Positions 1 through 59,853 of a stretch of 59,853 nucleotides of DNA are shown piece after piece. The DNA comes from a bacterium (lineage in GTDB: Bacteria; Myxococcota_A; UBA9160; UBA6930): positions 1 to 59,853 of the forward strand of contig JAAELW010000430.1 of the NCBI GenBank assembly GCA_024226235.1, given 5' to 3'. Position numbers and translations under genes: made by a program. The notes under the pieces were generated by a model. It ran no database searches. It worked only from the letters and a program-made list of their open reading frames with translations, and was not told the DNA's origin. Within the stretch, counting starts at the first letter, position 1. Each line of letters opens with the position of its first letter.

Positions 1-647
1 AAGGTGTGGCCCTGGAAGGACTCGATCCCGGGGATGCCCGGCAACTTCGGGCGCGTCATCGGCCCTGTGCCCATGGCGACGAATCGCGCCCGGAAGCGGT
101 CACCGCGGTCAGTCTCGATCACCCAGCGTGATGACGCGTCGTCCCACTCCAGGCTGGTTACCTGGGTCGAGAAAAGCGCCTTGTCAGTCAGATCGAACGT
201 CTTGGCGATGCGTTTTGCGTGTTCGAAGATCTCTTTGCCGTAGATGTACTTCTTGCTGGGCATATACCCGGTCTCTTCGAGTAGAGGCAGGTAGACCATC
301 GCCGCGGTGTCGCACATCGCACCCGGATAGCGGTTCCAATACCAGACGCCGCCGACGTCACCGGCGCCGTCGATGATGCGGACATCGGTCACACCGAGCT
401 TGTGCAACTGGGCTCCAGTGCAGAGGCCGGAAAAGCCGCCGCCGATCAGTGCCACGGTGACCTCGTCGGTCACGGGCTCGCGTTCGACATCACCGACCCA
501 GGGGTCGTCGGCCAGGTCGGCGAAGCGGCCGCTCGGCTCCAGGTACTGATCTGCGCCGTCTGCACGGAAGCGCTTGTCTCTTTCAGCCTGGTATTTCTCA
601 CGGAGGGCTTCATGGTCAGACTGACCGGAGGGATTGATGGCTGACAT
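1..647 (-). CDS. Baeyer-Villiger / class B flavin monooxygenase, 3' part missing
   Basis: Only the first 215 or so residues lie in the window; the frame runs open off the left edge. The start ATG at 647 has GGAG seven bases upstream. A long charged N-terminal lead (about 60 residues) is followed by an FAD-binding glycine motif GGGFSG at residues 69-74 and the class B monooxygenase signature WYWNRYPGAMCD at 102-113. The last visible residues, SFQGHT, match the beginning of the Baeyer-Villiger fingerprint FxGxxxHxxxWP. Family members use FAD and NADPH to insert oxygen beside a ketone, turning cyclic ketones into lactones or ketones into esters. A ketosteroid or cycloalkanone substrate would fit the neighbourhood, but that is inference. 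Confidence 0.9.
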   Translation of the reverse strand, partial: MSAINPSGQSDHEALREKYQAERDKRFRADGADQYLEPSGRFADLADDPWVGDVEREPVTDEVTVALIGGGFSGLCTGAQLHKLGVTDVRIIDGAGDVGGVWYWNRYPGAMCDTAAMVYLPLLEETGYMPSKKYIYGKEIFEHAKRIAKTFDLTDKALFSTQVTSLEWDDASSRWVIETDRGDRFRARFVAMGTGPMTRPKLPGIPGIESFQGHT

Positions 648-789
648 GCAGGTCTCCAATGGGGTGTGAACAACCAGGATACTGTAGGTGACCAATATAT
701 CTGAGAGCCACCCACAATTCGAGAATGCAGAGAATATTGGCTCAGGCCCGTCGACTCCAACTTGGAAGGTGGGCGACAACTGGGGTCGG
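648..789. other. AT-rich spacer with inverted repeat, upstream of the monooxygenase
   Basis: This 142-base gap is much richer in A and T than its surroundings. It contains CCAATAT at 692-698 and its exact reverse complement ATATTGG at 734-740. It probably carries the promoter of the minus-strand monooxygenase gene and perhaps a regulator site. I could not fix -35/-10 boxes with confidence. Confidence 0.35.
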
Positions 790-2160
790 CTAGGCAACCA
801 GATCAGGCGCTACCTCTTTGAGTATGGGATGGATTTCGACGAAGCCTTCTCGCATAGCAGCTAGCACCGCATGGATCTCTTTCTCCGATATCGGAGTGGA
901 TATCCTCAGAGCCATCAGATTGTCGAGTGTGCGCACCCCCTTGTTGATGAGCGAACGCCGATAGAGTGCCATCGCGTCCTTCAATCCTGGCGTATTGGCG
1001 GCGCCCAAATAGGCCACCGGATCGACTACTTCATCGGCGGTCGTCATGTGAACACTCTGATGGTTGCCATAGCCTATGACCTGCCCCCGGATTCCCAGTT
1101 CCTCGAGAATGCTTCGGATGCCATCAGCCAACGATTCGCCCATGGCATTGATGCGCGCGATTTCATCGGCGGTCATGACATTGAGACAAGCAGTGCTGGC
1201 AGCAACACCCATCGGATCACCCTGGTGAGCGACGATGGCCGCTACCCGGAACTTCTCCCCCTGGCTGAACAACTTCATGATGTCGCTACGGCCACCGATG
1301 AGGCCCATGGGTAGGCCGCCCCCGATGCCTTTGCCATAGCAGCTCAAATCGGGCTTTACGTCGTACAGCTCTCCGGTTCCGCCATGAGCTAGCCAGAAAT
1401 TCACGATTTCATCGAAAATGAGGACGACACCGTACTTGGAGGTGATCTCCCTCAGGAACGTCAGGTACCCATCTCTAGGGGGGATCGTACCCCCGGTCTG
1501 GAGCCCTTCAGTGAGTACTGCCGCCAGGTCATCCTTGTGTTCCCGAATGGCTTTCTCAGTTCCCTCTTTGTCGTTCCAATTGGCAAAAAGCACATTGTCC
1601 AGCGTATTCCTGGGCAATCCAGGCGGCCCCATGGGTTGCAGGTCATTAGGTGGGGTAGCCATTGCGTCGTCGTACGTGCCGTTGTATCCGCCACGAATCT
1701 TCAGGATCTTGTCCCTGCCAGTGAAGGCTCTGGCCGCGCGTATGGCCCACATGAAGGCCTGAGACCCACACAATGCGAACCACACCTTCTCTACCGACGG
1801 AACTCTCTTGCACATCATTTCCGCCAACGCGTCTTTGCCGAGCTCGGGCATGAAAGACACCAGGCCCTTCGGCACCTGCTCTTGAACGGCCCGTGCTACC
1901 TCTGGGTGATTGTGTCCAATGATGCTGGTCATGCCCAAAGCGAGGTCGATATAGCGGTTCCCGTCGACATCGTACTGGTAGCATCCGTCCACCCGCTCAC
2001 CATAAGAGGGGTAGGTTCCGGTGGAGTGAGAGCGCAGTGCGCCACCGGGTATGTACTTTTCTGCTCGCTCGCACAGTTCCCGGGACTTGGGGGTCATCCT
2101 GCGCCATGTCGCCTCGACCTCCTTCTCGTAGTTGGCGAGAAGCTCTTCTCCTTTGGACAT
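790..2160 (-). CDS. Class III (glutamate-1-semialdehyde aminomutase-like) PLP aminotransferase
   Basis: A 456-residue fold-type I PLP enzyme. The PLP-phase Asp lies in LIFDE (D250) and the Schiff-base Lys in GKGIGGGLPMG (K277); GHNHP near residue 82 is typical of the family. In place of the usual SGTEA-type phosphate-binding segment it has CGSQA. Full length for the group. The ATG is preceded by GGAGGGG. Family members move an amino group between keto/aldehyde and amine substrates or act as aminomutases. It is unlikely to be the housekeeping HemL, because no tetrapyrrole genes are near and this is a catabolic island; an amine-substrate transaminase is more likely. By eye its GC is lower (about 53-58% in sampled lines) than its neighbours. 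Confidence 0.85.
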   Translation of the reverse strand: MSKGEELLANYEKEVEATWRRMTPKSRELCERAEKYIPGGALRSHSTGTYPSYGERVDGCYQYDVDGNRYIDLALGMTSIIGHNHPEVARAVQEQVPKGLVSFMPELGKDALAEMMCKRVPSVEKVWFALCGSQAFMWAIRAARAFTGRDKILKIRGGYNGTYDDAMATPPNDLQPMGPPGLPRNTLDNVLFANWNDKEGTEKAIREHKDDLAAVLTEGLQTGGTIPPRDGYLTFLREITSKYGVVLIFDEIVNFWLAHGGTGELYDVKPDLSCYGKGIGGGLPMGLIGGRSDIMKLFSQGEKFRVAAIVAHQGDPMGVAASTACLNVMTADEIARINAMGESLADGIRSILEELGIRGQVIGYGNHQSVHMTTADEVVDPVAYLGAANTPGLKDAMALYRRSLINKGVRTLDNLMALRISTPISEKEIHAVLAAMREGFVEIHPILKEVAPDLVA

Positions 2161-2219
2161 GACTAACGCCCCTCCTCAGTGTTCAACGCGGTATGAGTAC
2201 ACGTCGTCAATCTCATCGT

Positions 2220-2576
2220 TCACGGTGACTCGGCTGTCTCGCTGAAGAAATCTGCACGCGCACGGCCCTGGGGGTCGTAGACGGGCTCGACGCGTCCGAC
2301 CTCCACCTTGGCGACGTCGACCCCGCGAATCCCGTGAGCGGCGATCGTGTCGCGCATGGCCGGAAAATGCGGGCTCTCGAAATGGGCCGCAAGCGTTGCC
2401 TGATCCTGCCAGCGCTCGTACACGTAGATTCGTCCGGGTGTCAGGGGGTCAGCACTCCAGACGTAGTCGAGACATCCAGGTAGCTTCCGGGTCTCCACCA
2501 TGTGCACGCAGCCAGAGCTCAGCGCTGCTTCGCGCTGCTCCGGGTCGACGTCAACGGTTCCCGCGATGATGATCAA
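2220..2576 (-). CDS. Antibiotic biosynthesis monooxygenase (ABM)-like small protein, TTG start
   Basis: The 118-residue product begins IIIAGTVDVDPEQ, a typical first strand of the ABM / YgiN dimeric alpha-beta barrel. It continues with YVWSADPLTPGRIYVYERWQ-type sequence and a HFESPHF segment, as in that family. I chose a TTG start at 2576 because AAGGAGG lies nine bases upstream; the reading frame stays open further upstream but that part overlaps the next gene and is not protein-like. Sixteen bases separate it from the upstream NTF2-like gene, so the two are probably co-transcribed. ABM proteins act as cofactor-independent oxygenases or as stress-related small proteins; the substrate is unknown. 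Confidence 0.75.
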   Translation of the reverse strand: MIIIAGTVDVDPEQREAALSSGCVHMVETRKLPGCLDYVWSADPLTPGRIYVYERWQDQATLAAHFESPHFPAMRDTIAAHGIRGVDVAKVEVGRVEPVYDPQGRARADFFSETAESP

Positions 2577-2592
2577 CGAGCGTTCCTCCTTC

Positions 2593-3021
2593 TCACTTCG
2601 GGTACGGCTGGAAGCTGCCCGAAAGATCTGCCGGGCCGATGTAGAGAGCGTGAAAGCGACGCTCGGCGAAGTACCACACACCGCCCTCGCACAGGTAGCG
2701 ATCGTCGTAGATGCCGAGCGTGCTGAGTGCTCCGCCGCCGGCCAACCGGGCGTGCTCGGTAATCGTCCAACGCCCGTGGCCCGTTTCGGCCTCGACCGAT
2801 ACCTGGCCGGTGGAAGGCAGCTGTACGACCGATTCGAAGCCACTCATCATGTTTCGCCTGAGCGTGTTCAGCTCGCTTCGTCCCTGCGCCATCTGGCCGA
2901 GGATGTGCCACGAGCCGTTCTCGGTCCAGGTGGCCGTCCAGCAGTCGCCGTCATCCCGCGTCACGGCGTCCGCGTAGCGCGCGACCAGATTCCGGATTGC
3001 AAGCTCATCTGTGACGGACAT
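2593..3021 (-). CDS. SnoaL/NTF2-like protein
   Basis: A 142-residue protein with the pattern of SnoaL-like (NTF2 fold) proteins: an N-terminal helix LAIRNLVARYADAVTRDD, a WTENGSWHI strand and a C-terminal GGVWYFAERRFHALY strand that ends the cone-shaped barrel. Members act as isomerases, cyclases, dehydratases or dioxygenase small subunits; residues alone do not fix a reaction here. It is the first gene of a two-gene unit with the ABM-like protein and is divergent from the LLM oxidoreductase, with a short palindrome between the two starts. Confidence 0.75.
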   Translation of the reverse strand: MSVTDELAIRNLVARYADAVTRDDGDCWTATWTENGSWHILGQMAQGRSELNTLRRNMMSGFESVVQLPSTGQVSVEAETGHGRWTITEHARLAGGGALSTLGIYDDRYLCEGGVWYFAERRFHALYIGPADLSGSFQPYPK

Positions 3022-3043
3022 TCGTTGCCTGTACCTCTCGTGG

Positions 3044-3062
3044 GGTAGACTGGGATTCTACC
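3044..3062. promoter_or_regulatory. Palindrome between divergent genes
   Basis: GGTAGA at 3044-3049 and its exact reverse complement TCTACC at 3057-3062 are separated by seven bases. The site sits between the minus-strand NTF2-like start (3021) and the plus-strand LLM start (3096), where an operator for a dimeric repressor, or a small RNA hairpin leader of the LLM mRNA, would be expected. Confidence 0.4.
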
Positions 3063-3095
3063 GTGAACTCCGCCGCCGGGTCATCGAGGCACCAC

Positions 3096-4073
3096 ATGTC
3101 GACCCATCGCCCGTTTCGCTTCGCCGTCCAGTCCTTCAACGCAAGCTCTGCGAATGAGTGGCGCGAAAGGGCGCGTCGTACCGAGGATCTGGGGTACAGC
3201 GCCTTGCACCTGGCCGACCACTTCCTCGGGCCGGGTCCCGCGCTGGAAGCCACCCAGCATCCGCTGCAGGCGCTCGCGGCGGTTCCGGCAATGGCGGTGG
3301 CGGCTGAGGCTACCCGGAGCCTGAGGGTGGGTTGCAGGGTCTTCTGCATCGACTACCGGCACCCGGTCATGCTCGCGAAGGAAGCGGCCACGCTGGATCT
3401 GCTATCGGAAGGTCGCCTGGAGCTGGGCCTGGGCGCGGGCTGGTTGAAGGGCGAATACGAGGCGGCCGGCATCGGATTCGATGAGGCCCCGATCCGGATC
3501 GAACGGCTCACCGAGGTGGTCTCTGCGCTGAAGTCCTTCTTCGGCGGTGAACTCCTCGAACTCCACGGCGAACACGTGCGTTGGCAGGGCTTCGCCGGTG
3601 CCCCTCGGCCGGTTCAGCGCCCGCATCCGCCGATCATGATCGGCGGCGGGAGCCGACGCGTGCTGGAGCTGGCCGCGCGGGAGGCTCAGGTCGTCAGCTT
3701 GAACTTCAACAACCGCTCGGGCGTGATGGGTGCCGATGGAGTGAAGACCTCGACGGCCGAGGGCACCGCCCGCAAGGTCGAGTGGGTTCGGCGCGCCGCC
3801 GGGCATCGCTACTCGGAAATCGAGCTCGAGATCGGTGCCTATTTCACCTTCATCGGTGAAGGCACGGAATCGGTCGCGGCGGGCATGGCGGGAGCGTTTG
3901 GCCTCGAGGCCGAGGACATGATCCACCACCCTCACGCGCTCTTCGGGACGACCGATGCCATCTGCGAAGAGTTGCTGCGCCGCCGCGAACTCTACGACCT
4001 TTCCTACATCACCGTGGGTGATCACGTGGCCGATGCGTTTGCGCCAGTGGTGAAGCAGCTCACCGGATGCTGA
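3096..4073 (+). CDS. LLM-class oxidoreductase, probably F420-dependent
   Basis: A 325-residue TIM-barrel protein of the bacterial luciferase-like family. It begins with the strand FRFAVQS, then EDLGYSALHLADHF, RVGCRVFCIDYRHPVMLAKEAA and the family hallmark LSEGRLELGLGAGW. It resembles the F420-dependent members of Mycobacterium (MSMEG_2516-like group) rather than FMN alkanal monooxygenases. The start at 3096 is preceded by GAGG; an in-frame GTG 33 bases earlier lacks a better site. Such enzymes move hydride between F420 and an organic substrate; the substrate is not predictable from sequence. Confidence 0.82.
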   Translation: MSTHRPFRFAVQSFNASSANEWRERARRTEDLGYSALHLADHFLGPGPALEATQHPLQALAAVPAMAVAAEATRSLRVGCRVFCIDYRHPVMLAKEAATLDLLSEGRLELGLGAGWLKGEYEAAGIGFDEAPIRIERLTEVVSALKSFFGGELLELHGEHVRWQGFAGAPRPVQRPHPPIMIGGGSRRVLELAAREAQVVSLNFNNRSGVMGADGVKTSTAEGTARKVEWVRRAAGHRYSEIELEIGAYFTFIGEGTESVAAGMAGAFGLEAEDMIHHPHALFGTTDAICEELLRRRELYDLSYITVGDHVADAFAPVVKQLTGC

Positions 4074-4144
4074 GCGTGAACCTGTAGATCCCACTCATCG
4101 CCGGGTTGTTCCTGGCGATCGACCGCATCCCCCGGCGCACCTTG

Positions 4145-4717
4145 TCAGCCGAGGCCCCGGCGCTTCAGTTCTGCTTCGAGGCGGGTGGTATCCGACTCCT
4201 TGGGTTCGCCGAGCCGGCTCTCGTCCAGGTTGCCCTGGCTGTGTTGGAACATCTTGATGCCGTCGTAGGTGATGAACTTCTCGGGCACCACCTCGAGCAC
4301 CACGCGAAGGGGTGAGTCCAAGCGCTTGCTGAAATCCTCTGCACCCGCGGGATCCGGGTTCAGGTGAGACGCGAAGGTCGGGTAGAACCAACTCTTCGTC
4401 TCCGGATCCTCGTGGATGTTGACGCGTCCCTTGATCGTGACGGTCTTGCCGGGCCCAAGCGTCGTCCCCGTGCTCGTCACGACGACGGAGCAGCGGGGAT
4501 CGCGTCGAAGGGCGGAGACGCGGTGGCGGTTTGCTCCCGCGGTAAGCCACATTCGCCCGTCGTGCCAGAGGCAGGACATGATCACGCCCATTGGCCAGCC
4601 GTCCTTCGTGGACCAATTGAAGACGCACTCGATCTGAGTGGAGAGGAGTTCCTCTTTCACCTCGGGATCCAAGGGGTAGATCGAGACCTTCTCGTAGCTC
4701 TCAGGCAGTTCGGGCAT
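4145..4717 (-). CDS. Pyridoxamine 5'-phosphate oxidase-fold (PPOX) flavin/F420 protein
   Basis: The 190-residue sequence shows the split-barrel pattern of PPOX-type proteins: NWSTKDGWPMGVIMSCLWHDGRMWLTAGANRHRVSALRRDPRCSV-type strands (quoted segments lie around residues 34-78), followed by KTVTIKGRVNI. The segment RVSALRRDPR is the usual 'K/R...L..DPR' phosphate-contact element. Cofactor may be FMN or F420; the several LLM and Ddn-like genes nearby make F420 plausible (inference). It is placed 15 bases downstream of the DUF1329 gene on the same strand, so it may be the last gene of that operon. Confidence 0.72.
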   Translation of the reverse strand: MPELPESYEKVSIYPLDPEVKEELLSTQIECVFNWSTKDGWPMGVIMSCLWHDGRMWLTAGANRHRVSALRRDPRCSVVVTSTGTTLGPGKTVTIKGRVNIHEDPETKSWFYPTFASHLNPDPAGAEDFSKRLDSPLRVVLEVVPEKFITYDGIKMFQHSQGNLDESRLGEPKESDTTRLEAELKRRGLG

Positions 4718-4732
4718 GGCAGCCTCGCGTTC

Positions 4733-6043
4733 CTAGCGGCCCTTGGTGAGGCGGCCGACATCGATGTAGCGGCGGATCCGACCCTGGCTTGCCAGGGGCG
4801 ATCCACTCGCATCCCAGAAGTCGATGCGGTTGCCGGTGCCGGTCTGGACGTTGACGATCATGTCGCCGACCACCCGGAGATCGTTGGGATTCGGAATCTC
4901 CGGCCAACCGGGATACCACTCCGGATGATCCTCGCTGAAGCGATGGTTGTGCCAGATGATCTTCCAGAGTTCATTGGTCCGATCGTAAGCGAAGGAGTAC
5001 AGGGCCGTCAGCGTTTCCTTGTCCAGGTAGATGTCCTTGTGGTCATACGGGTGATCCGAATTCCTCGGAGTGAAGCGGATCTTCACCGCCTTGCGCATCT
5101 CCCAGTTGTCGGAGGCATAGGAAACGCCGTAGGGGCCGAAATTGATGTCCTTGCTGTACGGATAGGCCAGGATCTTCGAGTTCATCGGCGCGATGATGTC
5201 GAACTCGCCGAGGCATTCCCATTCGTATTGGGGAATGATCCCGGAGAAGCTGCGAAGATCATCCATCGTGAAATCGGTGCCCGAGACCGCGTCGGTCCGC
5301 TGGGCCGTCGAGATCCTGCGTACCCGGCGCAGGGCGGGGACGTAGACCCAGGTGTCGTCGTTCTTGGCCTCCGCCTGCGGCTTGTCAGCGGATTTGTAGC
5401 GGTAGGTCATCAGGGCGATACCGCGGGCGTCGAAGGGCTGGTTGATCTCGATGCCGAAGGCCTGTTTGCGTAGTTCGGCTCGGAAGACGTCGCCGTCGTG
5501 TTCGTCGAGGTACGGCTTCTCGACCCGATGGGAGAGGATGACGCTTCTCGCCGTCCCCTCGTAGAAGAGGGGGAGCTCCTCACCGCGATCCCAGTAGGAG
5601 TAGTAGTACTCAGCGGCGCCGCCAGTGCCGCTCCACTGGTAGTCGAAGTTCCAGATGATCTTGGTTCCCGCCTGGGGATCGGCAGCGCAATCGATCTCCT
5701 CCATGGGGAAGGGCTGGCCGGCCGTGTAGTTCTCCAGGCTGTTCTCCGGGCCGATGCGAGGCTCGCCCCTGAAACGCTCGGTGGCCGCATGATACTCGGG
5801 GGGGGGCGAGTAGGAGCGGTTGAACGGACCGACCATGAGCTCCATCCCCTCGTAGAAGAAGAAGTCGCGGTTCACCCAGAATTCCTTCGGCAGGAAGGGC
5901 TTCAGGGAATTGACGTTCTCCAGCGTGATGATGTCGCCTTCCTTGAAGGTCGGAGCTCCGGGGACGACATCCTCCTGTTCGGTGAGTCCCGGTGCAGCAA
6001 GCATCAGCATCATCAAAAGAACCGAGAACGGTCTCGAGCGCAT
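4733..6043 (-). CDS. DUF1329 family secreted protein
   Basis: A 436-residue protein with an N-terminal signal peptide (MRSRPFSVLLMMLMLAAPG, then a short acidic stretch). The start at 6043 is set by AAGGAG six bases upstream; an in-frame ATG 66 bases earlier would bury the signal peptide. Sequence such as WVYVPALRRVRRIS, RYKSADKPQAE and the EWECLGEFDIIAPM region is characteristic of DUF1329, a LolB/LolA-like fold predicted to sit in the periplasm or on the outer membrane. In many proteobacteria DUF1329 genes sit beside DUF1302 genes in clusters for hydrophobic substrates, as here. A nine-base G/C homopolymer lies inside the gene at 5798-5806. Confidence 0.88.
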   Translation of the reverse strand: MRSRPFSVLLMMLMLAAPGLTEQEDVVPGAPTFKEGDIITLENVNSLKPFLPKEFWVNRDFFFYEGMELMVGPFNRSYSPPPEYHAATERFRGEPRIGPENSLENYTAGQPFPMEEIDCAADPQAGTKIIWNFDYQWSGTGGAAEYYYSYWDRGEELPLFYEGTARSVILSHRVEKPYLDEHDGDVFRAELRKQAFGIEINQPFDARGIALMTYRYKSADKPQAEAKNDDTWVYVPALRRVRRISTAQRTDAVSGTDFTMDDLRSFSGIIPQYEWECLGEFDIIAPMNSKILAYPYSKDINFGPYGVSYASDNWEMRKAVKIRFTPRNSDHPYDHKDIYLDKETLTALYSFAYDRTNELWKIIWHNHRFSEDHPEWYPGWPEIPNPNDLRVVGDMIVNVQTGTGNRIDFWDASGSPLASQGRIRRYIDVGRLTKGR

Positions 6044-6130
6044 TTGGTCTCCTTTTCGCGCTGCATTCTCGGGGGCAGCACGATCCATTTCGTCTACTAG
6101 CAAAGTCACGGCGGTCGGGTTCCGAACCGC

Positions 6131-6505
6131 TCAGCGTGTGGGACGCATCTCCTGGGGGTTCCAGAAGGCTCGCATGCTCGTGATCTTGCCGTCGTCGTTG
6201 AATTTCATCACGTCGATTACGTCGATGTAGAGCTTCGTGTCATTCATTGTCAGTTCGGCGAGAAGGGGGGCGGCGCATTCTTGCCCCGCGACACGCACTG
6301 GGCCCGTCAGCTCGACCTGGAGGTTCGGGGACGTGGCGGCGTAGAAATCGTGAAGCGCCTCACGTCCCTCGACCACGTGACCACCGACGGGATCCTCGGC
6401 AGTCGCGTCAGCGGCGTACAACTCCAGGATGGCGTCGGCGTTGCTCTCGCACATCAACTGGACGTAACGCTCCATCACTTCTCGGATCTCTTCCGGGCTC
6501 GGCAT
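6131..6505 (-). CDS. ksi: Delta5-3-ketosteroid isomerase (steroid delta-isomerase)
   Basis: The 124-residue protein has the length of the classic bacterial ketosteroid isomerases. The catalytic residues are in place: Tyr14 in MERYV, Asp38 in ATAEDPVG, and the third acid, Asp98, in DVIDVMKFN, matching the Tyr14/Asp38/Asp99 set of Comamonas KSI. The C-terminal strand GKITSMRAFW also matches. The enzyme moves the double bond of 3-oxo-delta5-steroids into conjugation (delta4). It lies between DUF1329 and DUF1302 genes on the same strand, which connects this presumed outer-membrane system with a steroid-like substrate. Assignment of fold is firm; steroid as natural substrate is strongly suggested rather than proven. 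Confidence 0.85.
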   Translation of the reverse strand: MPSPEEIREVMERYVQLMCESNADAILELYAADATAEDPVGGHVVEGREALHDFYAATSPNLQVELTGPVRVAGQECAAPLLAELTMNDTKLYIDVIDVMKFNDDGKITSMRAFWNPQEMRPTR

Positions 6506-6562
6506 CTTTCCCCCTTGCAGTTCCTCGTTCTCGCCGGTCCGAAGGAAGCTGCGTTCTCGGTT

Positions 6563-9500
6563 TCAGAACGTGTATCGAAGGCGCAGGAAGATCTCGTCGC
6601 GATTTCTCAACATGGAGAGGCCGCCCTCTCCGAAGTCCTTGTAGGCATGCTTTCCTACCCGATTCTGAAGCGCGATCTCGTTTATCGGCATGTCGGTCTG
6701 CTTGAACCGGCCAAAGAAGCCGGCGACACCGAAGGTCGCGGAGAACCTCCCGGTGTAGCGGTAGGTGACCTGGGACATGAATGCGCCCGAGTTCGAATTG
6801 AAGTCGTAGACGGCCGTCGCCGAGGGGAGCAAGCGGTCCTGAAAATATCCCGTCATCACCGTGAGCGTGGCAAGCACGTTCCACGGACCATTGGACGTAA
6901 AACTACCCCGGTAGCCGTCGACGTACTGGAAGAACCACTGACTGTTGATGAAGAAAGTGCGATTCGCGTTCAGGAAGTTCACGAAAGTCGGTCGGTCGAC
7001 GGATACCGTGAGGTTGAAGGTGTCGACATCGCGTAGACCGTCGTATTCGTTGTTGTCCGAGAACGGGAGTCCTTCGAGCCAGGTGGCCTCGATGTTCCAG
7101 TTCGTTCCGGTGTAATCCTCGGCGAAGTCCATCGAGAAGCCGAGGACATTGCGCTTCTCGTAGCGGAAGACGACCGGACTTCCCGCGTGCCAGAGGAAAT
7201 CGCGGCGCCCGTAGCGGCCGTTGCCGCCTGCCTTGACGACGTTCCGGCGTACCCCGATGGGGCTCAGGAAGAAGGAGAAGGCTTTGCAAAGCTGGGGTTT
7301 GGCAAAGGAGCAGCCGTTCTTGCGGAGCGGATGGCGCTCGTCGAACTCGTCATACTCAGCCGGCCCTCCGCCGGCTACCGGTGCGGAAAGCGCCACGAAG
7401 AGCATCATGAAGTTCCAGGAGAGCGCTGCCACCTCCCGGTCCCACTTCTGTCCGGTGAAGGGGTGGCCGGTCAAGCCGGTAGCCAGACTCGGGAGGGTGT
7501 TGGGAGGGGTGCCGTCGACAGCCGGGTTGTAACCCGCGTCACCGGGCCCCCGGCAACCTGGAAGGATGAACGTCCGGCCGCGCTCGTAGCGGGTACATAC
7601 GGGGCCACCCTCGAAGCCGATGGTTCCAGGCTGGGCGAAGCCGCGGTCGGTCGTGTCCCAATCGATGTTGGACGTGCCGTCCATGCCGACGAAAGACATG
7701 CCGAGAGCACTGGCCTCGGCATTCAGCAGGTCGATGCCATCGAGGTCGCAGGACGTCTCGAAGTAGGCTCCGCAGCCAAACAGCGCCTCCTGTTGGTCGG
7801 TCAGAGATCCCATCAGGTCGGCACTTACGATGGCGAAGAAGCCGCTGCCGGGGCCATCGTTGGCATCCCTGTTGAGGCGGACCAGGGCCGAGAGGGGGGT
7901 TCCACCGTTCGGAAACGCGAAGGCAGGCCATAGAAGCCCACTGCGGTCGCCCGCGAGGATGGTCGCCAGGCTCTCCGCGAGGGTGATCGCAATGGGAGCC
8001 GCCGGAGGGATCTCCTTGCTGTTGAACACCGACAGACCGCATGCGGCCGGATCGATGGACATCCCCATGTTGGCGGCGCAGCTCAGATCGAACATCGTCC
8101 GGTTGGCCGAGTTGTTGTAGAGGGAGTCTTCTCCGGATCGTAGACAGTCGTCCTCTGCGCCCGTTCTACAGTTTCCTCGGGAACTCAGGCGGCGGGGGCG
8201 GCCCGTCTCCGGATCCACGTTCCGCTCGTAGGTCAGCACCTTGTCGATGTAGAACATGTCGTCGTAGCCGTAGAAATCGGTGAGGGCGAAGCTGAAGTTC
8301 TTCCAGCGCCACTCGAGCCGCGCCCCGACTTCGATGCCCTTCCAACTGTTCCAGGGGTCCGGAGGGTTCTGAACGCCTGCGATGCCGACCCCCTCGAAAC
8401 TGTTGATCGCGGTGGCAAAGGAGAGCACGCAGATCAGCGGCAGGGCGTACGGCTCGCCGCAGACCCCGAGGTCGTTGGGCTCGACCTGGTCGTAGTTGAC
8501 CGCCAACTCCAGGCGCACGTCCTGGAAGGGGCCGACTTCGTAGAAGGACCAGACGCCGCGCGCCGCCCAGAGTGCGATCCGGGATTCCTCGAGGCTCGGA
8601 AGCGAGGCCAGCGCAAAATCCTGGGGGTTGAACTGGTCCTGGCTGCGGAAGAGCTCGGTCTTGCCCCAGACGATGGCCTGCTTGCCGAGCCGCAGCCAGA
8701 GGCGGGCGTCGAACATCTCGATGTCGAGGTAGAGCTCCTTCAGCTCCTGCTCCGACCCTTGGCTGGCTCCGTGGTTCCAGGCGAGATCGTTCTGACTGAA
8801 GTTGAGCTCGGGATCCTCGATCTTGCCGTCGCGAAGCATCTCCGCCATCTCTGCTCGCGGCAGCCAAAGCCCACGTGCGATGTGGTCGGGCGATCCCGCC
8901 TTGAAGGCGGTGGGAGGCGCGGGCCGGTAGGGCAGCGCCCATGCGCCGCCGTGCCCGGTGATCGGGTTGATGTCATGGGGTCGGAAGGGATTGGGCCGGT
9001 CGATCATGGCCGCGACGCCCGTGACTTCGCAGCCCGGATCGAGGAAGCCGAGAATCTGGGTGGTGGAGCCGTTCGTCGAGCCCTTGACCTGCCGGCTCGA
9101 GAGTTTGCACGAGCCGTCTCCTCTGAAGTATCGCGACAGCACGTACGGGGCCGTGTCGTCTTCCGTGCCGAGGACGTCGTCGATCCCGGCGTAGTTGAAG
9201 AAGACCCCGAAGGTCGGGGCCGAATCGAGGTGGTACGGTCGGCGCGAGCCACGGGGCATGTCGCGGAAATTGATGCTGGACTGCTCCGGCGGCTCACCGC
9301 GGTAGAAACGTGTGTCGTCGTTGAAGACGTTCCAGACGTAGCCGGTCCGCCGCCCGTCGTTGAGGCGCTTGGGCACCTTCTTGGCACCGTCCCCGAAGGC
9401 GTTGACGCTGGGGAACACCCCGCATGCGCGGGTCCAGACGCAGTCGTACCGGATCTCGACCCGCGAATAGGCGCTCACGATGTCGAAGGGCCCCCAGCCC

Positions 9501-9730
9501 TTCTCGACTAGCGATGCCTCGAACTCCAGGTTGAGGACATGGGCCAGCTGGGTGAGGTCAAAATCGTCGGAGGCGTCGAAGTCCCGCGCGATGGCGCGGA
9601 TCTGGGCCTCGTAGAAGCCGTTGACCTGGAAGCGTCCATCGAAGAACTCGATGGACGCGGCTGGGCCGGCGGCCAGGAACGTCAGCGAAAGGAGGGTGCC
9701 TGAAAGAACCCGGTACAGGGCGCGTCCCAT
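6563..9730 (-). CDS. DUF1302 family outer-membrane beta-barrel protein
   Basis: A 1055-residue protein with a signal peptide (MGRALYRVLSGTLLSLTFLAAGPAAS) and a C-terminal LRLRYTF ending in Phe, the usual outer-membrane assembly signal. The middle and end alternate aromatic and polar residues as in a large barrel; the segment WLRLGKQAIVWGKTELFRSQDQFNPQD is diagnostic of DUF1302. Start at 9730 chosen for GGAGAG upstream and for the signal peptide. Members are thought to import hydrophobic compounds or to help export. It is larger than many DUF1302 proteins, with long Cys-containing loops in the middle. Two copies of a KstR-like palindrome lie 28-62 bases upstream of the start, so it is probably repressed by a TetR-type regulator. 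Confidence 0.88.
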   Translation of the reverse strand: MGRALYRVLSGTLLSLTFLAAGPAASIEFFDGRFQVNGFYEAQIRAIARDFDASDDFDLTQLAHVLNLEFEASLVEKGWGPFDIVSAYSRVEIRYDCVWTRACGVFPSVNAFGDGAKKVPKRLNDGRRTGYVWNVFNDDTRFYRGEPPEQSSINFRDMPRGSRRPYHLDSAPTFGVFFNYAGIDDVLGTEDDTAPYVLSRYFRGDGSCKLSSRQVKGSTNGSTTQILGFLDPGCEVTGVAAMIDRPNPFRPHDINPITGHGGAWALPYRPAPPTAFKAGSPDHIARGLWLPRAEMAEMLRDGKIEDPELNFSQNDLAWNHGASQGSEQELKELYLDIEMFDARLWLRLGKQAIVWGKTELFRSQDQFNPQDFALASLPSLEESRIALWAARGVWSFYEVGPFQDVRLELAVNYDQVEPNDLGVCGEPYALPLICVLSFATAINSFEGVGIAGVQNPPDPWNSWKGIEVGARLEWRWKNFSFALTDFYGYDDMFYIDKVLTYERNVDPETGRPRRLSSRGNCRTGAEDDCLRSGEDSLYNNSANRTMFDLSCAANMGMSIDPAACGLSVFNSKEIPPAAPIAITLAESLATILAGDRSGLLWPAFAFPNGGTPLSALVRLNRDANDGPGSGFFAIVSADLMGSLTDQQEALFGCGAYFETSCDLDGIDLLNAEASALGMSFVGMDGTSNIDWDTTDRGFAQPGTIGFEGGPVCTRYERGRTFILPGCRGPGDAGYNPAVDGTPPNTLPSLATGLTGHPFTGQKWDREVAALSWNFMMLFVALSAPVAGGGPAEYDEFDERHPLRKNGCSFAKPQLCKAFSFFLSPIGVRRNVVKAGGNGRYGRRDFLWHAGSPVVFRYEKRNVLGFSMDFAEDYTGTNWNIEATWLEGLPFSDNNEYDGLRDVDTFNLTVSVDRPTFVNFLNANRTFFINSQWFFQYVDGYRGSFTSNGPWNVLATLTVMTGYFQDRLLPSATAVYDFNSNSGAFMSQVTYRYTGRFSATFGVAGFFGRFKQTDMPINEIALQNRVGKHAYKDFGEGGLSMLRNRDEIFLRLRYTF

Positions 9731-9757
9731 TGCTCTCTCCTCGGCAATGCGATGAAA

Positions 9758-9792
9758 TTTAACACGTTCAAGGCCTTGTTTAACACGTTCAA
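9758..9792. promoter_or_regulatory. Two KstR-like operators 21 bp apart
   Basis: TTTAACACGTTCAA occurs at 9758-9771 and again at 9779-9792. Both match TNNAACNNGTTNNA, the published 14-base consensus of the TetR-family cholesterol repressor KstR, without a mismatch. The 21-base spacing equals two helical turns, so two dimers could bind on the same face. The pair sits just before the DUF1302 gene. Related copies are at 39411-39424 and 57061-57092. Confidence 0.6.
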
Positions 9793-9944
9793 GACGCTCT
9801 GTCCCTTCCATCGTGACGATTCGAACGCATAAATGATGGAAGAGCTGTCAGGCGGGCTCGGAAAGAGCTCCAGCAGGAGTCACCGCTTCCGGGTACCCCT
9901 GGCGACGAAGAGGGGGTGTCTCTCGCCTGAGCCGGAAAGCAGAA

Positions 9945-9977
9945 GGGCCGGTCGTCCTGCGAGAGGACGACCGGCCC
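9945..9977 (-). terminator. Terminator hairpin of PEP-CTERM gene 1
   Basis: A 14-bp perfect stem (GGGCCGGTCGTCCT and its complement) with a five-base loop. On the minus strand it is followed by TTCTGCTTT. It lies 47 bases past the stop of the PEP-CTERM gene. A second copy with one compensatory base pair is at 12054-12086. Confidence 0.75.
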
Positions 9978-10024
9978 GGATGCCCTGAAGAGCGCGGAAG
10001 CCGCGGCCCTTCACTCGAGGTGCG

Positions 10025-10648
10025 CTACGACCGCCGTCCAGCGAGGAGCAGGCCGAAGAGGCCCGAACCCAGCAGCAGCATCGTGCCCGGCTCGGGCACG
10101 TAGGTGTAGGTGCTCCGAACCTGGCCACCATTGGCGTCCCACGCCTCGACGATCGTGATGGTGTTGGTGGCGATGTTGATCGTGGCACTCGGTGCTCCAA
10201 GGGTCGTCCCGGAGGCACCGGTCGGGGGCCAAGGGGCGGTGGCCGCCGGGAAGGCGGCGCAAACCAGGCCACCGAGCCCGCCACCGAGATCGGTGCACGT
10301 CGTGTTGCCGGTGGCGGCCGTACCGGTGAGCGCTCCACCGACACCACCCGCGAACGTGCCGGTCTGGCTCCAGCCCGTGGTGTCGAGCTGGGCGTCATCT
10401 CCCGGAAGAGCCACGATATCGAGCACGATCGAGAAGTCCGGCAGGCTGAGGCTGTAGGTGCCCGCCGCCTCGTCGATGTCACCCGAACCGTTGAACGGAA
10501 GAGACGGTGTGAACGCCTGGGTGCTCGGGAAGCCCGCATCGAACGTTTCGATGCTCAAGTACGTGAGCGTGATGGGGGCCGCCGAGGCTACTCCGGCCCA
10601 CAACAGGACCAAGGCACCAACGAGAACCGGCCTAGCTATTCTCAACAT
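10025..10648 (-). CDS. PEP-CTERM sorting-domain exoprotein 1
   Basis: A 207-residue secreted protein: signal peptide MLRIARPVLVGALVLLWAGVASA, a body rich in Gly, Thr, Ser and Asp with one predicted disulfide-capable pair (TTCTDLGGG and GLVCAAF), and a C-terminal sorting tail VPEPGTMLLLGSGLFGLLLAGRRS-like (motif VPEPGT, hydrophobic span, RR). The tail is the exosortase/EpsH target for export to the cell surface or extracellular matrix. It is a close paralogue of the protein at 12132-12758. The exosortase itself is not in this window. A sigma-54-like promoter lies about 77-90 bases upstream of the start. Confidence 0.9.
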   Translation of the reverse strand: MLRIARPVLVGALVLLWAGVASAAPITLTYLSIETFDAGFPSTQAFTPSLPFNGSGDIDEAAGTYSLSLPDFSIVLDIVALPGDDAQLDTTGWSQTGTFAGGVGGALTGTAATGNTTCTDLGGGLGGLVCAAFPAATAPWPPTGASGTTLGAPSATINIATNTITIVEAWDANGGQVRSTYTYVPEPGTMLLLGSGLFGLLLAGRRS

Positions 10649-11115
10649 CTGGATCTCCTATTGCCGATTCCCAGGGGGCACCGTGCCTCGAGCGAACGAC
10701 TCTTTGATCTGGTTCGACCGATTTGCAAATTGAGTGCCGGAGCAGCGATCCACAACGAATGTCTGAATGGGTATCCAGACCGCTCCGAGGAATGTCAGAT
10801 CCACCAGAAATGCCTGTTTTCCGCGAGTTTGCAGCCGAGTAGGGCCGCATGGCGCGTGTCGTATCCGGCTAGGAGGGAAGGACTCTTCCGTTGGAACGGA
10901 ACGAGTTTTCCCTCGGGAGGGGGGATCCGGGTGGGGGACGGTCGCTCAGATCGGAGCGAGGCCCCGTGTGCGAGAGCAACGCTGGTTCCAGCAACGATCG
11001 ATTTCGATCATTCCAGGGGAAAATGTGTCTAATCCTGCCATGCACGAGTAACATCCGGATCGTGCGATCTCAGGAGAGATTGTATGATATCCCGTCAGCA
11101 CGAACCGAGACCGAG
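10649..11115. other. 467-base intergenic region between PEP-CTERM gene 1 and AraC regulator
   Basis: The region separates divergent genes. Its left third holds the sigma-54-like promoter (10725-10738) and a TTCGACCGATTT element (10713-10724) that has a counterpart upstream of PEP-CTERM gene 2. The rest has open but low-quality frames; an N-terminal extension of the AraC gene back to 10891 is possible but the residues are not protein-like. I see no other gene. Confidence 0.5.
10725..10738 (-). promoter_or_regulatory. Sigma-54-like -24/-12 promoter of PEP-CTERM gene 1
   Basis: On the minus strand the sequence reads GGCACTCAATTTGC, matching the -24 (GGCAC) and -12 (TTGC) elements with exactly ten bases between the invariant GG and GC. 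It would start transcription about 65 bases before the ATG at 10648. PEP-CTERM genes controlled by sigma-54 and the PrsK/PrsR pair are known in other bacteria, which supports the call. Confidence 0.5.
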
Positions 11116-11967
11116 ATGCCTGTACTCCTCCCCAGCCTGGCCGATTCTCTTCACATCCGACTTTTTGCCACGGGCAATCACTCTCTCGGTGCCTGGTGGA
11201 CCGCGACGGATCACATCCGCAGTATGTGGCGGTTGTGTAGAGCCGACGTCGAGGGAGCGTGGCTCGAATTCGACTCGAAGAGCTATGCGTTTCCCGCCGG
11301 CCGCTTCGCAATGGTGCCGCCCGGTCTGAAGTTCGAGGCGCATCTGAACGGCCGGGTTCGGCTCTTCTACATCCACTTCGAAGTCATTGGCTGGCCGACG
11401 TCCGCGGTGCGCTCCGTCCTGCCGGAGCCTGTCACGCTGGAAGACGACGAGTTCAGGGACACGCTCGGCCAGGCACTCAGTATCGAGGTCGGCCAGGCCG
11501 ACCATCTGGGGCTCGCGCTTTCCTGCCGCGTGAAGTCGCTGGCACATCTCGCGCTGGCCACCCTCGAACACGACCTGCCGGAGGAGAAGGTGGAGATGAT
11601 CCGCCACGTCGCCGACGGCCAGCTCGATCTCGTGGAGGTGCTCCAGTTCATCGACCGCAACATCCGAGAACCGCTCGACAATGCCCGTCTCGCAGAGATC
11701 GCCGATTGCAGTGAATCCAGCTTCATTCGCCGCTTTCGCGAAGCCATGGGCGAGACTCCCGCCCGATACGTCCAGGATCGCCGGGTCTCGGCCGCCGCCG
11801 AGCTTCTCGTATGCACGAACTACAGCATTGATGAGGTTGCGCAGCGATGCGGCTTTGCGAATCGCTACTACTTCTCCCGGGTCTTCTCGGAGCGCGTGGG
11901 ACGTCCGCCCGCGCGCTACCGCAATGACCGACCCATCGATCGAGCTTCCGGCACCAAACGAGATTGA
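11116..11967 (+). CDS. AraC-family transcriptional regulator
   Basis: A 283-residue regulator. The N-terminal half is a cupin-like sensor (AWWTATDHIRSMWRLCRADVEGAW, then YAFPAGRFAMVPPG and LFYIHFEVI, each within residues 25-100). The C-terminal 100 residues hold the two helix-turn-helix motifs: LAEIADCSESSFIRRFREAM and IDEVAQRCGFANRYYFSRVF, followed by GRPPARYR. The ATG at 11116 is chosen because the protein-like sequence begins there; the upstream ribosome site is weak. The gene lies between two paralogous PEP-CTERM genes, both on the other strand, so it may control them (inference). The effector is unknown. Confidence 0.88.
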   Translation: MPVLLPSLADSLHIRLFATGNHSLGAWWTATDHIRSMWRLCRADVEGAWLEFDSKSYAFPAGRFAMVPPGLKFEAHLNGRVRLFYIHFEVIGWPTSAVRSVLPEPVTLEDDEFRDTLGQALSIEVGQADHLGLALSCRVKSLAHLALATLEHDLPEEKVEMIRHVADGQLDLVEVLQFIDRNIREPLDNARLAEIADCSESSFIRRFREAMGETPARYVQDRRVSAAAELLVCTNYSIDEVAQRCGFANRYYFSRVFSERVGRPPARYRNDRPIDRASGTKRD

Positions 11968-12053
11968 GCGGCCCTTTTCCGGACTGCCTGCGGCTGCTTC
12001 TTCACTGTGCGGAGGAGGGTCCGCTCGAGGCTTCGTCCGAGCCAGAACGAGAA

Positions 12054-12086
12054 GGGCCGGTCATCCTGCGAGAGGATGACCGGCCC
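12054..12086 (-). terminator. Terminator hairpin of PEP-CTERM gene 2
   Basis: A 14-bp perfect stem (GGGCCGGTCATCCT and its complement) with loop GCGAG, followed on the minus strand by TTCTCGTTCT. It is the same element as at 9945-9977 except for one pair changed on both arms (C-G to T-A), so pairing is preserved. It lies 46 bases past the PEP-CTERM stop. Confidence 0.75.
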
Positions 12087-12131
12087 GGGTTCTGTGGAGA
12101 GCGCGGAAGCCGCTCCCCTTCATGCAGTTTG

Positions 12132-12758
12132 CTACGCGCGCCGTCCGGCGAGGAGCAGGCCGAAGAGGCCCGAGCCCAGCAGCAGCATCGTGCCCGGCTC
12201 GGGCACGAAGGCGTAGGTGTAGGTGCTCTGAACCTGGCCACCGTTCGAGTCAAACGCCTCGGTGATCGTGATGGTGTTGGTGGCGATGTTGATCGTGGCA
12301 CCGGGAGCGCCAAGCGTCGCTCCAGAAGCGCCGGTCGGCGGCCAGTTCGAGACGGCTGCCGGGAAGTCGGCGCAGACCAGGCCACCGAGTCCGCCACCGA
12401 GATCGGTGCACGTCGTGTTGCCGGTGGAGGCCGACGAGGTCAGAGCGCCGCCCGCGCCGCCTGCGAACGTACCGGTCTGGCTCCAGCCCGTGGTGTCGAG
12501 CCGGGCGTCGTCCCCCGCCACGGCGAGGATGTCGAGGACGATCGAGAAGTCCGGCAGGCTGAGGCTGTAGGTACCCGCAGCCTCGTCGATGTCACCCGAA
12601 CCGTCGAACGGAAGAGACGGATCGAAGGTCTGCGAGCTCGGGAAGTCCGCATCGTATGTCGCGATGCTCGCATACGTGAGGGTGATGGAAGCGGCTGATG
12701 CGCTTCCTGCGAGCAACAACAATGCGCTGACCAGGGCCAGCATTCGGGCGAGTCTCAT
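12132..12758 (-). CDS. PEP-CTERM sorting-domain exoprotein 2
   Basis: A 208-residue paralogue of the protein at 10025-10648, colinear over the full length with well over half of the residues identical: same FDGSGDIDEAAGTYSLSLPD element, same two Cys, and the same VPEPGTMLLLGSGLFG tail ending in RRA. The signal peptide is MRLARMLALVSALLLLAGSASA. The mature N-terminus repeats the ITLTYxSIxTxDAxFPS pattern. Its upstream DNA is largely unlike that of copy 1 and lacks the sigma-54-like site, apart from TTCGAGCCGATTT at 12818-12830. Confidence 0.9.
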   Translation of the reverse strand: MRLARMLALVSALLLLAGSASAASITLTYASIATYDADFPSSQTFDPSLPFDGSGDIDEAAGTYSLSLPDFSIVLDILAVAGDDARLDTTGWSQTGTFAGGAGGALTSSASTGNTTCTDLGGGLGGLVCADFPAAVSNWPPTGASGATLGAPGATINIATNTITITEAFDSNGGQVQSTYTYAFVPEPGTMLLLGSGLFGLLLAGRRA

Positions 12759-12817
12759 GATCGTGGTTCCTTCTTGGGCTCAGCCTGTTCGACCGTGGCC
12801 GTATATCGAATCGAGTA

Positions 12818-12830
12818 TTCGAGCCGATTT
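12818..12830 (-). promoter_or_regulatory. Element shared with the upstream region of PEP-CTERM gene 1
   Basis: TTCGAGCCGATTT (minus strand AAATCGGCTCGAA) lies 60-72 bases before the start of PEP-CTERM gene 2. Copy 1 has TTCGACCGATTT at 10713-10724, 65-76 bases before its start. The shared element at the same distance may be an activator site; the AraC regulator between the two genes is a candidate (inference). Confidence 0.35.
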
Positions 12831-12967
12831 GGTTCACATGTAGGTGGCTCGGCGGGTCGGGAAGTGTCATTCAAAATCCCAGAAAGCTTCGGGCATGAGA
12901 CGGCACCCGGGCGCTCGCAAGGGCTGGAGCGCTGTGGGGATCGCTCCCCCCGGGGGAGATATTCGGA

Positions 12968-13942
12968 TCAGCCGGAGAAGATCGTGGTCTTGCTCAAGCG
13001 TTGGAGTGCTACCAGATGCACGCTCGTGCCGATCGCGAGCATGTTCGGAGCCGGATGGATTCCCTTCGCGTAGAGCCGGAGGGCCGTGCAGTCGATGCAG
13101 ACCGCTTTGAAGAAGTTGAGGGCCTGCCAGTAGCGCAGCCTCTCCGGGTCGAGCCTCACGCCGACGGCAGCTTCGATGTAGGCCACCCATTCGTCATCGG
13201 TCATCACGCCCATGCCGCGCATGCTGATCAGATAGGCCCAGTCTTCGTCGGGATCACCGATGTGAACGAACTCCCAATCGACGACGGCCGTGACGCGCCC
13301 GTCGAGGTGCAGGAAATTCCCGATCCCCGGGTCGCCGTGGATGATGCTGATGCGCTCCGACTCGGGCGCATGGTTGCGAAGCCATTGCGCCGCCTCTTCG
13401 ACCAGCGGGGAGGGCTCGCCGACCAACGCTGACCGGTAGACCTCGTACCAGTGCTCTACCTGCAACAGAGCGGCGTCGCGGGGGCCGTTCGGATGTGGCA
13501 GTGAGCCGAGTCCCGCCTCCTTCGGGTCCATGCGGTGCAGCCGGTCGAGGAGCCCCACGTAATCCCTGAGGCTTTCGGGCGTGTATTCGCTCGTGCCTTC
13601 GACGAAATCCATCACGAAGAAGGGCTGGGAGAGCAGGTCGGTTCCGCGCTCGTAGGCCAGCACGCGGGCCACCGGGTAACCCGCCGCGTGGAGCGCCTGC
13701 ATCGCCTGCACTTCGTTGGCGCTGTCGCTGCCGAGCAGGCCCCACTGCTCGACGCGAACGATCACGGTTCGTCGGTCGGAGGCGTCCCCTGCGGTGTCGG
13801 CCGGTACGAGTTCGGCCCGGTACATCGCACGCGATTGCCCGAGCGCCATTCGCTCCAGGTGGGCAATGCGTTGGGGCGTCTTCAGTCCGAGAGCCGCCGT
13901 CAGGTAGGGTTCCAACGCGTCGCGCTGGTCCGGGCTGATCAC
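12968..13942 (-). CDS. APH-fold phosphotransferase, copy 1 (candidate small-molecule/acyl kinase)
   Basis: A 324-residue kinase-like protein. The catalytic loop is HGDPGIGN (202-209) and the metal-binding Asp is in VVDWEF (D222), both intact, so it should be active. The start is a GTG at 13942 that overlaps the stop of the partner gene by four bases (GTGA), a sign of translational coupling. It is the downstream member of a pair repeated at 22034-23418 and, in reverse order, at 33627-35078. Although the fold is that of aminoglycoside kinases, catabolic context points to kinases like LvaA, which phosphorylates 4-hydroxyvaleryl-CoA, or the kinase domain of ACAD10/11. Substrate here is unknown. 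Confidence 0.82.
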   Translation of the reverse strand: MISPDQRDALEPYLTAALGLKTPQRIAHLERMALGQSRAMYRAELVPADTAGDASDRRTVIVRVEQWGLLGSDSANEVQAMQALHAAGYPVARVLAYERGTDLLSQPFFVMDFVEGTSEYTPESLRDYVGLLDRLHRMDPKEAGLGSLPHPNGPRDAALLQVEHWYEVYRSALVGEPSPLVEEAAQWLRNHAPESERISIIHGDPGIGNFLHLDGRVTAVVDWEFVHIGDPDEDWAYLISMRGMGVMTDDEWVAYIEAAVGVRLDPERLRYWQALNFFKAVCIDCTALRLYAKGIHPAPNMLAIGTSVHLVALQRLSKTTIFSG

Positions 13943-14385
13943 CGTGCTTCCTGCATGTTCGTGACGAAGGCTCTCAGCAGCGGAGAGCTCGCCGCCAGTT
14001 GGGCCTCGAGTTGTTGCTCGAGCAGAGGGTGCAGGACAGCATGCAGCTCTGCCGCGAGCGGGCTCGTGTCGTTCTGCGCCGCGACGAGAAGCTTGGAAGC
14101 CGTTTCGTAGGGTGAGGCCGCCTCGAGCGCGGCCGCGGCTTCCGCGTTCCCGGAAGCTTCGACGCGGGGGCGCAACGTATCGATCGCCTCGGCGAGTTCC
14201 TGGCGCCTCCTTGCCGGAGCCTCCGGATCGGCGAGCAACGTGATGGCGTACTCGAGCGAGGCGGCCACCAGGTTTCCGCTGTAGCGCCCCCAATCGCTGG
14301 TGAGCTCCGGCACGATCTCCGCTTCGAGCGTCGCCACGCACGAGCGGAGGATGGTCTCTACGTCGGGTGTGAAGGGCAGGGCCAA
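13939..14385 (-). CDS. Small helical partner of the kinase, copy 1 (TTG start)
   Basis: 148 residues, colinear with the 147-residue protein at 22034-22477: both begin with LP..PDVETIL.SC..TL and share PYETASKLLVAAQN-type sequence, then a helical C-terminus. The TTG at 14385 aligns with the ATG of copy 2 and has GAGGAGAGG upstream. It is all-helical with no catalytic motif, and resembles the DUF6285 type of small proteins that accompany phosphotransferases in actinobacterial ACAD clusters (moderate confidence). By analogy with LvaB, which LvaA needs for activity, it may be an obligate partner of the kinase encoded just downstream (inference). Confidence 0.7.
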   Translation of the reverse strand: MALPFTPDVETILRSCVATLEAEIVPELTSDWGRYSGNLVAASLEYAITLLADPEAPARRRQELAEAIDTLRPRVEASGNAEAAAALEAASPYETASKLLVAAQNDTSPLAAELHAVLHPLLEQQLEAQLAASSPLLRAFVTNMQEAR

Positions 14386-14423
14386 TTGCAGCCTCTCCTC
14401 GTCTGTCGCCGCAAGGCGCGGGC

Positions 14424-14888
14424 TCAGGAACCGGGTATGGCTCCGCGCTCTTCGGGCGTCATCGCGCGACGTGCCTCCAGGTGCTGCTTCCAATCGTCGC
14501 AGCGCCCCTGGGGCCCGTTCCAGTAATCGATCTCGAGGCAGACCTTGCCGTCGCGGAATTCGAGGCGCGACATGCCTTCTCCGCACACCCACTTGCCCTT
14601 GTTCTCGGGGCCGTTGCTGTCGTCCCGGATCTGGATGTAGGCCATCCAGGTCAGGGCCACTCCGCGCTCGTTCGCGAAATACTCCTCCGGCATCACCTTC
14701 AGCCCGCCCGCGACCGCCTGCCAGAAGGCCTGTACCTCGGCATGGCCGTGCAATGCGCCGGGGTGCCCGAGGGTGTCGCGCATGACGACGTCGTCGGTCA
14801 TGTACTGGAGGGGTGCGCTCGAGTCGGGCCCGCCCCAGCCCTCCTCGAAGAGGAGCCTCGCAAGTTCGATCTCTGCAGCTCCGGCCAT
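14424..14888 (-). CDS. SnoaL/NTF2-like protein of kinase cassette 1
   Basis: A 154-residue NTF2-fold protein. Residues AEIELARLLFEEGW, YMTDDVVMRDTLGHPGALHG and GMSRLEFRDGKVCLEIDYWNGP are typical of SnoaL-like proteins. It is clearly related to the 135-residue protein at 23415-23822, which sits next to kinase copy 2, so the NTF2-like gene appears to be a recurring member of the cassette. The start ATG at 14888 and neighbour genes on the same strand with short gaps (38-70 bases) suggest one operon from 16134 to 12968. Confidence 0.75.
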   Translation of the reverse strand: MAGAAEIELARLLFEEGWGGPDSSAPLQYMTDDVVMRDTLGHPGALHGHAEVQAFWQAVAGGLKVMPEEYFANERGVALTWMAYIQIRDDSNGPENKGKWVCGEGMSRLEFRDGKVCLEIDYWNGPQGRCDDWKQHLEARRAMTPEERGAIPGS

Positions 14889-14958
14889 GGTCGATGCCTC
14901 CGCACGGGTACCAGAGGGCTCCCGATGTTCAGGGTCAGAATCAGGTGATCCCGGAGAA

Positions 14959-16134
14959 TCAGGTGATCCCGGGGTAAGGGCCCTTGACGACGCACTCGAG
15001 CAACCCGACTCCCTGCTCCTCGGGATCGTCCAGGTTCACGAAGCGCGCAAATGTCTCGGCCCACGCTCCATTGTTCTGGACGATCTCGGCGCCCTGCAGG
15101 TCCGTGACACGCGTCGGGTGGGATACGTCCCAGACATCACCTTCGACGATCTCCTCGCCGCGGTAGACGCCGCGGCCGAGTTCGTCGTCGAAGCCTTCCC
15201 AGTAGCCTCCGCCCTGCATGTAGAGCGGTCGGCTCACGACCTCGATCCCGAAGCGATCCGCTCGGCCGCTCCTGCGGATCAGCGCCAGTTCGGCCCGTCG
15301 CAGGCGGCGCTCGCCGTCCTCGAATTCGATCGACTCGATCTCGAACTTCTTGTAGGACCACGGCCAGCGGTCCGATTCGTACGGGTACGCCACGTTGCTC
15401 TCGGCGGTCTGGAAGCGACCGTTGTTGCCATGGTGGAACCAGTAGTAGATCGAGCGCTTGGGGAAGCGCACCAACGCCCATTGGCGCAATCCGAAGTCCG
15501 GAACCGTCGCTGCCCCATCGATGCTCTTTCCGCCAGGCGGCGGAGCCGCGTGCGGATTGGTCCGTTTGCCGCCACCCGTGTCGCCCAGGCCCCAGGAGTG
15601 ATCGCGGGCGCCGACCCAGCTCGGGTCCACATCGAACGTTCGATCCTGCACCCGGATCTGGCCACTGACATGGCCGAGTTGGACGAAGTTGGAGCGCTGA
15701 AAGACCACGCGCCCGTCCATCACGCCGGTTCGGCCGGGGATCTCGTCGAACGCCGGTGCGGCGCCCTCCCAGAGCAGGTCGAACTCGATGCCGTAGGGGT
15801 TCTCGTTGCAGCCGAACTTGATGGTGCGCAGCCCCTTGACGATCTCGAGCCAGAGCGGGCCCACGCTGATATCGTCGATGCGCGGGCGCAGACGCCGGCT
15901 GGTGCGCAGGTTGTACTGCCTGCCGTCGTCGAGGCTCAAGCAGGCATAGCCATCGGCCACGTTCGTGTTGGGATAGAAGCGGATGGCGGTGATGAGGTTG
16001 CAGCGGCCCTCAGGGTCGCCGATGCAGAACCAGAACCCATCGCTCCAGTAGGGGCTAGCGGTCGCCACCTGATCGAACGTGTCGATAGTCGGATGCCGGG
16101 GCCACTCGTCCAGCTCCGTGAGCGTTCGTACCAA
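14959..16134 (-). CDS. Lipocalin-like protein with RDHSWG motif (CrtC/AttH-like), large form
   Basis: A 391-residue soluble protein without signal peptide. The motif GARDHSWGLGD near residue 190 recalls the RDHSWG signature of the AttH / carotenoid 1,2-hydratase / hydroxyneurosporene synthase group, a double lipocalin-like barrel. Two shorter relatives at 31024-32043 and 57978-58997 carry WSHRDHTWTSRF at the equivalent place. Family members with known function act on hydrophobic terpenoids or bind them; no reaction can be assigned. It is the first gene of the minus-strand kinase cassette 1, 37 bases behind a sigma-70-like promoter. Confidence 0.6.
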   Translation of the reverse strand: MVRTLTELDEWPRHPTIDTFDQVATASPYWSDGFWFCIGDPEGRCNLITAIRFYPNTNVADGYACLSLDDGRQYNLRTSRRLRPRIDDISVGPLWLEIVKGLRTIKFGCNENPYGIEFDLLWEGAAPAFDEIPGRTGVMDGRVVFQRSNFVQLGHVSGQIRVQDRTFDVDPSWVGARDHSWGLGDTGGGKRTNPHAAPPPGGKSIDGAATVPDFGLRQWALVRFPKRSIYYWFHHGNNGRFQTAESNVAYPYESDRWPWSYKKFEIESIEFEDGERRLRRAELALIRRSGRADRFGIEVVSRPLYMQGGGYWEGFDDELGRGVYRGEEIVEGDVWDVSHPTRVTDLQGAEIVQNNGAWAETFARFVNLDDPEEQGVGLLECVVKGPYPGIT

Positions 16135-16177
16135 GGATCCTCCCTGCGTGCGTCCGCCAGCACGGCAGGGCGCAGAT

Positions 16178-16204
16178 GTAATATCACAGCCCGAAGATTG
16201 TCAA
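16178..16204 (-). promoter_or_regulatory. Sigma-70-like promoter for the 16134-12968 operon
   Basis: On the minus strand a perfect -35 box TTGACA (16204-16199) is followed 15 bases later by TATTAC (16183-16178); reading one or two bases further gives ATTACA or TTACAT with more normal spacing. The site lies about 45-70 bases before the ATG at 16134 in an otherwise GC-rich gap. Confidence 0.55.
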
Positions 16205-16393
16205 CGGCCCGGGTGAGCATGAAATGGGCGGCGGCTGTGAGACCGAGGGTTTCCTCGCGATCTGCTTCGAATTCGCGCCCGATGACATTCTCGGCTCCGG
16301 CCGCTTTACCGGAGAATCAGGTCGTGGCAATGTTCCTCCGCTCCCGGTTGCCAAAGCACTGAACCGGGACCAACAAGCCGAGGAGGCAAGAGC

Positions 16394-17230
16394 GTGGGTT
16401 TGCTTGAAGGAAAGAAGGCGGTCGTCCTGGGAGCGTCGAGCGGTATCGGCTGGCGTATCGCCGAGCGCTTCGCCGAAGAGGGCGCCGATCTGATCGTGGC
16501 GGCGCGGCGCGAAGACAGGCTGGAGAAGCTCGTCGAACAGACAGGGGGCTTGGCGATTCGTTGCGATGTGAGCGACGACAACCAGGTGAGGGCCCTTGCT
16601 GACGCCGCTCTCGAACGCTGGGGCGGCATCGATATTGCCGTCAACTCGGCCGGCCTCAACGGACCGGGATACATCCGTGACCTCGAACCGGAGTATCTGC
16701 AACAGATCGCGTCCGTGCTGTTCTTTGGCTTCTACTACTTCATGCGCCATATGGGAAACGCGATGGCAGAGACGGGTGGTGGCTCGTTGATCAACGTCAC
16801 CTCGGCCACGGCCATCATGGTGCCCGAGGGCAATGCTGCCTATTCGGGCTGCAAGGCAGGCATCAACTTCGTGACCAAGATGGCTGCTGCCGAATACGGC
16901 GCTGATCAGGTTCGTGTGAACGCGATGGCACCTTCTTTCGTTCCAACAGCGATGAACGCGTTCGGGGGCATGACGCCTTCCGATGAGACCCACGTCACGT
17001 ACGACGAGGAGCTCCCCATCGTGAAGGGCTTTCTGGACGAGACGCCTCTGGCCCGCATCATCACTGTGGACGAGTGCGCGGATGTGGCGGTGTTCCTGGG
17101 GAGCGATCTTTCGTCTTCGATCACGGGCCACTTGATCCCGGTGGATGGCGGAAACAACCTCCGCCGGCTGCCGAGCTGGGGGCCGCCCAGGCGTCGAAAG
17201 GAACCGTCCGCCCCGTCCGGGACGGACTGA
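16394..17230 (+). CDS. SDR oxidoreductase A
   Basis: A 278-residue classical SDR. Cofactor motif GASSGIG at 13-19, NSAG at 84-87, catalytic Ser137, Tyr150 and Lys154 (YSGCK). The Arg pair after strand 2 (AARRE) favours NADP(H). The start is GTG at 16394 with AGGAGG seven bases upstream. It opens a plus-strand run of three SDRs, an unknown gene, two ACADs and the kinase pair, and is 19 bases upstream of the next SDR. Substrate unknown; hydroxysteroid or hydroxyacyl-CoA dehydrogenation would suit the context. Confidence 0.85.
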   Translation: MGLLEGKKAVVLGASSGIGWRIAERFAEEGADLIVAARREDRLEKLVEQTGGLAIRCDVSDDNQVRALADAALERWGGIDIAVNSAGLNGPGYIRDLEPEYLQQIASVLFFGFYYFMRHMGNAMAETGGGSLINVTSATAIMVPEGNAAYSGCKAGINFVTKMAAAEYGADQVRVNAMAPSFVPTAMNAFGGMTPSDETHVTYDEELPIVKGFLDETPLARIITVDECADVAVFLGSDLSSSITGHLIPVDGGNNLRRLPSWGPPRRRKEPSAPSGTD

Positions 17231-17249
17231 GAAGCGGGGCGAGACGTCG

Positions 17250-18230
17250 ATGTTGGAGATGATGCAAGGGTGGGGTGGTCTGCTTCTCGTGGGGCTGGCT
17301 GCATGGCTCGTGTGGCAGCGCCTGAAGCGGCGGGCGATGTTGGACATCGGCGGCCAATGGTTCGTCGTCACCGGCTGTGACTCCGGGATCGGCTCCGGCG
17401 TGGTGGAGAAGCTGGCCCGTGGCGGCGCCTGCGTGATTGCGTTCTGCTTCACGGAAGAGGGGGCTCGGACCGCTCTGGGGGCGGGTGCGAAACTGGCGCC
17501 CCGTCTGGATCTGACGGACGGCGTCGCGCTGCGGAAAGCATGCGACGAGGTCGAGCAGGCCTGCGGCGGCCGCCTGTCGGGCGTCGTGCACAACGCAGGG
17601 ATCGCGCAGCCGGGGTTCATCGAGTTTCAGCCGCTGGACAACTATCGACGGATCATGGAGGTGAACCTGTTCTCCATCATCAACATGACCCAGATGCTCA
17701 TCCCGCAGGTCAGGGCTGCGCGGGGGCGCTTCGTCGTCGTCACCAGCGTAGACGGGATCGTCAGTCTTCCGGGAAACGCACCATATGATGCCTCCAAGTT
17801 TGCGGCTGAAGGCTACGCGGATGCACTCCGGGCCGAGTTGTCGCCCTGGGATGTGGGCGTTTCGGTCATCAACCCGTCGACCCTGCGTACGCCGCTCGTC
17901 GAACGCTTCTTTGCATCGGCGCGCGACACCTGGGAAGCGATGGAGCGGATCGATCCCGACGGAGAGTGGAAGAAGGTGTGGACCCGGGAGTGGTTGGAGA
18001 AATACGTGGAGCAGCAATCCGAGGGTCTCTCTCGTATTGCCCAGGATCCAAGCTGCGCGATCGACGACATCCATCATGCGCTGGCGGCCAAGCGGCCCAA
18101 GATGAGGTACCTGAGCGGCTGGATGGCAAAGACCTTCTTCTATGCGATGTGGATCATGCCCGAGCGCTGGTCCCACGCGATCAAGAAGGTGATGGTCTAC
18201 CCCAAGCCCAACATCCGGGGCGCCGATTGA
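17250..18230 (+). CDS. Membrane-anchored SDR of the retinol/17beta-hydroxysteroid dehydrogenase type
   Basis: 326 residues. An N-terminal hydrophobic segment (about 7-22, GWGGLLLVGLAAWLVW) followed by RLKRR looks like a single membrane anchor, then TGCDSGIG at 41-48, HNAG near 114-117, Ser166, Tyr179 and Lys183 (YDASK). The combination of an anchor, TGCDSGIG and a long C-terminal helical part is typical of SDR9C proteins, which include vertebrate retinol and 3(17)beta-hydroxysteroid dehydrogenases. It would work at the membrane on hydrophobic alcohols. Start at 17250 chosen so that the anchor begins at the N-terminus; the frame is open further upstream into the previous gene. Confidence 0.83.
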   Translation: MLEMMQGWGGLLLVGLAAWLVWQRLKRRAMLDIGGQWFVVTGCDSGIGSGVVEKLARGGACVIAFCFTEEGARTALGAGAKLAPRLDLTDGVALRKACDEVEQACGGRLSGVVHNAGIAQPGFIEFQPLDNYRRIMEVNLFSIINMTQMLIPQVRAARGRFVVVTSVDGIVSLPGNAPYDASKFAAEGYADALRAELSPWDVGVSVINPSTLRTPLVERFFASARDTWEAMERIDPDGEWKKVWTREWLEKYVEQQSEGLSRIAQDPSCAIDDIHHALAAKRPKMRYLSGWMAKTFFYAMWIMPERWSHAIKKVMVYPKPNIRGAD

Positions 18231-18377
18231 GGCCCTGAACTCGCCAGCCACGCGAGACGCGAGGTGTCTCCGCTGCCCGGGCTCTTCCACTGCGGCTAGC
18301 CGTTTCGGAGGGTGAGTGGCAAGATCCCGGCGATTGGCTGGAGCGCAGTTGCACAGCCGGAGTCTGGGAGAGAGAGA

Positions 18378-19181
18378 ATGGATGATCTGAAGGGCAAGGT
18401 GGCGTTCGTGACGGGTGGTGCTTCGGGCATCGGCCTGGCCATGGCAGAGGCTTTCGCCGAGGAAGGGATGAAGGTCGTCCTCGCGGATATCGAGGCCGAA
18501 GCCCTGAAGAAAGCAGAGGGAGATCTTCTTGCCTCGGGTGCCGAAGTGATCGGCGTTCAATGTGACGTCTCCGATCACGGGTCCGTCTCTGCGGCAGCGG
18601 AGCGGGCCATCGAGGCGTTCGGCAAGGTGCACATCCTGTGCAACAACGCCGGCGTGGCACCGGCCGGCCCGCTGGACGAGACCACGCCCGAGGATTGGAA
18701 GTGGTGCCTGGGCGTCAACCTGATGGGTGTCGTGCACGGCATCCAGATCCTCGTTCCCAGGATCAAGGAGCACGGGGAGGGAGGCCACGTGGTGAACACG
18801 GCCTCGATTGCGGGCTTGATGGCGCTGCCGACCGTGGGGATCTACGCAGCGACCAAGTATGCGGTGGTCGGGATCTCCGAGACCTTGCGCGGCGAGCTGC
18901 TACCCGATGGCATCGGGGTGTCGGTCCTCTGCCCTTCCTTCGTGAAGACGCGTCTGCACGAGGGGCACCGAAACCGGCCGTCAGAGCTGAGCGTTGGGCC
19001 CGAGGAGCCCAACGAGTTCATGGCCCAGATGCTCGCGGTGGCGACCGAACCCAAGGTGATTGCCGAGCGGGTCATTCGCGGTGTGAAGCGCGGCGATCTC
19101 TACATCCTGCCGCATGCGGACGCGAAGGCGGGATTCGAAGCAAGGGCCAACGAAATCCTGGCCGCTTTCGATCTCGACTGA
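18378..19181 (+). CDS. SDR oxidoreductase B
   Basis: 267 residues: TGGASGIG at 12-19, CNNAG at 88-92, Ser143, Tyr156 and Lys160 (YAATK). Asp37 after the second strand (LADIEA) suggests NAD(H) preference. The segment CPSFVKTRLHEGHRNRP and the C-terminal RAVIRGVKRGDLYILPHADAK-like part (about 228-248) resemble the family of the protein at 32107-32973, so the two are probably functional relatives. ATG at 18378 preceded by GGGAGAGAGAGA. Substrate unknown. Confidence 0.85.
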   Translation: MDDLKGKVAFVTGGASGIGLAMAEAFAEEGMKVVLADIEAEALKKAEGDLLASGAEVIGVQCDVSDHGSVSAAAERAIEAFGKVHILCNNAGVAPAGPLDETTPEDWKWCLGVNLMGVVHGIQILVPRIKEHGEGGHVVNTASIAGLMALPTVGIYAATKYAVVGISETLRGELLPDGIGVSVLCPSFVKTRLHEGHRNRPSELSVGPEEPNEFMAQMLAVATEPKVIAERVIRGVKRGDLYILPHADAKAGFEARANEILAAFDLD

Positions 19182-19712
19182 ATGAAGATGGCTGACGACA
19201 TGCCGGAAAACGGAGTTGGAAACGCTGACGACGTGAAGCGCGCGGCCAGCGCCGCGAAGCCTCGACCCATGCAGAAGAGCATCGATGCCAGCATGCGAAT
19301 GACGGGTCGGCTGCACCTCTTCTTGTGCCGGATCCCCGGACTGGGCGAGCCGCTGGCGCGGGGGATGAGCTGGAGCATGGCGATCTTCCCCTGGCTCGGG
19401 GGAATGCGAAGGACCGACTCGATTGCCAAGACCCGGCAACAGCTGATCGACTCCGGCGAGCAGATGGGATTTCCGTTTCAATTCTCGGAGGTCGAAGGCG
19501 ACCAGTTCGTCCTCGAGCTTCCCTACTGCCCCTACGGGTTCACGAACTCCGAGCATCAGCGCGCCTGTGATACCGCCATGGATATGGATCGCATCCTCCT
19601 GCGGCGCTGTGGGGCAGAGTTGACCATTGAAGAGACGATTCCCGAGGGCAAGGAGCGCTGCCGGATGTTGGTTCGTCAAGTCTCGAAGGAAGAGGGTTCC
19701 GATCCGTCATGA
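19182..19712 (+). CDS. Unknown protein with conserved-looking Cys pattern
   Basis: 176 residues. I do not recognise it with certainty. The first 30 residues are polar; residues 40-75 contain a hydrophobic patch around GMSWSMAIFPWLGG. The C-terminal third has four Cys: LPYCPYGF, QRACDTAMDMDRILLRRCG and KERCRM. The spacing CPY...C...MD recalls small proteins of the L-2-amino-thiazoline-4-carboxylate hydrolase / 4-vinyl reductase type that bind a metal or cofactor with Cys residues, but that is a weak likeness. The gene abuts SDR B and its stop overlaps the ACAD start by four bases (ATGA), so it belongs to the ACAD operon. Confidence 0.6.
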   Translation: MKMADDMPENGVGNADDVKRAASAAKPRPMQKSIDASMRMTGRLHLFLCRIPGLGEPLARGMSWSMAIFPWLGGMRRTDSIAKTRQQLIDSGEQMGFPFQFSEVEGDQFVLELPYCPYGFTNSEHQRACDTAMDMDRILLRRCGAELTIEETIPEGKERCRMLVRQVSKEEGSDPS

Positions 19713-20839
19713 ATTTCGGTTTCAGCGAGGAGCAGCAGATCTTCCGCTCCGCAGTTCGCAAGTTTCTCGATTCGAATGCCCCCCTGGAGGAAGTCCGCCG
19801 GATCATGGAGAGCCCGGACGGCTACTCGCCGACTCTCTGGGAGGAGATGGCGAGCATGGGATGGCTGGGCCTCCTGGTTCCGGAGGAACACGGCGGAGCG
19901 GATCTCGGTTGGATCGACCTGAGCATCGTGCTCGACGAATGTGGGCGTTCACTCTTTCCGTCTCCGCTGATCGCTTCGACGCTGGCGGTGCTTGCGCTCA
20001 AGGAAAATGGCAGCGAGGAGCAGCAGGCGCGTTGGCTTCCGGGTATCGCTGACGGGAGCCAACTCTTCTCGCCGGCGATCCTCGAGGCGAGCGACATCCT
20101 CGGGCCCGGCGGCGTGCAGCTCACGGGCCTCGCGGAGTCGGGAGGGATCGTCCTTCGCGGCGAGAAGTTCTTCGTTCTCGATGCGACCGTGGCGACCCAC
20201 TTCGTCGTCGCCTATCGCAGCGGGGAGGATCCCGAGGACATCGGGCTGGCCGTCGTCGATCGTGCCTCGGACGGTCTCGAGGTGGAGGATACGCCCAGCA
20301 TCGATGCCACCAAGCGTATCGGCCGGCTGGTGCTCGATGGGGTCCGCATCTCCGAGGATCGCGTGCTCGCGAGCGGATCTCGAAAGGGCTGGTCCGCGGT
20401 CGTTCGGCTGCTCGACCACGCAGCGGCCGCGGTAACGGCGGAGGCGATCGGGGCCGCCGAGGGGGGCCACGCTCTCATCGTCGGCTACGCCAAGCAGCGC
20501 ACGCAATTCGGTTCCCTGATCGGACGCTTCCAGGGTGTGAAGCACCCACTGGCCGACATGTACGTCGACATCGAGTCGTTCAAGTCGTTGCTCTACTACG
20601 CGGCCTGGTGTCTCGATGAGAGCCCCGACGAGGCCCCGCTCTACGTCTCGATGGCCAAGGCCTACGCAAGCGATGCCTTTACCCGCATCGGGATCGACGG
20701 CATCGAACTCCACGGCGCACTCGGATACACCTGGGAGTACGATGCGCAGCTCTACCTCAAGCGTTCGAAGTGGGTGAAATCCGCCTACGGTGGATCCGAC
20801 CACCACTACGACCGCGTTGCGACCCTCGGAGGCCTTTGA
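19709..20839 (+). CDS. Acyl-CoA dehydrogenase, short subunit (FadE28-like partner type)
   Basis: A 376-residue ACAD-fold protein beginning MNFGFSEEQQIFRSAVRKFL. It contains the helical N-domain, a beta domain with short inserts and the C-terminal segment ELHGALGYTWEYDAQLYLKRSKW, characteristic of the non-classical subunit in alpha2beta2 ACADs of mycobacterial steroid catabolism. The motif RTQFGSLIGRFQGVKH is the usual FAD/dimer contact. It is followed with a one-base stop/start overlap by the second ACAD gene, which supports a heteromeric enzyme. Likely role: alpha,beta-dehydrogenation of a bulky acyl-CoA such as a side chain or ring fragment (inference). Confidence 0.85.
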   Translation: MNFGFSEEQQIFRSAVRKFLDSNAPLEEVRRIMESPDGYSPTLWEEMASMGWLGLLVPEEHGGADLGWIDLSIVLDECGRSLFPSPLIASTLAVLALKENGSEEQQARWLPGIADGSQLFSPAILEASDILGPGGVQLTGLAESGGIVLRGEKFFVLDATVATHFVVAYRSGEDPEDIGLAVVDRASDGLEVEDTPSIDATKRIGRLVLDGVRISEDRVLASGSRKGWSAVVRLLDHAAAAVTAEAIGAAEGGHALIVGYAKQRTQFGSLIGRFQGVKHPLADMYVDIESFKSLLYYAAWCLDESPDEAPLYVSMAKAYASDAFTRIGIDGIELHGALGYTWEYDAQLYLKRSKWVKSAYGGSDHHYDRVATLGGL

Positions 20840-21999
20840 TGGACTTCAATCTCACGCCGGAGGAAGAGGCGTTCCGCGACGAAGTGTGCGCCTTCCTCGA
20901 CGAGAACCTGCCGCCCGAACCCGAGCGGGACGAGATGTTTCCGCTTCGTTGGAGCCAGCTCGTGCGCGAGAAGGGGTGGGTGGGTTTCAGCTGGCCGAAG
21001 GAGGTCGGCGGCGGAGGCGCAACCCTGATGGAGCAGGCGATCCTGAAGCAGGAGTTGGCAAGCCGCCGCGCGCCGCCCCTGGGTACCTGCATCATGGGGC
21101 TCGCCTGGGTGGGGCCGGCCATCATCCAGTACGGAACCCAGGAGCAGAAGGACCTCTTCATCGAGGATATTCTCGACAGCAAGTACCAGTGGTGCACGGG
21201 CTACTCCGAACCGGATATCGGCAGCGACCTCGCCGCGTTGCAATGCAAGGGCGTGCGCCGGGGCGATCACTATGTGGTGACCGGACAGAAGATCTGGACC
21301 TCTCTGGCCCAGTGGGCGAAGTGGATGATCCTGCTGGTGCGAACCGATAGCGGTGGCGAGAAGAAGCACGACGGCATCACCTGTCTGCTGGTCGAGATGG
21401 ATTCACCTGGCATCGAGGTGGCCCCCATCGCAAACATGAGCAAGCAGCCCTTCTTTGCCGAGGTCTTCTTCAACGACGTAGAGGTTCCGGTAGGCAACCG
21501 CCTGGGCGAAGAAGGGCAGGGCTGGCAGATCACGATCGGGGCCCTCGCGAACGAGCGCTCGGGCATCTCCGAGGTCTCGGGCCTGCTCTGGGAACTCGAC
21601 CTGCTGAAGAAGCTCGTCCGAGAAGTCCAGATCGGCGGTCGCCCTGCATCCGAGGACAGCCGCGTGCGTCGCCGCGTCGCCGAGTTCGAGACGAGGATCG
21701 CAGCCATGCGCTTCAACGGCATGCGCTACCTCACCAAGCAGATCCGGGGTGAACCCCTGGGCAGCGAGACCTCGGTCAACAAACTCCACACGGCCCATCT
21801 CGAAAAGTACATGGCTGAGTTCGCGATCGAGCTCGAGGGGAGCTACGGCTGCCTGGCGCCGGGCTCATCCCACGCGGTCGAGCGCGGACGCTGGCAGAAA
21901 GAGGCCCTCGGCTGGTGCACCGCTGTGATCGGCGGCGGCACTCCGAACATCCAGAAGAACATCATCGCCGAGCGGATCCTGGGTCTGCCCCACGACTAG
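20839..21999 (+). CDS. Acyl-CoA dehydrogenase, long subunit (FadE29-like partner type)
   Basis: 386 residues starting at ATG 20839, whose A is also the last base of the upstream TGA. Motifs: YSEPDIGSDLAAL and GQKIWTSLAQWAKW in the beta domain, and the C-terminal GGGTPNIQKNIIAERILGLP, which binds FAD. The Glu that serves as base in medium-chain ACAD (YEGT) is replaced here by Gly (GGGT), as in the 43122 paralogue; the base would have to come from another position or from the partner. Related to the protein at 43122-44333. Together with the upstream gene it should form an alpha2beta2 ACAD. Confidence 0.86.
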   Translation: MDFNLTPEEEAFRDEVCAFLDENLPPEPERDEMFPLRWSQLVREKGWVGFSWPKEVGGGGATLMEQAILKQELASRRAPPLGTCIMGLAWVGPAIIQYGTQEQKDLFIEDILDSKYQWCTGYSEPDIGSDLAALQCKGVRRGDHYVVTGQKIWTSLAQWAKWMILLVRTDSGGEKKHDGITCLLVEMDSPGIEVAPIANMSKQPFFAEVFFNDVEVPVGNRLGEEGQGWQITIGALANERSGISEVSGLLWELDLLKKLVREVQIGGRPASEDSRVRRRVAEFETRIAAMRFNGMRYLTKQIRGEPLGSETSVNKLHTAHLEKYMAEFAIELEGSYGCLAPGSSHAVERGRWQKEALGWCTAVIGGGTPNIQKNIIAERILGLPHD

Positions 22000-22033
22000 A
22001 AGCCGAGATGCTTGCTGGGAAGGGAGAAGAGTA

Positions 22034-22477
22034 ATGACTTTACCTGTGGCTCCCGATGTCGAGACTATCCTCGATTCGTGCATCGAGACACTCCGGGACG
22101 TGGTGGCACCTAGCGTCGAGGGGGATTGGCCGCGTTACAACGCGGAACTGATGGTGGGTTCTCTCGAGTACGTAAAACACCTCCTGCGGGAGGACATCGA
22201 TGCGAGCAGGCGCGAAGAACTCAGCCGCGCATTGGATCAGGTGAAGGAGATCGTGGCCGCCGATCCGGCGCCGGAGTGGGCGGAGGCTCTGCAGGAGGAG
22301 TCCCCCTTCGAGGCTGCTTCCAGGCTCCTGGTCGCCTGCCAGAACTCCGGAGGAGAGGTGGCGGAACGGATCCGTGCGACCCTGCATCCCGTTCTGCATG
22401 CCCAGATCGATGCGGAGATGGCGCGTACCATGGGCCTGTTCTCCGCCTTCGCGCGCAACATGGTGGGGGCGAAGTGA
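22034..22477 (+). CDS. Small helical partner of the kinase, copy 2
   Basis: 147 residues, all-helical by appearance: LPVAPDVETILDSCIETLRD, a middle helix VGSLEYVKHLLREDIDASRR and FEAASRLLVACQNSGGEV. It aligns end to end with the TTG-started gene at 13939-14385. GGGAAGGGAGAAGAGTA lies before the ATG at 22034. The TGA overlaps the GTG of the kinase by four bases. Resembles DUF6285-type proteins (moderate). In the levulinate pathway a small protein of unknown fold, LvaB, is required by the kinase LvaA; the same relationship is proposed here as inference. Confidence 0.7.
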   Translation: MTLPVAPDVETILDSCIETLRDVVAPSVEGDWPRYNAELMVGSLEYVKHLLREDIDASRREELSRALDQVKEIVAADPAPEWAEALQEESPFEAASRLLVACQNSGGEVAERIRATLHPVLHAQIDAEMARTMGLFSAFARNMVGAK

Positions 22478-23418
22478 TCTCCCAGGAACAGGTACGCGGT
22501 CTCGAAGCACATCTGAGCAGCGCGCTTGGCGAACCATGCACGCTCGGGCGGACGGACCGCATGTCGATGGGGCAATCCCGCGCGATGTACATCGCCGAAC
22601 TCGAGTGCGAGCGGTCCGGGCGCCGCAAGGTGGTGGTTCGCGTCGAGCAGTGGGGCTTGCTGGGTGGCGAGAGCCGCGACGAAGTCCGGGTCATGCGCGC
22701 ACTCCGTGGCGAGGGCCTTCCCGTTGCGGAGGTGATCTCCTACGAACCCTCCTGCGAAATCCTGGGCCAACCCTTCTTCGTGATGGAGTTCGTCGAGGGG
22801 ACGAGCGTCTTTACGCGTGAAAGCCTGGATCCGTACGTCGACTCTCTTGCGCGGCTCCATCGCCTCGAACTTTCGGCGATCGACATCGATTTCTTCGAAA
22901 TGCCCAAAGGGCCCCGTGACTCGGCACTCCTCCAGGTGGAGCGTTGGTACGACGTCTATCGCAGCGGCCTGGCCGGGGAGCCCTCACCTCTGGTCGAAGA
23001 GGCCGCCCAGTGGCTCCGAAACAATGCGCCGGAGACGGAGCAGCCGCGCCTCGTCCACGGGGATCCCGGCCCCGGCAACTACCTGCACGAAGGCGGCGAG
23101 CTGCGTGCACTCGTCGACTGGGAATTCACCCACCTGGGCGACCCGGAAGAGGACTGGGCCTATCTGATCGCGATGCGCGGAATGGGCGTGATGACCGAGG
23201 ATGCATGGGTCGCCTACCTGGCGGATCAGGTCGGCATCGAACTCGACCGGGATCGCCTCGCGTACTGGATTGCCCTCAACCTGTACAAGGGCGCATGCAT
23301 CGACCAGACCGCGCTCGGCATCTTCATCCGCCGCGAGTACCTCGCCCCCAACCTGCTGGCGATCGGCACCTGCATCCATCTCTCGGCGCTGAAGCGCCTG
23401 GCGGACACCGTCCTCTAG
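22474..23418 (+). CDS. APH-fold phosphotransferase, copy 2 (candidate acyl-CoA kinase)
   Basis: 314 residues, GTG start inside the GTGA overlap with the partner gene. Catalytic loop HGDPGPGN at 195-202 and a following LVDWEF Asp are intact. Long stretches match copy 1, for example MGQSRAMY, VRVEQWGLLG, QPFFVMEFVEGTS, PRDSALLQVERWYDVYRS and DEDWAYL-like EEDWAYLIAMRGMGVMT. Directly upstream lie an ACAD pair and the partner gene, the same set of functions as LvaA/LvaB/LvaC (kinase, partner, ACAD-like). The stop overlaps the convergent NTF2-like gene by four bases. Confidence 0.83.
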   Translation: MISQEQVRGLEAHLSSALGEPCTLGRTDRMSMGQSRAMYIAELECERSGRRKVVVRVEQWGLLGGESRDEVRVMRALRGEGLPVAEVISYEPSCEILGQPFFVMEFVEGTSVFTRESLDPYVDSLARLHRLELSAIDIDFFEMPKGPRDSALLQVERWYDVYRSGLAGEPSPLVEEAAQWLRNNAPETEQPRLVHGDPGPGNYLHEGGELRALVDWEFTHLGDPEEDWAYLIAMRGMGVMTEDAWVAYLADQVGIELDRDRLAYWIALNLYKGACIDQTALGIFIRREYLAPNLLAIGTCIHLSALKRLADTVL

Positions 23419-23822
23419 GCCAGCCCCAGCGAGCGAAGCACGTTGGGGCCGTGATGGTAGTCCACCTCCCGGCACACCTTGTCGCCTCGAAACTCGAGCG
23501 TCGACATTCCTTCCGAGCGCCAGCTCTTCCCGCTGGCTTCGGGGCCGAACATCTCTCCCGCGACGGCACTCATCACCCAGGTCAACGCCAGCCCCGATTC
23601 GTTGATCCAGAATTCCTGGGGTGCCAGGACCAGACCCTGCGACAATTTCAGCGTCTGGCCGAAGAACTCCCGGATGGCAGGCCATCCCTCTTTGGGCGTG
23701 CCCGCGACGATGTCGTAGAGCACCGCGTCCTCGGTGAGGAACTCACCCGGGGCGTCGGCGTCGCCGCTGCTCCAGGCGGCAAATAGCTTCCTGGCGATCT
23801 CGATCTCGGTATCTCCCGCCAT
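23415..23822 (-). CDS. SnoaL/NTF2-like protein of kinase cassette 2
   Basis: 135 residues related to the 154-residue protein at 14424-14888: both begin MAG..EIE.AR.LF, have FLTEDAVLYD / YMTDDVVMRD, NESGLALTW / NERGVALTW and end with DKVCREVDYHHGPN / GKVCLEIDYWNGP. It is convergent with the kinase, ends overlapping by four bases. NTF2-fold isomerase or dehydratase is the usual range of functions; repeated linkage to the kinase pair suggests it works on the same intermediate (inference). Confidence 0.78.
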   Translation of the reverse strand: MAGDTEIEIARKLFAAWSSGDADAPGEFLTEDAVLYDIVAGTPKEGWPAIREFFGQTLKLSQGLVLAPQEFWINESGLALTWVMSAVAGEMFGPEASGKSWRSEGMSTLEFRGDKVCREVDYHHGPNVLRSLGLA

Positions 23823-23864
23823 GTCTTCCCTTCTCGATTGCTCTCTCGTGTTGGCGATTGCGAA

Positions 23865-24887
23865 CTACCCGGCATCCTGCTCGGCGCGCAGGGTATCGGC
23901 GAGTTTCGCTTCGTAGTCGAAGTCGTAGCTGGCGAACCAGAGGGGATCCACGAGCGCTTCCCTCGTATCGTCGAGGCCGGACTCGATGAACCACTCGAAG
24001 GTCTGGGCGTGCCCGGTGCGGAATTCGTATTTGGGCTGGAAGCCGAGCAGGTTCCGGGCCTTCTGGGTGCTCAGGACGGCGTGATGAAAGGAGCCGAACA
24101 AGTGGCTGTAGGCGGGCTTCTCCAGCTTCCCCACGTACCGGGATGGCATGAAGACCACATCGGCCGGCTTGCCGACGATCTCGCTGAGGATCGAGACGTA
24201 TTCGTTCGCCACGATGCCTTCCGCCGTGATGTTGAAGATCTCACCGGGTGCCTTCGGGTGTGTCGCCATATCGACCATCACGCGGCAGAGGTCGTCCACG
24301 TGGCCGTAGGAGCCGGTGACCAGGCCATCGTGGGGGAGGATGATGGGCAGCCCACGCAGCAGGCGAAGGAAGTAGGCCATCTCCATGTCGTAGATGTTGT
24401 TGTTCGGGCCGTAGATCGCCGCGGGCCGCACCACCGAGGCCGGGAAGCCCGTCCGGGTTTGCCTCTCGAGCAGGATCTCCTCTGTAGCCTTCTTGAAGCC
24501 GCCATAGGTGTCCGGCCCCTCGTCGACCGCGGGGAAACTCTCGTCCCACGGGAAGATGCCGGAGGGTGCATACGCCATGATCGAACTCGTGTACACGTAG
24601 GCGCCCACCCGGCCGTCGAGCATGTCGACGAGATCCGCCATGTTGGAGCCCATGGCGGCCATGATGAAGCCCGAGACGTCGAAGACCGCATCCCAATCCT
24701 TGCCTTCGAGGGCTGCGCGCATCGATTCCTTGTCGCGCCGATCGGCAACCAGACGCTCGATGCCGGGGGGGAGCTTTGTCTCGGTCTGGCCGCGATTCAG
24801 GACGGTGACGTCATGCCCCCGTGATGCCAGTTCGTGTACGGTGTGGAGCCCGACGAACTGCGATCCCCCGAGTACGAGTGCCTTCAC
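23865..24887 (-). CDS. NAD-dependent epimerase/dehydratase-like (extended SDR)
   Basis: 340 residues. Rossmann motif GGSQFVG at 7-13, Tyr128 and Lys132 in YGGFKK with SS at 101-102 giving the extended-SDR triad; RPAAIYGPNN follows as in sugar epimerases and 3beta-hydroxysteroid dehydrogenase/isomerase relatives. The C-terminal part (FGSFHHAVLSTQKARNLLGF, GHAQTFEWF) has the KARxxLGF/P pattern of this family. In an island rich in steroid-type genes a 3beta-HSD-like role is possible, but a nucleotide-sugar epimerase role cannot be excluded. Confidence 0.78.
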   Translation of the reverse strand: MKALVLGGSQFVGLHTVHELASRGHDVTVLNRGQTETKLPPGIERLVADRRDKESMRAALEGKDWDAVFDVSGFIMAAMGSNMADLVDMLDGRVGAYVYTSSIMAYAPSGIFPWDESFPAVDEGPDTYGGFKKATEEILLERQTRTGFPASVVRPAAIYGPNNNIYDMEMAYFLRLLRGLPIILPHDGLVTGSYGHVDDLCRVMVDMATHPKAPGEIFNITAEGIVANEYVSILSEIVGKPADVVFMPSRYVGKLEKPAYSHLFGSFHHAVLSTQKARNLLGFQPKYEFRTGHAQTFEWFIESGLDDTREALVDPLWFASYDFDYEAKLADTLRAEQDAG

Positions 24888-25119
24888 GTGTCGTGTGCTC
24901 CGTTCTGGGGTCCCAGGATCTGGAAGGGTTCGAATCGGCCGCGAGATGCGGATCCGGTACGATCATCTTCTAGTATGGGCCCGGCCGCCAGTCGAATCGA
25001 GCGTGATAGGCCGGGGCCACTTGGAAGTGGAGCAACCTGCCCTATCCTCCGCCGGTCTACGGGATTGGCGGTCGACGGGATTGGCAGTCCACGGGATCGG
25101 CGGGCAAGGGACGGAGAGA
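24888..25119. other. Divergent intergenic region with tandem 16-bp repeats
   Basis: 232 bases between the epimerase-like and LLM starts. The right end holds three tandem 16-base units (listed separately) directly before the LLM ribosome-binding site. The left half contains ATCATCTTCTAGTATG, the only AT-richer part and the likely promoter zone. No gene is visible. Confidence 0.4.
25059..25104. repeat. Three tandem 16-bp direct repeats before an LLM gene
   Basis: Units begin at 25059 (ACGGGATTGGCGGTCG), 25075 (ACGGGATTGGCAGTCC) and 25091 (ACGGGATCGGCGGGCA). They end seven bases before the GGACGGAGAGA ribosome site of the LLM gene, so they lie in the leader or promoter. Confidence 0.7.
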
Positions 25120-25962
25120 ATGAAATTCGGGATTCACCTACCCCAGGCGGGACCGGCTGCAACACCGGCCGCGATCCAGGCGGCTGCCAAGCAGGCCGAG
25201 GATCTCGGCTTCGCCGACGTTTGGGTAAGCGACCATCTCGTGGTGCCCCGGAAGCGTCAGTATCCGCCCTCGGCGTATATCATCGAACCGCTCATTGCCC
25301 TTACCTGGGCCGCCAGCGCGACGCGCACGGTCGGCCTCGGCACGACGGTGCTGGTGGTGCCGCTACGTCCGCCCGTACTGTTGGCGAAGATGCTCGCCTC
25401 ACTCGATCTCATGAGCGAGGGGCGGGTGATCTTCGGTGGAGCCAGCGGTTGGCTGAAAGAGGAGTTCGAAGCCCTGGGTGTTCCATACGAAACGCGCGGT
25501 GTGAGGACGGACGAGGCCCTCGACATCATCCGCCGCTGTTGGAACGAAGATCCCATCGATGTCACGGCTCCGGTCAGTGGCGTAAAGATGGTCGACATGC
25601 GGGCGAAGCCCCAGCCGAGCCGGCCGATTCCGATCTGGATCGGTGGCCACAGCAACGCCGCCTTTCGCCGTGCGGTGAAGCTCGGCGACGGTTGGCACGG
25701 CGGCTTCCAGCCGCCGGAGAGGGCTGCGGAAATCGTTGCGCGCCTACGCAGGGATCGGCCGGAAGAGTCGTTCACCTTGTCGATGCGAACGCGATGGGAT
25801 GCGCTGGAGGAGAACCCAGACGAAATCCTGCGCGAGTTCGTCGCCTATCGAGAGGCTGGTATCCAGCATCTCGTCGCCGAACCACGCCAACGCGATCTTG
25901 ATTCCTGGCTTCGCTGCGGCGAAGCCTTTGCCAAGATCTTCGAGAGGGCTGCATCCTGTTGA
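25120..25962 (+). CDS. LLM-class oxidoreductase, probably F420-dependent
   Basis: 280 residues. Start ATG 25120 with GGACGGAGAGA upstream; MKFGIHLPQAG is the common beginning of the TIGR03619-like F420 group. Other hallmarks: AEDLGFADVWVSDHLVVP, LGTTVLVVPLRPPVLLAKM, LDLMSEGRVIFGGASGWLKEE (the GGASGW variant of GVGVGW), KPQPSRPIPIWIGGHSNAAFRR. Reaction: hydride transfer using F420; substrate unknown. It heads a plus-strand run with a second LLM, a Ddn-like protein, a CMD protein and an SDR. Confidence 0.86.
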   Translation: MKFGIHLPQAGPAATPAAIQAAAKQAEDLGFADVWVSDHLVVPRKRQYPPSAYIIEPLIALTWAASATRTVGLGTTVLVVPLRPPVLLAKMLASLDLMSEGRVIFGGASGWLKEEFEALGVPYETRGVRTDEALDIIRRCWNEDPIDVTAPVSGVKMVDMRAKPQPSRPIPIWIGGHSNAAFRRAVKLGDGWHGGFQPPERAAEIVARLRRDRPEESFTLSMRTRWDALEENPDEILREFVAYREAGIQHLVAEPRQRDLDSWLRCGEAFAKIFERAASC

Positions 25963-26025
25963 TGTAGCCTCCGTTGCTGATTGGTACCGGACCCGAACCG
26001 ACCCAAACCCAAAAAGGACTCCAGC

Positions 26026-27063
26026 ATGAAGCTCGGCCTGCTCGTTGGCTATTCACCCGCAAACATGTCCGTGCCGATGGACATGATCAAGCACGCCGAA
26101 TCGCTCGGCTTCAGCTCCGCCTGGACGGCCGAGGCCTGGGGCTCCGACGCCGTATCCCCGGCGGCCTGGATCCTCGCCCAGACAGAGAAGATCAATGTCG
26201 GCACCGCGATCATGCAGATGCCCGGCCGTACGCCGGCGATGACCGCCATGACGGCGATGACCCTCTATGCACTTTCTGGAGGCCGGTTCGTCCTCGGGCT
26301 CGGGCCCTCGGGCCCGCAGGTCGTCGAGGGCTGGCACGGGGTTGCCTACGGCCGCCCGCTGACACGGACGCGGGAGTACATCGAGATCATCCGCAAGATC
26401 CTCGCGCGTGAGGAGAGGGTGACCCACAAGGGCTACCACTATCAGATGCCCTACCAGGGCGAGGATGCGACGGGGCTGGGGAAGCCCCTCAAGAGCATCC
26501 TCCACGGTGATCCTGCGCTGAAGATCTTCACGGCCTCGATCTCACCGAAGGGGATGGAGTGCGCGGGAGAGGTGTCGGATGGTGTCTTCCCCGTCTGGAT
26601 GAATCCGGAACGCTTCGACATCTTCGAGGCTTCCCTCGAGAAGGGCTTTGCGAAGGCCGGCGGCGGCAAGAGCCTCGAGGATTTCGAGATCGCGCCGTTC
26701 GTGACATGTCTGATGTCCGACGACATCGAGAAGTGCCGCATCCCGATCAAGAACAACATGGCGCTCTACATCGGCGGCATGGGTGCACGCGGCAAGAACT
26801 TCTACAACGACTATGCCAAGCGGCTCGGTTACGAAGAGGCAGCCGTCAAGATCCAGGACCTCTACCTCGATGGCAAGAAGGAGGAGGCTGCGGCCGCCGT
26901 TCCGAACGAACTGGTCGACGATGTTGCGCTGGTGGGTCCCGAGGCTCGCATTCGTGATCGACTGCAGATCTGGAAAGAGGCTGGCAAGAAGCGGCACGTC
27001 AGCTCGATGTTGATCGGCGGAGGAGGCCCGGCGCTGGAGGTACTCGCCGAGGAACTCCTGTGA
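26026..27063 (+). CDS. LLM-class F420-dependent oxidoreductase, Rv3520c-like
   Basis: 345 residues starting [19 protein letters not shown] at 26026 (AAAAAGGA upstream; an in-frame upstream GTG has no better site). [20 protein letters not shown] and [17 protein letters not shown] are typical of the actinobacterial F420-dependent group that includes Rv3520c, a gene under KstR control in Mycobacterium. TIM-barrel fold; the C-terminal part is longer than in the preceding LLM. Presumed to reduce or oxidise a hydrophobic intermediate with F420; the exact step is unknown. Confidence 0.83.
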
Positions 27064-27165
27064 GCCGCTGCGAGTTTGCAGGGACGAGATCATGGATTGG
27101 AGCGCAGAACGACGCGCTCCAATCGGGTTCGGGTGCCGGACGGGTAGGGCACGATGGGGGGCACG

Positions 27166-27663
27166 ATGTCTGAGAAGGTGATTCCGAAGCCTGACTTCCT
27201 GGAACAGAAAGATTGGGACAACCTGATTGCGACACGGGACGCGAAGATCATCGCGGCCGTGGCGAAGCTGCACGTGCAGAAGTACATCGAGGCAAAGGGC
27301 GAGGGAGAGACGTTTCTGACCCAGGGCGCTCCCACCTGCCTCGTGACCAGCATCGGACGCAAGACCGGGAACGAGGTGGTTTCTCCCGTCAACTTCAAGC
27401 TGGAAGGCGACGACGTCTACATCGTCGGCTCCATCGCCGGCTTGGACAAGCACCCCAACTGGGCGCTCAATCTCGATGCCAAGCGCGAGGGATGGGTTCA
27501 GATCAAGGCCAACAAATACCCGGTTCGGGTGCATCGACTCATCGACGAAGAACGCGAAGCTGTGTGGCCCCGCCTCGTCGAGTTCTTCCCGCTCTGGGGG
27601 CACTTCCAGAAGTATTGCGATCGGGATTTCATGGTCTTCCGCCTTTCACCCGCAAAGGAGTAG
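27166..27663 (+). CDS. Deazaflavin (F420)-dependent nitroreductase/quinone reductase-like (Ddn family)
   Basis: 165 residues from ATG 27166 (an ATG twelve bases earlier is an equal candidate). The segment APTCLVTSIGRKTGNEVVSP, the GDDVYIVGSIAGLDKHPNW strand-turn and ALNLDAKREGWVQI are hallmarks of the Ddn / PF04075 split-barrel family, which uses reduced F420. The N-terminal amphipathic helix (AKIIAAVAKLHVQKYIEAKG) may associate with membranes, as in quinone-reducing members. Follows an LLM gene by 102 bases and is three bases before the CMD gene, suggesting a joint F420 redox unit. Confidence 0.85.
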   Translation: MSEKVIPKPDFLEQKDWDNLIATRDAKIIAAVAKLHVQKYIEAKGEGETFLTQGAPTCLVTSIGRKTGNEVVSPVNFKLEGDDVYIVGSIAGLDKHPNWALNLDAKREGWVQIKANKYPVRVHRLIDEEREAVWPRLVEFFPLWGHFQKYCDRDFMVFRLSPAKE

Positions 27664-27666
27664 GCC

Positions 27667-28065
27667 GTGGCTGACGAAATCGATCCCCGTCTGGCCAAGG
27701 GGATGATGACCGCCATGCAGTTGTTCAAGCCGGGCTCAGCCGGTGCCCCGAGTTTCAAGTACCCCAAGGAGATCGCTGCGGACTGGAACCAGTTTTCCGT
27801 CTCCACAGTGATGGGAGATGTCTGGGGGCGGGAGGGGCTCGAGCTGAAGGACCGCGCCAAAGTCACGATCGGGGTGCTCGCCGCGATGGGCAGGCTGGAG
27901 CAGCTCAAGGCGTATGTCGTAGGCGGCCTGAATCTGGGCCTGACCCGTGAGGAGATTTGCGAGATCATTCTTCACATCTCCGTCTACGCGGGCTTTCCCG
28001 CCGCCATCCAGGGTTTCGGTGTCGTGAACGAAGTGTTCGAAGAACTGGACGCGAGCTCCGACTGA
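27667..28065 (+). CDS. Carboxymuconolactone decarboxylase (CMD) family protein
   Basis: 132 residues, GTG start at 27667. The core LKDRAKVTIGVLAAMGRLEQLKAYV, LNLGLTREEICEIILH and YAGFPAAIQGF is the all-helical CMD/AhpD-like fold. The CxxC of AhpD-type peroxidases is absent, so a gamma-carboxymuconolactone-decarboxylase-like or uncharacterised hydrolase/isomerase activity is more likely than thiol peroxidase. Three bases separate it from the Ddn-like gene and two from the SDR that follows, so all three should be co-translated. Confidence 0.83.
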   Translation: MADEIDPRLAKGMMTAMQLFKPGSAGAPSFKYPKEIAADWNQFSVSTVMGDVWGREGLELKDRAKVTIGVLAAMGRLEQLKAYVVGGLNLGLTREEICEIILHISVYAGFPAAIQGFGVVNEVFEELDASSD

Positions 28066-28067
28066 TC

Positions 28068-28817
28068 ATGGACCTGCAGGATCAGAAAGTGCTCGTCTTC
28101 GGAGTGCTGGGCCGTGCCGGAATCGCAGTCGCGCGCAAGCTTTGCGAAGAGCGCGCGTCTGTGATGCTCAGCGCCAGGCGCGAGGAAGAGGGGAGCGAGT
28201 TCGCGGCATCACTCCGCGCCGAGGGATTCGACGCGGACTTTGTGTGTGCTGACATCACCCAGCGGGATCAGGTTGCAGCCGCCGTCGACGCGACCGTGGA
28301 GCGTCTGGGTCGAATCGACGTTCTGGTCAACTGCGTCTCCTACGATCACATGCGTTTCTTCATGGACGACGAAGAGAAGCACTGGGACAAGGTCCATGAC
28401 GTGAACGTCAAGGGTACGATGCGTGGCTGTCAAGAAGCGCTGCGCCACATGATTCCCCAGAAGTACGGACGCATCATTACGTTGGTCTCAGACTCAGCGA
28501 AGATCGGTGCCACCCTCGAGACAGCGCAATCGAGCGCGAAAGGTGGGATCGTTGCCTTCTCGAAATCACTGGCTCGGGAGATGGCGCGGCATCAGGTGAC
28601 GGTGAATACCGTATGCCTGGGACCCACGAGCGAGACGGGTGATCCGCCGCTTGGGCTCTCGCCCGAGGGCTGGGCTTCGTTTCTTCGCCTGATTCCGTTT
28701 AGACGTCCAGCCAAGCCCGACGAGGTGGCGGTTCTGGTTGCGTTTCTTGCGATGCGCGAAACCAGTTTCATTACGGGGCAAGCCATCAGCGTGTCGGGTG
28801 GCCTGACCATGTCTTGA
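28068..28817 (+). CDS. SDR-fold protein lacking the catalytic Tyr
   Basis: 249 residues with an SDR fold from end to end, including the C-terminal SFITGQAISVSGG. The cofactor loop is FGVLGRAG (11-18) instead of TGxxxGIG, and NNAG is replaced by VNCVS. At the position of the catalytic Tyr there is Gln154 (QSSAK, Lys158 kept); Ser141/143 are present. It therefore probably does not catalyse ordinary hydride transfer; it could be a dehydratase-like, lyase-like or structural member, or use a different proton donor. It is two bases downstream of the CMD gene. Its GC looks a little lower than that of neighbours. Confidence 0.78.
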   Translation: MDLQDQKVLVFGVLGRAGIAVARKLCEERASVMLSARREEEGSEFAASLRAEGFDADFVCADITQRDQVAAAVDATVERLGRIDVLVNCVSYDHMRFFMDDEEKHWDKVHDVNVKGTMRGCQEALRHMIPQKYGRIITLVSDSAKIGATLETAQSSAKGGIVAFSKSLAREMARHQVTVNTVCLGPTSETGDPPLGLSPEGWASFLRLIPFRRPAKPDEVAVLVAFLAMRETSFITGQAISVSGGLTMS

Positions 28818-28877
28818 GCGTCGCGTTATTGAGCGCGGCCTGCATGAGATGGCTGGGAGGGTGGCACGGCACCCGGG

Positions 28878-29723
28878 TCAGTCTTCGGGAAGCCCCCGGC
28901 GCCCCGCCTCCCGGACCATGGGTGAGTAGTTGGCGAAGAGCGGCATGGATTGGCCACTACCCGTCGTCAGGCCGGCGTCCACGACCAGGGTGTGGCCGTT
29001 CACGAAGGCCGCCGCATCGCTGGCCAGGTACACCGCCGCGTGGGCTATGTCGCTGGCTTGACCTGCGCGTCCCGGAATCGGTGAGCCCGCCGCTATTGCG
29101 CTCTCGATCTCCGCAACCTTGTCGGGTTCTCCTGTCACCAGGCCGGCAATCATCTCCGTTGCCATGTTCCCCGGAGCGATGCAGTTCACGCGGATTCCCT
29201 GGGATACGAGTTCGGCGGCTACGTTCTTGGTCAACCCGATCAAGGCGATCTTTGCAGCTGCATAGACGTGAGGGCCCAGCCCGCCCTGGAGTGCCGCGAT
29301 GCTTGTCGTGGCAAGGATCGTTCCCGACTTCTGCGGCTTCATCACGCGCGCAGCATGCTTCATGCAGAGGAAGACGCCGCGCAGGTTGATCGCCATGGTG
29401 GCATCGAATTCCTCAGCCGGGATCTCGTCGATTGGCCCCATGGCTCCGATGATGCCGGCATTCGCAAACAGGCAATCGAGCCGGCCGAACTCCGAGATCG
29501 CAAGGTCGACCGCTGCCGCGATGGAGTCTTCTCGAGCGACGTTCGTGTGCTGGAAGATCGCTGCCTCAGAAAGTTCTTCGGCGATCTGGCCGCCGCGCTC
29601 GTCCTGGATGTCTGCGATGACCACCCGAGCACCCTCGGAGACGAACATGCGGACGGTCGCCTCACCGATCCCACTCGCGCCACCGGTGATCAGCGCTACC
29701 TGGCCTTCCAACCTTCCTGTCAC
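28878..29723 (-). CDS. SDR oxidoreductase C
   Basis: 281 residues: TGGASGIG at 13-20, ANAG at 87-90, Ser141, Tyr154 and Lys158 (YAAAK). Asp38 in IADIQ suggests NAD(H). It carries an extra C-terminal tail of about 30 residues (SGQSMPLFANYSPMVREAG) beyond the usual SDR end. It is the last gene of a long minus-strand series reaching back to 39338 and is convergent with the preceding plus-strand SDR, 60 bases apart. Confidence 0.85.
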   Translation of the reverse strand: MTGRLEGQVALITGGASGIGEATVRMFVSEGARVVIADIQDERGGQIAEELSEAAIFQHTNVAREDSIAAAVDLAISEFGRLDCLFANAGIIGAMGPIDEIPAEEFDATMAINLRGVFLCMKHAARVMKPQKSGTILATTSIAALQGGLGPHVYAAAKIALIGLTKNVAAELVSQGIRVNCIAPGNMATEMIAGLVTGEPDKVAEIESAIAAGSPIPGRAGQASDIAHAAVYLASDAAAFVNGHTLVVDAGLTTGSGQSMPLFANYSPMVREAGRRGLPED

Positions 29724-29769
29724 GATGGCATCCTCCGCAGCGCCCTGCGGCCGTGCACCCTCGTGGCCG

Positions 29770-30186
29770 TCATTTGACCAAGGTCCAGGTCACCAGGAGC
29801 CGGAGTTGGCTGATCTTCCATTCTCCGTCTGTTCGCACGAAGTGGTTCGAGTAGTAGCCGCCTACGGTGAAGATGCTGTCGGGATTGAAGTGTTGGGCAT
29901 GGAGATAGGCCGTACCGTCCGCTTCGTCTCCGTCGAAGTCGATCACGTGGTTCGTGATGATGTGCTGCGTCGTCTGGAACGGGCCGACGGCCGTGAAGGC
30001 CTCCTCGACCCACTCATCGGCCGGACACGTCTTTGATTCGGCTCCGCCGATGCTGACCTCGAGCTCATCCGTGAAGCAGCGGCGGTAGAGGTCTCGATCC
30101 CGCAAGTCGATGCCCGTTGCGTAGCGGTTGAAGGTCTCGATGACTTCGCCGCGTTCGATGAGTGACAGGATTCTTGATTCATCCAC
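29770..30186 (-). CDS. SnoaL_4-type NTF2-like protein
   Basis: 138 residues. [55 protein letters not shown] and [20 protein letters not shown] follow the pattern of the SnoaL_4 group (ring-hydroxylating dioxygenase beta-subunit-like). Conserved His and Asp residues of that group (QHIITNH) are visible. It sits between two SDR genes, with 46 and 54 base gaps. Function could be isomerase, dehydratase or cyclase. Confidence 0.78.
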
Positions 30187-30240
30187 GGTCGATTCTCCCA
30201 GGAGATTGCAGCCGATTCCTGCAGGCCGCGAGCGGGCAAG

Positions 30241-30993
30241 CTAGCGAGCGGTGTAACCACCGTCGACGGGAAGTGCGACGGCAGTGATGAACGATGAGTC
30301 ATCGCTTACGAGAAAGAGTGCTGCCTTGGCGACTGCATCCACGGTGACCATACCGGGCAGAGGGTTCAGTGAAGCGAGGCCGCTACGTGCTCCCTCAGGG
30401 TCGGGAGTGTTCTCGATGAAGTGCTTCAGCAGAGGGGTCTCTACGACGCTGGGGCAGATGGCATTGACTCGGATGTCGTGCATGGCGTACTCGATCGCGA
30501 CGGACTTGCTCAGATGGATGACACCCGCTTTCGAGGCGCTGTAGGCGGGAAGTGCACCGAGCGCGTTGAGCCCTACGGTCGAGGCGATGTTGAGGATGAC
30601 GCCTCCCTTCTGGGAAACCATGAATGGTAGGACGTACTTCATTCCGTAGTAGACGCCGTCCATGTTGATCGACACGACCCGTTGCCAGTTCTCGATGGAG
30701 CTCTCAGCCGTGTTGGCCCGCTCCCCGTCGATGCCCGCGTTGTTGACGAGGATGTCGATCTGTCCGTGGCGATCGGCAGCCGATTGGACCATGGCTTCGA
30801 CGGAAGAGGGATCGGTGACGTCGCAATGCAGATACGATCCACCGAGGCGCCCAGCAAGTTCCTGGCCTGCTTCGTCCTGGAGATCAGCGATCACCACCTT
30901 GGCACCCTCTGCGCTGAAGAGTTCTGCCATGCCCTGCCCAAGGCCGGACGCAGCACCGGTGATGATCGCGATCTTGCCCTCTAGCTTGCCCAT
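30241..30993 (-). CDS. SDR oxidoreductase D
   Basis: A standard 250-residue SDR: TGAASGLG at 12-19, NNAG at 84-87, Ser138, Tyr151, Lys155 (YSASK) and the end FITAVALPVDGGYTAR. Asp37 in IADLQ points to NAD(H). Of the SDRs here it is closest to the 3alpha/20beta-hydroxysteroid and cyclic-alcohol dehydrogenase type in its overall pattern, but this is not decisive. Confidence 0.86.
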   Translation of the reverse strand: MGKLEGKIAIITGAASGLGQGMAELFSAEGAKVVIADLQDEAGQELAGRLGGSYLHCDVTDPSSVEAMVQSAADRHGQIDILVNNAGIDGERANTAESSIENWQRVVSINMDGVYYGMKYVLPFMVSQKGGVILNIASTVGLNALGALPAYSASKAGVIHLSKSVAIEYAMHDIRVNAICPSVVETPLLKHFIENTPDPEGARSGLASLNPLPGMVTVDAVAKAALFLVSDDSSFITAVALPVDGGYTAR

Positions 30994-31023
30994 CAGATGA
31001 TCCTCTTGGTCGGCGAGTTGGCC

Positions 31024-32043
31024 TCAGACCATCCACTGGGGAAGCGGCGGCATGACGTCATATTCGGCCGTGCCCGTTCCGACTTCGCCCGTCTCTTCGA
31101 CCTCGAAATCACAGAAGGCCTCGTAACAGTCGAGACGGTTCTCGAGATCGTTCTCGGCACGCATCCAGAGTTTGACCGTGCCATGGTGTTTCGTGTTCTT
31201 CACGTGGATCACCTCGCCGTCCGGCATCGTGAGCTGATAGCGGAACTCCTTCGCCGTTCGCACTCCTGCGGTGCCGTCGTTGGGGGTGATCCAGCCCTTT
31301 GCATTGAGGATCGGGCGGCTTCCGTCCTTGTCGGAGACGAACCCGGCATTGGCTCGCTCCTCGATCGGCGTGTCGTTCTGGTAGTGCATGCCGAGCACGT
31401 TGATGTGGCGGTCCGGGAGCTGGATCGAGGGCCAGAAGTGCGCCGGGAAATGACCCTCCTGCACATACCAGTCGTTCCGCTCGTTGAAGCGTGAGGTCCA
31501 CGTATGGTCGCGGTGGCTCCAGCAGTTGATCTGGCGGGTCTGTCCCTTGGAGCGTCCCCCGTGGATCTCGAAGGTTCCCGTGCAGTCCATCGCCTGCTCG
31601 AAGTGGCCGCCGTAGTACTCGTCGAAGACCCGCATGGGATCGCCGGCCGGTGACGAGTTCGCGTAGTTGAAAGGCGCGAAGCGGCCCTTGAAATCGAGAT
31701 CGAAGGAGAAATTGTCCCAATCGAGCGAGATGCGGATGTGGTTGTACGGATCGACGACTTCGTACTTCATGCGACCGTCATCCCAGGGTCCGTTCTCCGT
31801 CTCGAGGGGAAGGGGGAATTTGTTCCCGTACTGCTGCAGCACACCATCGATGAGGTAGAGCGCCTCGTAGCGGGCGAACCCCTTGTTGGTGAGATGGAAG
31901 TGGTTGATGCCGTGGATGTTGGCTTCTGGGTCGACGACGCTCACCCAGAGGCTGTCGCCGAAGAGGACGTTGCTGGGTGCATCGGGTCGTGCATGGCGGA
32001 ACTCATCCTCGGCGGTGAGGCCTTTGGGGGGGGCAAATGACAT
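31024..32043 (-). CDS. RDHTW-motif lipocalin-like protein, copy 2
   Basis: 339 residues, no signal peptide. It is colinear with the protein at 57978-58997 over the full length, with very similar blocks (VLFGDSLWVSVVDPEANIHG, NHFHLTNKGFARYEALY, CWSHRDHTWTSRF, HINVLGMHYQN, HVKNTKHHGTVKLWMRAEND). The RDHTW block corresponds to RDHSWG in the 14959-16134 protein and in CrtC/AttH proteins. Family function is unknown; binding or hydration of a hydrophobic ligand is a reasonable guess. An eight-C homopolymer occupies codons 4-6 (32026-32033). Confidence 0.7.
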   Translation of the reverse strand: MSFAPPKGLTAEDEFRHARPDAPSNVLFGDSLWVSVVDPEANIHGINHFHLTNKGFARYEALYLIDGVLQQYGNKFPLPLETENGPWDDGRMKYEVVDPYNHIRISLDWDNFSFDLDFKGRFAPFNYANSSPAGDPMRVFDEYYGGHFEQAMDCTGTFEIHGGRSKGQTRQINCWSHRDHTWTSRFNERNDWYVQEGHFPAHFWPSIQLPDRHINVLGMHYQNDTPIEERANAGFVSDKDGSRPILNAKGWITPNDGTAGVRTAKEFRYQLTMPDGEVIHVKNTKHHGTVKLWMRAENDLENRLDCYEAFCDFEVEETGEVGTGTAEYDVMPPLPQWMV

Positions 32044-32106
32044 GGAACTCTCCTCTTCGGGTCGATGGTTTCGGATTTCTGGATGGTGTGGACAGTGCGG
32101 GCCGTA

Positions 32107-32973
32107 TCAGTGGTGCTCGTCTTCCGACGGTAGGCGATCCTTCTCCGGATTGTCCTCGCGCCAATGATCGGCCCACGCGAAGCTTTGTTGCATGCGTTCG
32201 TAGCGGGCATCTACGAGCTCCCGCGTATCTGCGTGTGTGAAGATGAAGGGCTGGTCGTCGATCACCGCCTGGCGGACCATTCTCCCCACGCGCTCGGGAG
32301 CCAGGCCGCTGGCTACGAAGGCTGTGATCGCCTCGTTGTCCGCTCCCATCGGGCCGCCGAACTCGGCCTGCCGGTTGCGGTCCGCACGCGCGATCCCCGT
32401 GTCGACAGCGCTTGGGCAGAGTACCGAGCAACTGATGCCGTGGGCTGCTCCCTCCACGCGGAGAGTTTCGGAGAGCCCGACGACGGCGTGCTTGCTGGCC
32501 GCGTAGGGCCCCACGAACACACCAGGAGAGATGCCCGCGATCGAAGCCGTGTTCACGACGTGCTTCTCGCCGGGGAGTTCTCGCATGCGAGGCAGGAATG
32601 CCTGCAGGCCATGCACGACGCCTTGCAGGTTGACGGCCAGAACCCAATCCCAGTCGCGATCCGGAATGCCGTCGCACATCATGCCGAAAGTCGTCACGCC
32701 GGCGTTGTTGCAGAGGAGGTGAGCGCCGCCCAGTTCGCTCCATACCTTTTCTGCGAGGGCTTCGACTTCGTTCCGTCTCGCGAGATCGACTCGGAAGGGC
32801 AGGCACCGCCGCCCCAGCCCTTCGACTTCCTCGGTCACTGCGCGAAGGCCGGGCTCGTCGATGTCGACGATCGCCAGTTCCATGCCGGCCTCTGCGAAGG
32901 CGAGAGCCATCCCGCGACCAATCCCACTTGCACCGCCTGTCACGACGGCCACGCGCCCCTCGAGGTCCCTCAC
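32107..32973 (-). CDS. SDR oxidoreductase E
   Basis: 288 residues: TGGASGIG at 12-19, CNNAG at 88-92, Ser144, Tyr157 and Lys161 (YAASK), IVDIDE (NAD-type Asp). The region after the active site (LCPSAVDTGIARADRNRQAEFG and FIFTHADTRELVDARYERM) parallels SDR B at 18378-19181 and differs from the short SDRs, with a C-terminal extension of about 35 residues. Adjacent to the RDHTW protein (63 bases) and to the VOC gene. Confidence 0.84.
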   Translation of the reverse strand: MRDLEGRVAVVTGGASGIGRGMALAFAEAGMELAIVDIDEPGLRAVTEEVEGLGRRCLPFRVDLARRNEVEALAEKVWSELGGAHLLCNNAGVTTFGMMCDGIPDRDWDWVLAVNLQGVVHGLQAFLPRMRELPGEKHVVNTASIAGISPGVFVGPYAASKHAVVGLSETLRVEGAAHGISCSVLCPSAVDTGIARADRNRQAEFGGPMGADNEAITAFVASGLAPERVGRMVRQAVIDDQPFIFTHADTRELVDARYERMQQSFAWADHWREDNPEKDRLPSEDEHH

Positions 32974-33021
32974 GCTGTCTCCTCGTCTCTTCTACTCACG
33001 AAAAAAGGCCCCGCTGCAAGT

Positions 33022-33537
33022 TCATTCGGCCATGGCCGTAGCACTTTGCTGCTTGAGCTGCTCCATGAAGTTCCGTGTAGCCTCATCGAAACCGAGAATT
33101 TCGATCACCGACGCTTCGGCGGAATCGCAATCAAAATAGGCGAATTGGTTGCCGGGCCCGATCGCTCCAGCTGTGAATGGTTCGAGGCCGGTCTCACGGA
33201 ATGCGGCGAGGGTTGCGCCGAAGTCGGGTACGTCGAATGCCAAATGGTGAAGGCCGGGTCCAGCGCTCTCGAGGAATTCGGAATAGGGGCTCTCGCCCCG
33301 GATGGGTTCGATCAACTCGATCTGCGTCTCACGCAGGTAGCCGATGGAGATGTGGGCGGCGTAGTCAGCCGGCTGGCCACGGAAACTGCAACCCGCGTCA
33401 AAACTGACGTTTTCCATGCGGGTCCAGGCCGGCACGCCCAGAACCTTCTGGAACCAGGCTTCGGAGGCTGCGACGTCGCGCACGACAAAACCGGTCTGGA
33501 CGAAGTGCTGTGCGATCGCATCCAGGTTTGCGCTCAT
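33022..33537 (-). CDS. VOC (glyoxalase/dioxygenase fold) protein
   Basis: 171 residues from ATG 33537 with GGGAAAG upstream. Two beta-alpha-beta-beta-beta modules are visible: HFVQTGFVVRDVAASEAWFQKVLG with QIELIEPI, and GLHHLAFDVPDFGATLAAF with FAYFDCDSAEASVIEILGF. The His of HHLAF, the Glu of QIELIEP and the terminal Glu of VIEIL are in metal-ligand positions. It resembles methylmalonyl-CoA epimerase/lactoylglutathione lyase-like VOC proteins. Reaction unknown; an epimerase or isomerase on an acyl-CoA would fit. Confidence 0.8.
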   Translation of the reverse strand: MSANLDAIAQHFVQTGFVVRDVAASEAWFQKVLGVPAWTRMENVSFDAGCSFRGQPADYAAHISIGYLRETQIELIEPIRGESPYSEFLESAGPGLHHLAFDVPDFGATLAAFRETGLEPFTAGAIGPGNQFAYFDCDSAEASVIEILGFDEATRNFMEQLKQQSATAMAE

Positions 33538-33626
33538 CAATTCTTTCCCGGCAGCGGAAGAGTGGGCCAGGAGCGAGAGGGAATGATGGATTTCAATGGG
33601 TGGGCCTCGCCGGTGCAATGGGAAGA

Positions 33627-34079
33627 TCAGGTGAGCGACTCGATGGCCTCGGGGCACATCCAGACGTTGTCCTCGCCCATCGTTCGCAGCGCCTCAGCCT
33701 GGAGGAGCGCGAGCAGCTGATCTGCTGGGGGTGCCTGGCATCCGGAGCAGAGTTCCCACAGTGCCTCGCCGAGTTGCCTCGAGCGATCGCGGGGAGCGTT
33801 GCCCTCGGGCCGCACTTCCAGGGCTGCATCCAGCTTTGTGGCGAAGTCGGGTGACTCGGAGCGGATCGAGTTGGCCAGGTCGCGAACCCCGGCTTCGATG
33901 ATGCCATTCGAACGTTCCGCCGGGTCTCCGATCTCCAGGCGGTTGCTCACCTCGGCCAGCGCTTTCAATGCCGACAGGATCTGCACGCGTGCGAAGTCGT
34001 CGCTGAGCGCCGGGAGCACATGGGTTTCGAGGGAGCGCTTCACGGAGTCAAGGATCTGGGCCGAGTCGAGCACGATCAT
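33627..34079 (-). CDS. Small helical partner of the kinase, copy 3 (divergent)
   Basis: 150 residues starting MIVLDSAQILDSVKRSLETHV. The N-terminal helix pair (ILDSVKRSLETHVLPALSDDFARVQILSALKALAEVSNRLEIGD region, residues 9-52) has the spacing seen in the other two partners and in DUF6285-like proteins, but the C-terminal half differs. It follows the kinase gene (three-base gap) instead of preceding it. Probably the partner of kinase 3 (inference). Confidence 0.62.
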   Translation of the reverse strand: MIVLDSAQILDSVKRSLETHVLPALSDDFARVQILSALKALAEVSNRLEIGDPAERSNGIIEAGVRDLANSIRSESPDFATKLDAALEVRPEGNAPRDRSRQLGEALWELCSGCQAPPADQLLALLQAEALRTMGEDNVWMCPEAIESLT

Positions 34080-34082
34080 TGA

Positions 34083-35078
34083 TCAAGCCTCCAAGAGTGC
34101 TTCGAGTTGTGCCTCCAGCGATCCCATGATCGCCTGACCGGCAGCGGCAATGCGTGCGACGGAGAGCAGGCGCAGATCGTCACCGCCCTGGGCGAGATCG
34201 TAGGCGCCGGCCAGGCCGATGATCGTGCCTTTGACCATTTCGAGCAGGCGATAGTAGAGCAAGCGGCGTTCGTCGATCTCGATTCCGGTGCGCTCGGCGT
34301 ACCGGGCTGCCAGTTCCCCTTCGATCGAGCAGAGGCCCCGACCGATGGTCTGGGTGAAGGCGAGATCGCTCAAGGGATCGCCCACTCGGGCCAGTTCCCA
34401 ATCGAGCACGCCGGAGATCGTGTCTTCTTTCCACATCAGATTCGGAAGCCGATAGTCGCCGTGCAGCAGCGCCAGGCACTGGGCCGGCGGGGCGTGCTCA
34501 TCGAGGAAGTCGAGCGCGTGGCGGATGATCGGGGAAGGCAGGAGTTCCGTCTTCATCAGCCGATTCCGGCAGACGGCCACCTCCGCACGGGCGGCTTCCT
34601 CGCCTGTCGTGTAGTTCGAGAGCACGTGTTGAGGTGTCTCGTGGATCCGGGCGAGCATTTCGATGAATTGCTCTTGCATGCGGCTGAGGAGCGCCGGGTC
34701 GGCCTTGAGGCGTGCATCCATGTTCCGGTAGATGACGCCTTCCACGAAGGTCATCAGCATGAAGCGGCCACCCACGATCGATGGGTCTTCTTCGAGGTGG
34801 ACGACGCCCGGGGTCGGTAGTCCGGCCTCGTGGATTTCGCCGAGCAAGCGGTACTCCCGAGCGATGTCGTAGGGCGGGATGACCCCGTGCTCCGGCTCGA
34901 CCCGCATCACCAGGCGGGTGGGGCCGTCGGCAGTCTCGGTCTCGACGCAGTAGCTCTGGGAGGAGAGGCCGCTGGTAAGGCGTTCGATCGAGAGGACACG
35001 GTCGATACCGAGTTGGGGGGCGTTGTTCTTGAGCGCCTTCTCGAGCGGCAAGGCGAGATTGCCGGTGACTTCCGCCAC
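34083..35078 (-). CDS. APH-fold phosphotransferase, copy 3 (ACAD10/LvaA-like)
   Basis: 331 residues, GTG start at 35078, four bases after the stop of the upstream small membrane protein gene. The catalytic loop is HGDYRLPN (206-213) and GVLDWELARVGDPLSDLA follows (Asp226), the form typical of ACAD10/11-type and LvaA-type kinases and more canonical than copies 1 and 2. ERLTSGLSSQSY is the nucleotide-binding loop region. Encoded with a partner gene downstream and CrtI-like flavoproteins upstream. Predicted substrate: a hydroxylated acyl-CoA or related small molecule, not an aminoglycoside (inference). Confidence 0.84.
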   Translation of the reverse strand: MAEVTGNLALPLEKALKNNAPQLGIDRVLSIERLTSGLSSQSYCVETETADGPTRLVMRVEPEHGVIPPYDIAREYRLLGEIHEAGLPTPGVVHLEEDPSIVGGRFMLMTFVEGVIYRNMDARLKADPALLSRMQEQFIEMLARIHETPQHVLSNYTTGEEAARAEVAVCRNRLMKTELLPSPIIRHALDFLDEHAPPAQCLALLHGDYRLPNLMWKEDTISGVLDWELARVGDPLSDLAFTQTIGRGLCSIEGELAARYAERTGIEIDERRLLYYRLLEMVKGTIIGLAGAYDLAQGGDDLRLLSVARIAAAGQAIMGSLEAQLEALLEA

Positions 35079-35081
35079 GGA

Positions 35082-35549
35082 CTATGCCCGCTCGATCTCG
35101 ACGGTCGAAGGAGGGGGCGAGGCGGCCGGCGCCGCGAGGGTGGTCGTAGTGAGCCTGCGGCGGTAAAGGGCCTTCTTCCTCTTCTTCTTGAGCATCGAGG
35201 GGGGCGGAAGCTCGATCACGACTTTCTCCTCCAGCGGTTCGCTACCGAACCTGCGTTTCCAGAAGGCCCCGAAGACCCGTATGGCGACCTGGACGGCGCC
35301 CATCACCAATCCTGTGTAGAGATGCCAACGATTGGGGGAGGCGTGGATGTACTTCGCGAGGTTCGGCTCCTGGAGGATTGCGACGAAATCCACGAGGTCC
35401 GATTCGTCGATGAGCATCACGTACTCCCACGAGACGGGCTCCTCCATCGTCCCCTTCAAGCACAACGCTTCTTCGCTTACCAGCGACTCGCCCCCGCTGA
35501 GCTGCATGGCGATCGTCTTCTTCCCCAGTCCCTTCGACCAGAATTCCAT
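35082..35549 (-). CDS. Small membrane protein paired with CrtI-like oxidoreductase, copy 1
   Basis: 155 residues beginning [20 protein letters not shown]. Its ATG overlaps the TGA of the flavoprotein gene by one base. Residues 78-97 form one likely membrane or membrane-surface helix, residues 121-132 are strongly basic (KKKRKKALYRRR) and the tail is Thr/Ala/Pro-rich. It shares WSKGLGK....M.L, a GTM..P..W.Y block and E.DL.DFV..L..P..A with the 133-residue protein at 38937-39338. I know no function for this family. Placement suggests it is a subunit or anchor for the flavoproteins. Confidence 0.7.
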   Translation of the reverse strand: MEFWSKGLGKKTIAMQLSGGESLVSEEALCLKGTMEEPVSWEYVMLIDESDLVDFVAILQEPNLAKYIHASPNRWHLYTGLVMGAVQVAIRVFGAFWKRRFGSEPLEEKVVIELPPPSMLKKKRKKALYRRRLTTTTLAAPAASPPPSTVEIERA

Positions 35550-37177
35550 CAGCCGACCAGTCCCTTCTTGCGCGCTTCTGCGACGTACTCGGGTTCGGTC
35601 CACCAGCGTTCGAGGCCCAGATCGTCCGCCACGACCCCTGCGACGTTGTAACCACTTCCCAGCAGTACCATGCCGCCGGGCCAGACACTGGCACCCCCGA
35701 CGTAGAGATTTTCGATGGGAGTGCGGTAGGACGAGCAATCCGGGTTGGGCCGGTTGGAGAGCATCTGCGTCGGGAGATAGGCCCCGTGCTTGATCGAACC
35801 GCGCTTCATGTTCGGAAGCTTGGCTTCGATGGCCTTCGGGTGGTTCACATAATGCCGCACCACGGTTGTGTCACGGAGATTGGGCGCGTATTCGGACCAC
35901 ATGTCGCGGATCCTCTTCACGTAGCCCTCGGAGATGTCATCCCAATCGCCGTCTTTGTTTTCGTAGGGGGCGAGGGTTTCGAAGCAGGCGACCGCTGCTC
36001 CCGGCTGGACATCCACAGGGGCTTGCATGGGATCGAAATCGGTGAAGGTGGTGGCAGAGCCCGCGAGGCTGAAGCCTCCCTCCTTGACCGTCTTGATGTG
36101 GGCCATCACGTCTTCGACGGACTCGAGCCCCATGACCTTGACCAGTGAGCGGTCCACATCGGGATCGTTCAGGCCGGCCGTGTACTGGGGCCGTTCGGAG
36201 AGGGCGAAGTGGACGTTGAAGAGGCTCGCTGACTCCCATTCCCACTCCTTGGTCTGGGCGGCGAGGGTGGGAGAGGCGGCGTTGCAGACGTCTTCACCGA
36301 CGAGATCGAGGAAGGTCATCTCCGGGTCGGTCGTGGTGATGATCTTCTTGGCGAAGACCTCCTCGCCGCTCTCGAGGCGAACCCCGACGGCCCGGGTCCC
36401 GTCGGTCAGGATCTTCGTGACCTCTGCAGCCCGTTCCAAGCGGGCTCCCGCGGCGTTGGCGAAGCGCGAGAGCGAAGCGGCGAGCTGATGGGATCCGGAC
36501 AGGACCACCGCTGAATGGAGCATCCGGGTCGCGAAGAGAGGCAGCAGGAAGCCCAGCCCATCCTCGGGGTCGACGCCGTACATCGTGCCCATGAACAGGA
36601 GTGCGGCACCGACGAGATCGTTCTCGAAACCCGCCGCACCGAGCGTCTCGAGGAAGGTCTCCTCGGCCATCTCGTTCACGACCCGGCCCAGCTCACTGTC
36701 CTGGTAGCTCACCACCATGTCGAGCATGGGGAGAGGGAGCGAATAGGTGGCCGGGATCAGGGCCTCGTTGACGATGGTGTACCAATCCTCCATCAAGCCG
36801 ACATAGCGTTCGGCGTCGCTGGTCGAGAACTGGGCGATGCTCTTGGCCGAGCGCTGGATATCGCCGAAGAGGGTGAGGGCCTTGCCTTCCCGGGTGAGGA
36901 GGGAGAGCGCTGCATCCGGAACGACGTAGCGGCAGCCCCAGCTCTCGAGGTTCATGTCCGTGTAGGGGGGCATGCAGTCCATCATCAGCATGAGCTTCGC
37001 GTGGGTGTTGAAGCGGAAGCCCGAGAATTCCTCGGTGACCAGGCCGCCGCCGCCCTCGTGATGCCTCTCCAGAAGCAACGTCTTGGCACCGGACCTTGCG
37101 AGGTACCCGGCGGCGGTCAGCCCGTTGGGGCCGCCGCCGATGATGATTACGTCGTAGTTCTCGTCGAGGTTTGCCAA
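35549..37177 (-). CDS. Phytoene desaturase-like (CrtI-type) FAD oxidoreductase 1
   Basis: 542 residues. [20 protein letters not shown] near the start is the FAD-binding Rossmann fingerprint, followed by [16 protein letters not shown]; the C-terminal [20 protein letters not shown] is the CrtI/NAD(P)-binding-like end block in which the flavin is held. Members desaturate, isomerise or saturate isoprenoid and retinoid chains. No carotenoid synthase (crtB/crtE) genes are near, so a catabolic or sterol-related substrate is more likely (inference). It is 34 bases downstream of a second gene of the same family. Confidence 0.82.
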
Positions 37178-37211
37178 GAAGGCGCTCCGATGAAAGCCGC
37201 AGTCCCCGGCG

Positions 37212-38927
37212 TCAGGAAATGTTGAAGTCGATATCGATGCCGCGTCTCTTCAGCAGCTCGATACCCGCATCGAGGTTCTTATGCCTCCACCAGCTGTCCT
37301 GGTCTTTTCGGACGTCGAGATCCTCGGCGACGATGGTGGCCGCGACGTAGCCGGCTCCCAGGTTGGTCGTGCCGAAAGGCCAGATCGAGTTGGAGAGGTA
37401 GAGGTTGCCGAAGGGCGTGCGCGGCGCACCACAGCCGGGGAAGGGCCGGGCGGTGCCGAACCACTTCAGGCTGGTGGGCCCGCTCGTGGTGCTGCCCATC
37501 ACCTGGCTGGGGTTCTTTCGGTAGTAGTCGAGCGGCGAATTGCAGAAGCGGTCGATGACCGAATCCATCATTCCCGGATTGTACTCCCGCAGCAGATCGT
37601 CGACCTTGTCGCCGTAGCTCTCACGGATCTCGTCCCACTTCTGCTCACCGCCGTGCTGGGGGAGCTTGTAGGGCACATTCGACCAGGCCATCATCGTGTA
37701 CTGGCCTTTCGGAGCCTGGCTGGGATCCGCCAGGGCAAAGCCCTGCACGGAGAGCCCCGAGACGATGGGCGGGTCGGGTAGCTCGTCGTTCTCGAGGCAG
37801 TGCTCGAGGCGCCGGATGTCGTCGGTGCTCTCCATTCCGAAGTTGAAGCCGTAGGCGTTGTTGATCTCTTCCGGGTAGCCCTCCCAGTGAGGGGGCTTGT
37901 CGAGGACCCAGTAGTTGCTGAAGAGGACGGTTTCGTCGTTCTTGTAGTCGTTTACGCCTTCCTTCACCCAGTCCGGAAGCCTCTCTTCACCGATCAGATC
38001 CAGGAAGGTCGGGTGACACGAGAGGTTGCTCACGACCGCGCGCCGGGCCCTGATCTCGGCCTCGGGGAAGATGGCGTGTTTCGACAGCACGACGCCCTTG
38101 ACCTCGTCGCCCTCCATGATCATCTCGTCCACCGGGCAGCCGGTGAACAAGCGGCCGCCGTGGTAGGCGAAGCAGGAGGCGAGGGCGTGCACGGCGGCGT
38201 GGCTTCCACCCCGGCAGGTCCACGTGACACTCTGGACCGCCTGCATGATGGGGAAGACGATGGGCATCAGGGTCGACATGCCGCGATCCCAGGGATGCGA
38301 GCCCGCCATGATGCAATTGGCCAGGATCGCCGTGCGGATCTTCTCGTCGTGGTAGACCGCCTCGGCGAGTTCGATCCCGGTGAGCTCGTGCACGTTCTCG
38401 GGGATATCGGGGATGATCGACCGCAGCACCGAGCCCAATCCGTCGGCCGCGACGACCTCTTCGGGCCCATTCAACGCCTGGCTGAACATCGAGCTCATCA
38501 CGCTATCGCCCAGCATGGGCCCCATGATGTTGAAGGCGGTCTTGTAGATCTCGGCGTCGTGTTCGTTCCGGCTCTTGAAGTGCTCGTAGGTCTTCTGGGC
38601 GTGGAAGGAGTTGAACATCACGGCCGAGCGATCCTTGAAGGGATGGAACATCCCCCACTCGCTCGAGGTGAGCATGTCGAGGCCGAACTTCTCGAGTTCG
38701 AGATCGCCATAGGCCGGAGACCACAAGGTCACCATGTTGCAGGCGCAGAGGTTCACCTTCACGCCCGGCTGCATCACTTCTTCGGTGCAGCAGCCGGAGC
38801 CCGCTTCGAGTTTGCGCTCGAAACAAGCCACTTGGAGACCTGACTTCTGCAGATAGATCGCCGTCGTGAGGCCATTGATGCCCCCGCCGATGACGATTAC
38901 GTCGTATTCCTTCTCAGGGCCCGGCAT
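37212..38927 (-). CDS. Phytoene desaturase-like (CrtI-type) FAD oxidoreductase 2
   Basis: 571 residues: [20 protein letters not shown], then [17 protein letters not shown], and the end block [20 protein letters not shown]. It is a distant paralogue of the 542-residue neighbour; conserved extras include many Cys and His in the middle ([17 protein letters not shown]). The two may act as a heterodimer or on successive steps. The gene follows the small membrane protein at 38937-39338 by nine bases. Confidence 0.82.
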
Positions 38928-38936
38928 GCTCGTTTA

Positions 38937-39338
38937 CTAGCTCCGATCCTTTCCAGGAGTTTCGTTTGCCGTCTCGACAGGTTCCTGGACCAGTCGGACT
39001 TTCGCCGCCGTGCTCGGATCGGATTCGCCAGAGGGCACCAGGCCCAGAAAGCAGCGGACCGTGTTCCAGGCGAACACGATCCCGCTGACCAGGGCCGTTC
39101 GCACCAGGGCGCCGGGCGCGTCCGCTTCGGTCACGAATCTCGCCGGCGCCGGCTGTTTGAGCAGCTCGACGAAATCGAGGACGTCGGCTTCGCTCATGCT
39201 GACGGAGTAGTCCCAGTGGGTGGGCGGCCCCATCGTGCCGTCGAGGACCAGGTTTCCGTCCCTGGCGCTGGTGGATGTTCGCTCAGCCAAGCTCATCCTG
39301 AGGACGAGCTTTCCAAGCCCCTTCGACCATAGAATCAT
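38937..39338 (-). CDS. Small membrane protein paired with CrtI-like oxidoreductase, copy 2
   Basis: 133 residues beginning MILWSKGLGKLVLRMSLAER. One hydrophobic segment lies at about 79-100 (VRTALVSGIVFAWNTVRCFL). It shares the WSKGLGK start, a DGTMGPPTHWDYSVSMSE block and DVLDFVELLKQPAPARF with the 155-residue protein at 35082-35549, but lacks its basic patch. It is the first gene of the minus-strand operon, divergent from the ligase at 39453, so it probably shares control with the KstR-like site in between. Confidence 0.7.
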   Translation of the reverse strand: MILWSKGLGKLVLRMSLAERTSTSARDGNLVLDGTMGPPTHWDYSVSMSEADVLDFVELLKQPAPARFVTEADAPGALVRTALVSGIVFAWNTVRCFLGLVPSGESDPSTAAKVRLVQEPVETANETPGKDRS

Positions 39339-39382
39339 GGGTTCGCTCTCGTCTGGTGGGTGGAGGTCAGATAGCGATTTCC

Positions 39383-39412
39383 TTGGACGGACTTTAACAG
39401 ATGCAATATACT
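39383..39412 (+). promoter_or_regulatory. Candidate promoter of the 15-kb catabolic operon
   Basis: TTGGAC (39383-39388) and TATACT (39407-39412) with an 18-base spacer precede the ligase start by about 40 bases. The -10 box matches the consensus at five of six places; the -35 box is weak. The KstR-like palindrome begins at 39411, so a bound repressor would cover the -10/+1 region. Confidence 0.45.
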
Positions 39413-39424
39413 TAACTCGTTAAA
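39411..39424. promoter_or_regulatory. KstR-like operator between divergent operons
   Basis: CTTAACTCGTTAAA matches TNNAACNNGTTNNA with one mismatch at the first base and contains TTAAC..GTTAA. It lies 28-41 bases before the ligase ATG (39453) and 72-85 bases before the divergent small-membrane-protein start (39338). A half site TTTAAC is at 39393-39398. Related sites: 9758-9792 and 57061-57092. Confidence 0.5.
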
Positions 39425-39452
39425 AAATTGCTTACGCAGTTCCCGGGACGAC

Positions 39453-41177
39453 ATGACCAAGAACTCCCCTCCCTCAGGTTCGGGTGACGTGAGCCGCCCT
39501 GCGACCGGTCGATATCCGAGATTCTCCGAGGAGTATCGCCAACGCTGGGTGACGAACGGCAACTGGACGGACAAGACGCTGCACGGTCTCTTCGACGAGA
39601 GCGTTGCCGAAGGTCCTGATGCCAACGCGATCACCACGGTCGACCGCCAATACACGTTTGGAGAGTTCAAGGAGATCTCCGACGCGCTGGCAGCCGGATT
39701 GCTCGGCTGCGGGGTGAATCCGGGAGACCTGGTCAGCGTACAGCTTCCGAACTGGCCTGAGATGTGCTTCCTGCAGATTGCCCTTTCGCGCATCGGAGCG
39801 GTGATCCAGCCGCTCCACCTGGTCTTTCGCGAGCGGGAAATGCGCTCCTTGCTCGGATTCTGTGAAACCGACCATGCCGTCGTCCCCGAATCCTTCGGCG
39901 ACTACCGCTACGGGGACGTGATGCGGGAGATCCGCAGTGATCTCCCGCTCCTGCGTAGCGTGATCGTGGCAAGAGGCGAGGCCGGCGCCAGCGGTCCGGG
40001 GCGTGGAGATGGCGAATTCGGTCTGGAATCCCTGATCGAAGAGGGCCGTCAGAACCTGGATCGCCTCGATTCCATCGATCCCGACCCAGACGATGTCTTC
40101 TATCTCAACTTCACGTCGGGTACCGAGGGCAACCCGAAAGGCTTCCTGCACACCCACAACACTCTGGTCTCGCTCTTCAAGATGGCGGCGACCGCGATGA
40201 AGAGCATGGATTCAGAGATGGTGAATCTGGCCTGCTCACCCATGACCCATAGCTACGGGCATTTCACCACCTATCAATGCGTTCTGGGGCGCATCCCGAT
40301 GGTGCTGGTCGACCGCTATCGCCCTGTGGAGGTTCTGAAATTCATCGAGAGAGAGAAGGTCACCGCCATTTCGGGCACCCCGGCCCATATGATCGGAATC
40401 CTCGATCACCCGGACTTCGCCAAGTACGACACCTCGACCATCAAGAGTGCGGGGGTGGGCGGTGCGCGCAGCTCACCCGAGTTGATCGAACGGATCAAGA
40501 AGGTCTGGGGATGCAGTTCGGGCAATACCTACGGCATGGGCGAGACGATCATGCACACCCGAACGATGGGCTGGGATCCCGAGGAGAAGCAGCGCGAGAC
40601 CGTGGGCAAGCCCATGTTCGGCGCCGAGCTGAAGATCGTCGATCCCAAGGACCGCTCCCGGGAGTTGCCCGCCAACGAGACGGGAGAGATCTGCTTTCGA
40701 GGGCCGACCCTCTTCGTCGGCTACCACAAGCAGCCGGAGCTCACCGCCGCGACGCGGGATGATGAGGGTTGGTTCTATACCGGGGACCTCGGCTTCGCTG
40801 ATGAAGACGGGTTTCTCTGTTTCGCGGGTCGGGCCAAGGAGGTCATCAACCGCGGCGGTTCGAAGATCTACCCCAAGGAGATCGAGGACCTGTTGAGCGG
40901 CCATGAGAACGTGCGCGATGTGGCCGTGGTGGGCTGGCCGGACGAGCGTCTGGGCGAGACGGTATGCGCCTACATCGTACCCAGGGATGGGGAGTTCACC
41001 CTCGACGAACTCCGGATCTATTTGGATTCACAGAAAGTCACCAAGTACATGTACCCGCAGCATCTCGTCTTCATGGACGAGTTTCCGATGACACCCACCG
41101 GGAAGGTGCGCAAAGCCAGCCTGCAGGAAGACGCCCGGAAGCGGGCCAGCGCGGAGAAGGGCGGCAGTTCTTCATGA
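39453..41177 (+). CDS. AMP-dependent acyl-CoA synthetase / ligase 1
   Basis: 574 residues. ATP-binding loop TSGTEGNPKG at 221-230, YGMGETIMHTRTMGWD motif A5, YTGDLGFADEDGF motif A7 and the C-terminal Lys in PMTPTGKVRKAS are all present, so it should be active. The N-terminal 45 residues (RYPRFSEEYRQRWVTNGNWTD) are like the cyclohexanecarboxylate/2,3-dihydroxybenzoate ligase type. It forms acyl-CoA from a free acid at the cost of ATP and starts the operon. Its stop overlaps the following LLM ATG by four bases (ATGA). Confidence 0.88.
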   Translation: MTKNSPPSGSGDVSRPATGRYPRFSEEYRQRWVTNGNWTDKTLHGLFDESVAEGPDANAITTVDRQYTFGEFKEISDALAAGLLGCGVNPGDLVSVQLPNWPEMCFLQIALSRIGAVIQPLHLVFREREMRSLLGFCETDHAVVPESFGDYRYGDVMREIRSDLPLLRSVIVARGEAGASGPGRGDGEFGLESLIEEGRQNLDRLDSIDPDPDDVFYLNFTSGTEGNPKGFLHTHNTLVSLFKMAATAMKSMDSEMVNLACSPMTHSYGHFTTYQCVLGRIPMVLVDRYRPVEVLKFIEREKVTAISGTPAHMIGILDHPDFAKYDTSTIKSAGVGGARSSPELIERIKKVWGCSSGNTYGMGETIMHTRTMGWDPEEKQRETVGKPMFGAELKIVDPKDRSRELPANETGEICFRGPTLFVGYHKQPELTAATRDDEGWFYTGDLGFADEDGFLCFAGRAKEVINRGGSKIYPKEIEDLLSGHENVRDVAVVGWPDERLGETVCAYIVPRDGEFTLDELRIYLDSQKVTKYMYPQHLVFMDEFPMTPTGKVRKASLQEDARKRASAEKGGSSS

Positions 41178-42097
41178 GGGTCGGACTGAGCTGGGATCTG
41201 GACCGCTTCGAGGACGCCAGCGCGGGTTGGCAGGAGGTCATCTCCGAGGTCGTCGAGGCCGATCGCATGGGCTTTCACAGCTTCTGGATCCACGAGGGCC
41301 GCGAGCGACCCGCCGATTGTCCGATGCCCTCGGTCTTTCTCACCTACCTGTCGAGAAAGACACAAAGCGGACAGCTTCGGATCGCGGGCCGCCGCGTCAC
41401 CCACGCTCTCGCGCCTCATATCGTCGAGGAGGTTTCGGTACTCGACAACTTCTCGCGGGGGAGGGCGGGCCTCGCCTTCGCGCCGGCGTCGCGCCAGGGT
41501 GTCGTGCCTGGCCATGTTCACGAGATGATCGACTTCGTCACCTCGTCCTGGGCGACTGACGAGATGCGTTTCCGCGGCGAGCACATCCGTTTCCCTGCTC
41601 ATACCCCGGACGAGGCCCCGGCGGGGGCGAGCGTGCCCGATGTCGAAGGTGACTACGTGCCCCAATGGGAATGGGGGCCGGAAATGCCCGATTTCCTGTC
41701 CATCACGCCGAAGCCCTACGTCCCTCACACGCCCGTCCATGTCGAGATCGACGATGACGAGACCCTCGAGTGGGCGGCGCAGCAGGGCATCTCGCCCATG
41801 GTAGGTGCCGACATGCCGACGGAGCAGGCGGCCCGCCGGTTGGCGCGTTACCGCGAGATTGCCGACGAGGCAGGTCGGTCCCGCCGAGAGATCGAAGCCG
41901 TCCTCGAGCGACGCGTGGTACTCGACGGAGAGACGGACGAGTGCACGCTAGGTGGCTCTCCGCGCGACGTACTGAACGCCATTCGGGATCTGCGAGGCAA
42001 GACCGGGATCTCGCACTTCGTCTGGCGGCGGGGTGGCGCAACACCGATGGATCTCTATCGATTTGCCTCCGAAGTCCAGGTGCTGCTCCAGGCCTGA
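41174..42097 (+). CDS. LLM-class oxidoreductase, shortened or divergent
   Basis: 307 residues; the ATG overlaps the ligase stop (ATGA). MRVGLSWDL, EADRMGFHSFWIHEGRERPA and FSRGRAGLAFAPASRQGVV correspond to the LLM barrel, although the hallmark GVGxGW is changed to FAPASRQ. A Pro/Glu-rich insert of about 35 residues (after FPAHTPDEAP) is unusual. It could be a partner subunit of the LLM that follows, since divergent LLM pairs such as LuxA/LuxB are known (inference). Confidence 0.72.
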   Translation: MRVGLSWDLDRFEDASAGWQEVISEVVEADRMGFHSFWIHEGRERPADCPMPSVFLTYLSRKTQSGQLRIAGRRVTHALAPHIVEEVSVLDNFSRGRAGLAFAPASRQGVVPGHVHEMIDFVTSSWATDEMRFRGEHIRFPAHTPDEAPAGASVPDVEGDYVPQWEWGPEMPDFLSITPKPYVPHTPVHVEIDDDETLEWAAQQGISPMVGADMPTEQAARRLARYREIADEAGRSRREIEAVLERRVVLDGETDECTLGGSPRDVLNAIRDLRGKTGISHFVWRRGGATPMDLYRFASEVQVLLQA

Positions 42098-42129
42098 TAC
42101 GGCCACGGTAGCGAGAGGAAATGAGCTGA

Positions 42130-43122
42130 ATGGAATTCTGGACCACGAGTCTGGGGCTGGCGAAGATGCGGCCCATGCCGAACGCCCTGGCGGATGGCTA
42201 CGAGAATTTCGTCAGGGACGCCGTTCGAGCCGAGGGGCTGGGCTTCGATGGCTATGGAAGTGGCGAGCACCACTTCATGTACGACGAGTTCATGCCGATC
42301 CCGCTGCAGGCCGTGGCGGCAGTCGCGGCAGTGACCAGCAAGATTCGACTCTGCACCAATGCGATGCTCCTGCCCCTCTATGATCCGATCGAGGCGGCCG
42401 AGATGGCCGCGACGCTCGACGTGCTTTCGGGTGGCAGGGTCAGCCTCGGGCTCGGCATGGGCTACCGCCCCTACGAGTTCGACGGCTTCGATACCGCGAA
42501 GCGCACCCGCGGCGCTCGCCTGCGGGAGGCGATGGAGGTGATCCGCCTGGCCACGAGCCGGGAGAGCTTCTCCTACCAGGGCAAGCACTACCAATACGAG
42601 AACGAGTCCCTTCATCCCCGTTCGATCCAGCGGCCCATCGATCAGTGGTTCTGCGGTGGTACATCACTCCAGGGTGCTCGGCGGGCTGGTGCGGCGGGGC
42701 TGGGCTACTGGCTGGCCAACTCGCCCTACGACCACACGGAGGACATCGTCAAGGAATATCGCCAGGCAGGCGCGGAAGCAGGCTTTGACGAGTCGCAGCT
42801 GCGCGTGGCGTCCTTCAAGGACGTCTGCATCGGCAATACGATGGAGGAGGCAGAGGCCCTGCGACAGATGCTGATCGACGGTTTCTACGACGAACACATT
42901 CTTGGCTACGGCTACCTCGTCGACGAGAACGGTCAGAGCCTCTACAGCCCGTCGAGAGAGCATCCCCTCTATCGCCGATTCACGCAGAGCCTCTACTGCG
43001 GGACGATCGAGACGGTCGTGGAGGAGCTCAAGCGCTACGAGAAGCTCGGGATGGACATGGTCTTCCTGCCCTCCCAGCAACAGGAACTGATCGCCAAAGA
43101 AATTCTCCCCGAGTTCAAATAG
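42130..43122 (+). CDS. LLM-class flavin/F420 oxidoreductase
   Basis: 330 residues: MEFWTTSLGLAK, AEGLGFDGYGSGEHHFMYD, RLCTNAMLLPLYDPIEAAEM, SGGRVSLGLGMGYRPYEFD and QRPIDQWFCGGTSLQGARRAG. This is the LuxA-like pattern with EHH and an intact GLGMGY. Either FMN-linked monooxygenation or F420 redox chemistry is possible. GAGAGGAAATGAGCTG upstream gives the ribosome site. Its TAG overlaps the GTG of the following ACAD by one base. Confidence 0.84.
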   Translation: MEFWTTSLGLAKMRPMPNALADGYENFVRDAVRAEGLGFDGYGSGEHHFMYDEFMPIPLQAVAAVAAVTSKIRLCTNAMLLPLYDPIEAAEMAATLDVLSGGRVSLGLGMGYRPYEFDGFDTAKRTRGARLREAMEVIRLATSRESFSYQGKHYQYENESLHPRSIQRPIDQWFCGGTSLQGARRAGAAGLGYWLANSPYDHTEDIVKEYRQAGAEAGFDESQLRVASFKDVCIGNTMEEAEALRQMLIDGFYDEHILGYGYLVDENGQSLYSPSREHPLYRRFTQSLYCGTIETVVEELKRYEKLGMDMVFLPSQQQELIAKEILPEFK

Positions 43123-44333
43123 TGGATCTCAATTTCTCGACAGCAGATGAAGAGTACCGGCAGCGTCTACGCACGTGGCTGAAGGAAAATGTTGGTGGGG
43201 GCGGCTCCGCGAATGCCGTGATGAAGAAGGCCGAGGAGGATTCCGGGTCGGCGAAAGATCCCCTCGCTGGCGCGCGCGCCTGGCCGCGAAAGCTGCATGA
43301 CGCGGGCTACGTCGGGCTCCCGTGGCCGAAGGAGTACGGAGGGCAGGATGCTTCGTTCACCGAGCAGGTCATCTGTGCAGAGGAAATGGCGAGAGTGCGA
43401 ACGCCGCCGTTGATCAACACCATTGGCCTGTCGATCATCGGACCGACGCTGGTGCAGCACGGCACGGAAGAGCAGAAGAAGCGATTCCTGCCGCGCATCC
43501 TGCGTGCCGACGATCTCTGGTGCCAGGGCTTCAGCGAACCGGAGGCGGGCAGTGACCTGGCTTCCCTGCGCTGCCGGGCCGAGATCGACGCCGAAGGGTT
43601 CGTCGTGAACGGTCAAAAGGTATGGACCAGCCTGGCGTTTCTCTCCGATTGGATGTTCCTGCTGGTACGTACGGATCCCGACGCGCCCAAGCGAGAGGGC
43701 ATCAGCTACCTGCTGCTGGACATGAAGACGCCGGGCGTCAGTGTGCGCCCGTTGCGCAATGCCGCCGGAGGTCAGCACTTCAACGAGGTCTTCCTCGACG
43801 ATGTCCGGATTCCGCGCGAGAACCTCGTGGGCGAGTTGAACGGCGGTTGGCCGATCGCGCGTAGCTCGCTCGATCATGAGCGCAGCGGCCTTTCGGGAGT
43901 GATTGCGCTCGAGGAGACCCTGGGGCGTTTGTGGCGGATGGCTGGCCAGCTGAAACGAGGGGCCAAGGATGCCCTGGAGGATCCGAGCACTCGGCGCGCC
44001 CTCGCCCAGCATTGGATCGAGATCGAGGGTCTGCGTCACCTCGGCTATCGCACGCTGAGCGACCAGATTGCGGGCAAGCCGCCTGGAGCTGGCTCCTCCG
44101 TGGGGAAGCTCTTCGCTTCGGAGTTGAGGCAGGAGATGACGCGCACAGCGCTGCGGATCGAGGGACCGCTCGGACCCGTGGCCAAGCGCTCGCCCCATGT
44201 CGTCGACCGGGGCCGCTGGCACGCGGCCTACTTCGACGCCCTCGCTCACTCGATCGGCGGTGGGACGAGTGAGATCATGCGCAACGTGATCGCGGAGAAG
44301 GTCCTGGGCCTGCCGCGCTCGCAGGACGACTGA
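43122..44333 (+). CDS. Acyl-CoA dehydrogenase, long subunit
   Basis: 403 residues with a GTG start at 43122. Motifs: GLPWPKEYGGQDASFTEQVI, FSEPEAGSDLASL, NGQKVWTSLAFLSDW and SIGGGTSEIMRNVIAEKVLGLP. The medium-chain ACAD base Glu is replaced by Gly in GGGT, as in 20839-21999, its closest relative here. The next gene encodes the short subunit, so an alpha2beta2 enzyme is likely. The substrate would be the CoA thioester produced by the ligase at the start of the operon. Confidence 0.87.
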   Translation: MDLNFSTADEEYRQRLRTWLKENVGGGGSANAVMKKAEEDSGSAKDPLAGARAWPRKLHDAGYVGLPWPKEYGGQDASFTEQVICAEEMARVRTPPLINTIGLSIIGPTLVQHGTEEQKKRFLPRILRADDLWCQGFSEPEAGSDLASLRCRAEIDAEGFVVNGQKVWTSLAFLSDWMFLLVRTDPDAPKREGISYLLLDMKTPGVSVRPLRNAAGGQHFNEVFLDDVRIPRENLVGELNGGWPIARSSLDHERSGLSGVIALEETLGRLWRMAGQLKRGAKDALEDPSTRRALAQHWIEIEGLRHLGYRTLSDQIAGKPPGAGSSVGKLFASELRQEMTRTALRIEGPLGPVAKRSPHVVDRGRWHAAYFDALAHSIGGGTSEIMRNVIAEKVLGLPRSQDD

Positions 44334-44346
44334 GGGGAACCCGCAG

Positions 44347-45489
44347 TTGGAATTCAATCTCAGCGAAGAGCAGGAAGCCCTGCATGAGATGGCTCGCGAC
44401 TTCTTGTCCGAGCGTTGGCCTCTGGACCGCTCGCGGGAGTTGTTGGATGCGCGGCCGGCCGTGATCGATGAAGACGTATGGCAAGAGATCGTCGAGATGG
44501 GTTGGCTCGGTGTGGCGGCCTCCGAGGAGGCGGGTGGAATCGGCGGCGACGTGATGACCGCGGCGGTGCTCTGCGAGGAGGCCGGCCGGGGCGTGCTGCC
44601 CGGCCCCTTCGAATCGTCGCTGATCGCGGCGATCGCGATCGAGCGCAGCGGCGACCAGGCGCTTTGCAAAGAGCTGCTTCCCGATCTGATCGCGGGCAAG
44701 ACGCGGGTCAGTGTGGCGATCGAAGAGCCGGGCGGCCTCTACGGGCCGGAGACGGTGGCTACCGAAGCTCGCGAGACGGCGGAGGGCTGGTTGCTTTCGG
44801 GCACGAAGATCCTCGTTCCGGAGGGGAACGAAGCGGAAAAACTGCTCGTGGCGGCACGTACGCCGAATGGTGTAGGGCTGGTGTGCGTGGCCGCAGATGC
44901 CGAGGGCGTGACGATCCATCGCATGGATCGCATGGACGCCCAATCCTGCGCCGAGGTCGTCTTCGCAAATGCCAAGATCGACGCTGGAACGGTGCTCGGT
45001 GGGGCGGACCGCGCACAGACTTTGCTGCGGGAAATCTACGACATCTGGACAGTGTTGCTGGCCGCGGATCTGCTGGGGAGCGCCGAGGCTTCTCTCGATC
45101 TCACCCGGCAATACGCGAGCGAGCGTGTGCAGTTCGGCAGGCCCATCGGCACCTTCCAGGCGGTGAGCCATCGGTTGGCCGACATCCTGGTCAATGTGGA
45201 GATCGGCCGCAGCCTGCTCTACGGCGCCTGTCTCGCGCTCGACGAAGGCAACGACAACGCAGCGCCTCTCGTCTCGGCTGCAAAGGCGTCGCTGAGCGAA
45301 ACGGCGGTTGCAGCTGCAGAAACGGCCTTGCAGATCCACGGGGGCGTTGGCTTCTCGTGGGAGTACGGTGTTCATCTGCACCTCCGCCGGTCGCGCTGCA
45401 ACGCCGCGTTGCTCGGAGATGCGGATCATCACCGCGACCGCATTGCAGCGCATATGGACGAATCCTGGGTCGCGCCGGTCAAGGCTTGA
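44347..45489 (+). CDS. Acyl-CoA dehydrogenase, short subunit (TTG start)
   Basis: 380 residues. TTG start at 44347 with AGGGGA nine bases upstream; no in-frame ATG gives a full-length protein. EFNLSEEQEALHEMARDFL, ERVQFGRPIGTFQAVSHRLAD and IHGGVGFSWEYGVHLHLRRSRCN match the FadE28-like short subunit and the protein at 19709-20839. Forms a pair with the preceding gene. Confidence 0.86.
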   Translation: MEFNLSEEQEALHEMARDFLSERWPLDRSRELLDARPAVIDEDVWQEIVEMGWLGVAASEEAGGIGGDVMTAAVLCEEAGRGVLPGPFESSLIAAIAIERSGDQALCKELLPDLIAGKTRVSVAIEEPGGLYGPETVATEARETAEGWLLSGTKILVPEGNEAEKLLVAARTPNGVGLVCVAADAEGVTIHRMDRMDAQSCAEVVFANAKIDAGTVLGGADRAQTLLREIYDIWTVLLAADLLGSAEASLDLTRQYASERVQFGRPIGTFQAVSHRLADILVNVEIGRSLLYGACLALDEGNDNAAPLVSAAKASLSETAVAAAETALQIHGGVGFSWEYGVHLHLRRSRCNAALLGDADHHRDRIAAHMDESWVAPVKA

Positions 45490-45499
45490 AGAGAGAGAG

Positions 45500-47503
45500 A
45501 TGAGCGCGAACCCCGGTACACGATCTCGGCCCAGCCGGCTCTTCGAGCCGCTGGAAGTCGGCCCCATGCGTGTTCCCAATCGAATCTGCGAAACGACCAA
45601 CACGATCCGTGCCGCCCAGATGCCGGGCTTCATCGACGAGCCCTTCATTGCCCACCATCTCGCCAAGGCCAAGGGGGGCACGGGTTGGATCGGCAGCGAG
45701 ACCTTTCTCCTCAATTCGCCTCTGCCGAATGAGGCCGCCGAGGAGTTCTTTCAGGGCACGGGTGCGGTTCGCATCCCGCTATTCAACATGCCGGGCTTCA
45801 CCGAGAGTCTCGGGAAGTTTGCAGAAGCGGTGCGCGAGTGCGGTGCAGTGACTGTATGCCAGCTCACGCAGCTGAACTTCGCGCTGGCGGCCTCCTCCGT
45901 GCCCATCGTCGAGGCCTACGATTGGACCCCCCACCAGCTCGATCCGAACGAAATCGGGCAACTCATTCGCACCTACGCGGATGCCGCGCAGAAGTTCGTC
46001 GAAGCCGGAGTCGATGGCATCGAGATCCATTGTGCCCACGAGACCCTGCCACAGACATTCCTCTCCCCGGCATTGAACAAGAGGGTTGATGAATGGGGTG
46101 GCGATGCGCGCGATCGCACGAAATTCCTCCGTGAGGTATTGCTCGCCGTCAAGGAGCGGATCGGTGACCGCCTGGCGCTGGGCATTCGGGTCAACGGCCA
46201 GGAGGCAAGGGAAGGGGGCTACGACCTTCTCGGCTTGCGCGAGATGATGAGCCACATTGCCGAGACGGGGACCCTTGATTTCGTGAACGTCGATGTGGGG
46301 CACTGCTGGGGTGGGACCTCCTACGTGCAGCCCTCCTACTGCGATCACGCGGTCTACCGCGAGGTGGGGAAGGCCCTGAAGGTGGATCTCGACGGGATTT
46401 CCGTCCTCTTCTCCGGGCGGGTGAACGACCCCGGCATCGCAGAGCAGCTCCTCGAGCAGGGTTGTTGCGATCTCGTCGGGATGACCCGGGCGGGCATTGC
46501 CGATCCCGAGTTCGCCAACAAGGCAAAGGAGGGGAGGCTCGGGGAAATTCCACGCTGTATCGGTTGCAACCGCTGCATCGGCAAGTCGGTTCATGACGAT
46601 GCGCCGACGATGATGCAGAAACCCACCTGCTCGGTGAATCCGGAGGTCGGAAACGAACTCTTCTATTCGGTGCAAGGCAAGCCCGCGGAGGAGAAGAAGC
46701 GTTTCGTCGTCGTGGGTGGCGGTGCGGCGGGCTGTGAGGCGGCGCGGGTCGCGGCGAAGCGGGGGCACGAAGTCATCCTTCTAGAGCGCGGCGACAGGCT
46801 TGGCGGGCAAGTGAACCTCGCGGCCGCGGTGCCTGGTCGCGATTCGTTCGACGACTTCAGGATCTTCCAGGAGAACCAGCTCGAGTTGTACGGTGTCGAT
46901 GTGCGCCTCGGGAGCGAGGTGGATGCAGCGCAGGTACTGGCGCTCGCACCCGACGCCGTGGCCTGTGCCACCGGCTCCGTGCCCAGGTGGCCCGACACGC
47001 CTGGTGTCGATGGCCCGGGCGTCGTGCAGGGATGGGACGTGCTGGCAGGCCGGGCGGACGTTGGCGAGCGCGTTGCTGTCATCTCCCAGGAAGACCATTT
47101 CGTGACGCCGAACGTGGCGGACTATCTGGCCGAGCGGGGCAAGCGGGTCGAGATCTTCCATAAATGGATGGGAATCGGGGCCGAGATCGACCGCTACTCC
47201 ATCGGCTCGGTGATGGCGCGCCTCGTGGATCGGAATGTCGTGATCCACCCTGGATTGCGCCTCTCCGCCGTGGCGGATGGAAAGCTGGAGTTTCGCTCCG
47301 CCTTCGGAGGAGGGGTGACCCGCAGCTTCGAGGGCTTCGATAGCGTCGTGCTCGTCTACGGATCGGTGCCCGACGCGAGCCTTTACTACGACCTGAAGGA
47401 GGCGGGCGCAGTGGAGCGGCTCTTCCTGGTGGGGTCGGCCTGGGTGCCACGCCTCCTGGCGGAGGCCACACAACATGGCGCCCGTGTTGGAATGGAGATC
47501 TGA
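45500..47503 (+). CDS. Old yellow enzyme/TMADH-type flavin and Fe-S oxidoreductase (2,4-dienoyl-CoA reductase-like)
   Basis: 667 residues: an N-terminal FMN TIM barrel (about 1-345), a Cys cluster and a C-terminal dinucleotide-binding half with GGGAAG at 406-411. Fe-S ligands are C353, C356 and C359 (CIGCNRC) and probably C377. The spacing C-x2-C-x2-C follows trimethylamine dehydrogenase rather than FadH (x2, x3); the gap to the fourth Cys, 17 residues, is longer than in either. In the barrel HCAH (177-180) replaces the YGAH of TMADH, keeping the second His. It may reduce unsaturated acyl-CoA or enone intermediates. ATG preceded by GAGAGAGAG. Confidence 0.84.
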   Translation: MSANPGTRSRPSRLFEPLEVGPMRVPNRICETTNTIRAAQMPGFIDEPFIAHHLAKAKGGTGWIGSETFLLNSPLPNEAAEEFFQGTGAVRIPLFNMPGFTESLGKFAEAVRECGAVTVCQLTQLNFALAASSVPIVEAYDWTPHQLDPNEIGQLIRTYADAAQKFVEAGVDGIEIHCAHETLPQTFLSPALNKRVDEWGGDARDRTKFLREVLLAVKERIGDRLALGIRVNGQEAREGGYDLLGLREMMSHIAETGTLDFVNVDVGHCWGGTSYVQPSYCDHAVYREVGKALKVDLDGISVLFSGRVNDPGIAEQLLEQGCCDLVGMTRAGIADPEFANKAKEGRLGEIPRCIGCNRCIGKSVHDDAPTMMQKPTCSVNPEVGNELFYSVQGKPAEEKKRFVVVGGGAAGCEAARVAAKRGHEVILLERGDRLGGQVNLAAAVPGRDSFDDFRIFQENQLELYGVDVRLGSEVDAAQVLALAPDAVACATGSVPRWPDTPGVDGPGVVQGWDVLAGRADVGERVAVISQEDHFVTPNVADYLAERGKRVEIFHKWMGIGAEIDRYSIGSVMARLVDRNVVIHPGLRLSAVADGKLEFRSAFGGGVTRSFEGFDSVVLVYGSVPDASLYYDLKEAGAVERLFLVGSAWVPRLLAEATQHGARVGMEI

Positions 47504-48456
47504 TGAGCGTCGACCTGAAGGACTATCCGTCCATTGACATCATGAACCACATCTTGGAGATCCGGCGTGATCTGGCGGGCAACCCCTTTGCCTTTCGAGA
47601 ATTCCAGATCATGTTGCAGACCACCTTCAAGAAACTCACCGCGAAGCCTCCCGAGACCCGGACCGAGGGCGGGAAGGGCGAGAAGAAGAAGTCCGGTGGG
47701 GGCGGAGGTGCTGGGATGCTCAGTGGCCACGGGTCGGCTGCAGAGTGCGTGGCCCATATGGATGAACTCGGTTACGCCCACATCGCCGTCTGTGCGACCA
47801 AGATGTGGTCGTACCACTATCACCACGATTTCATCATGGACTACCCGATGGATCCCATCGGCGAGGCCGTGGAGGAAACCGGCGGGCGGATCGTCGGTGC
47901 GGCCAGCTACAGCCCCTTCCACATCGGCGAGAGCATCGCCGACATCGAGCGTGGTGTAAGGGAGTTGGGCTTCAAATACGTCTGGTTTCATCCCTTGTCG
48001 TTCGGCCTTCCGCCCAACGACCGACGCTTCTACCCCCTCTACCAGAAGTGTATGGAACTCGATATCGCGGTGGGCTTCCAGGTCGGGCACTCGGCCGAGG
48101 TCCTGCCGTCGGATTGCGGTCGCCCGATGCTCGCCGACGATGTGGCGATCGACTTCCCCGATCTTCGCATCAACCTCTCCCACACCGGTTGGCCCTGGGT
48201 GGATGAGTGGTGCTCGATGCTCTGGCGACACCCGAACGTCTACGGTGACATCTCGGCCTACTACGCCAAGAGCCTGGACGATCGGCTGATCAAGTTCATG
48301 GATTCGGGCAGGGGGCGGGAGAAGGTGCTCTTCGGCACCAATGGCCTGGGGCTCGAGCGATGCAAGCGCGAGTTCCTGGAGCTCGACATCGGTGAGGATA
48401 CGAAACGGGCGGTGCTGTACGACAATGTGGCCCGCTTCCTGAAGCTCGAGGAATAG
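47503..48456 (+). CDS. Amidohydrolase_2-family protein (decarboxylase/hydrolase-like)
   Basis: 317 residues; the ATG begins on the last base of the upstream TGA. The C-terminal two-thirds follow amidohydrolase_2: GFKYVWFHPLSFGLPPNDRRFYPLYQ, VGFQVGHSAE, DFPDLRINLSHTGWPWVDE, NVYGDISAY and LFGTNG in place of the usual GSDxP. The N-terminal DxHxH metal motif of the family is not visible, and residues 51-71 are a Gly/Lys-rich linker (GGKGEKKKSGGGGGAG). Metal binding may therefore be altered. Hydrolysis, hydration or decarboxylation of a ring-cleavage intermediate would fit. Confidence 0.76.
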   Translation: MSVDLKDYPSIDIMNHILEIRRDLAGNPFAFREFQIMLQTTFKKLTAKPPETRTEGGKGEKKKSGGGGGAGMLSGHGSAAECVAHMDELGYAHIAVCATKMWSYHYHHDFIMDYPMDPIGEAVEETGGRIVGAASYSPFHIGESIADIERGVRELGFKYVWFHPLSFGLPPNDRRFYPLYQKCMELDIAVGFQVGHSAEVLPSDCGRPMLADDVAIDFPDLRINLSHTGWPWVDEWCSMLWRHPNVYGDISAYYAKSLDDRLIKFMDSGRGREKVLFGTNGLGLERCKREFLELDIGEDTKRAVLYDNVARFLKLEE

Positions 48457-48472
48457 GAAAAGGAGAAGTGAT

Positions 48473-49687
48473 ATGGCGGATCTGAGAGAAGGCGAAGTCT
48501 GGGGAGAGATCACCGATGCGAGCCTCGAGCGGTTGCTCGAGCGCAAGGGTGTCCCGCGAAACAAGCGCGGCACGATGCAGTCGATCACGCAGAACAAGGA
48601 GAAGGGCGAGAAGGAACAGCCGCCCCCGAAGCTTGCCTTGTTCGCGATGAGTGCCGAAACGTGTGGTCGCTATGCGCGGGGCTTCGCAGACATGAACCCC
48701 CTGTACCACAAGAAGCCCTATGCGGAGGCCTCGAAGTGGGGCCGGATCATCGCGCCCCCTGCCGTGCTTTGTTACACGGAGACGGTCAACGGCGCTTCCG
48801 ATGGCTTCCCGGGTTGTCATACGATCTGGCGGGGTGTCGAGTACGATTGGAAGCGGCCGCTCTTCGCGGACGAGGTGGTCAAATCGACGACGACGCTCGA
48901 GGATGCCTACATCATCGAGGACAGCAAGTTCGCTGGCGGTCGCGCTGCCGTGCAGAACTATGCGACCAAGGTCGAGACGCTCGAGGACGATTACATCGGC
49001 ACGTACCGGACCTCGTGGCATCGGTTCTCCCGCAGCGGAGCGAAGAACGAGAGCAAGTACGGCGACATCGAGCGTCACACGTGGACCGACGAGGAGCTCG
49101 AAGGGGTCTGGCAGGAATACCACGACCAGAATCTGCAAAACCGCCGCGGCAAAGAACCCTTGTACTTCGAGGACGTGAAGGAGGGCGATGAGGTCCCCTA
49201 CATCATCAAGGGGCCGGTGACGCTGACGAGCAAGATTGCCTTCGAGCTGGCCTTCGGTGCCATGGGATGGTTCGTCGGGCATGAGCTCGCGATGGCCTTG
49301 TGGGAGAAATCGCCGCGCCTGCCGATCCGCAACGAAGAGAACGTCCCCGAGCCGCCCGTTGCGATCCACTGGACCAACGAGCGCTGCCAGACCTATCTCG
49401 GTATGCCGGGCGCCTACGAGGCGGGCTTCGAACGCCTCAACTGGTTTACCCAGATGATCAACGGTTGGATGGGAGACCATGGCACGCTTCGCAAGATGTC
49501 TTGCCAGTTCCGCGGTTTCCACTGGCAGGGGGATGCGTGTCGTCTCTTTGCCAAGGTGAAGGAGAAGCGGATCGAAGGCGACGAGCATCTGGTCGATCTC
49601 GATATCTGGACGATGAGCCACCCTCGAGGAGAGCGGACCACCGATGGTGAAATGACGGTAGAACTGCCGTCGAAGGCGCGGGGCTGA
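48473..49687 (+). CDS. MaoC/FAS1-like double-hotdog enoyl-CoA hydratase
   Basis: 404 residues with two hotdog halves. The first half carries the hydratase-2 motif: Asp73, Asn75 and His79 in ADMNPLYH, followed by GRIIAPP. The second half (about 225-400; FEDVKEGDEVPYIIKGPVTLTS start) lacks the motif and is probably structural, as in ChsH2-like and eukaryotic 2-enoyl-CoA hydratases. AGGAG precedes the ATG. It should hydrate the enoyl-CoA made by the ACAD pair. Residues 41-52 form another charged, Pro-rich linker like that of the upstream amidohydrolase. Confidence 0.84.
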   Translation: MADLREGEVWGEITDASLERLLERKGVPRNKRGTMQSITQNKEKGEKEQPPPKLALFAMSAETCGRYARGFADMNPLYHKKPYAEASKWGRIIAPPAVLCYTETVNGASDGFPGCHTIWRGVEYDWKRPLFADEVVKSTTTLEDAYIIEDSKFAGGRAAVQNYATKVETLEDDYIGTYRTSWHRFSRSGAKNESKYGDIERHTWTDEELEGVWQEYHDQNLQNRRGKEPLYFEDVKEGDEVPYIIKGPVTLTSKIAFELAFGAMGWFVGHELAMALWEKSPRLPIRNEENVPEPPVAIHWTNERCQTYLGMPGAYEAGFERLNWFTQMINGWMGDHGTLRKMSCQFRGFHWQGDACRLFAKVKEKRIEGDEHLVDLDIWTMSHPRGERTTDGEMTVELPSKARG

Positions 49688-49691
49688 GAGC

Positions 49692-52064
49692 ATGGCTGGA
49701 GCACTCGAAGACCTGCGGGTCGTGGAGCTAGGCAGCAACGTATCGGCGCCCTATTGCGCACGCCTCTTTGCAGACCTCGGCGCCACCGTCATCAAGGTGG
49801 AGACTCCGGGCGGGGATCCCTCTCGCGCCCAGGGGCCTTTTGCCGACGCACGGCCGGATCCCGAGGAAAGCGGAATCTTCCACTACCTGAATGCCGGCAA
49901 GAGCGGGGTCGTCGCTGATCTCGACGATTCCGAGCAACTCGAGTTCTTCCACTCATTGCTCGCCGGATCCGACGTACTGGTCGAGAACAGCGAGCCCGCC
50001 GAGTACGCGCGCTTTGGGCTCGATTCGGATTCGCTTCGAGCGCGCCACCCGCATCTGGTGGTGGTCTCAATCTCGCCGTACGGCCGCACCGGCCCCTGGG
50101 CGGATCGGCCCGGGACCGATCTCACGGCCCAGGGAGCAGCTTCCCTGCCCCTCGCGCTGGGGATGCCGGACCGCGAGCCCTTGCGCATCCCGTTCGAACA
50201 GGCCGACTACCAGGCCGCCATGCACGCCTTCGCGGCTGCGCTATGTGCGCTCTACGCGCGGCGTAGCTCGGGTCGGGGGCAGGGAGTCGATGTCTCCGTT
50301 GCCCAGGTGATGGCCTACTGCGTCGGGGGCATGCACCTGGTTGGCGCCAAGGGCGGCGCGAAGTGGGGCCAGCGCAGCACGTCGATGAAGGGCTCGATGT
50401 ATCCCACGGGCTTCTTCGCGTGCAAGGATGGTTTCGTCTGCATCGCGTCGCAGACCCCCAAGCAATGGGATGCCTTCCTCGCGCTGATGGACAATCCCAA
50501 GTGGTCCAAGGAAGGCCAGGCGGGTAACGCCGTCTATCTCGGTCTGATCGATTCGAAGCCCGTCGACAAACACTTCAAGACCTGGCTGATGGACTACACG
50601 CGGGCCGAGTTGATCGAGATGGCGTTGGCCGAAAACATCGTCATGGGCGTCGCCCAGAACGTGGACGAAGTGTTGACGAGCGAGCAATACGCTTTCCGCG
50701 AGCTCTTCTCCGAGCTTCAGGTGGGTGGTCAGTCGCCGCTTGCGCCCAAGCCGGGCTATCGGCTGAAGCGTACGCCCACGTCGCTCGGAAGCCGGGGCCC
50801 CGCTCTCGATGGCGACGGTGATGCGTTGCGGGCGAATCCTCCGGAGCCCATCCAACTGGAAGAGGGCGATTCACCCGGGCGAGCGCTCGAGGGCGTCCGG
50901 GTGCTCGACTTCGGCTGGAACTGGGCGGGCCCGATGGCGGGTCAGCTCCTGGGCGACATGGGTGCGGAGGTGATTCGCGTCGAGACCAGCAAGCGCCAGG
51001 ACCTGATGCGCTTCCTCGACTACACCTCGTGGTTCTTCTGCCACAACAACCGCAGCAAGATGTCGGCGACTTTCAATCTCGCGAGTCCCGATGGTCAGCG
51101 CCTCGTCCAACGACTGGCCCGCAAGTCCGACATCGTGATGGACAACTTCGCGGCCGGTGTGATGGCGAAGAATGGTCTCGCGTATGACGACCTTAGCAAG
51201 GAGAACCCGAACATCATCGTCGTCTCCATGAGCATGGCCGGGCAGGAAGGGCCTCTGCGCGGTATGCGCGGCTTCGCCTCCATTGCGACCGGGTATGCGG
51301 GGATGGAGTTGATGGTTGGCTATCCCGAGATCGACACTTCGACCGGCTTGCTTCCCTTTGGACTCGGAGACACCACGATGGCGATCCAAGGTGTCATCGG
51401 CGCGTTGGCGGCGCTCCACCATCGGGCACGGACGGGCGAGGGACAGTTCGTGGACGTGAGCCAGATGGACTCGGCGGCCTCGACCCTGGGTGAGCCACTC
51501 CTCGCGTATCAGCTTTCTGGATCCGTCGTCGGGCCGCAGGGAAACGGGCACACGAGCTTCTTTCCTCATGGGGTCTTCGCGGCAGAAGGCGAAGAGCGAT
51601 GGCTCACCCTGGCGTCTCGCACCGGGGCCGAATGGAGCGCACTCTGCGGTGTGATCGGGCGCGACGATTGGGTGCGCGATGCAACGCTCACGAGTAGCGA
51701 GCAGCGTCGTGAACGCTCTGAGGAGATCAACGGGGCGATCGCGGCCTGGGCCAGCGGACAGGAACGCGATGCTGCAGTCGATCGTCTGGTGGCGGCCGGC
51801 GTCCCGGCGTCGGCGCTCCTCGAGCTCGAGGAGCGAAACGGGCATCCCCAATTCGCCGAACGGGGACTCTGTTACCAGCACGAGTTCGAGGACTTCGATC
51901 CCTGCCGGATCTACTCGACACCCTGGCTCCTGAGTGACACGCCAGCGGAGGTGACCCGGAAGACGCCGACTCTCGGAGAGAACAACGAATACGTCTTCAA
52001 GCAGCTCGTCGAGCTTGAAGACGCCGAGATCGAGAGTCTGAAGGAGAAGAGTGTCCTGGTCTGA
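49692..52064 (+). CDS. Tandem (fused) CaiB/BaiF family III CoA-transferase
   Basis: 790 residues, twice the usual 390-430. The first half (1-395) begins LRVVELGSNVSAPYCARLFADLGATVIKVE and the second (about 399-790) VRVLDFGWNWAGPMAGQLLGDMGAEVIRVE. The nucleophilic Asp position is filled in both halves: Asp172 (QADYQAAMHA) and Asp560 (LGDTTMAIQG). Family III enzymes swap CoA between carboxylic acids by forming an aspartyl-CoA thioester; native enzymes are interlocked dimers, so the fusion probably forms an internal pseudo-dimer. Four bases after the MaoC stop. Confidence 0.87.
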   Translation: MAGALEDLRVVELGSNVSAPYCARLFADLGATVIKVETPGGDPSRAQGPFADARPDPEESGIFHYLNAGKSGVVADLDDSEQLEFFHSLLAGSDVLVENSEPAEYARFGLDSDSLRARHPHLVVVSISPYGRTGPWADRPGTDLTAQGAASLPLALGMPDREPLRIPFEQADYQAAMHAFAAALCALYARRSSGRGQGVDVSVAQVMAYCVGGMHLVGAKGGAKWGQRSTSMKGSMYPTGFFACKDGFVCIASQTPKQWDAFLALMDNPKWSKEGQAGNAVYLGLIDSKPVDKHFKTWLMDYTRAELIEMALAENIVMGVAQNVDEVLTSEQYAFRELFSELQVGGQSPLAPKPGYRLKRTPTSLGSRGPALDGDGDALRANPPEPIQLEEGDSPGRALEGVRVLDFGWNWAGPMAGQLLGDMGAEVIRVETSKRQDLMRFLDYTSWFFCHNNRSKMSATFNLASPDGQRLVQRLARKSDIVMDNFAAGVMAKNGLAYDDLSKENPNIIVVSMSMAGQEGPLRGMRGFASIATGYAGMELMVGYPEIDTSTGLLPFGLGDTTMAIQGVIGALAALHHRARTGEGQFVDVSQMDSAASTLGEPLLAYQLSGSVVGPQGNGHTSFFPHGVFAAEGEERWLTLASRTGAEWSALCGVIGRDDWVRDATLTSSEQRRERSEEINGAIAAWASGQERDAAVDRLVAAGVPASALLELEERNGHPQFAERGLCYQHEFEDFDPCRIYSTPWLLSDTPAEVTRKTPTLGENNEYVFKQLVELEDAEIESLKEKSVLV

Positions 52065-52091
52065 GATCCGCGCCGAGCGGATCGGGAATAC

Positions 52092-53726
52092 ATGATGGAA
52101 GAGCCGCGAACACTACCCCTGCTGCTGGATCATGCCGTCGGAGTCAACGCCTCGCGAACGGCTCTGATTACCCTCGACGAGCGCTGGACCTATGCTGATC
52201 TGGTAGAGCGCGTCGACGAGATCTCTCGCGCACTGGTTGCCGAGGGGGTCGGCAAGGGGACCCGGGTTGGTCTCCTGATGGAAAACGTGCCCGACTGGGT
52301 TGCCTTCGCCTTCGCAGCCACGGGCCTGGGCGCGCTCCTGATTCCCATCAGCACGTTCTCCAAGCCCGACGATCTCGGCTACCAGCTGAAGCATGCGGAT
52401 GTCCAGCACCTCTTCCTCTCCGCTCGGTTCCTGGGAAACGACTACCTCGCCATGTTGTGTGGCATCGCGCCCGAACTCGAGCGGGACGGCGCCCTCCATT
52501 CCGAATCCCTGCCGGCTCTCCGCAGGGTCGTGGTACGGGGTGAGGACGAGTTGCCTGCGGGCTGTGAGACCTGGACGGCTTTCGAGGCGAAGAGCGCCGA
52601 CGTTCCCCTGACCGTCGTCGCGGGGTTGCGCGCCGAGGTCGACCCGGAGGACGAGTGTTACCTGCTCTATACGTCCGGCACGACGGCGCGTCCCAAGGGG
52701 GTCGTCCAGGTGCATGGTGCCATTGCGGGCAATGGCTGGCGCATCGGCGAATACCAATGCCTGGACGAGAGCGACGTCGTCTGGTTCTACTACCCGTTCT
52801 TCTTCTCGGCGGGCTGCATCAACGTCATGCTCGGCACCCTTTCTCATGGAGCCTCGTTGATCCTGCAGCCCTCGTTCGATCCGGCAATCGCAATCGAGTT
52901 GATCGAGCGCGAGAGGGCTACGGCCTGGCATCTCTGGCCTCATACGCTGAAGGAGCTGACCCAACACCCGGAATGGAAATCCCGGGACCATTCCCTCCTT
53001 CACAAGGGCACGGGTCCATTCGACGCCCTCCAGGGAGGACCGCCGGAAGACGGTTTCGGAGGCGTCAACATGTATGGCATGACCGAGACGTGTACGGCCT
53101 TCACCTGTACCCGCGCAGATGAGCCCCTGCCTATTCGTCTCACGACTTGCGGTGAACTCATGCCCGGCAACGAGATCGTGATCGTCGACATCGAGAGCGG
53201 TGAGCGCATGAAGCCGGGCGAATCCGGTGAGATCTGCGTCAAGGGTCCGTCGGTGATGCGCCACTACTACAAGGTCGATCCGGGTTCCGTCTTCGATGAC
53301 GAGGGCTTCTTTCATACAGGAGATCTCGGCCACCTCGACGAAGCGGGCCGACTGATCTTCAAGCAGCGCATCAAGGACACGATCAAGACCGGTGGGATCA
53401 ACGTGGCTCCAGCGGATATCGAGAGCAAGCTCGGGACGCTATCCGGAGTGGTTGCCTCCTACGCGTTTCCGCTTCCCTCGGAAGAACGGGGCGAGGTCGT
53501 GGGAGCTGCCCTCGTGGTGTCGCCGGATGCAGCGCCCGGGGAGGAAGCGATCCTTGCGCATTGCAGGGAATTCCTCTCGGGCTACAAGCGCCCCGAAGGC
53601 ATCTTGATTCTCCATGAGGCTGACGTGCCGATGACCGGGAGCGGCAAGGTGCAGAAGGTCGTGATGAAGGATCGGTTGCTCGCCGGAATGAAAGCGAGCG
53701 GTGCTCCCATCGTTCATTGGCCCTGA
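52092..53726 (+). CDS. AMP-dependent acyl-CoA synthetase / ligase 2
   Basis: 544 residues (ATG 52092; the next codon is also ATG). TSGTTARPKG at 194-203, NMYGMTETCTAFTCTR, FHTGDLGHLDEAGRL and PMTGSGKVQKVVM give all adenylation motifs. Like ligase 1 it belongs to the medium-chain / aromatic-acid type; the two are not close paralogues. A second ligase plus a CoA-transferase in the same operon suggests that two different free acids, for instance side chain and ring remnant, need activation (inference). Confidence 0.87.
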   Translation: MMEEPRTLPLLLDHAVGVNASRTALITLDERWTYADLVERVDEISRALVAEGVGKGTRVGLLMENVPDWVAFAFAATGLGALLIPISTFSKPDDLGYQLKHADVQHLFLSARFLGNDYLAMLCGIAPELERDGALHSESLPALRRVVVRGEDELPAGCETWTAFEAKSADVPLTVVAGLRAEVDPEDECYLLYTSGTTARPKGVVQVHGAIAGNGWRIGEYQCLDESDVVWFYYPFFFSAGCINVMLGTLSHGASLILQPSFDPAIAIELIERERATAWHLWPHTLKELTQHPEWKSRDHSLLHKGTGPFDALQGGPPEDGFGGVNMYGMTETCTAFTCTRADEPLPIRLTTCGELMPGNEIVIVDIESGERMKPGESGEICVKGPSVMRHYYKVDPGSVFDDEGFFHTGDLGHLDEAGRLIFKQRIKDTIKTGGINVAPADIESKLGTLSGVVASYAFPLPSEERGEVVGAALVVSPDAAPGEEAILAHCREFLSGYKRPEGILILHEADVPMTGSGKVQKVVMKDRLLAGMKASGAPIVHWP

Positions 53727-53740
53727 GCCGGGCGAACTGC

Positions 53741-53788
53741 GGAACCCATGTCGGGTGGTGACGCGGAACCCATGTCAGGTGGTGACGA
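53741..53788 (+). repeat. 24-bp tandem duplication at a start codon
   Basis: GGAACCCATGTCGGGTGGTGACGC (53741-53764) is followed at once by GGAACCCATGTCAGGTGGTGACGA. The period is a multiple of three, so both copies offer an in-frame start (53748 and 53772) and the protein begins with a repeated MSGGDxxP. Confidence 0.85.
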
Positions 53789-54548
53789 AGCTCCTGGCAG
53801 CGGATCGCGAACGTTCGAAGTCGAGGTCGGATCCGGCCTGAGGCTACACGTGACCGAGTGGGGTTCGAAGGACGGCTGGCCGGTCGTGATCCTGCACGGT
53901 GGTTCCCACGACGCCTCGCATTGGGCCGAGGTATGCCGGCGTCTGCCCTCTTCGCTGCGCTGCGTCGTACCGGATCAACGGGGCCACGGTAGGAGCGAGC
54001 GCGCGCCTGACGGCGACTATTCGTGTCAGGCCCAGGTCTCGGATCTCGTCGCGCTCGTCGACGCCCTCGCGATCCAGCGCTTCGCCCTGGTGGGCCACTC
54101 CATGGGTGGCCTCAACGCGCTGCACGTCGCAGGCACCTGGCCCGAGCGGGTGAGGGCCCTGGTGCTCGTCGATGTGGGTACGGAAACGCGAGAGTCCGGC
54201 CTTGCAGCCATCGCTCGCAGTCGCCGCCGGGCAGCCGCCGCACCTCCGCCCGCTCCACCGGTCTCGGCGGCCTCCTTCGATCTACGGCTACTCGATTTCG
54301 TTCCCACCTATGGTGGCGATGCGGGAGAGCGCAGGCGACTGCTCGAGGCGTCACGAGCGCCGTTGTTGGTGATGCGGGGCGAGAAGAGCAAGATCAACTC
54401 AGCCCAGAGTGCGGGGCGCACGGCGCAGATCGGGAGGGGCAGGGTGGTGACGATCCCGAATGCCGGGCACAACGTCTCGCTGCACAGCCCGGAACACGTG
54501 GCCGATGAGTTCTGGCAATTCCTGGGGCCGCTTGCAGCATCGGAATAG
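53748..54548 (+). CDS. Alpha/beta hydrolase
   Basis: 266 residues from the first possible ATG, or 258 from 53772. Oxyanion-hole HGG at 50-52, nucleophile elbow GHSMGG with Ser118, and His241 in NAGHNVS; the acid is probably Asp in the strand after LVLVDVG. DQRGHGRSER is the usual loop. An Ala/Pro-rich lid segment (RRRAAAAPPPAPP) is present. It resembles meta-cleavage hydrolases (BphD/HsaD-like) and lactonases, which would suit ring opening at the end of this pathway, but epoxide or ester hydrolase is possible. Confidence 0.82.
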   Translation: MSGGDAEPMSGGDEAPGSGSRTFEVEVGSGLRLHVTEWGSKDGWPVVILHGGSHDASHWAEVCRRLPSSLRCVVPDQRGHGRSERAPDGDYSCQAQVSDLVALVDALAIQRFALVGHSMGGLNALHVAGTWPERVRALVLVDVGTETRESGLAAIARSRRRAAAAPPPAPPVSAASFDLRLLDFVPTYGGDAGERRRLLEASRAPLLVMRGEKSKINSAQSAGRTAQIGRGRVVTIPNAGHNVSLHSPEHVADEFWQFLGPLAASE

Positions 54549-54615
54549 CCCGGTCGGTTGTATCGCGGGTTTCCGAGAGCGGCGTCGTCTGCCCCGGGAG
54601 AGCAGAGATCCTCCC

Positions 54616-55344
54616 TTACGTTGCCGTCCAACCTCCATCGACTTCGATGACCTGGCCCGTGACGAAGTTGCTGGTGGCCAGGAACATTGCAGCGTCGGCG
54701 AGATCCGTCGGGTGTCCGTGATACGGAAGCGGCGTGCTGGCAATGGAGCGTTTCACGAAGTCGATGGCTTTGTCTCCATCCAGGTTGAACTTGATGTCCG
54801 TCCCGATGATGAAGCCGGGAGAGAGGGCATTGACTCGGATGCTGCGCGGCGCGAGTTCCACCGCGAGGCTCTTCGTCATGGCATTGACGGCCCCGGCGAT
54901 GGCCGCACCTCCGGCGTAATCCGGCACGTAGGCTTTATCCGCGATGCCCGAGCAGAGAATGATCGCCGAGCCTTCGGACATCTTGGGTACGGCGTAGTGG
55001 ATGGCAGAGATCTGGCCGAAGAAGCGTGAATGGAAGAGGTCCTTCCATGCGCTGGGCGGAACTTCATCGATGGCGCCGAAGACTGCTTTGCCTGCGAAGG
55101 TGGAGAGGATGTCCACCCGGGGCAGGTCTTCGATGAGTAGTCGGACCTGCTCTTCCTCACCCACGTCCACAGAGACGCCCCTGGCGCCTCCGCCAATGCG
55201 TGCCGCCGCCTCGTCGAGGCGTTCCTTCTGGCGGCCCACGAGGACCACCTCGGCGCCCTCTGCCCCGTAGCGTTCAGCAACGGCCAGGCCGATCCCCGAC
55301 CCGGCACCCGTTACCACAGCGATCTTGCCGTCGAGCTGCCCCAC
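54616..55344 (-). CDS. SDR-fold protein lacking Tyr and Lys of the active site
   Basis: 242 residues with a normal cofactor motif TGAGSGIG at 12-19 and the SDR end FVTGQVIEVDGG. NNAG is replaced by TFAG (82-85), and the active-site helix reads YAGGAAIAGAVNAMTKSL: by alignment with its neighbours the catalytic Tyr and Lys are Gly146 and Ala150. Ser132 remains. It should still bind NAD(P) but classical hydride chemistry is unlikely. First of three same-strand SDRs (54616-56960), convergent with the operon's hydrolase gene. Confidence 0.82.
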   Translation of the reverse strand: MGQLDGKIAVVTGAGSGIGLAVAERYGAEGAEVVLVGRQKERLDEAAARIGGGARGVSVDVGEEEQVRLLIEDLPRVDILSTFAGKAVFGAIDEVPPSAWKDLFHSRFFGQISAIHYAVPKMSEGSAIILCSGIADKAYVPDYAGGAAIAGAVNAMTKSLAVELAPRSIRVNALSPGFIIGTDIKFNLDGDKAIDFVKRSIASTPLPYHGHPTDLADAAMFLATSNFVTGQVIEVDGGWTAT

Positions 55345-55386
55345 GTCTCAGCGCCTCCTGTCTCCGACCGTCCGCCGATCGAGTGT

Positions 55387-56160
55387 TCAGTCCAGGTTGA
55401 GGCGGTGTCCCGCCGTGTAGCCTCCGTCCACGACCAGAGAGCTTCCCGTGACGAAGGAGGCGTCATCCGATGCGAGGAAGAGCGCAGCCGCCGCGATTTC
55501 CGACGGCTGGGCGAAGCGTCCGAGCAGGTGCACGGCGCGGAGCTTGTCGGCGACGGCACGAAGGGCATCCATCTTCAGCATTTCTGTCATGGGCGTGTCC
55601 ACACCACCCGGGCAGATGCAGTTGACCCGGATGCCGGCGGGCGAGTAGTCGAGGGCCATGTTCTTGGTCATCAGCACCACTCCGCCCTTCGAGGCGTTGT
55701 AGGCCAGCTGGCCGCTGATGCCGACCAGGCCCTCGACGCTCGCGATGTGCGTGATGCTGCCGGACCCCTGTTCGAGCATGGTCGGGATCACGTGCTTCGA
55801 GGTGATGAAGGAGCCCTTCAGGTTGATGTCGACGATGCGCTCGAATTCCTCCACCTCGAGCACATGAGCGGAGCCGAAGCCGACGACCCCGGCGGCATTG
55901 ATGAGCGCGTCGATGCGACCAAAGCGCTCGATGGCGGCGTCCACTGCTGCCTTCACGGCGGCCTCGTCTCGGACGTCAGCCTCCTGGAACGTCGCCCCAG
56001 GTGCGTTCGCATTGACCTCGGCCCAGGCGTCGTCCGCGGGCTTGGCGACGTCGAGCCCGGCGATCGATGCGCCCTCGGCCGCAAAGCGGGCTGCGGTGGC
56101 AGCACCGATTCCAGACGAAGCCCCCGTGATCAGGGCGACCCTTCCCTCCAAGCGTCCCAT
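55387..56160 (-). CDS. SDR oxidoreductase F
   Basis: 257 residues from ATG 56160 (a longer frame to 56196 would overlap the next gene). TGASSGIG at 12-19, Ser141, Tyr154 and Lys158 (YNASK), INAAG instead of NNAG. LDVAKPADD suggests NAD(H). Ends FVTGSSLVVDGGYTAG. Follows SDR G by 32 bases. Confidence 0.85.
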   Translation of the reverse strand: MGRLEGRVALITGASSGIGAATAARFAAEGASIAGLDVAKPADDAWAEVNANAPGATFQEADVRDEAAVKAAVDAAIERFGRIDALINAAGVVGFGSAHVLEVEEFERIVDINLKGSFITSKHVIPTMLEQGSGSITHIASVEGLVGISGQLAYNASKGGVVLMTKNMALDYSPAGIRVNCICPGGVDTPMTEMLKMDALRAVADKLRAVHLLGRFAQPSEIAAAALFLASDDASFVTGSSLVVDGGYTAGHRLNLD

Positions 56161-56192
56161 GTCGTTCTCCGTTTCGTCGAGTTCTTTGTGGT

Positions 56193-56960
56193 TCAAGCGC
56201 CGAGCGAGAATGTGTTCGTCATTCCGCCATCGATGGAGATGTTGGTGCCGGTGATGTAGGCGCCAGCGTCCGAGGCCAGCAGCAGGAGTGCGCCCGTCGT
56301 GTCGTCATTCTCGCACGCCCGGTTCAGCGGAAGGCCCTTGGCCATCATGTCGACGCCGATCTGGGTGTAGAGGCCGAGGAAGGTCTCGGTTGCAGAGACA
56401 CCGGGTGTGAGCGAGTTCACCGTGATGCCCATGGGGCCCAGTTCCGCTGCCATGACGCGAGTCATGGAGCCCAGGGCACCCTTGGAGGTTCCGTATGCGC
56501 TCACCATCGCGAAGCCGAGGATCGCCGAAGGCGAAAGGATGTTGATGATCCGACCCCAGCCATGCTCGGCCATGTTCCTCGCGCACACCTGGGAGAAGCG
56601 GAAGGGTCCGTTGACGTTCGTGTCCATCACGTCGAGCCACTGCTCTTCCTCGACCGCCAGGAAGAGCCCCGGCGGATAGATGCCAGCGTTGTTGACGAGG
56701 ATGTCGACCTTGTCTCCCCAGCTCACGACCTGCTGCACGGCTGCTTCGACCTCCTCACGCGAGCGCTGGTCGCAGGTCACGGCCAGGGCCTTTCCGCCAT
56801 TCTTCTCGATCGCGGCCACGCACTCGTCCAGCGGCTCCTGCCGCCGGCCGGTTACCGCGATCGCGGCTCCAGCGGTTGCCAGCGCCTGGGCGTACCCGAA
56901 GCCGAGGCCGGTACCTCCGCCTGTCACGATCGCCGTCCGTCCTTCCAGGGAACCCTTCAT
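56193..56960 (-). CDS. SDR oxidoreductase G
   Basis: 255 residues; ATG 56960 has AAGGAG upstream, and an apparent N-terminal extension in frame is not protein-like. TGGGTGLG at 13-20, NNAG at 90-93, Ser143, Tyr156, Lys160 (YGTSK), and GRRQE after strand 2 (NADP type). Divergent from the TetR gene, with the KstR-like palindromes in between, so it is a likely target of that regulator. Confidence 0.85.
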   Translation of the reverse strand: MKGSLEGRTAIVTGGGTGLGFGYAQALATAGAAIAVTGRRQEPLDECVAAIEKNGGKALAVTCDQRSREEVEAAVQQVVSWGDKVDILVNNAGIYPPGLFLAVEEEQWLDVMDTNVNGPFRFSQVCARNMAEHGWGRIINILSPSAILGFAMVSAYGTSKGALGSMTRVMAAELGPMGITVNSLTPGVSATETFLGLYTQIGVDMMAKGLPLNRACENDDTTGALLLLASDAGAYITGTNISIDGGMTNTFSLGA

Positions 56961-57060
56961 CGCCGGTACTCCTTGCCCCCGTCCTGCCCACGGGAGCGTT
57001 GATTCAACCAAGGGCCCTGTCCTGCCGGCCATCTGCCAGCGGATACCGACCCAGGCCGAT

Positions 57061-57092
57061 TTTAACACGTTCAGCCATTTGAATGCGTTAAT
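57061..57092. promoter_or_regulatory. KstR-like palindromes between SDR G and tetR
   Basis: TTTAACACGTTCAG (57061-57074) matches TNNAACNNGTTNNA except for the last base and shares 13 bases with the two sites before DUF1302. TTGAATGCGTTAAT (57079-57092) is a weaker inverted copy (TTAAC/GTTAA arms). A TetR gene starts 36-105 bases further on, the usual place of an autoregulatory operator. Confidence 0.5.
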
Positions 57093-57196
57093 ATCCACCG
57101 GAATCTGGCCCCCGTCCAGTGGTCGCGATGGCGGGGGGCGCGGGGGCCAGAAACTCACCCAGAGATTGCCGTCCGAGGCGGCGAAACGAGAAGACC

Positions 57197-57889
57197 GTGG
57201 GTCTGGTGGTTCGGCAGAGGGAAGAGCGAAAGCAGCGCATCCTCGATGCGGTGCGAGGTCTGATCGCGGAGCGTGGCTACAACGGGGTCACCATGCGCGA
57301 TCTGGCGGAGCGTGGCCTCGTGTCGGTGCCAACCCTCTATGCGCTCTTTGGCAGCAAGAACGAGCTGCTCTACGTCGCGGTCGAGTCCTATTTCGCCGGT
57401 CTGGTCGATATGGTCGAGTTCGCCGGATCGGATAGCGGGCTGCCGCGGATCATCTCCCTGGTCGAGACGCTGAGCCGCGAGACTCCGCGGCATGCCGACT
57501 ATTCGCGTTCGTTGGTGACGTTCATGCGCGACGCGTCGGAGACGACCGGCGGACTCAACGATCTCGTCTCAGGTCGGCTCTCTTCGGAGCTTGCCAGCGC
57601 CCTCGGGGAGATGCAGGAGAACCGCCAGCTCGCCAGGTGGGCGTTTCCGGGCCCCCTGGCCGAACGACTCGCCGGCCAGATCAGCGTGACGATCTTTGCC
57701 TGGGCCCACCATCAGGTCAGTGACGAGGGCCTGCGTCGAACGATGCTCTACGGAACCGCGGTGACTTTGTTGGGCCTGGCGCGAGGCCGTGCCGCCAAGG
57801 AGATCGAAGCCCTCGTGCGCGAGCTCCAGGGTGGGCTCGCTGGAGCAGAGGATTCCGAACTTCGACCGAAGCGGTCGGATGGGGGCTGA
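57197..57889 (+). CDS. TetR-family transcriptional regulator (candidate KstR-like repressor)
   Basis: 230 residues from GTG 57197 (GAGAAG upstream); in-frame GTG 57119 or ATG 57128 would add 26 or 23 basic residues and cannot be excluded. The helix-turn-helix is VRGLIAERGYNGVTMRDLAE with LVSVPTLYALFGSKNELLY as the recognition helix part. The C-terminal ligand domain is all-helical. Between its start and the divergent SDR lie KstR-like palindromes that also occur before DUF1302 and the 15-kb operon, so it is the best candidate in the window for their regulator (inference). Confidence 0.85.
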   Translation: MGLVVRQREERKQRILDAVRGLIAERGYNGVTMRDLAERGLVSVPTLYALFGSKNELLYVAVESYFAGLVDMVEFAGSDSGLPRIISLVETLSRETPRHADYSRSLVTFMRDASETTGGLNDLVSGRLSSELASALGEMQENRQLARWAFPGPLAERLAGQISVTIFAWAHHQVSDEGLRRTMLYGTAVTLLGLARGRAAKEIEALVRELQGGLAGAEDSELRPKRSDGG

Positions 57890-57977
57890 GCGGGATCCCG
57901 AAATTCGGCCTGCCTTTCGGTGAGCCGTCCGGCGTTGGCCGGGAACATGAAATCTGAATAGAAAAAGGAGGCAATTG

Positions 57978-58997
57978 ATGTCGTACGAAGCTCCGGAAGG
58001 TCTGGTAGACGAGGACGAGTTCCGGCACGCGGGGCGCGAAGGGTCGGACAAGGTCCTGTTCGGGGACACCCTGTGGATGAGCGTGGTGGATCCCGAAGCT
58101 GGAATCCATGGCGTGAACCACTTTCATCTCAGCAACAAGGGTTACGCCCGCTTCGAAGCGCTCTACGTGATCGACGGCGTCGTGCAGCTCTACGGCAACA
58201 AGGTGCCTCTGAGCCTCGAGCCGGACAACGGACCCTGGACCGACGGGCGAATGACGTACGAGGTCATCGAGCCCTGGGAGCATATTCGCATCAGCCTCGA
58301 TTGGGAGAAATACGCTTTCGAACTCGACTTCAAGGGACGCTTTGCTCCCTACAACTACGACAACTCGCTGCCCAGCGGCGACCCCATGAAGCTCTTCGAT
58401 GAGTTCTACGGGGGGCACTACGAGCAGGCCATGAGCTGCACCGGGGACTTCGAGATCCGCGAAGGCCCGGCCAAGGGCGAAACCCGGAAGATCGATTGCT
58501 GGAGCCACCGCGACCACACCTGGACGAGCCGGTTCTCGGTTCCCCAGAACTGGAAGGTGGACGAGGCCCACTTCGCGGCGCATTTCTGGCCCTCGATCCA
58601 GCTCCCGGATCGCCACATCAACGTCTTCGCCCTCTACTACCAGAACGAGCAAGATCCCAAGGAGCGCTCGGTCGGAGGGTTCGTTTCCGACAAGAATGGG
58701 AGTCGACCGCTGCTCAATGCCAAGGGGGAGATCTATCCCAACGATGGGACTTCTTCGGTGCGTGAGGCGAACTCCTTCCGATACGAGTTCACGATGCCCG
58801 ATGGCGAAGTGATCCACGTGAAGAGCACGAAACACCATGGGACGATCAAGCTCTGGCTTCGCGCCGAGAACGATCTCGAGAACCGCATGGACTGCTACGA
58901 GGCGTTCTGTGACTTCGAGGTCGAGGAGACTGGCGAAACGGGGACAGGGACGGCTGAATACAGCGTGATGCCGGTCTGGCCTCAGTGGCTCGCATGA
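57978..58997 (+). CDS. RDHTW-motif lipocalin-like protein, copy 3
   Basis: 339 residues. The ATG at 57978 has AAAGGAGG seven bases upstream; the preceding in-frame TTG is not needed. It matches the 31024-32043 protein from end to end (LVDEDEFRHAGREGSDKVLF, HGVNHFHLSNKGYARFEALY, CWSHRDHTWTSRF, KHHGTIKLWLRAENDLENRM, GTGTAEYSVMP). No signal peptide. Function unknown; CrtC/AttH-like fold is suggested by RDHTW. It is 88 bases downstream of tetR on the same strand. Confidence 0.7.
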   Translation: MSYEAPEGLVDEDEFRHAGREGSDKVLFGDTLWMSVVDPEAGIHGVNHFHLSNKGYARFEALYVIDGVVQLYGNKVPLSLEPDNGPWTDGRMTYEVIEPWEHIRISLDWEKYAFELDFKGRFAPYNYDNSLPSGDPMKLFDEFYGGHYEQAMSCTGDFEIREGPAKGETRKIDCWSHRDHTWTSRFSVPQNWKVDEAHFAAHFWPSIQLPDRHINVFALYYQNEQDPKERSVGGFVSDKNGSRPLLNAKGEIYPNDGTSSVREANSFRYEFTMPDGEVIHVKSTKHHGTIKLWLRAENDLENRMDCYEAFCDFEVEETGETGTGTAEYSVMPVWPQWLA

Positions 58998-59035
58998 ACC
59001 GCCTGCCTTAGGGGCCTTGGCTCGGACGGTCGCCT

Positions 59036-59800
59036 CTACTCTACGGAGTAGGCCGGGTGGAAGTAGGCGTCATAGCTCATGGCTTGCGACGTCGTGAAGT
59101 GGTACTCGGAGTAGTTGGCGACCGTGTCCGGCCTGTTCTTGATCACCGTGCCTTTGTAACGCCATTCGAATTCGGATGACGCATTGAGCACCTTGGTCGG
59201 ATGCGCCTTCGTCGTGTAGAAGAAGGTCCGATTGAGGTAGGAGACAGTCGTCGTCGGATTCTCGAACATCTGCGTGAAGAACGAATCGAGTTCCTGGTTG
59301 TCACCCGCGGGTTCTTTCTCGAAGCGTGCATTGAGGATGCCCTTGATGGCAAAGTACTTCGATGTCTCTGTCTCGATGTCCTCCATCCGAGGGTGGAATT
59401 CCTTGCGCAAGCCCAGGTACAAGCCCCCGATCACCCCGATCAGGTACTCGAGGTAGAGCACCGGCACGTATGAGCACAGCTGCTCTTCCTTTCCGTTCGT
59501 GTAGTTGACCGGAATGAAGAACATGAGTTCCCGGTAGTGGCGAAGCTCGATCTCGGTCATCACGTCATGGACGTTCCTGCAGTTGCTGAACATCATCATG
59601 AACGGATGCATGCCGTCGATCATCCTTGCACCTGGAAACTTGCTGGCCATCACCTCGTCGGAGGGTATGGACATCGATCCCGGCAAGATCCGTCCGAGTG
59701 CTTCTCGGGGGAAATGGCCCGTCACGATGTAGGACGAGTTGTTTCCAGCCAGCATGATGTCCTGCTGTGTACGGTTCTTCAGCTGTGCGAGGGTCTCCAT
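59036..59800 (-). CDS. Unknown protein, possibly acetoacetate decarboxylase-like
   Basis: 254 residues from ATG 59800 (a GTG at 59827 in the same frame is the alternative). I cannot name it with confidence. The middle segment (MFFIPVNYTNGKEEQLCSYV, LYLEYLIGVIGGLYLGLRKE) resembles the beta-cone of acetoacetate decarboxylase-like proteins, with a strand pair around PVLYLEYLIGVIGG; the Lys of the Schiff base cannot be placed. GC is visibly lower (about 53-55% in sampled lines) than in neighbours and Asn/Tyr/Met are frequent, which suggests a different origin. It ends 38 bases from the convergent RDHTW gene. Confidence 0.55.
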   Translation of the reverse strand: METLAQLKNRTQQDIMLAGNNSSYIVTGHFPREALGRILPGSMSIPSDEVMASKFPGARMIDGMHPFMMMFSNCRNVHDVMTEIELRHYRELMFFIPVNYTNGKEEQLCSYVPVLYLEYLIGVIGGLYLGLRKEFHPRMEDIETETSKYFAIKGILNARFEKEPAGDNQELDSFFTQMFENPTTTVSYLNRTFFYTTKAHPTKVLNASSEFEWRYKGTVIKNRPDTVANYSEYHFTTSQAMSYDAYFHPAYSVE

Positions 59801-59853
59801 ATTTGTCAGAGTTCTCCGCTGAGGCACCGAGGGATGGTCGGCGAGAATGCAAC

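Follow-up and report, generated by a model that had tools for sequence, protein, structure and literature searches.

A kinase, a small helical partner and a 25-phosphosteroid-lyase-like protein form a probable ATP-dependent dehydration module

The stretch of DNA analysed here (59,853 nucleotides, contig JAAELW010000430.1 of a Myxococcota_A genome; hereafter the window) encodes APH-fold small-molecule kinases paired with small helical proteins. Kinase and small helper belong with a lyase resembling 25-phosphosteroid lyase (25-PSL), rather than with the acyl-CoA dehydrogenases (ACADs) that neighbour one of the pairs, and the set therefore most likely removes a hydroxyl group in two steps. We think it probable that this is an ATP-dependent dehydration module, in which kinase and partner would phosphorylate a steroid or terpenoid alcohol and the 25-PSL-like lyase would then eliminate the phosphate. 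We infer the substrate, the reaction and the role of the small protein from the observed protein families, gene order, co-occurrence, gene fusion and conserved residues.

A preliminary description of this DNA had placed two ACADs, a small protein and a kinase in succession on the forward strand, and all four open reading frames are found there, with the ACAD and APH families confirmed by Pfam. They encode an ACAD beta subunit (19709-20839, PimD/Tcur3481-like), an ACAD alpha subunit (20839-21999, PimC/ChsE4-like), the small helical protein SM1 (22034-22477; 147 aa, ATG start, no Pfam family) and the kinase KIN1 (22474-23418; 314 aa, Pfam APH E 3e-28). The two ACAD genes are joined by a TGATG overlap, and SM1 starts 34 bases past ACAD alpha. 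The GTGA coupling claimed for the last two genes is also present, with the GTG start of KIN1 lying within it, and the HGDPGPGN catalytic loop of KIN1 (23056-23079) is intact. Upstream of ACAD beta, the SDR genes and 19182-19712 are likewise closely spaced; given this tight packing, the upstream genes and the four-gene run are likely to share a single transcript. The pairing of SM1 and KIN1 is more than chance, since the same order recurs in further genomes of the class and at many loci elsewhere.

Besides KIN1/SM1, two more kinase/small-protein pairs occur in the window, both on the reverse strand and with kinases recognised by Pfam search and tree. KIN2 (12968-13942) and SM2 (13939-14385, TTG start) overlap by GTGA, as in KIN1/SM1, and are 59% and 44% identical to their counterparts in that pair. 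The distant third kinase, KIN3 (34083-35078), is followed by SM3 (33627-34079). Across the host genome there are 21 APH-type matches.

The kinase belongs near ACAD11, LvaA and 25-HSK rather than with the resistance kinases. Searched against the PDB, a profile of the kinase family matched 3dxp, ACAD11 (8v3v, 3e-22), 25-HSK (9fsg, 4.5e-20) and Rv3168 at 3e-23 to 6e-20, whereas antibiotic kinases matched only at 1e-5 or worse. To this extent the LvaA-like reading of the kinase in the preliminary description is supported. KIN1 could in principle be an antibiotic- or metabolite-inactivating phosphotransferase outside catabolism, as the APH fold is common to both and KIN1 weakly matches APH(3') models. 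However, all antibiotic APH/Mph models fell far under their cut-offs with KIN1 (best 56 bits vs a cut-off of 205), ACAD11, 3dxp, Rv3168 and 25-HSK score far higher, and the context is catabolic throughout, making such a role highly improbable.

We also placed the kinases in a tree (a quick search with SH-aLRT support only, using a sample from a scan that took the window kinases as its starting point). KIN1 and KIN2 both fall inside a clade of 36 rows (SH-aLRT 99). The LvaA-type kinases of LvaC/DUF6285 loci form a separate clade (SH-aLRT 97), while 25-HSK pairs with a Gordonia kinase (SH-aLRT 100) outside the window-kinase clade, so that KIN1 and KIN2 group neither with the LvaA-type kinases nor with 25-HSK. 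KIN1 and 25-HSK are about 32% identical, over a span of only some 190 residues.

The adjoining ACAD pair had been proposed to act as LvaC does: KIN1 and SM1 would phosphorylate a hydroxyacyl-CoA, and the ACADs would eliminate the phosphate to give an enoyl-CoA, as in LvaC and ACAD10/11. The gene order and overlaps, which imply co-transcription, are consistent with this, as is the relationship between the kinase and the ACAD11 kinase domain. The order ACAD-ACAD-small protein-kinase is also kept in another genome (G031/L055, 77-87% identity), although in that one only. LvaC and ACAD10/11 have a distinctive catalytic Asp, and ACAD10/11 work without an external electron acceptor (PMC12440821, PMC11342911). 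As references, plasmid searches provided Lva-type loci from Thermus, Azospirillum and Azoarcus, with a kinase, a DUF6285 protein and an ACAD ending DG(P/A)SEVH; in a further locus, from Sulfitobacter, the ACAD has DGPDEVH. In an alignment, the catalytic Asp column of LvaC (DGxxEVH) holds Asp in four reference loci, but Gly in both window ACADs. In place of the LvaC-type Asp, ACAD alpha has a Glu in helix G (LANERSG), which is the catalytic base in isovaleryl/long-chain and FadE26-type ACADs; ACAD beta lacks a catalytic base in the usual column. In the PDB, the window ACADs match best to two steroid alpha2beta2 ACADs, 4x28 and 6wy8 (6wy8_A for beta, 4x28_A and 6wy8_B for alpha), which act on steroid side chains. 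The Gly in the Asp column and these heteromeric matches speak against an LvaC role of the window ACADs. Furthermore, an adjacent LvaC-type ACAD was found for none of the 36 rows of the window-kinase clade, and the KIN1 orthologue of ARS66, a sister genome (82% identity between the kinases), is instead followed directly by the lyase. We therefore regard the LvaABC-like scheme as quite unlikely. Judged by their sequences, both window ACADs are steroid-type heteromeric subunits. Together they would make up a heteromeric steroid-acyl-CoA dehydrogenase of the ordinary kind, which belongs to the same pathway and in this lineage lies beside this kinase copy. Their likeness to the heteromeric steroid ACADs ChsE4-ChsE5 and Tcur3483-Tcur3481 lies in these best PDB matches, but the window pair stands outside the conserved kinase module.

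The kinase and small protein had also been described as an LvaAB-like unit. The unit itself is real: throughout the clade the SM1-type gene immediately precedes that of the kinase, the two adjoining in nearly all relatives, and Rhodococcus sp. USK13, Prauserella and Actinomycetes MAGs encode both as a single polypeptide. The predicted structure of the Prauserella fusion (pLDDT 88.7 and pTM 0.88 over the whole protein) has a five-helix N-terminal domain ahead of the kinase domain. As an alignment of the stand-alone small proteins with the fused ones broke down past the N-terminal third, structure prediction was restricted to the fused proteins and the kinases. Because of this adjacency and fusion, SM1 looks like a true partner of the kinase, and it may serve as a structural or activating subunit. 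The partner is, however, not a DUF6285 protein as in LvaAB. PF19802 (DUF6285) did not match SM1 in the Pfam scan, nor did it match at the window in a search of the host's own genome, ruling out membership of that family. A comparison between the SM-family and LvaB/DUF6285 profiles was weak (probability 16.5%), and the sole DUF6285 copy of the host genome is on another contig, paired with its own kinase.

The lyase gene (14959-16134, reverse strand) is located about 0.5 kb from KIN2/SM2. A Pfam scan of its product named no family, but it matches the solved 25-PSL (PDB 9fzn/9g2i/9g4c) with an E-value of 7.9e-29. Its Asp178 (codon 15601-15603), in the motif WVGARDHSWG, corresponds to Asp176 of 25-PSL; by homology, we place the protein in the 25-PSL lyase family, with the key Asp conserved. 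Within the region shown, product-bound 25-PSL (9g4c) differs from 9fzn by an Asn replacing the Asp in GSRDRSWG. The fold of 25-PSL also covers kievitone hydratase and Diels-Alderase-type cyclases, and a motif survey found Asn instead of the key Asp in lyase homologues beside epimerase-type relatives. Along with the SnoaL and CrtO-like enzymes nearby, this could indicate that alcohol phosphorylation by the kinase serves a different end, either isoprenoid-alcohol salvage or activation of the substrate for a later cyclisation or isomerisation, with the 25-PSL-like protein acting as a hydratase, cyclase or isomerase. This seems unlikely to us, as the match to 25-PSL is strong in sequence and not just in fold, the window protein retains the key Asp, and recurrent linkage to a kinase is what one would expect if phosphate is the leaving group.

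This linkage is seen both within the class and beyond it. The small partner was found in 8/91 genomes of the class (strongly in seven), where the constant neighbours of the pair are a SnoaL_2 protein, an SDR and a 391-aa protein resembling the lyase, not ACADs. By synteny, their counterparts in the window are a SnoaL_2-fold protein (14424-14888, reverse strand, Pfam 4e-12) and an SDR oxidoreductase, usually divergent (16394-17230, forward strand). In a scan of genome contigs, Gammaproteobacteria and Aromatoleum also proved to have the pair with SnoaL_2, SDR and lyase-like neighbours. A variant neighbourhood, which includes an epimerase and another SnoaL protein, was seen in Actinomycetes and Gammaproteobacteria. 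The window encodes these module members too, both on the reverse strand: a second SnoaL-like protein (23415-23822) and an NAD-dependent epimerase/3beta-HSD-like SDR (23865-24887, Pfam Epimerase 1.6e-21), which shares 51% identity with the one adjoining the fused Rhodococcus kinase.

In the window-kinase clade, a strong lyase homologue lies within 10 kb in 25 of the 36 rows. Since two rows (the L034 pair and the L055 end) are the same gene, this amounts to 24 of 35 distinct genes. In the remaining 11 rows the DNA retrieved shows no lyase; several of these rows lie at contig ends. Close lyase orthologues occur in 8/91 class genomes, including all seven with a strong small-partner match, a co-occurrence with p ~1e-9 (uncorrected for relatedness); distant lyase homologues are widespread in the class (82/91 genomes). 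In Gordonia and an Actinomycetes MAG, kinases on the 25-HSK side of the tree also adjoin lyase homologues. Within the window, only KIN2 has the canonical arrangement, while KIN1 is 5.9 kb from the lyase, within the ACAD operon.

In the proposed dehydration module, KIN1/SM1 and the paralogous KIN2/SM2 would use ATP to phosphorylate a hydroxyl of a steroid- or terpenoid-like intermediate, and the lyase would remove the phosphate via Asp178, the two steps together dehydrating the alcohol to an alkene. The SnoaL, SDR and epimerase-type proteins would act on the same substrate, earlier or later. As KIN1 sits in the ACAD operon, this copy may have been recruited to act on another of the pathway's hydroxyls.

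The window also encodes acyl-CoA synthetases, CoA-transferases, an OYE-type reductase and CrtO-like flavoproteins, as well as luciferase-like, F420-type and DUF1302/DUF1329 proteins. The host genome has many molybdopterin oxidoreductases, including a type II DMSO-reductase alpha subunit that is 54% identical to one S25DH/S26DH-like relative in Sterolibacterium denitrificans. We found eight such full-length relatives in S. denitrificans, and eight S25DH-like genes were reported by its authors (PMC8449060). The gene content of the window and the S25DH-like oxidoreductase of the host favour a steroid or steroid-like substrate, and our best guess for this steroid/terpenoid island is that the kinase phosphorylates a bulky hydroxylated compound. 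We weighed a possible likeness of the SnoaL, OYE and CoA-transferase genes to the bai operon for bile acids and dropped it, as the OYE scores far under the BaiCD cut-off.

In S. denitrificans, 25-HSK and 25-PSL dehydrate 25-hydroxysteroids (PMC8449060, PMC11061730). We found the 25-HSK gene via a published primer (PMC8449060); it encodes 379 aa with the C-terminal EDPWDF that the primer dictates, and is 46 kb from the 25-PSL gene, on which a literature search found no paper. Both that system and the window have an APH-fold kinase and a homologous lyase with the Asp of RD(R/H)SWG in common, both hosts have S25DH/S26DH-like hydroxylases, and ATP-dependent dehydration would be a further likeness. 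They differ in that 25-HSK is monomeric with no reported partner (PMC8449060), in the distance between its gene and that of 25-PSL, and in the separate kinase clade. LvaABC of Pseudomonas putida and its DUF6285 relatives share with the window a kinase with an adjoining small helical partner and, presumably, a hydroxylated catabolic substrate, but the partner family, the catalytic Asp of the ACAD and the kinase clade are different. ACAD11 has a related kinase domain, but ACAD10/ACAD11 combine kinase and LvaC-type ACAD in one protein, whereas relatives of the window kinase are fused to the small partner.

Phosphoester-based, ATP-dependent dehydration has been shown for a single steroid step in a single bacterium, whose kinase and lyase genes are far apart. 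Here, the genes for kinase, partner and lyase are clustered in many lineages. Among these are Aromatoleum tolulyticum and A. toluclasticum, which can be cultivated, so that the chemistry, the role of the partner and the substrate are directly testable. The best explanation of these data is that an LvaAB-like two-protein kinase is joined with a 25-PSL-like lyase in one module, and this combination is what is new. We are evenly divided on the broader proposal of an undescribed, widespread three-protein ATP-dependent dehydratase (LvaAB-like kinase, obligate helical partner and 25-PSL-like lyase) acting on steroid/terpenoid alcohols. Such an enzyme would span Myxococcota-type MAGs, Gammaproteobacteria and Aromatoleum, with a variant form in Actinomycetes, and several copies of differing specificity would occur in one genome.

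The analysis also provides names for genes that Pfam left blank. A protein in the KIN3 gene run (31024-32043, reverse strand, motif SHRDHTW) and its 71% identical paralogue (57975-58997, forward strand) are remote members of the 25-PSL-type family, with HMM E-values within the ORF set of 4.5e-12 and 2.9e-10, respectively. In the predicted structure of the former, the best PDB structural matches are to 25-PSL, with a TM score of 0.7.

A minus-strand gene run (31024-35078) unites the third kinase of the window and a small protein with an SDR, a glyoxalase-like protein and a 25-phosphosteroid lyase (25-PSL)-fold protein, and this run is possibly a second kinase-lyase dehydration set. Two cultivated species, Aromatoleum tolulyticum and A. 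toluclasticum (L067, L080), possess clusters of SDR, SnoaL, small-protein, kinase and two lyase genes, in that order, which are handy for genetics. At epimerase-type kinase loci, the lyase homologues (L046:7555-8655, L068, L069, L073, L076, L081 and L082) carry the motif FRNHSWG, with Asn at the position of the key Asp of 25-PSL. The same substitution is present in the product-bound 25-PSL crystal, and the Asn-bearing homologues may differ in function.

Elsewhere in the host genome (G000), a true DUF6285 protein overlaps an LvaA-like kinase on contig C509 (L001:452-1848), preceded by a SixA-like histidine phosphatase gene; no LvaC-type ACAD was seen in the fetched stretch of this locus. Contig C64 encodes a type II DMSO-reductase alpha subunit, chaperone and beta subunit (L045:2484-7858), with an APH kinase approximately 4 kb away. 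The alpha subunit shares 54% identity with a steroid-hydroxylase-like enzyme of S. denitrificans, and molybdopterin genes also lie close to APH kinases on C182 and C235.

Within the window, two CrtO-like FAD oxidoreductases lie side by side (35549-38927), scoring far under the CrtO cut-off. The gene at 19182-19712, which separates the SDRs from the ACAD pair, encodes a 176-aa protein with no Pfam match. Two secreted-looking paralogues (10025-10648 and 12132-12758) share the C-terminal sequence GLFGLLLAGRR, which is similar to PEP-CTERM-type tails.
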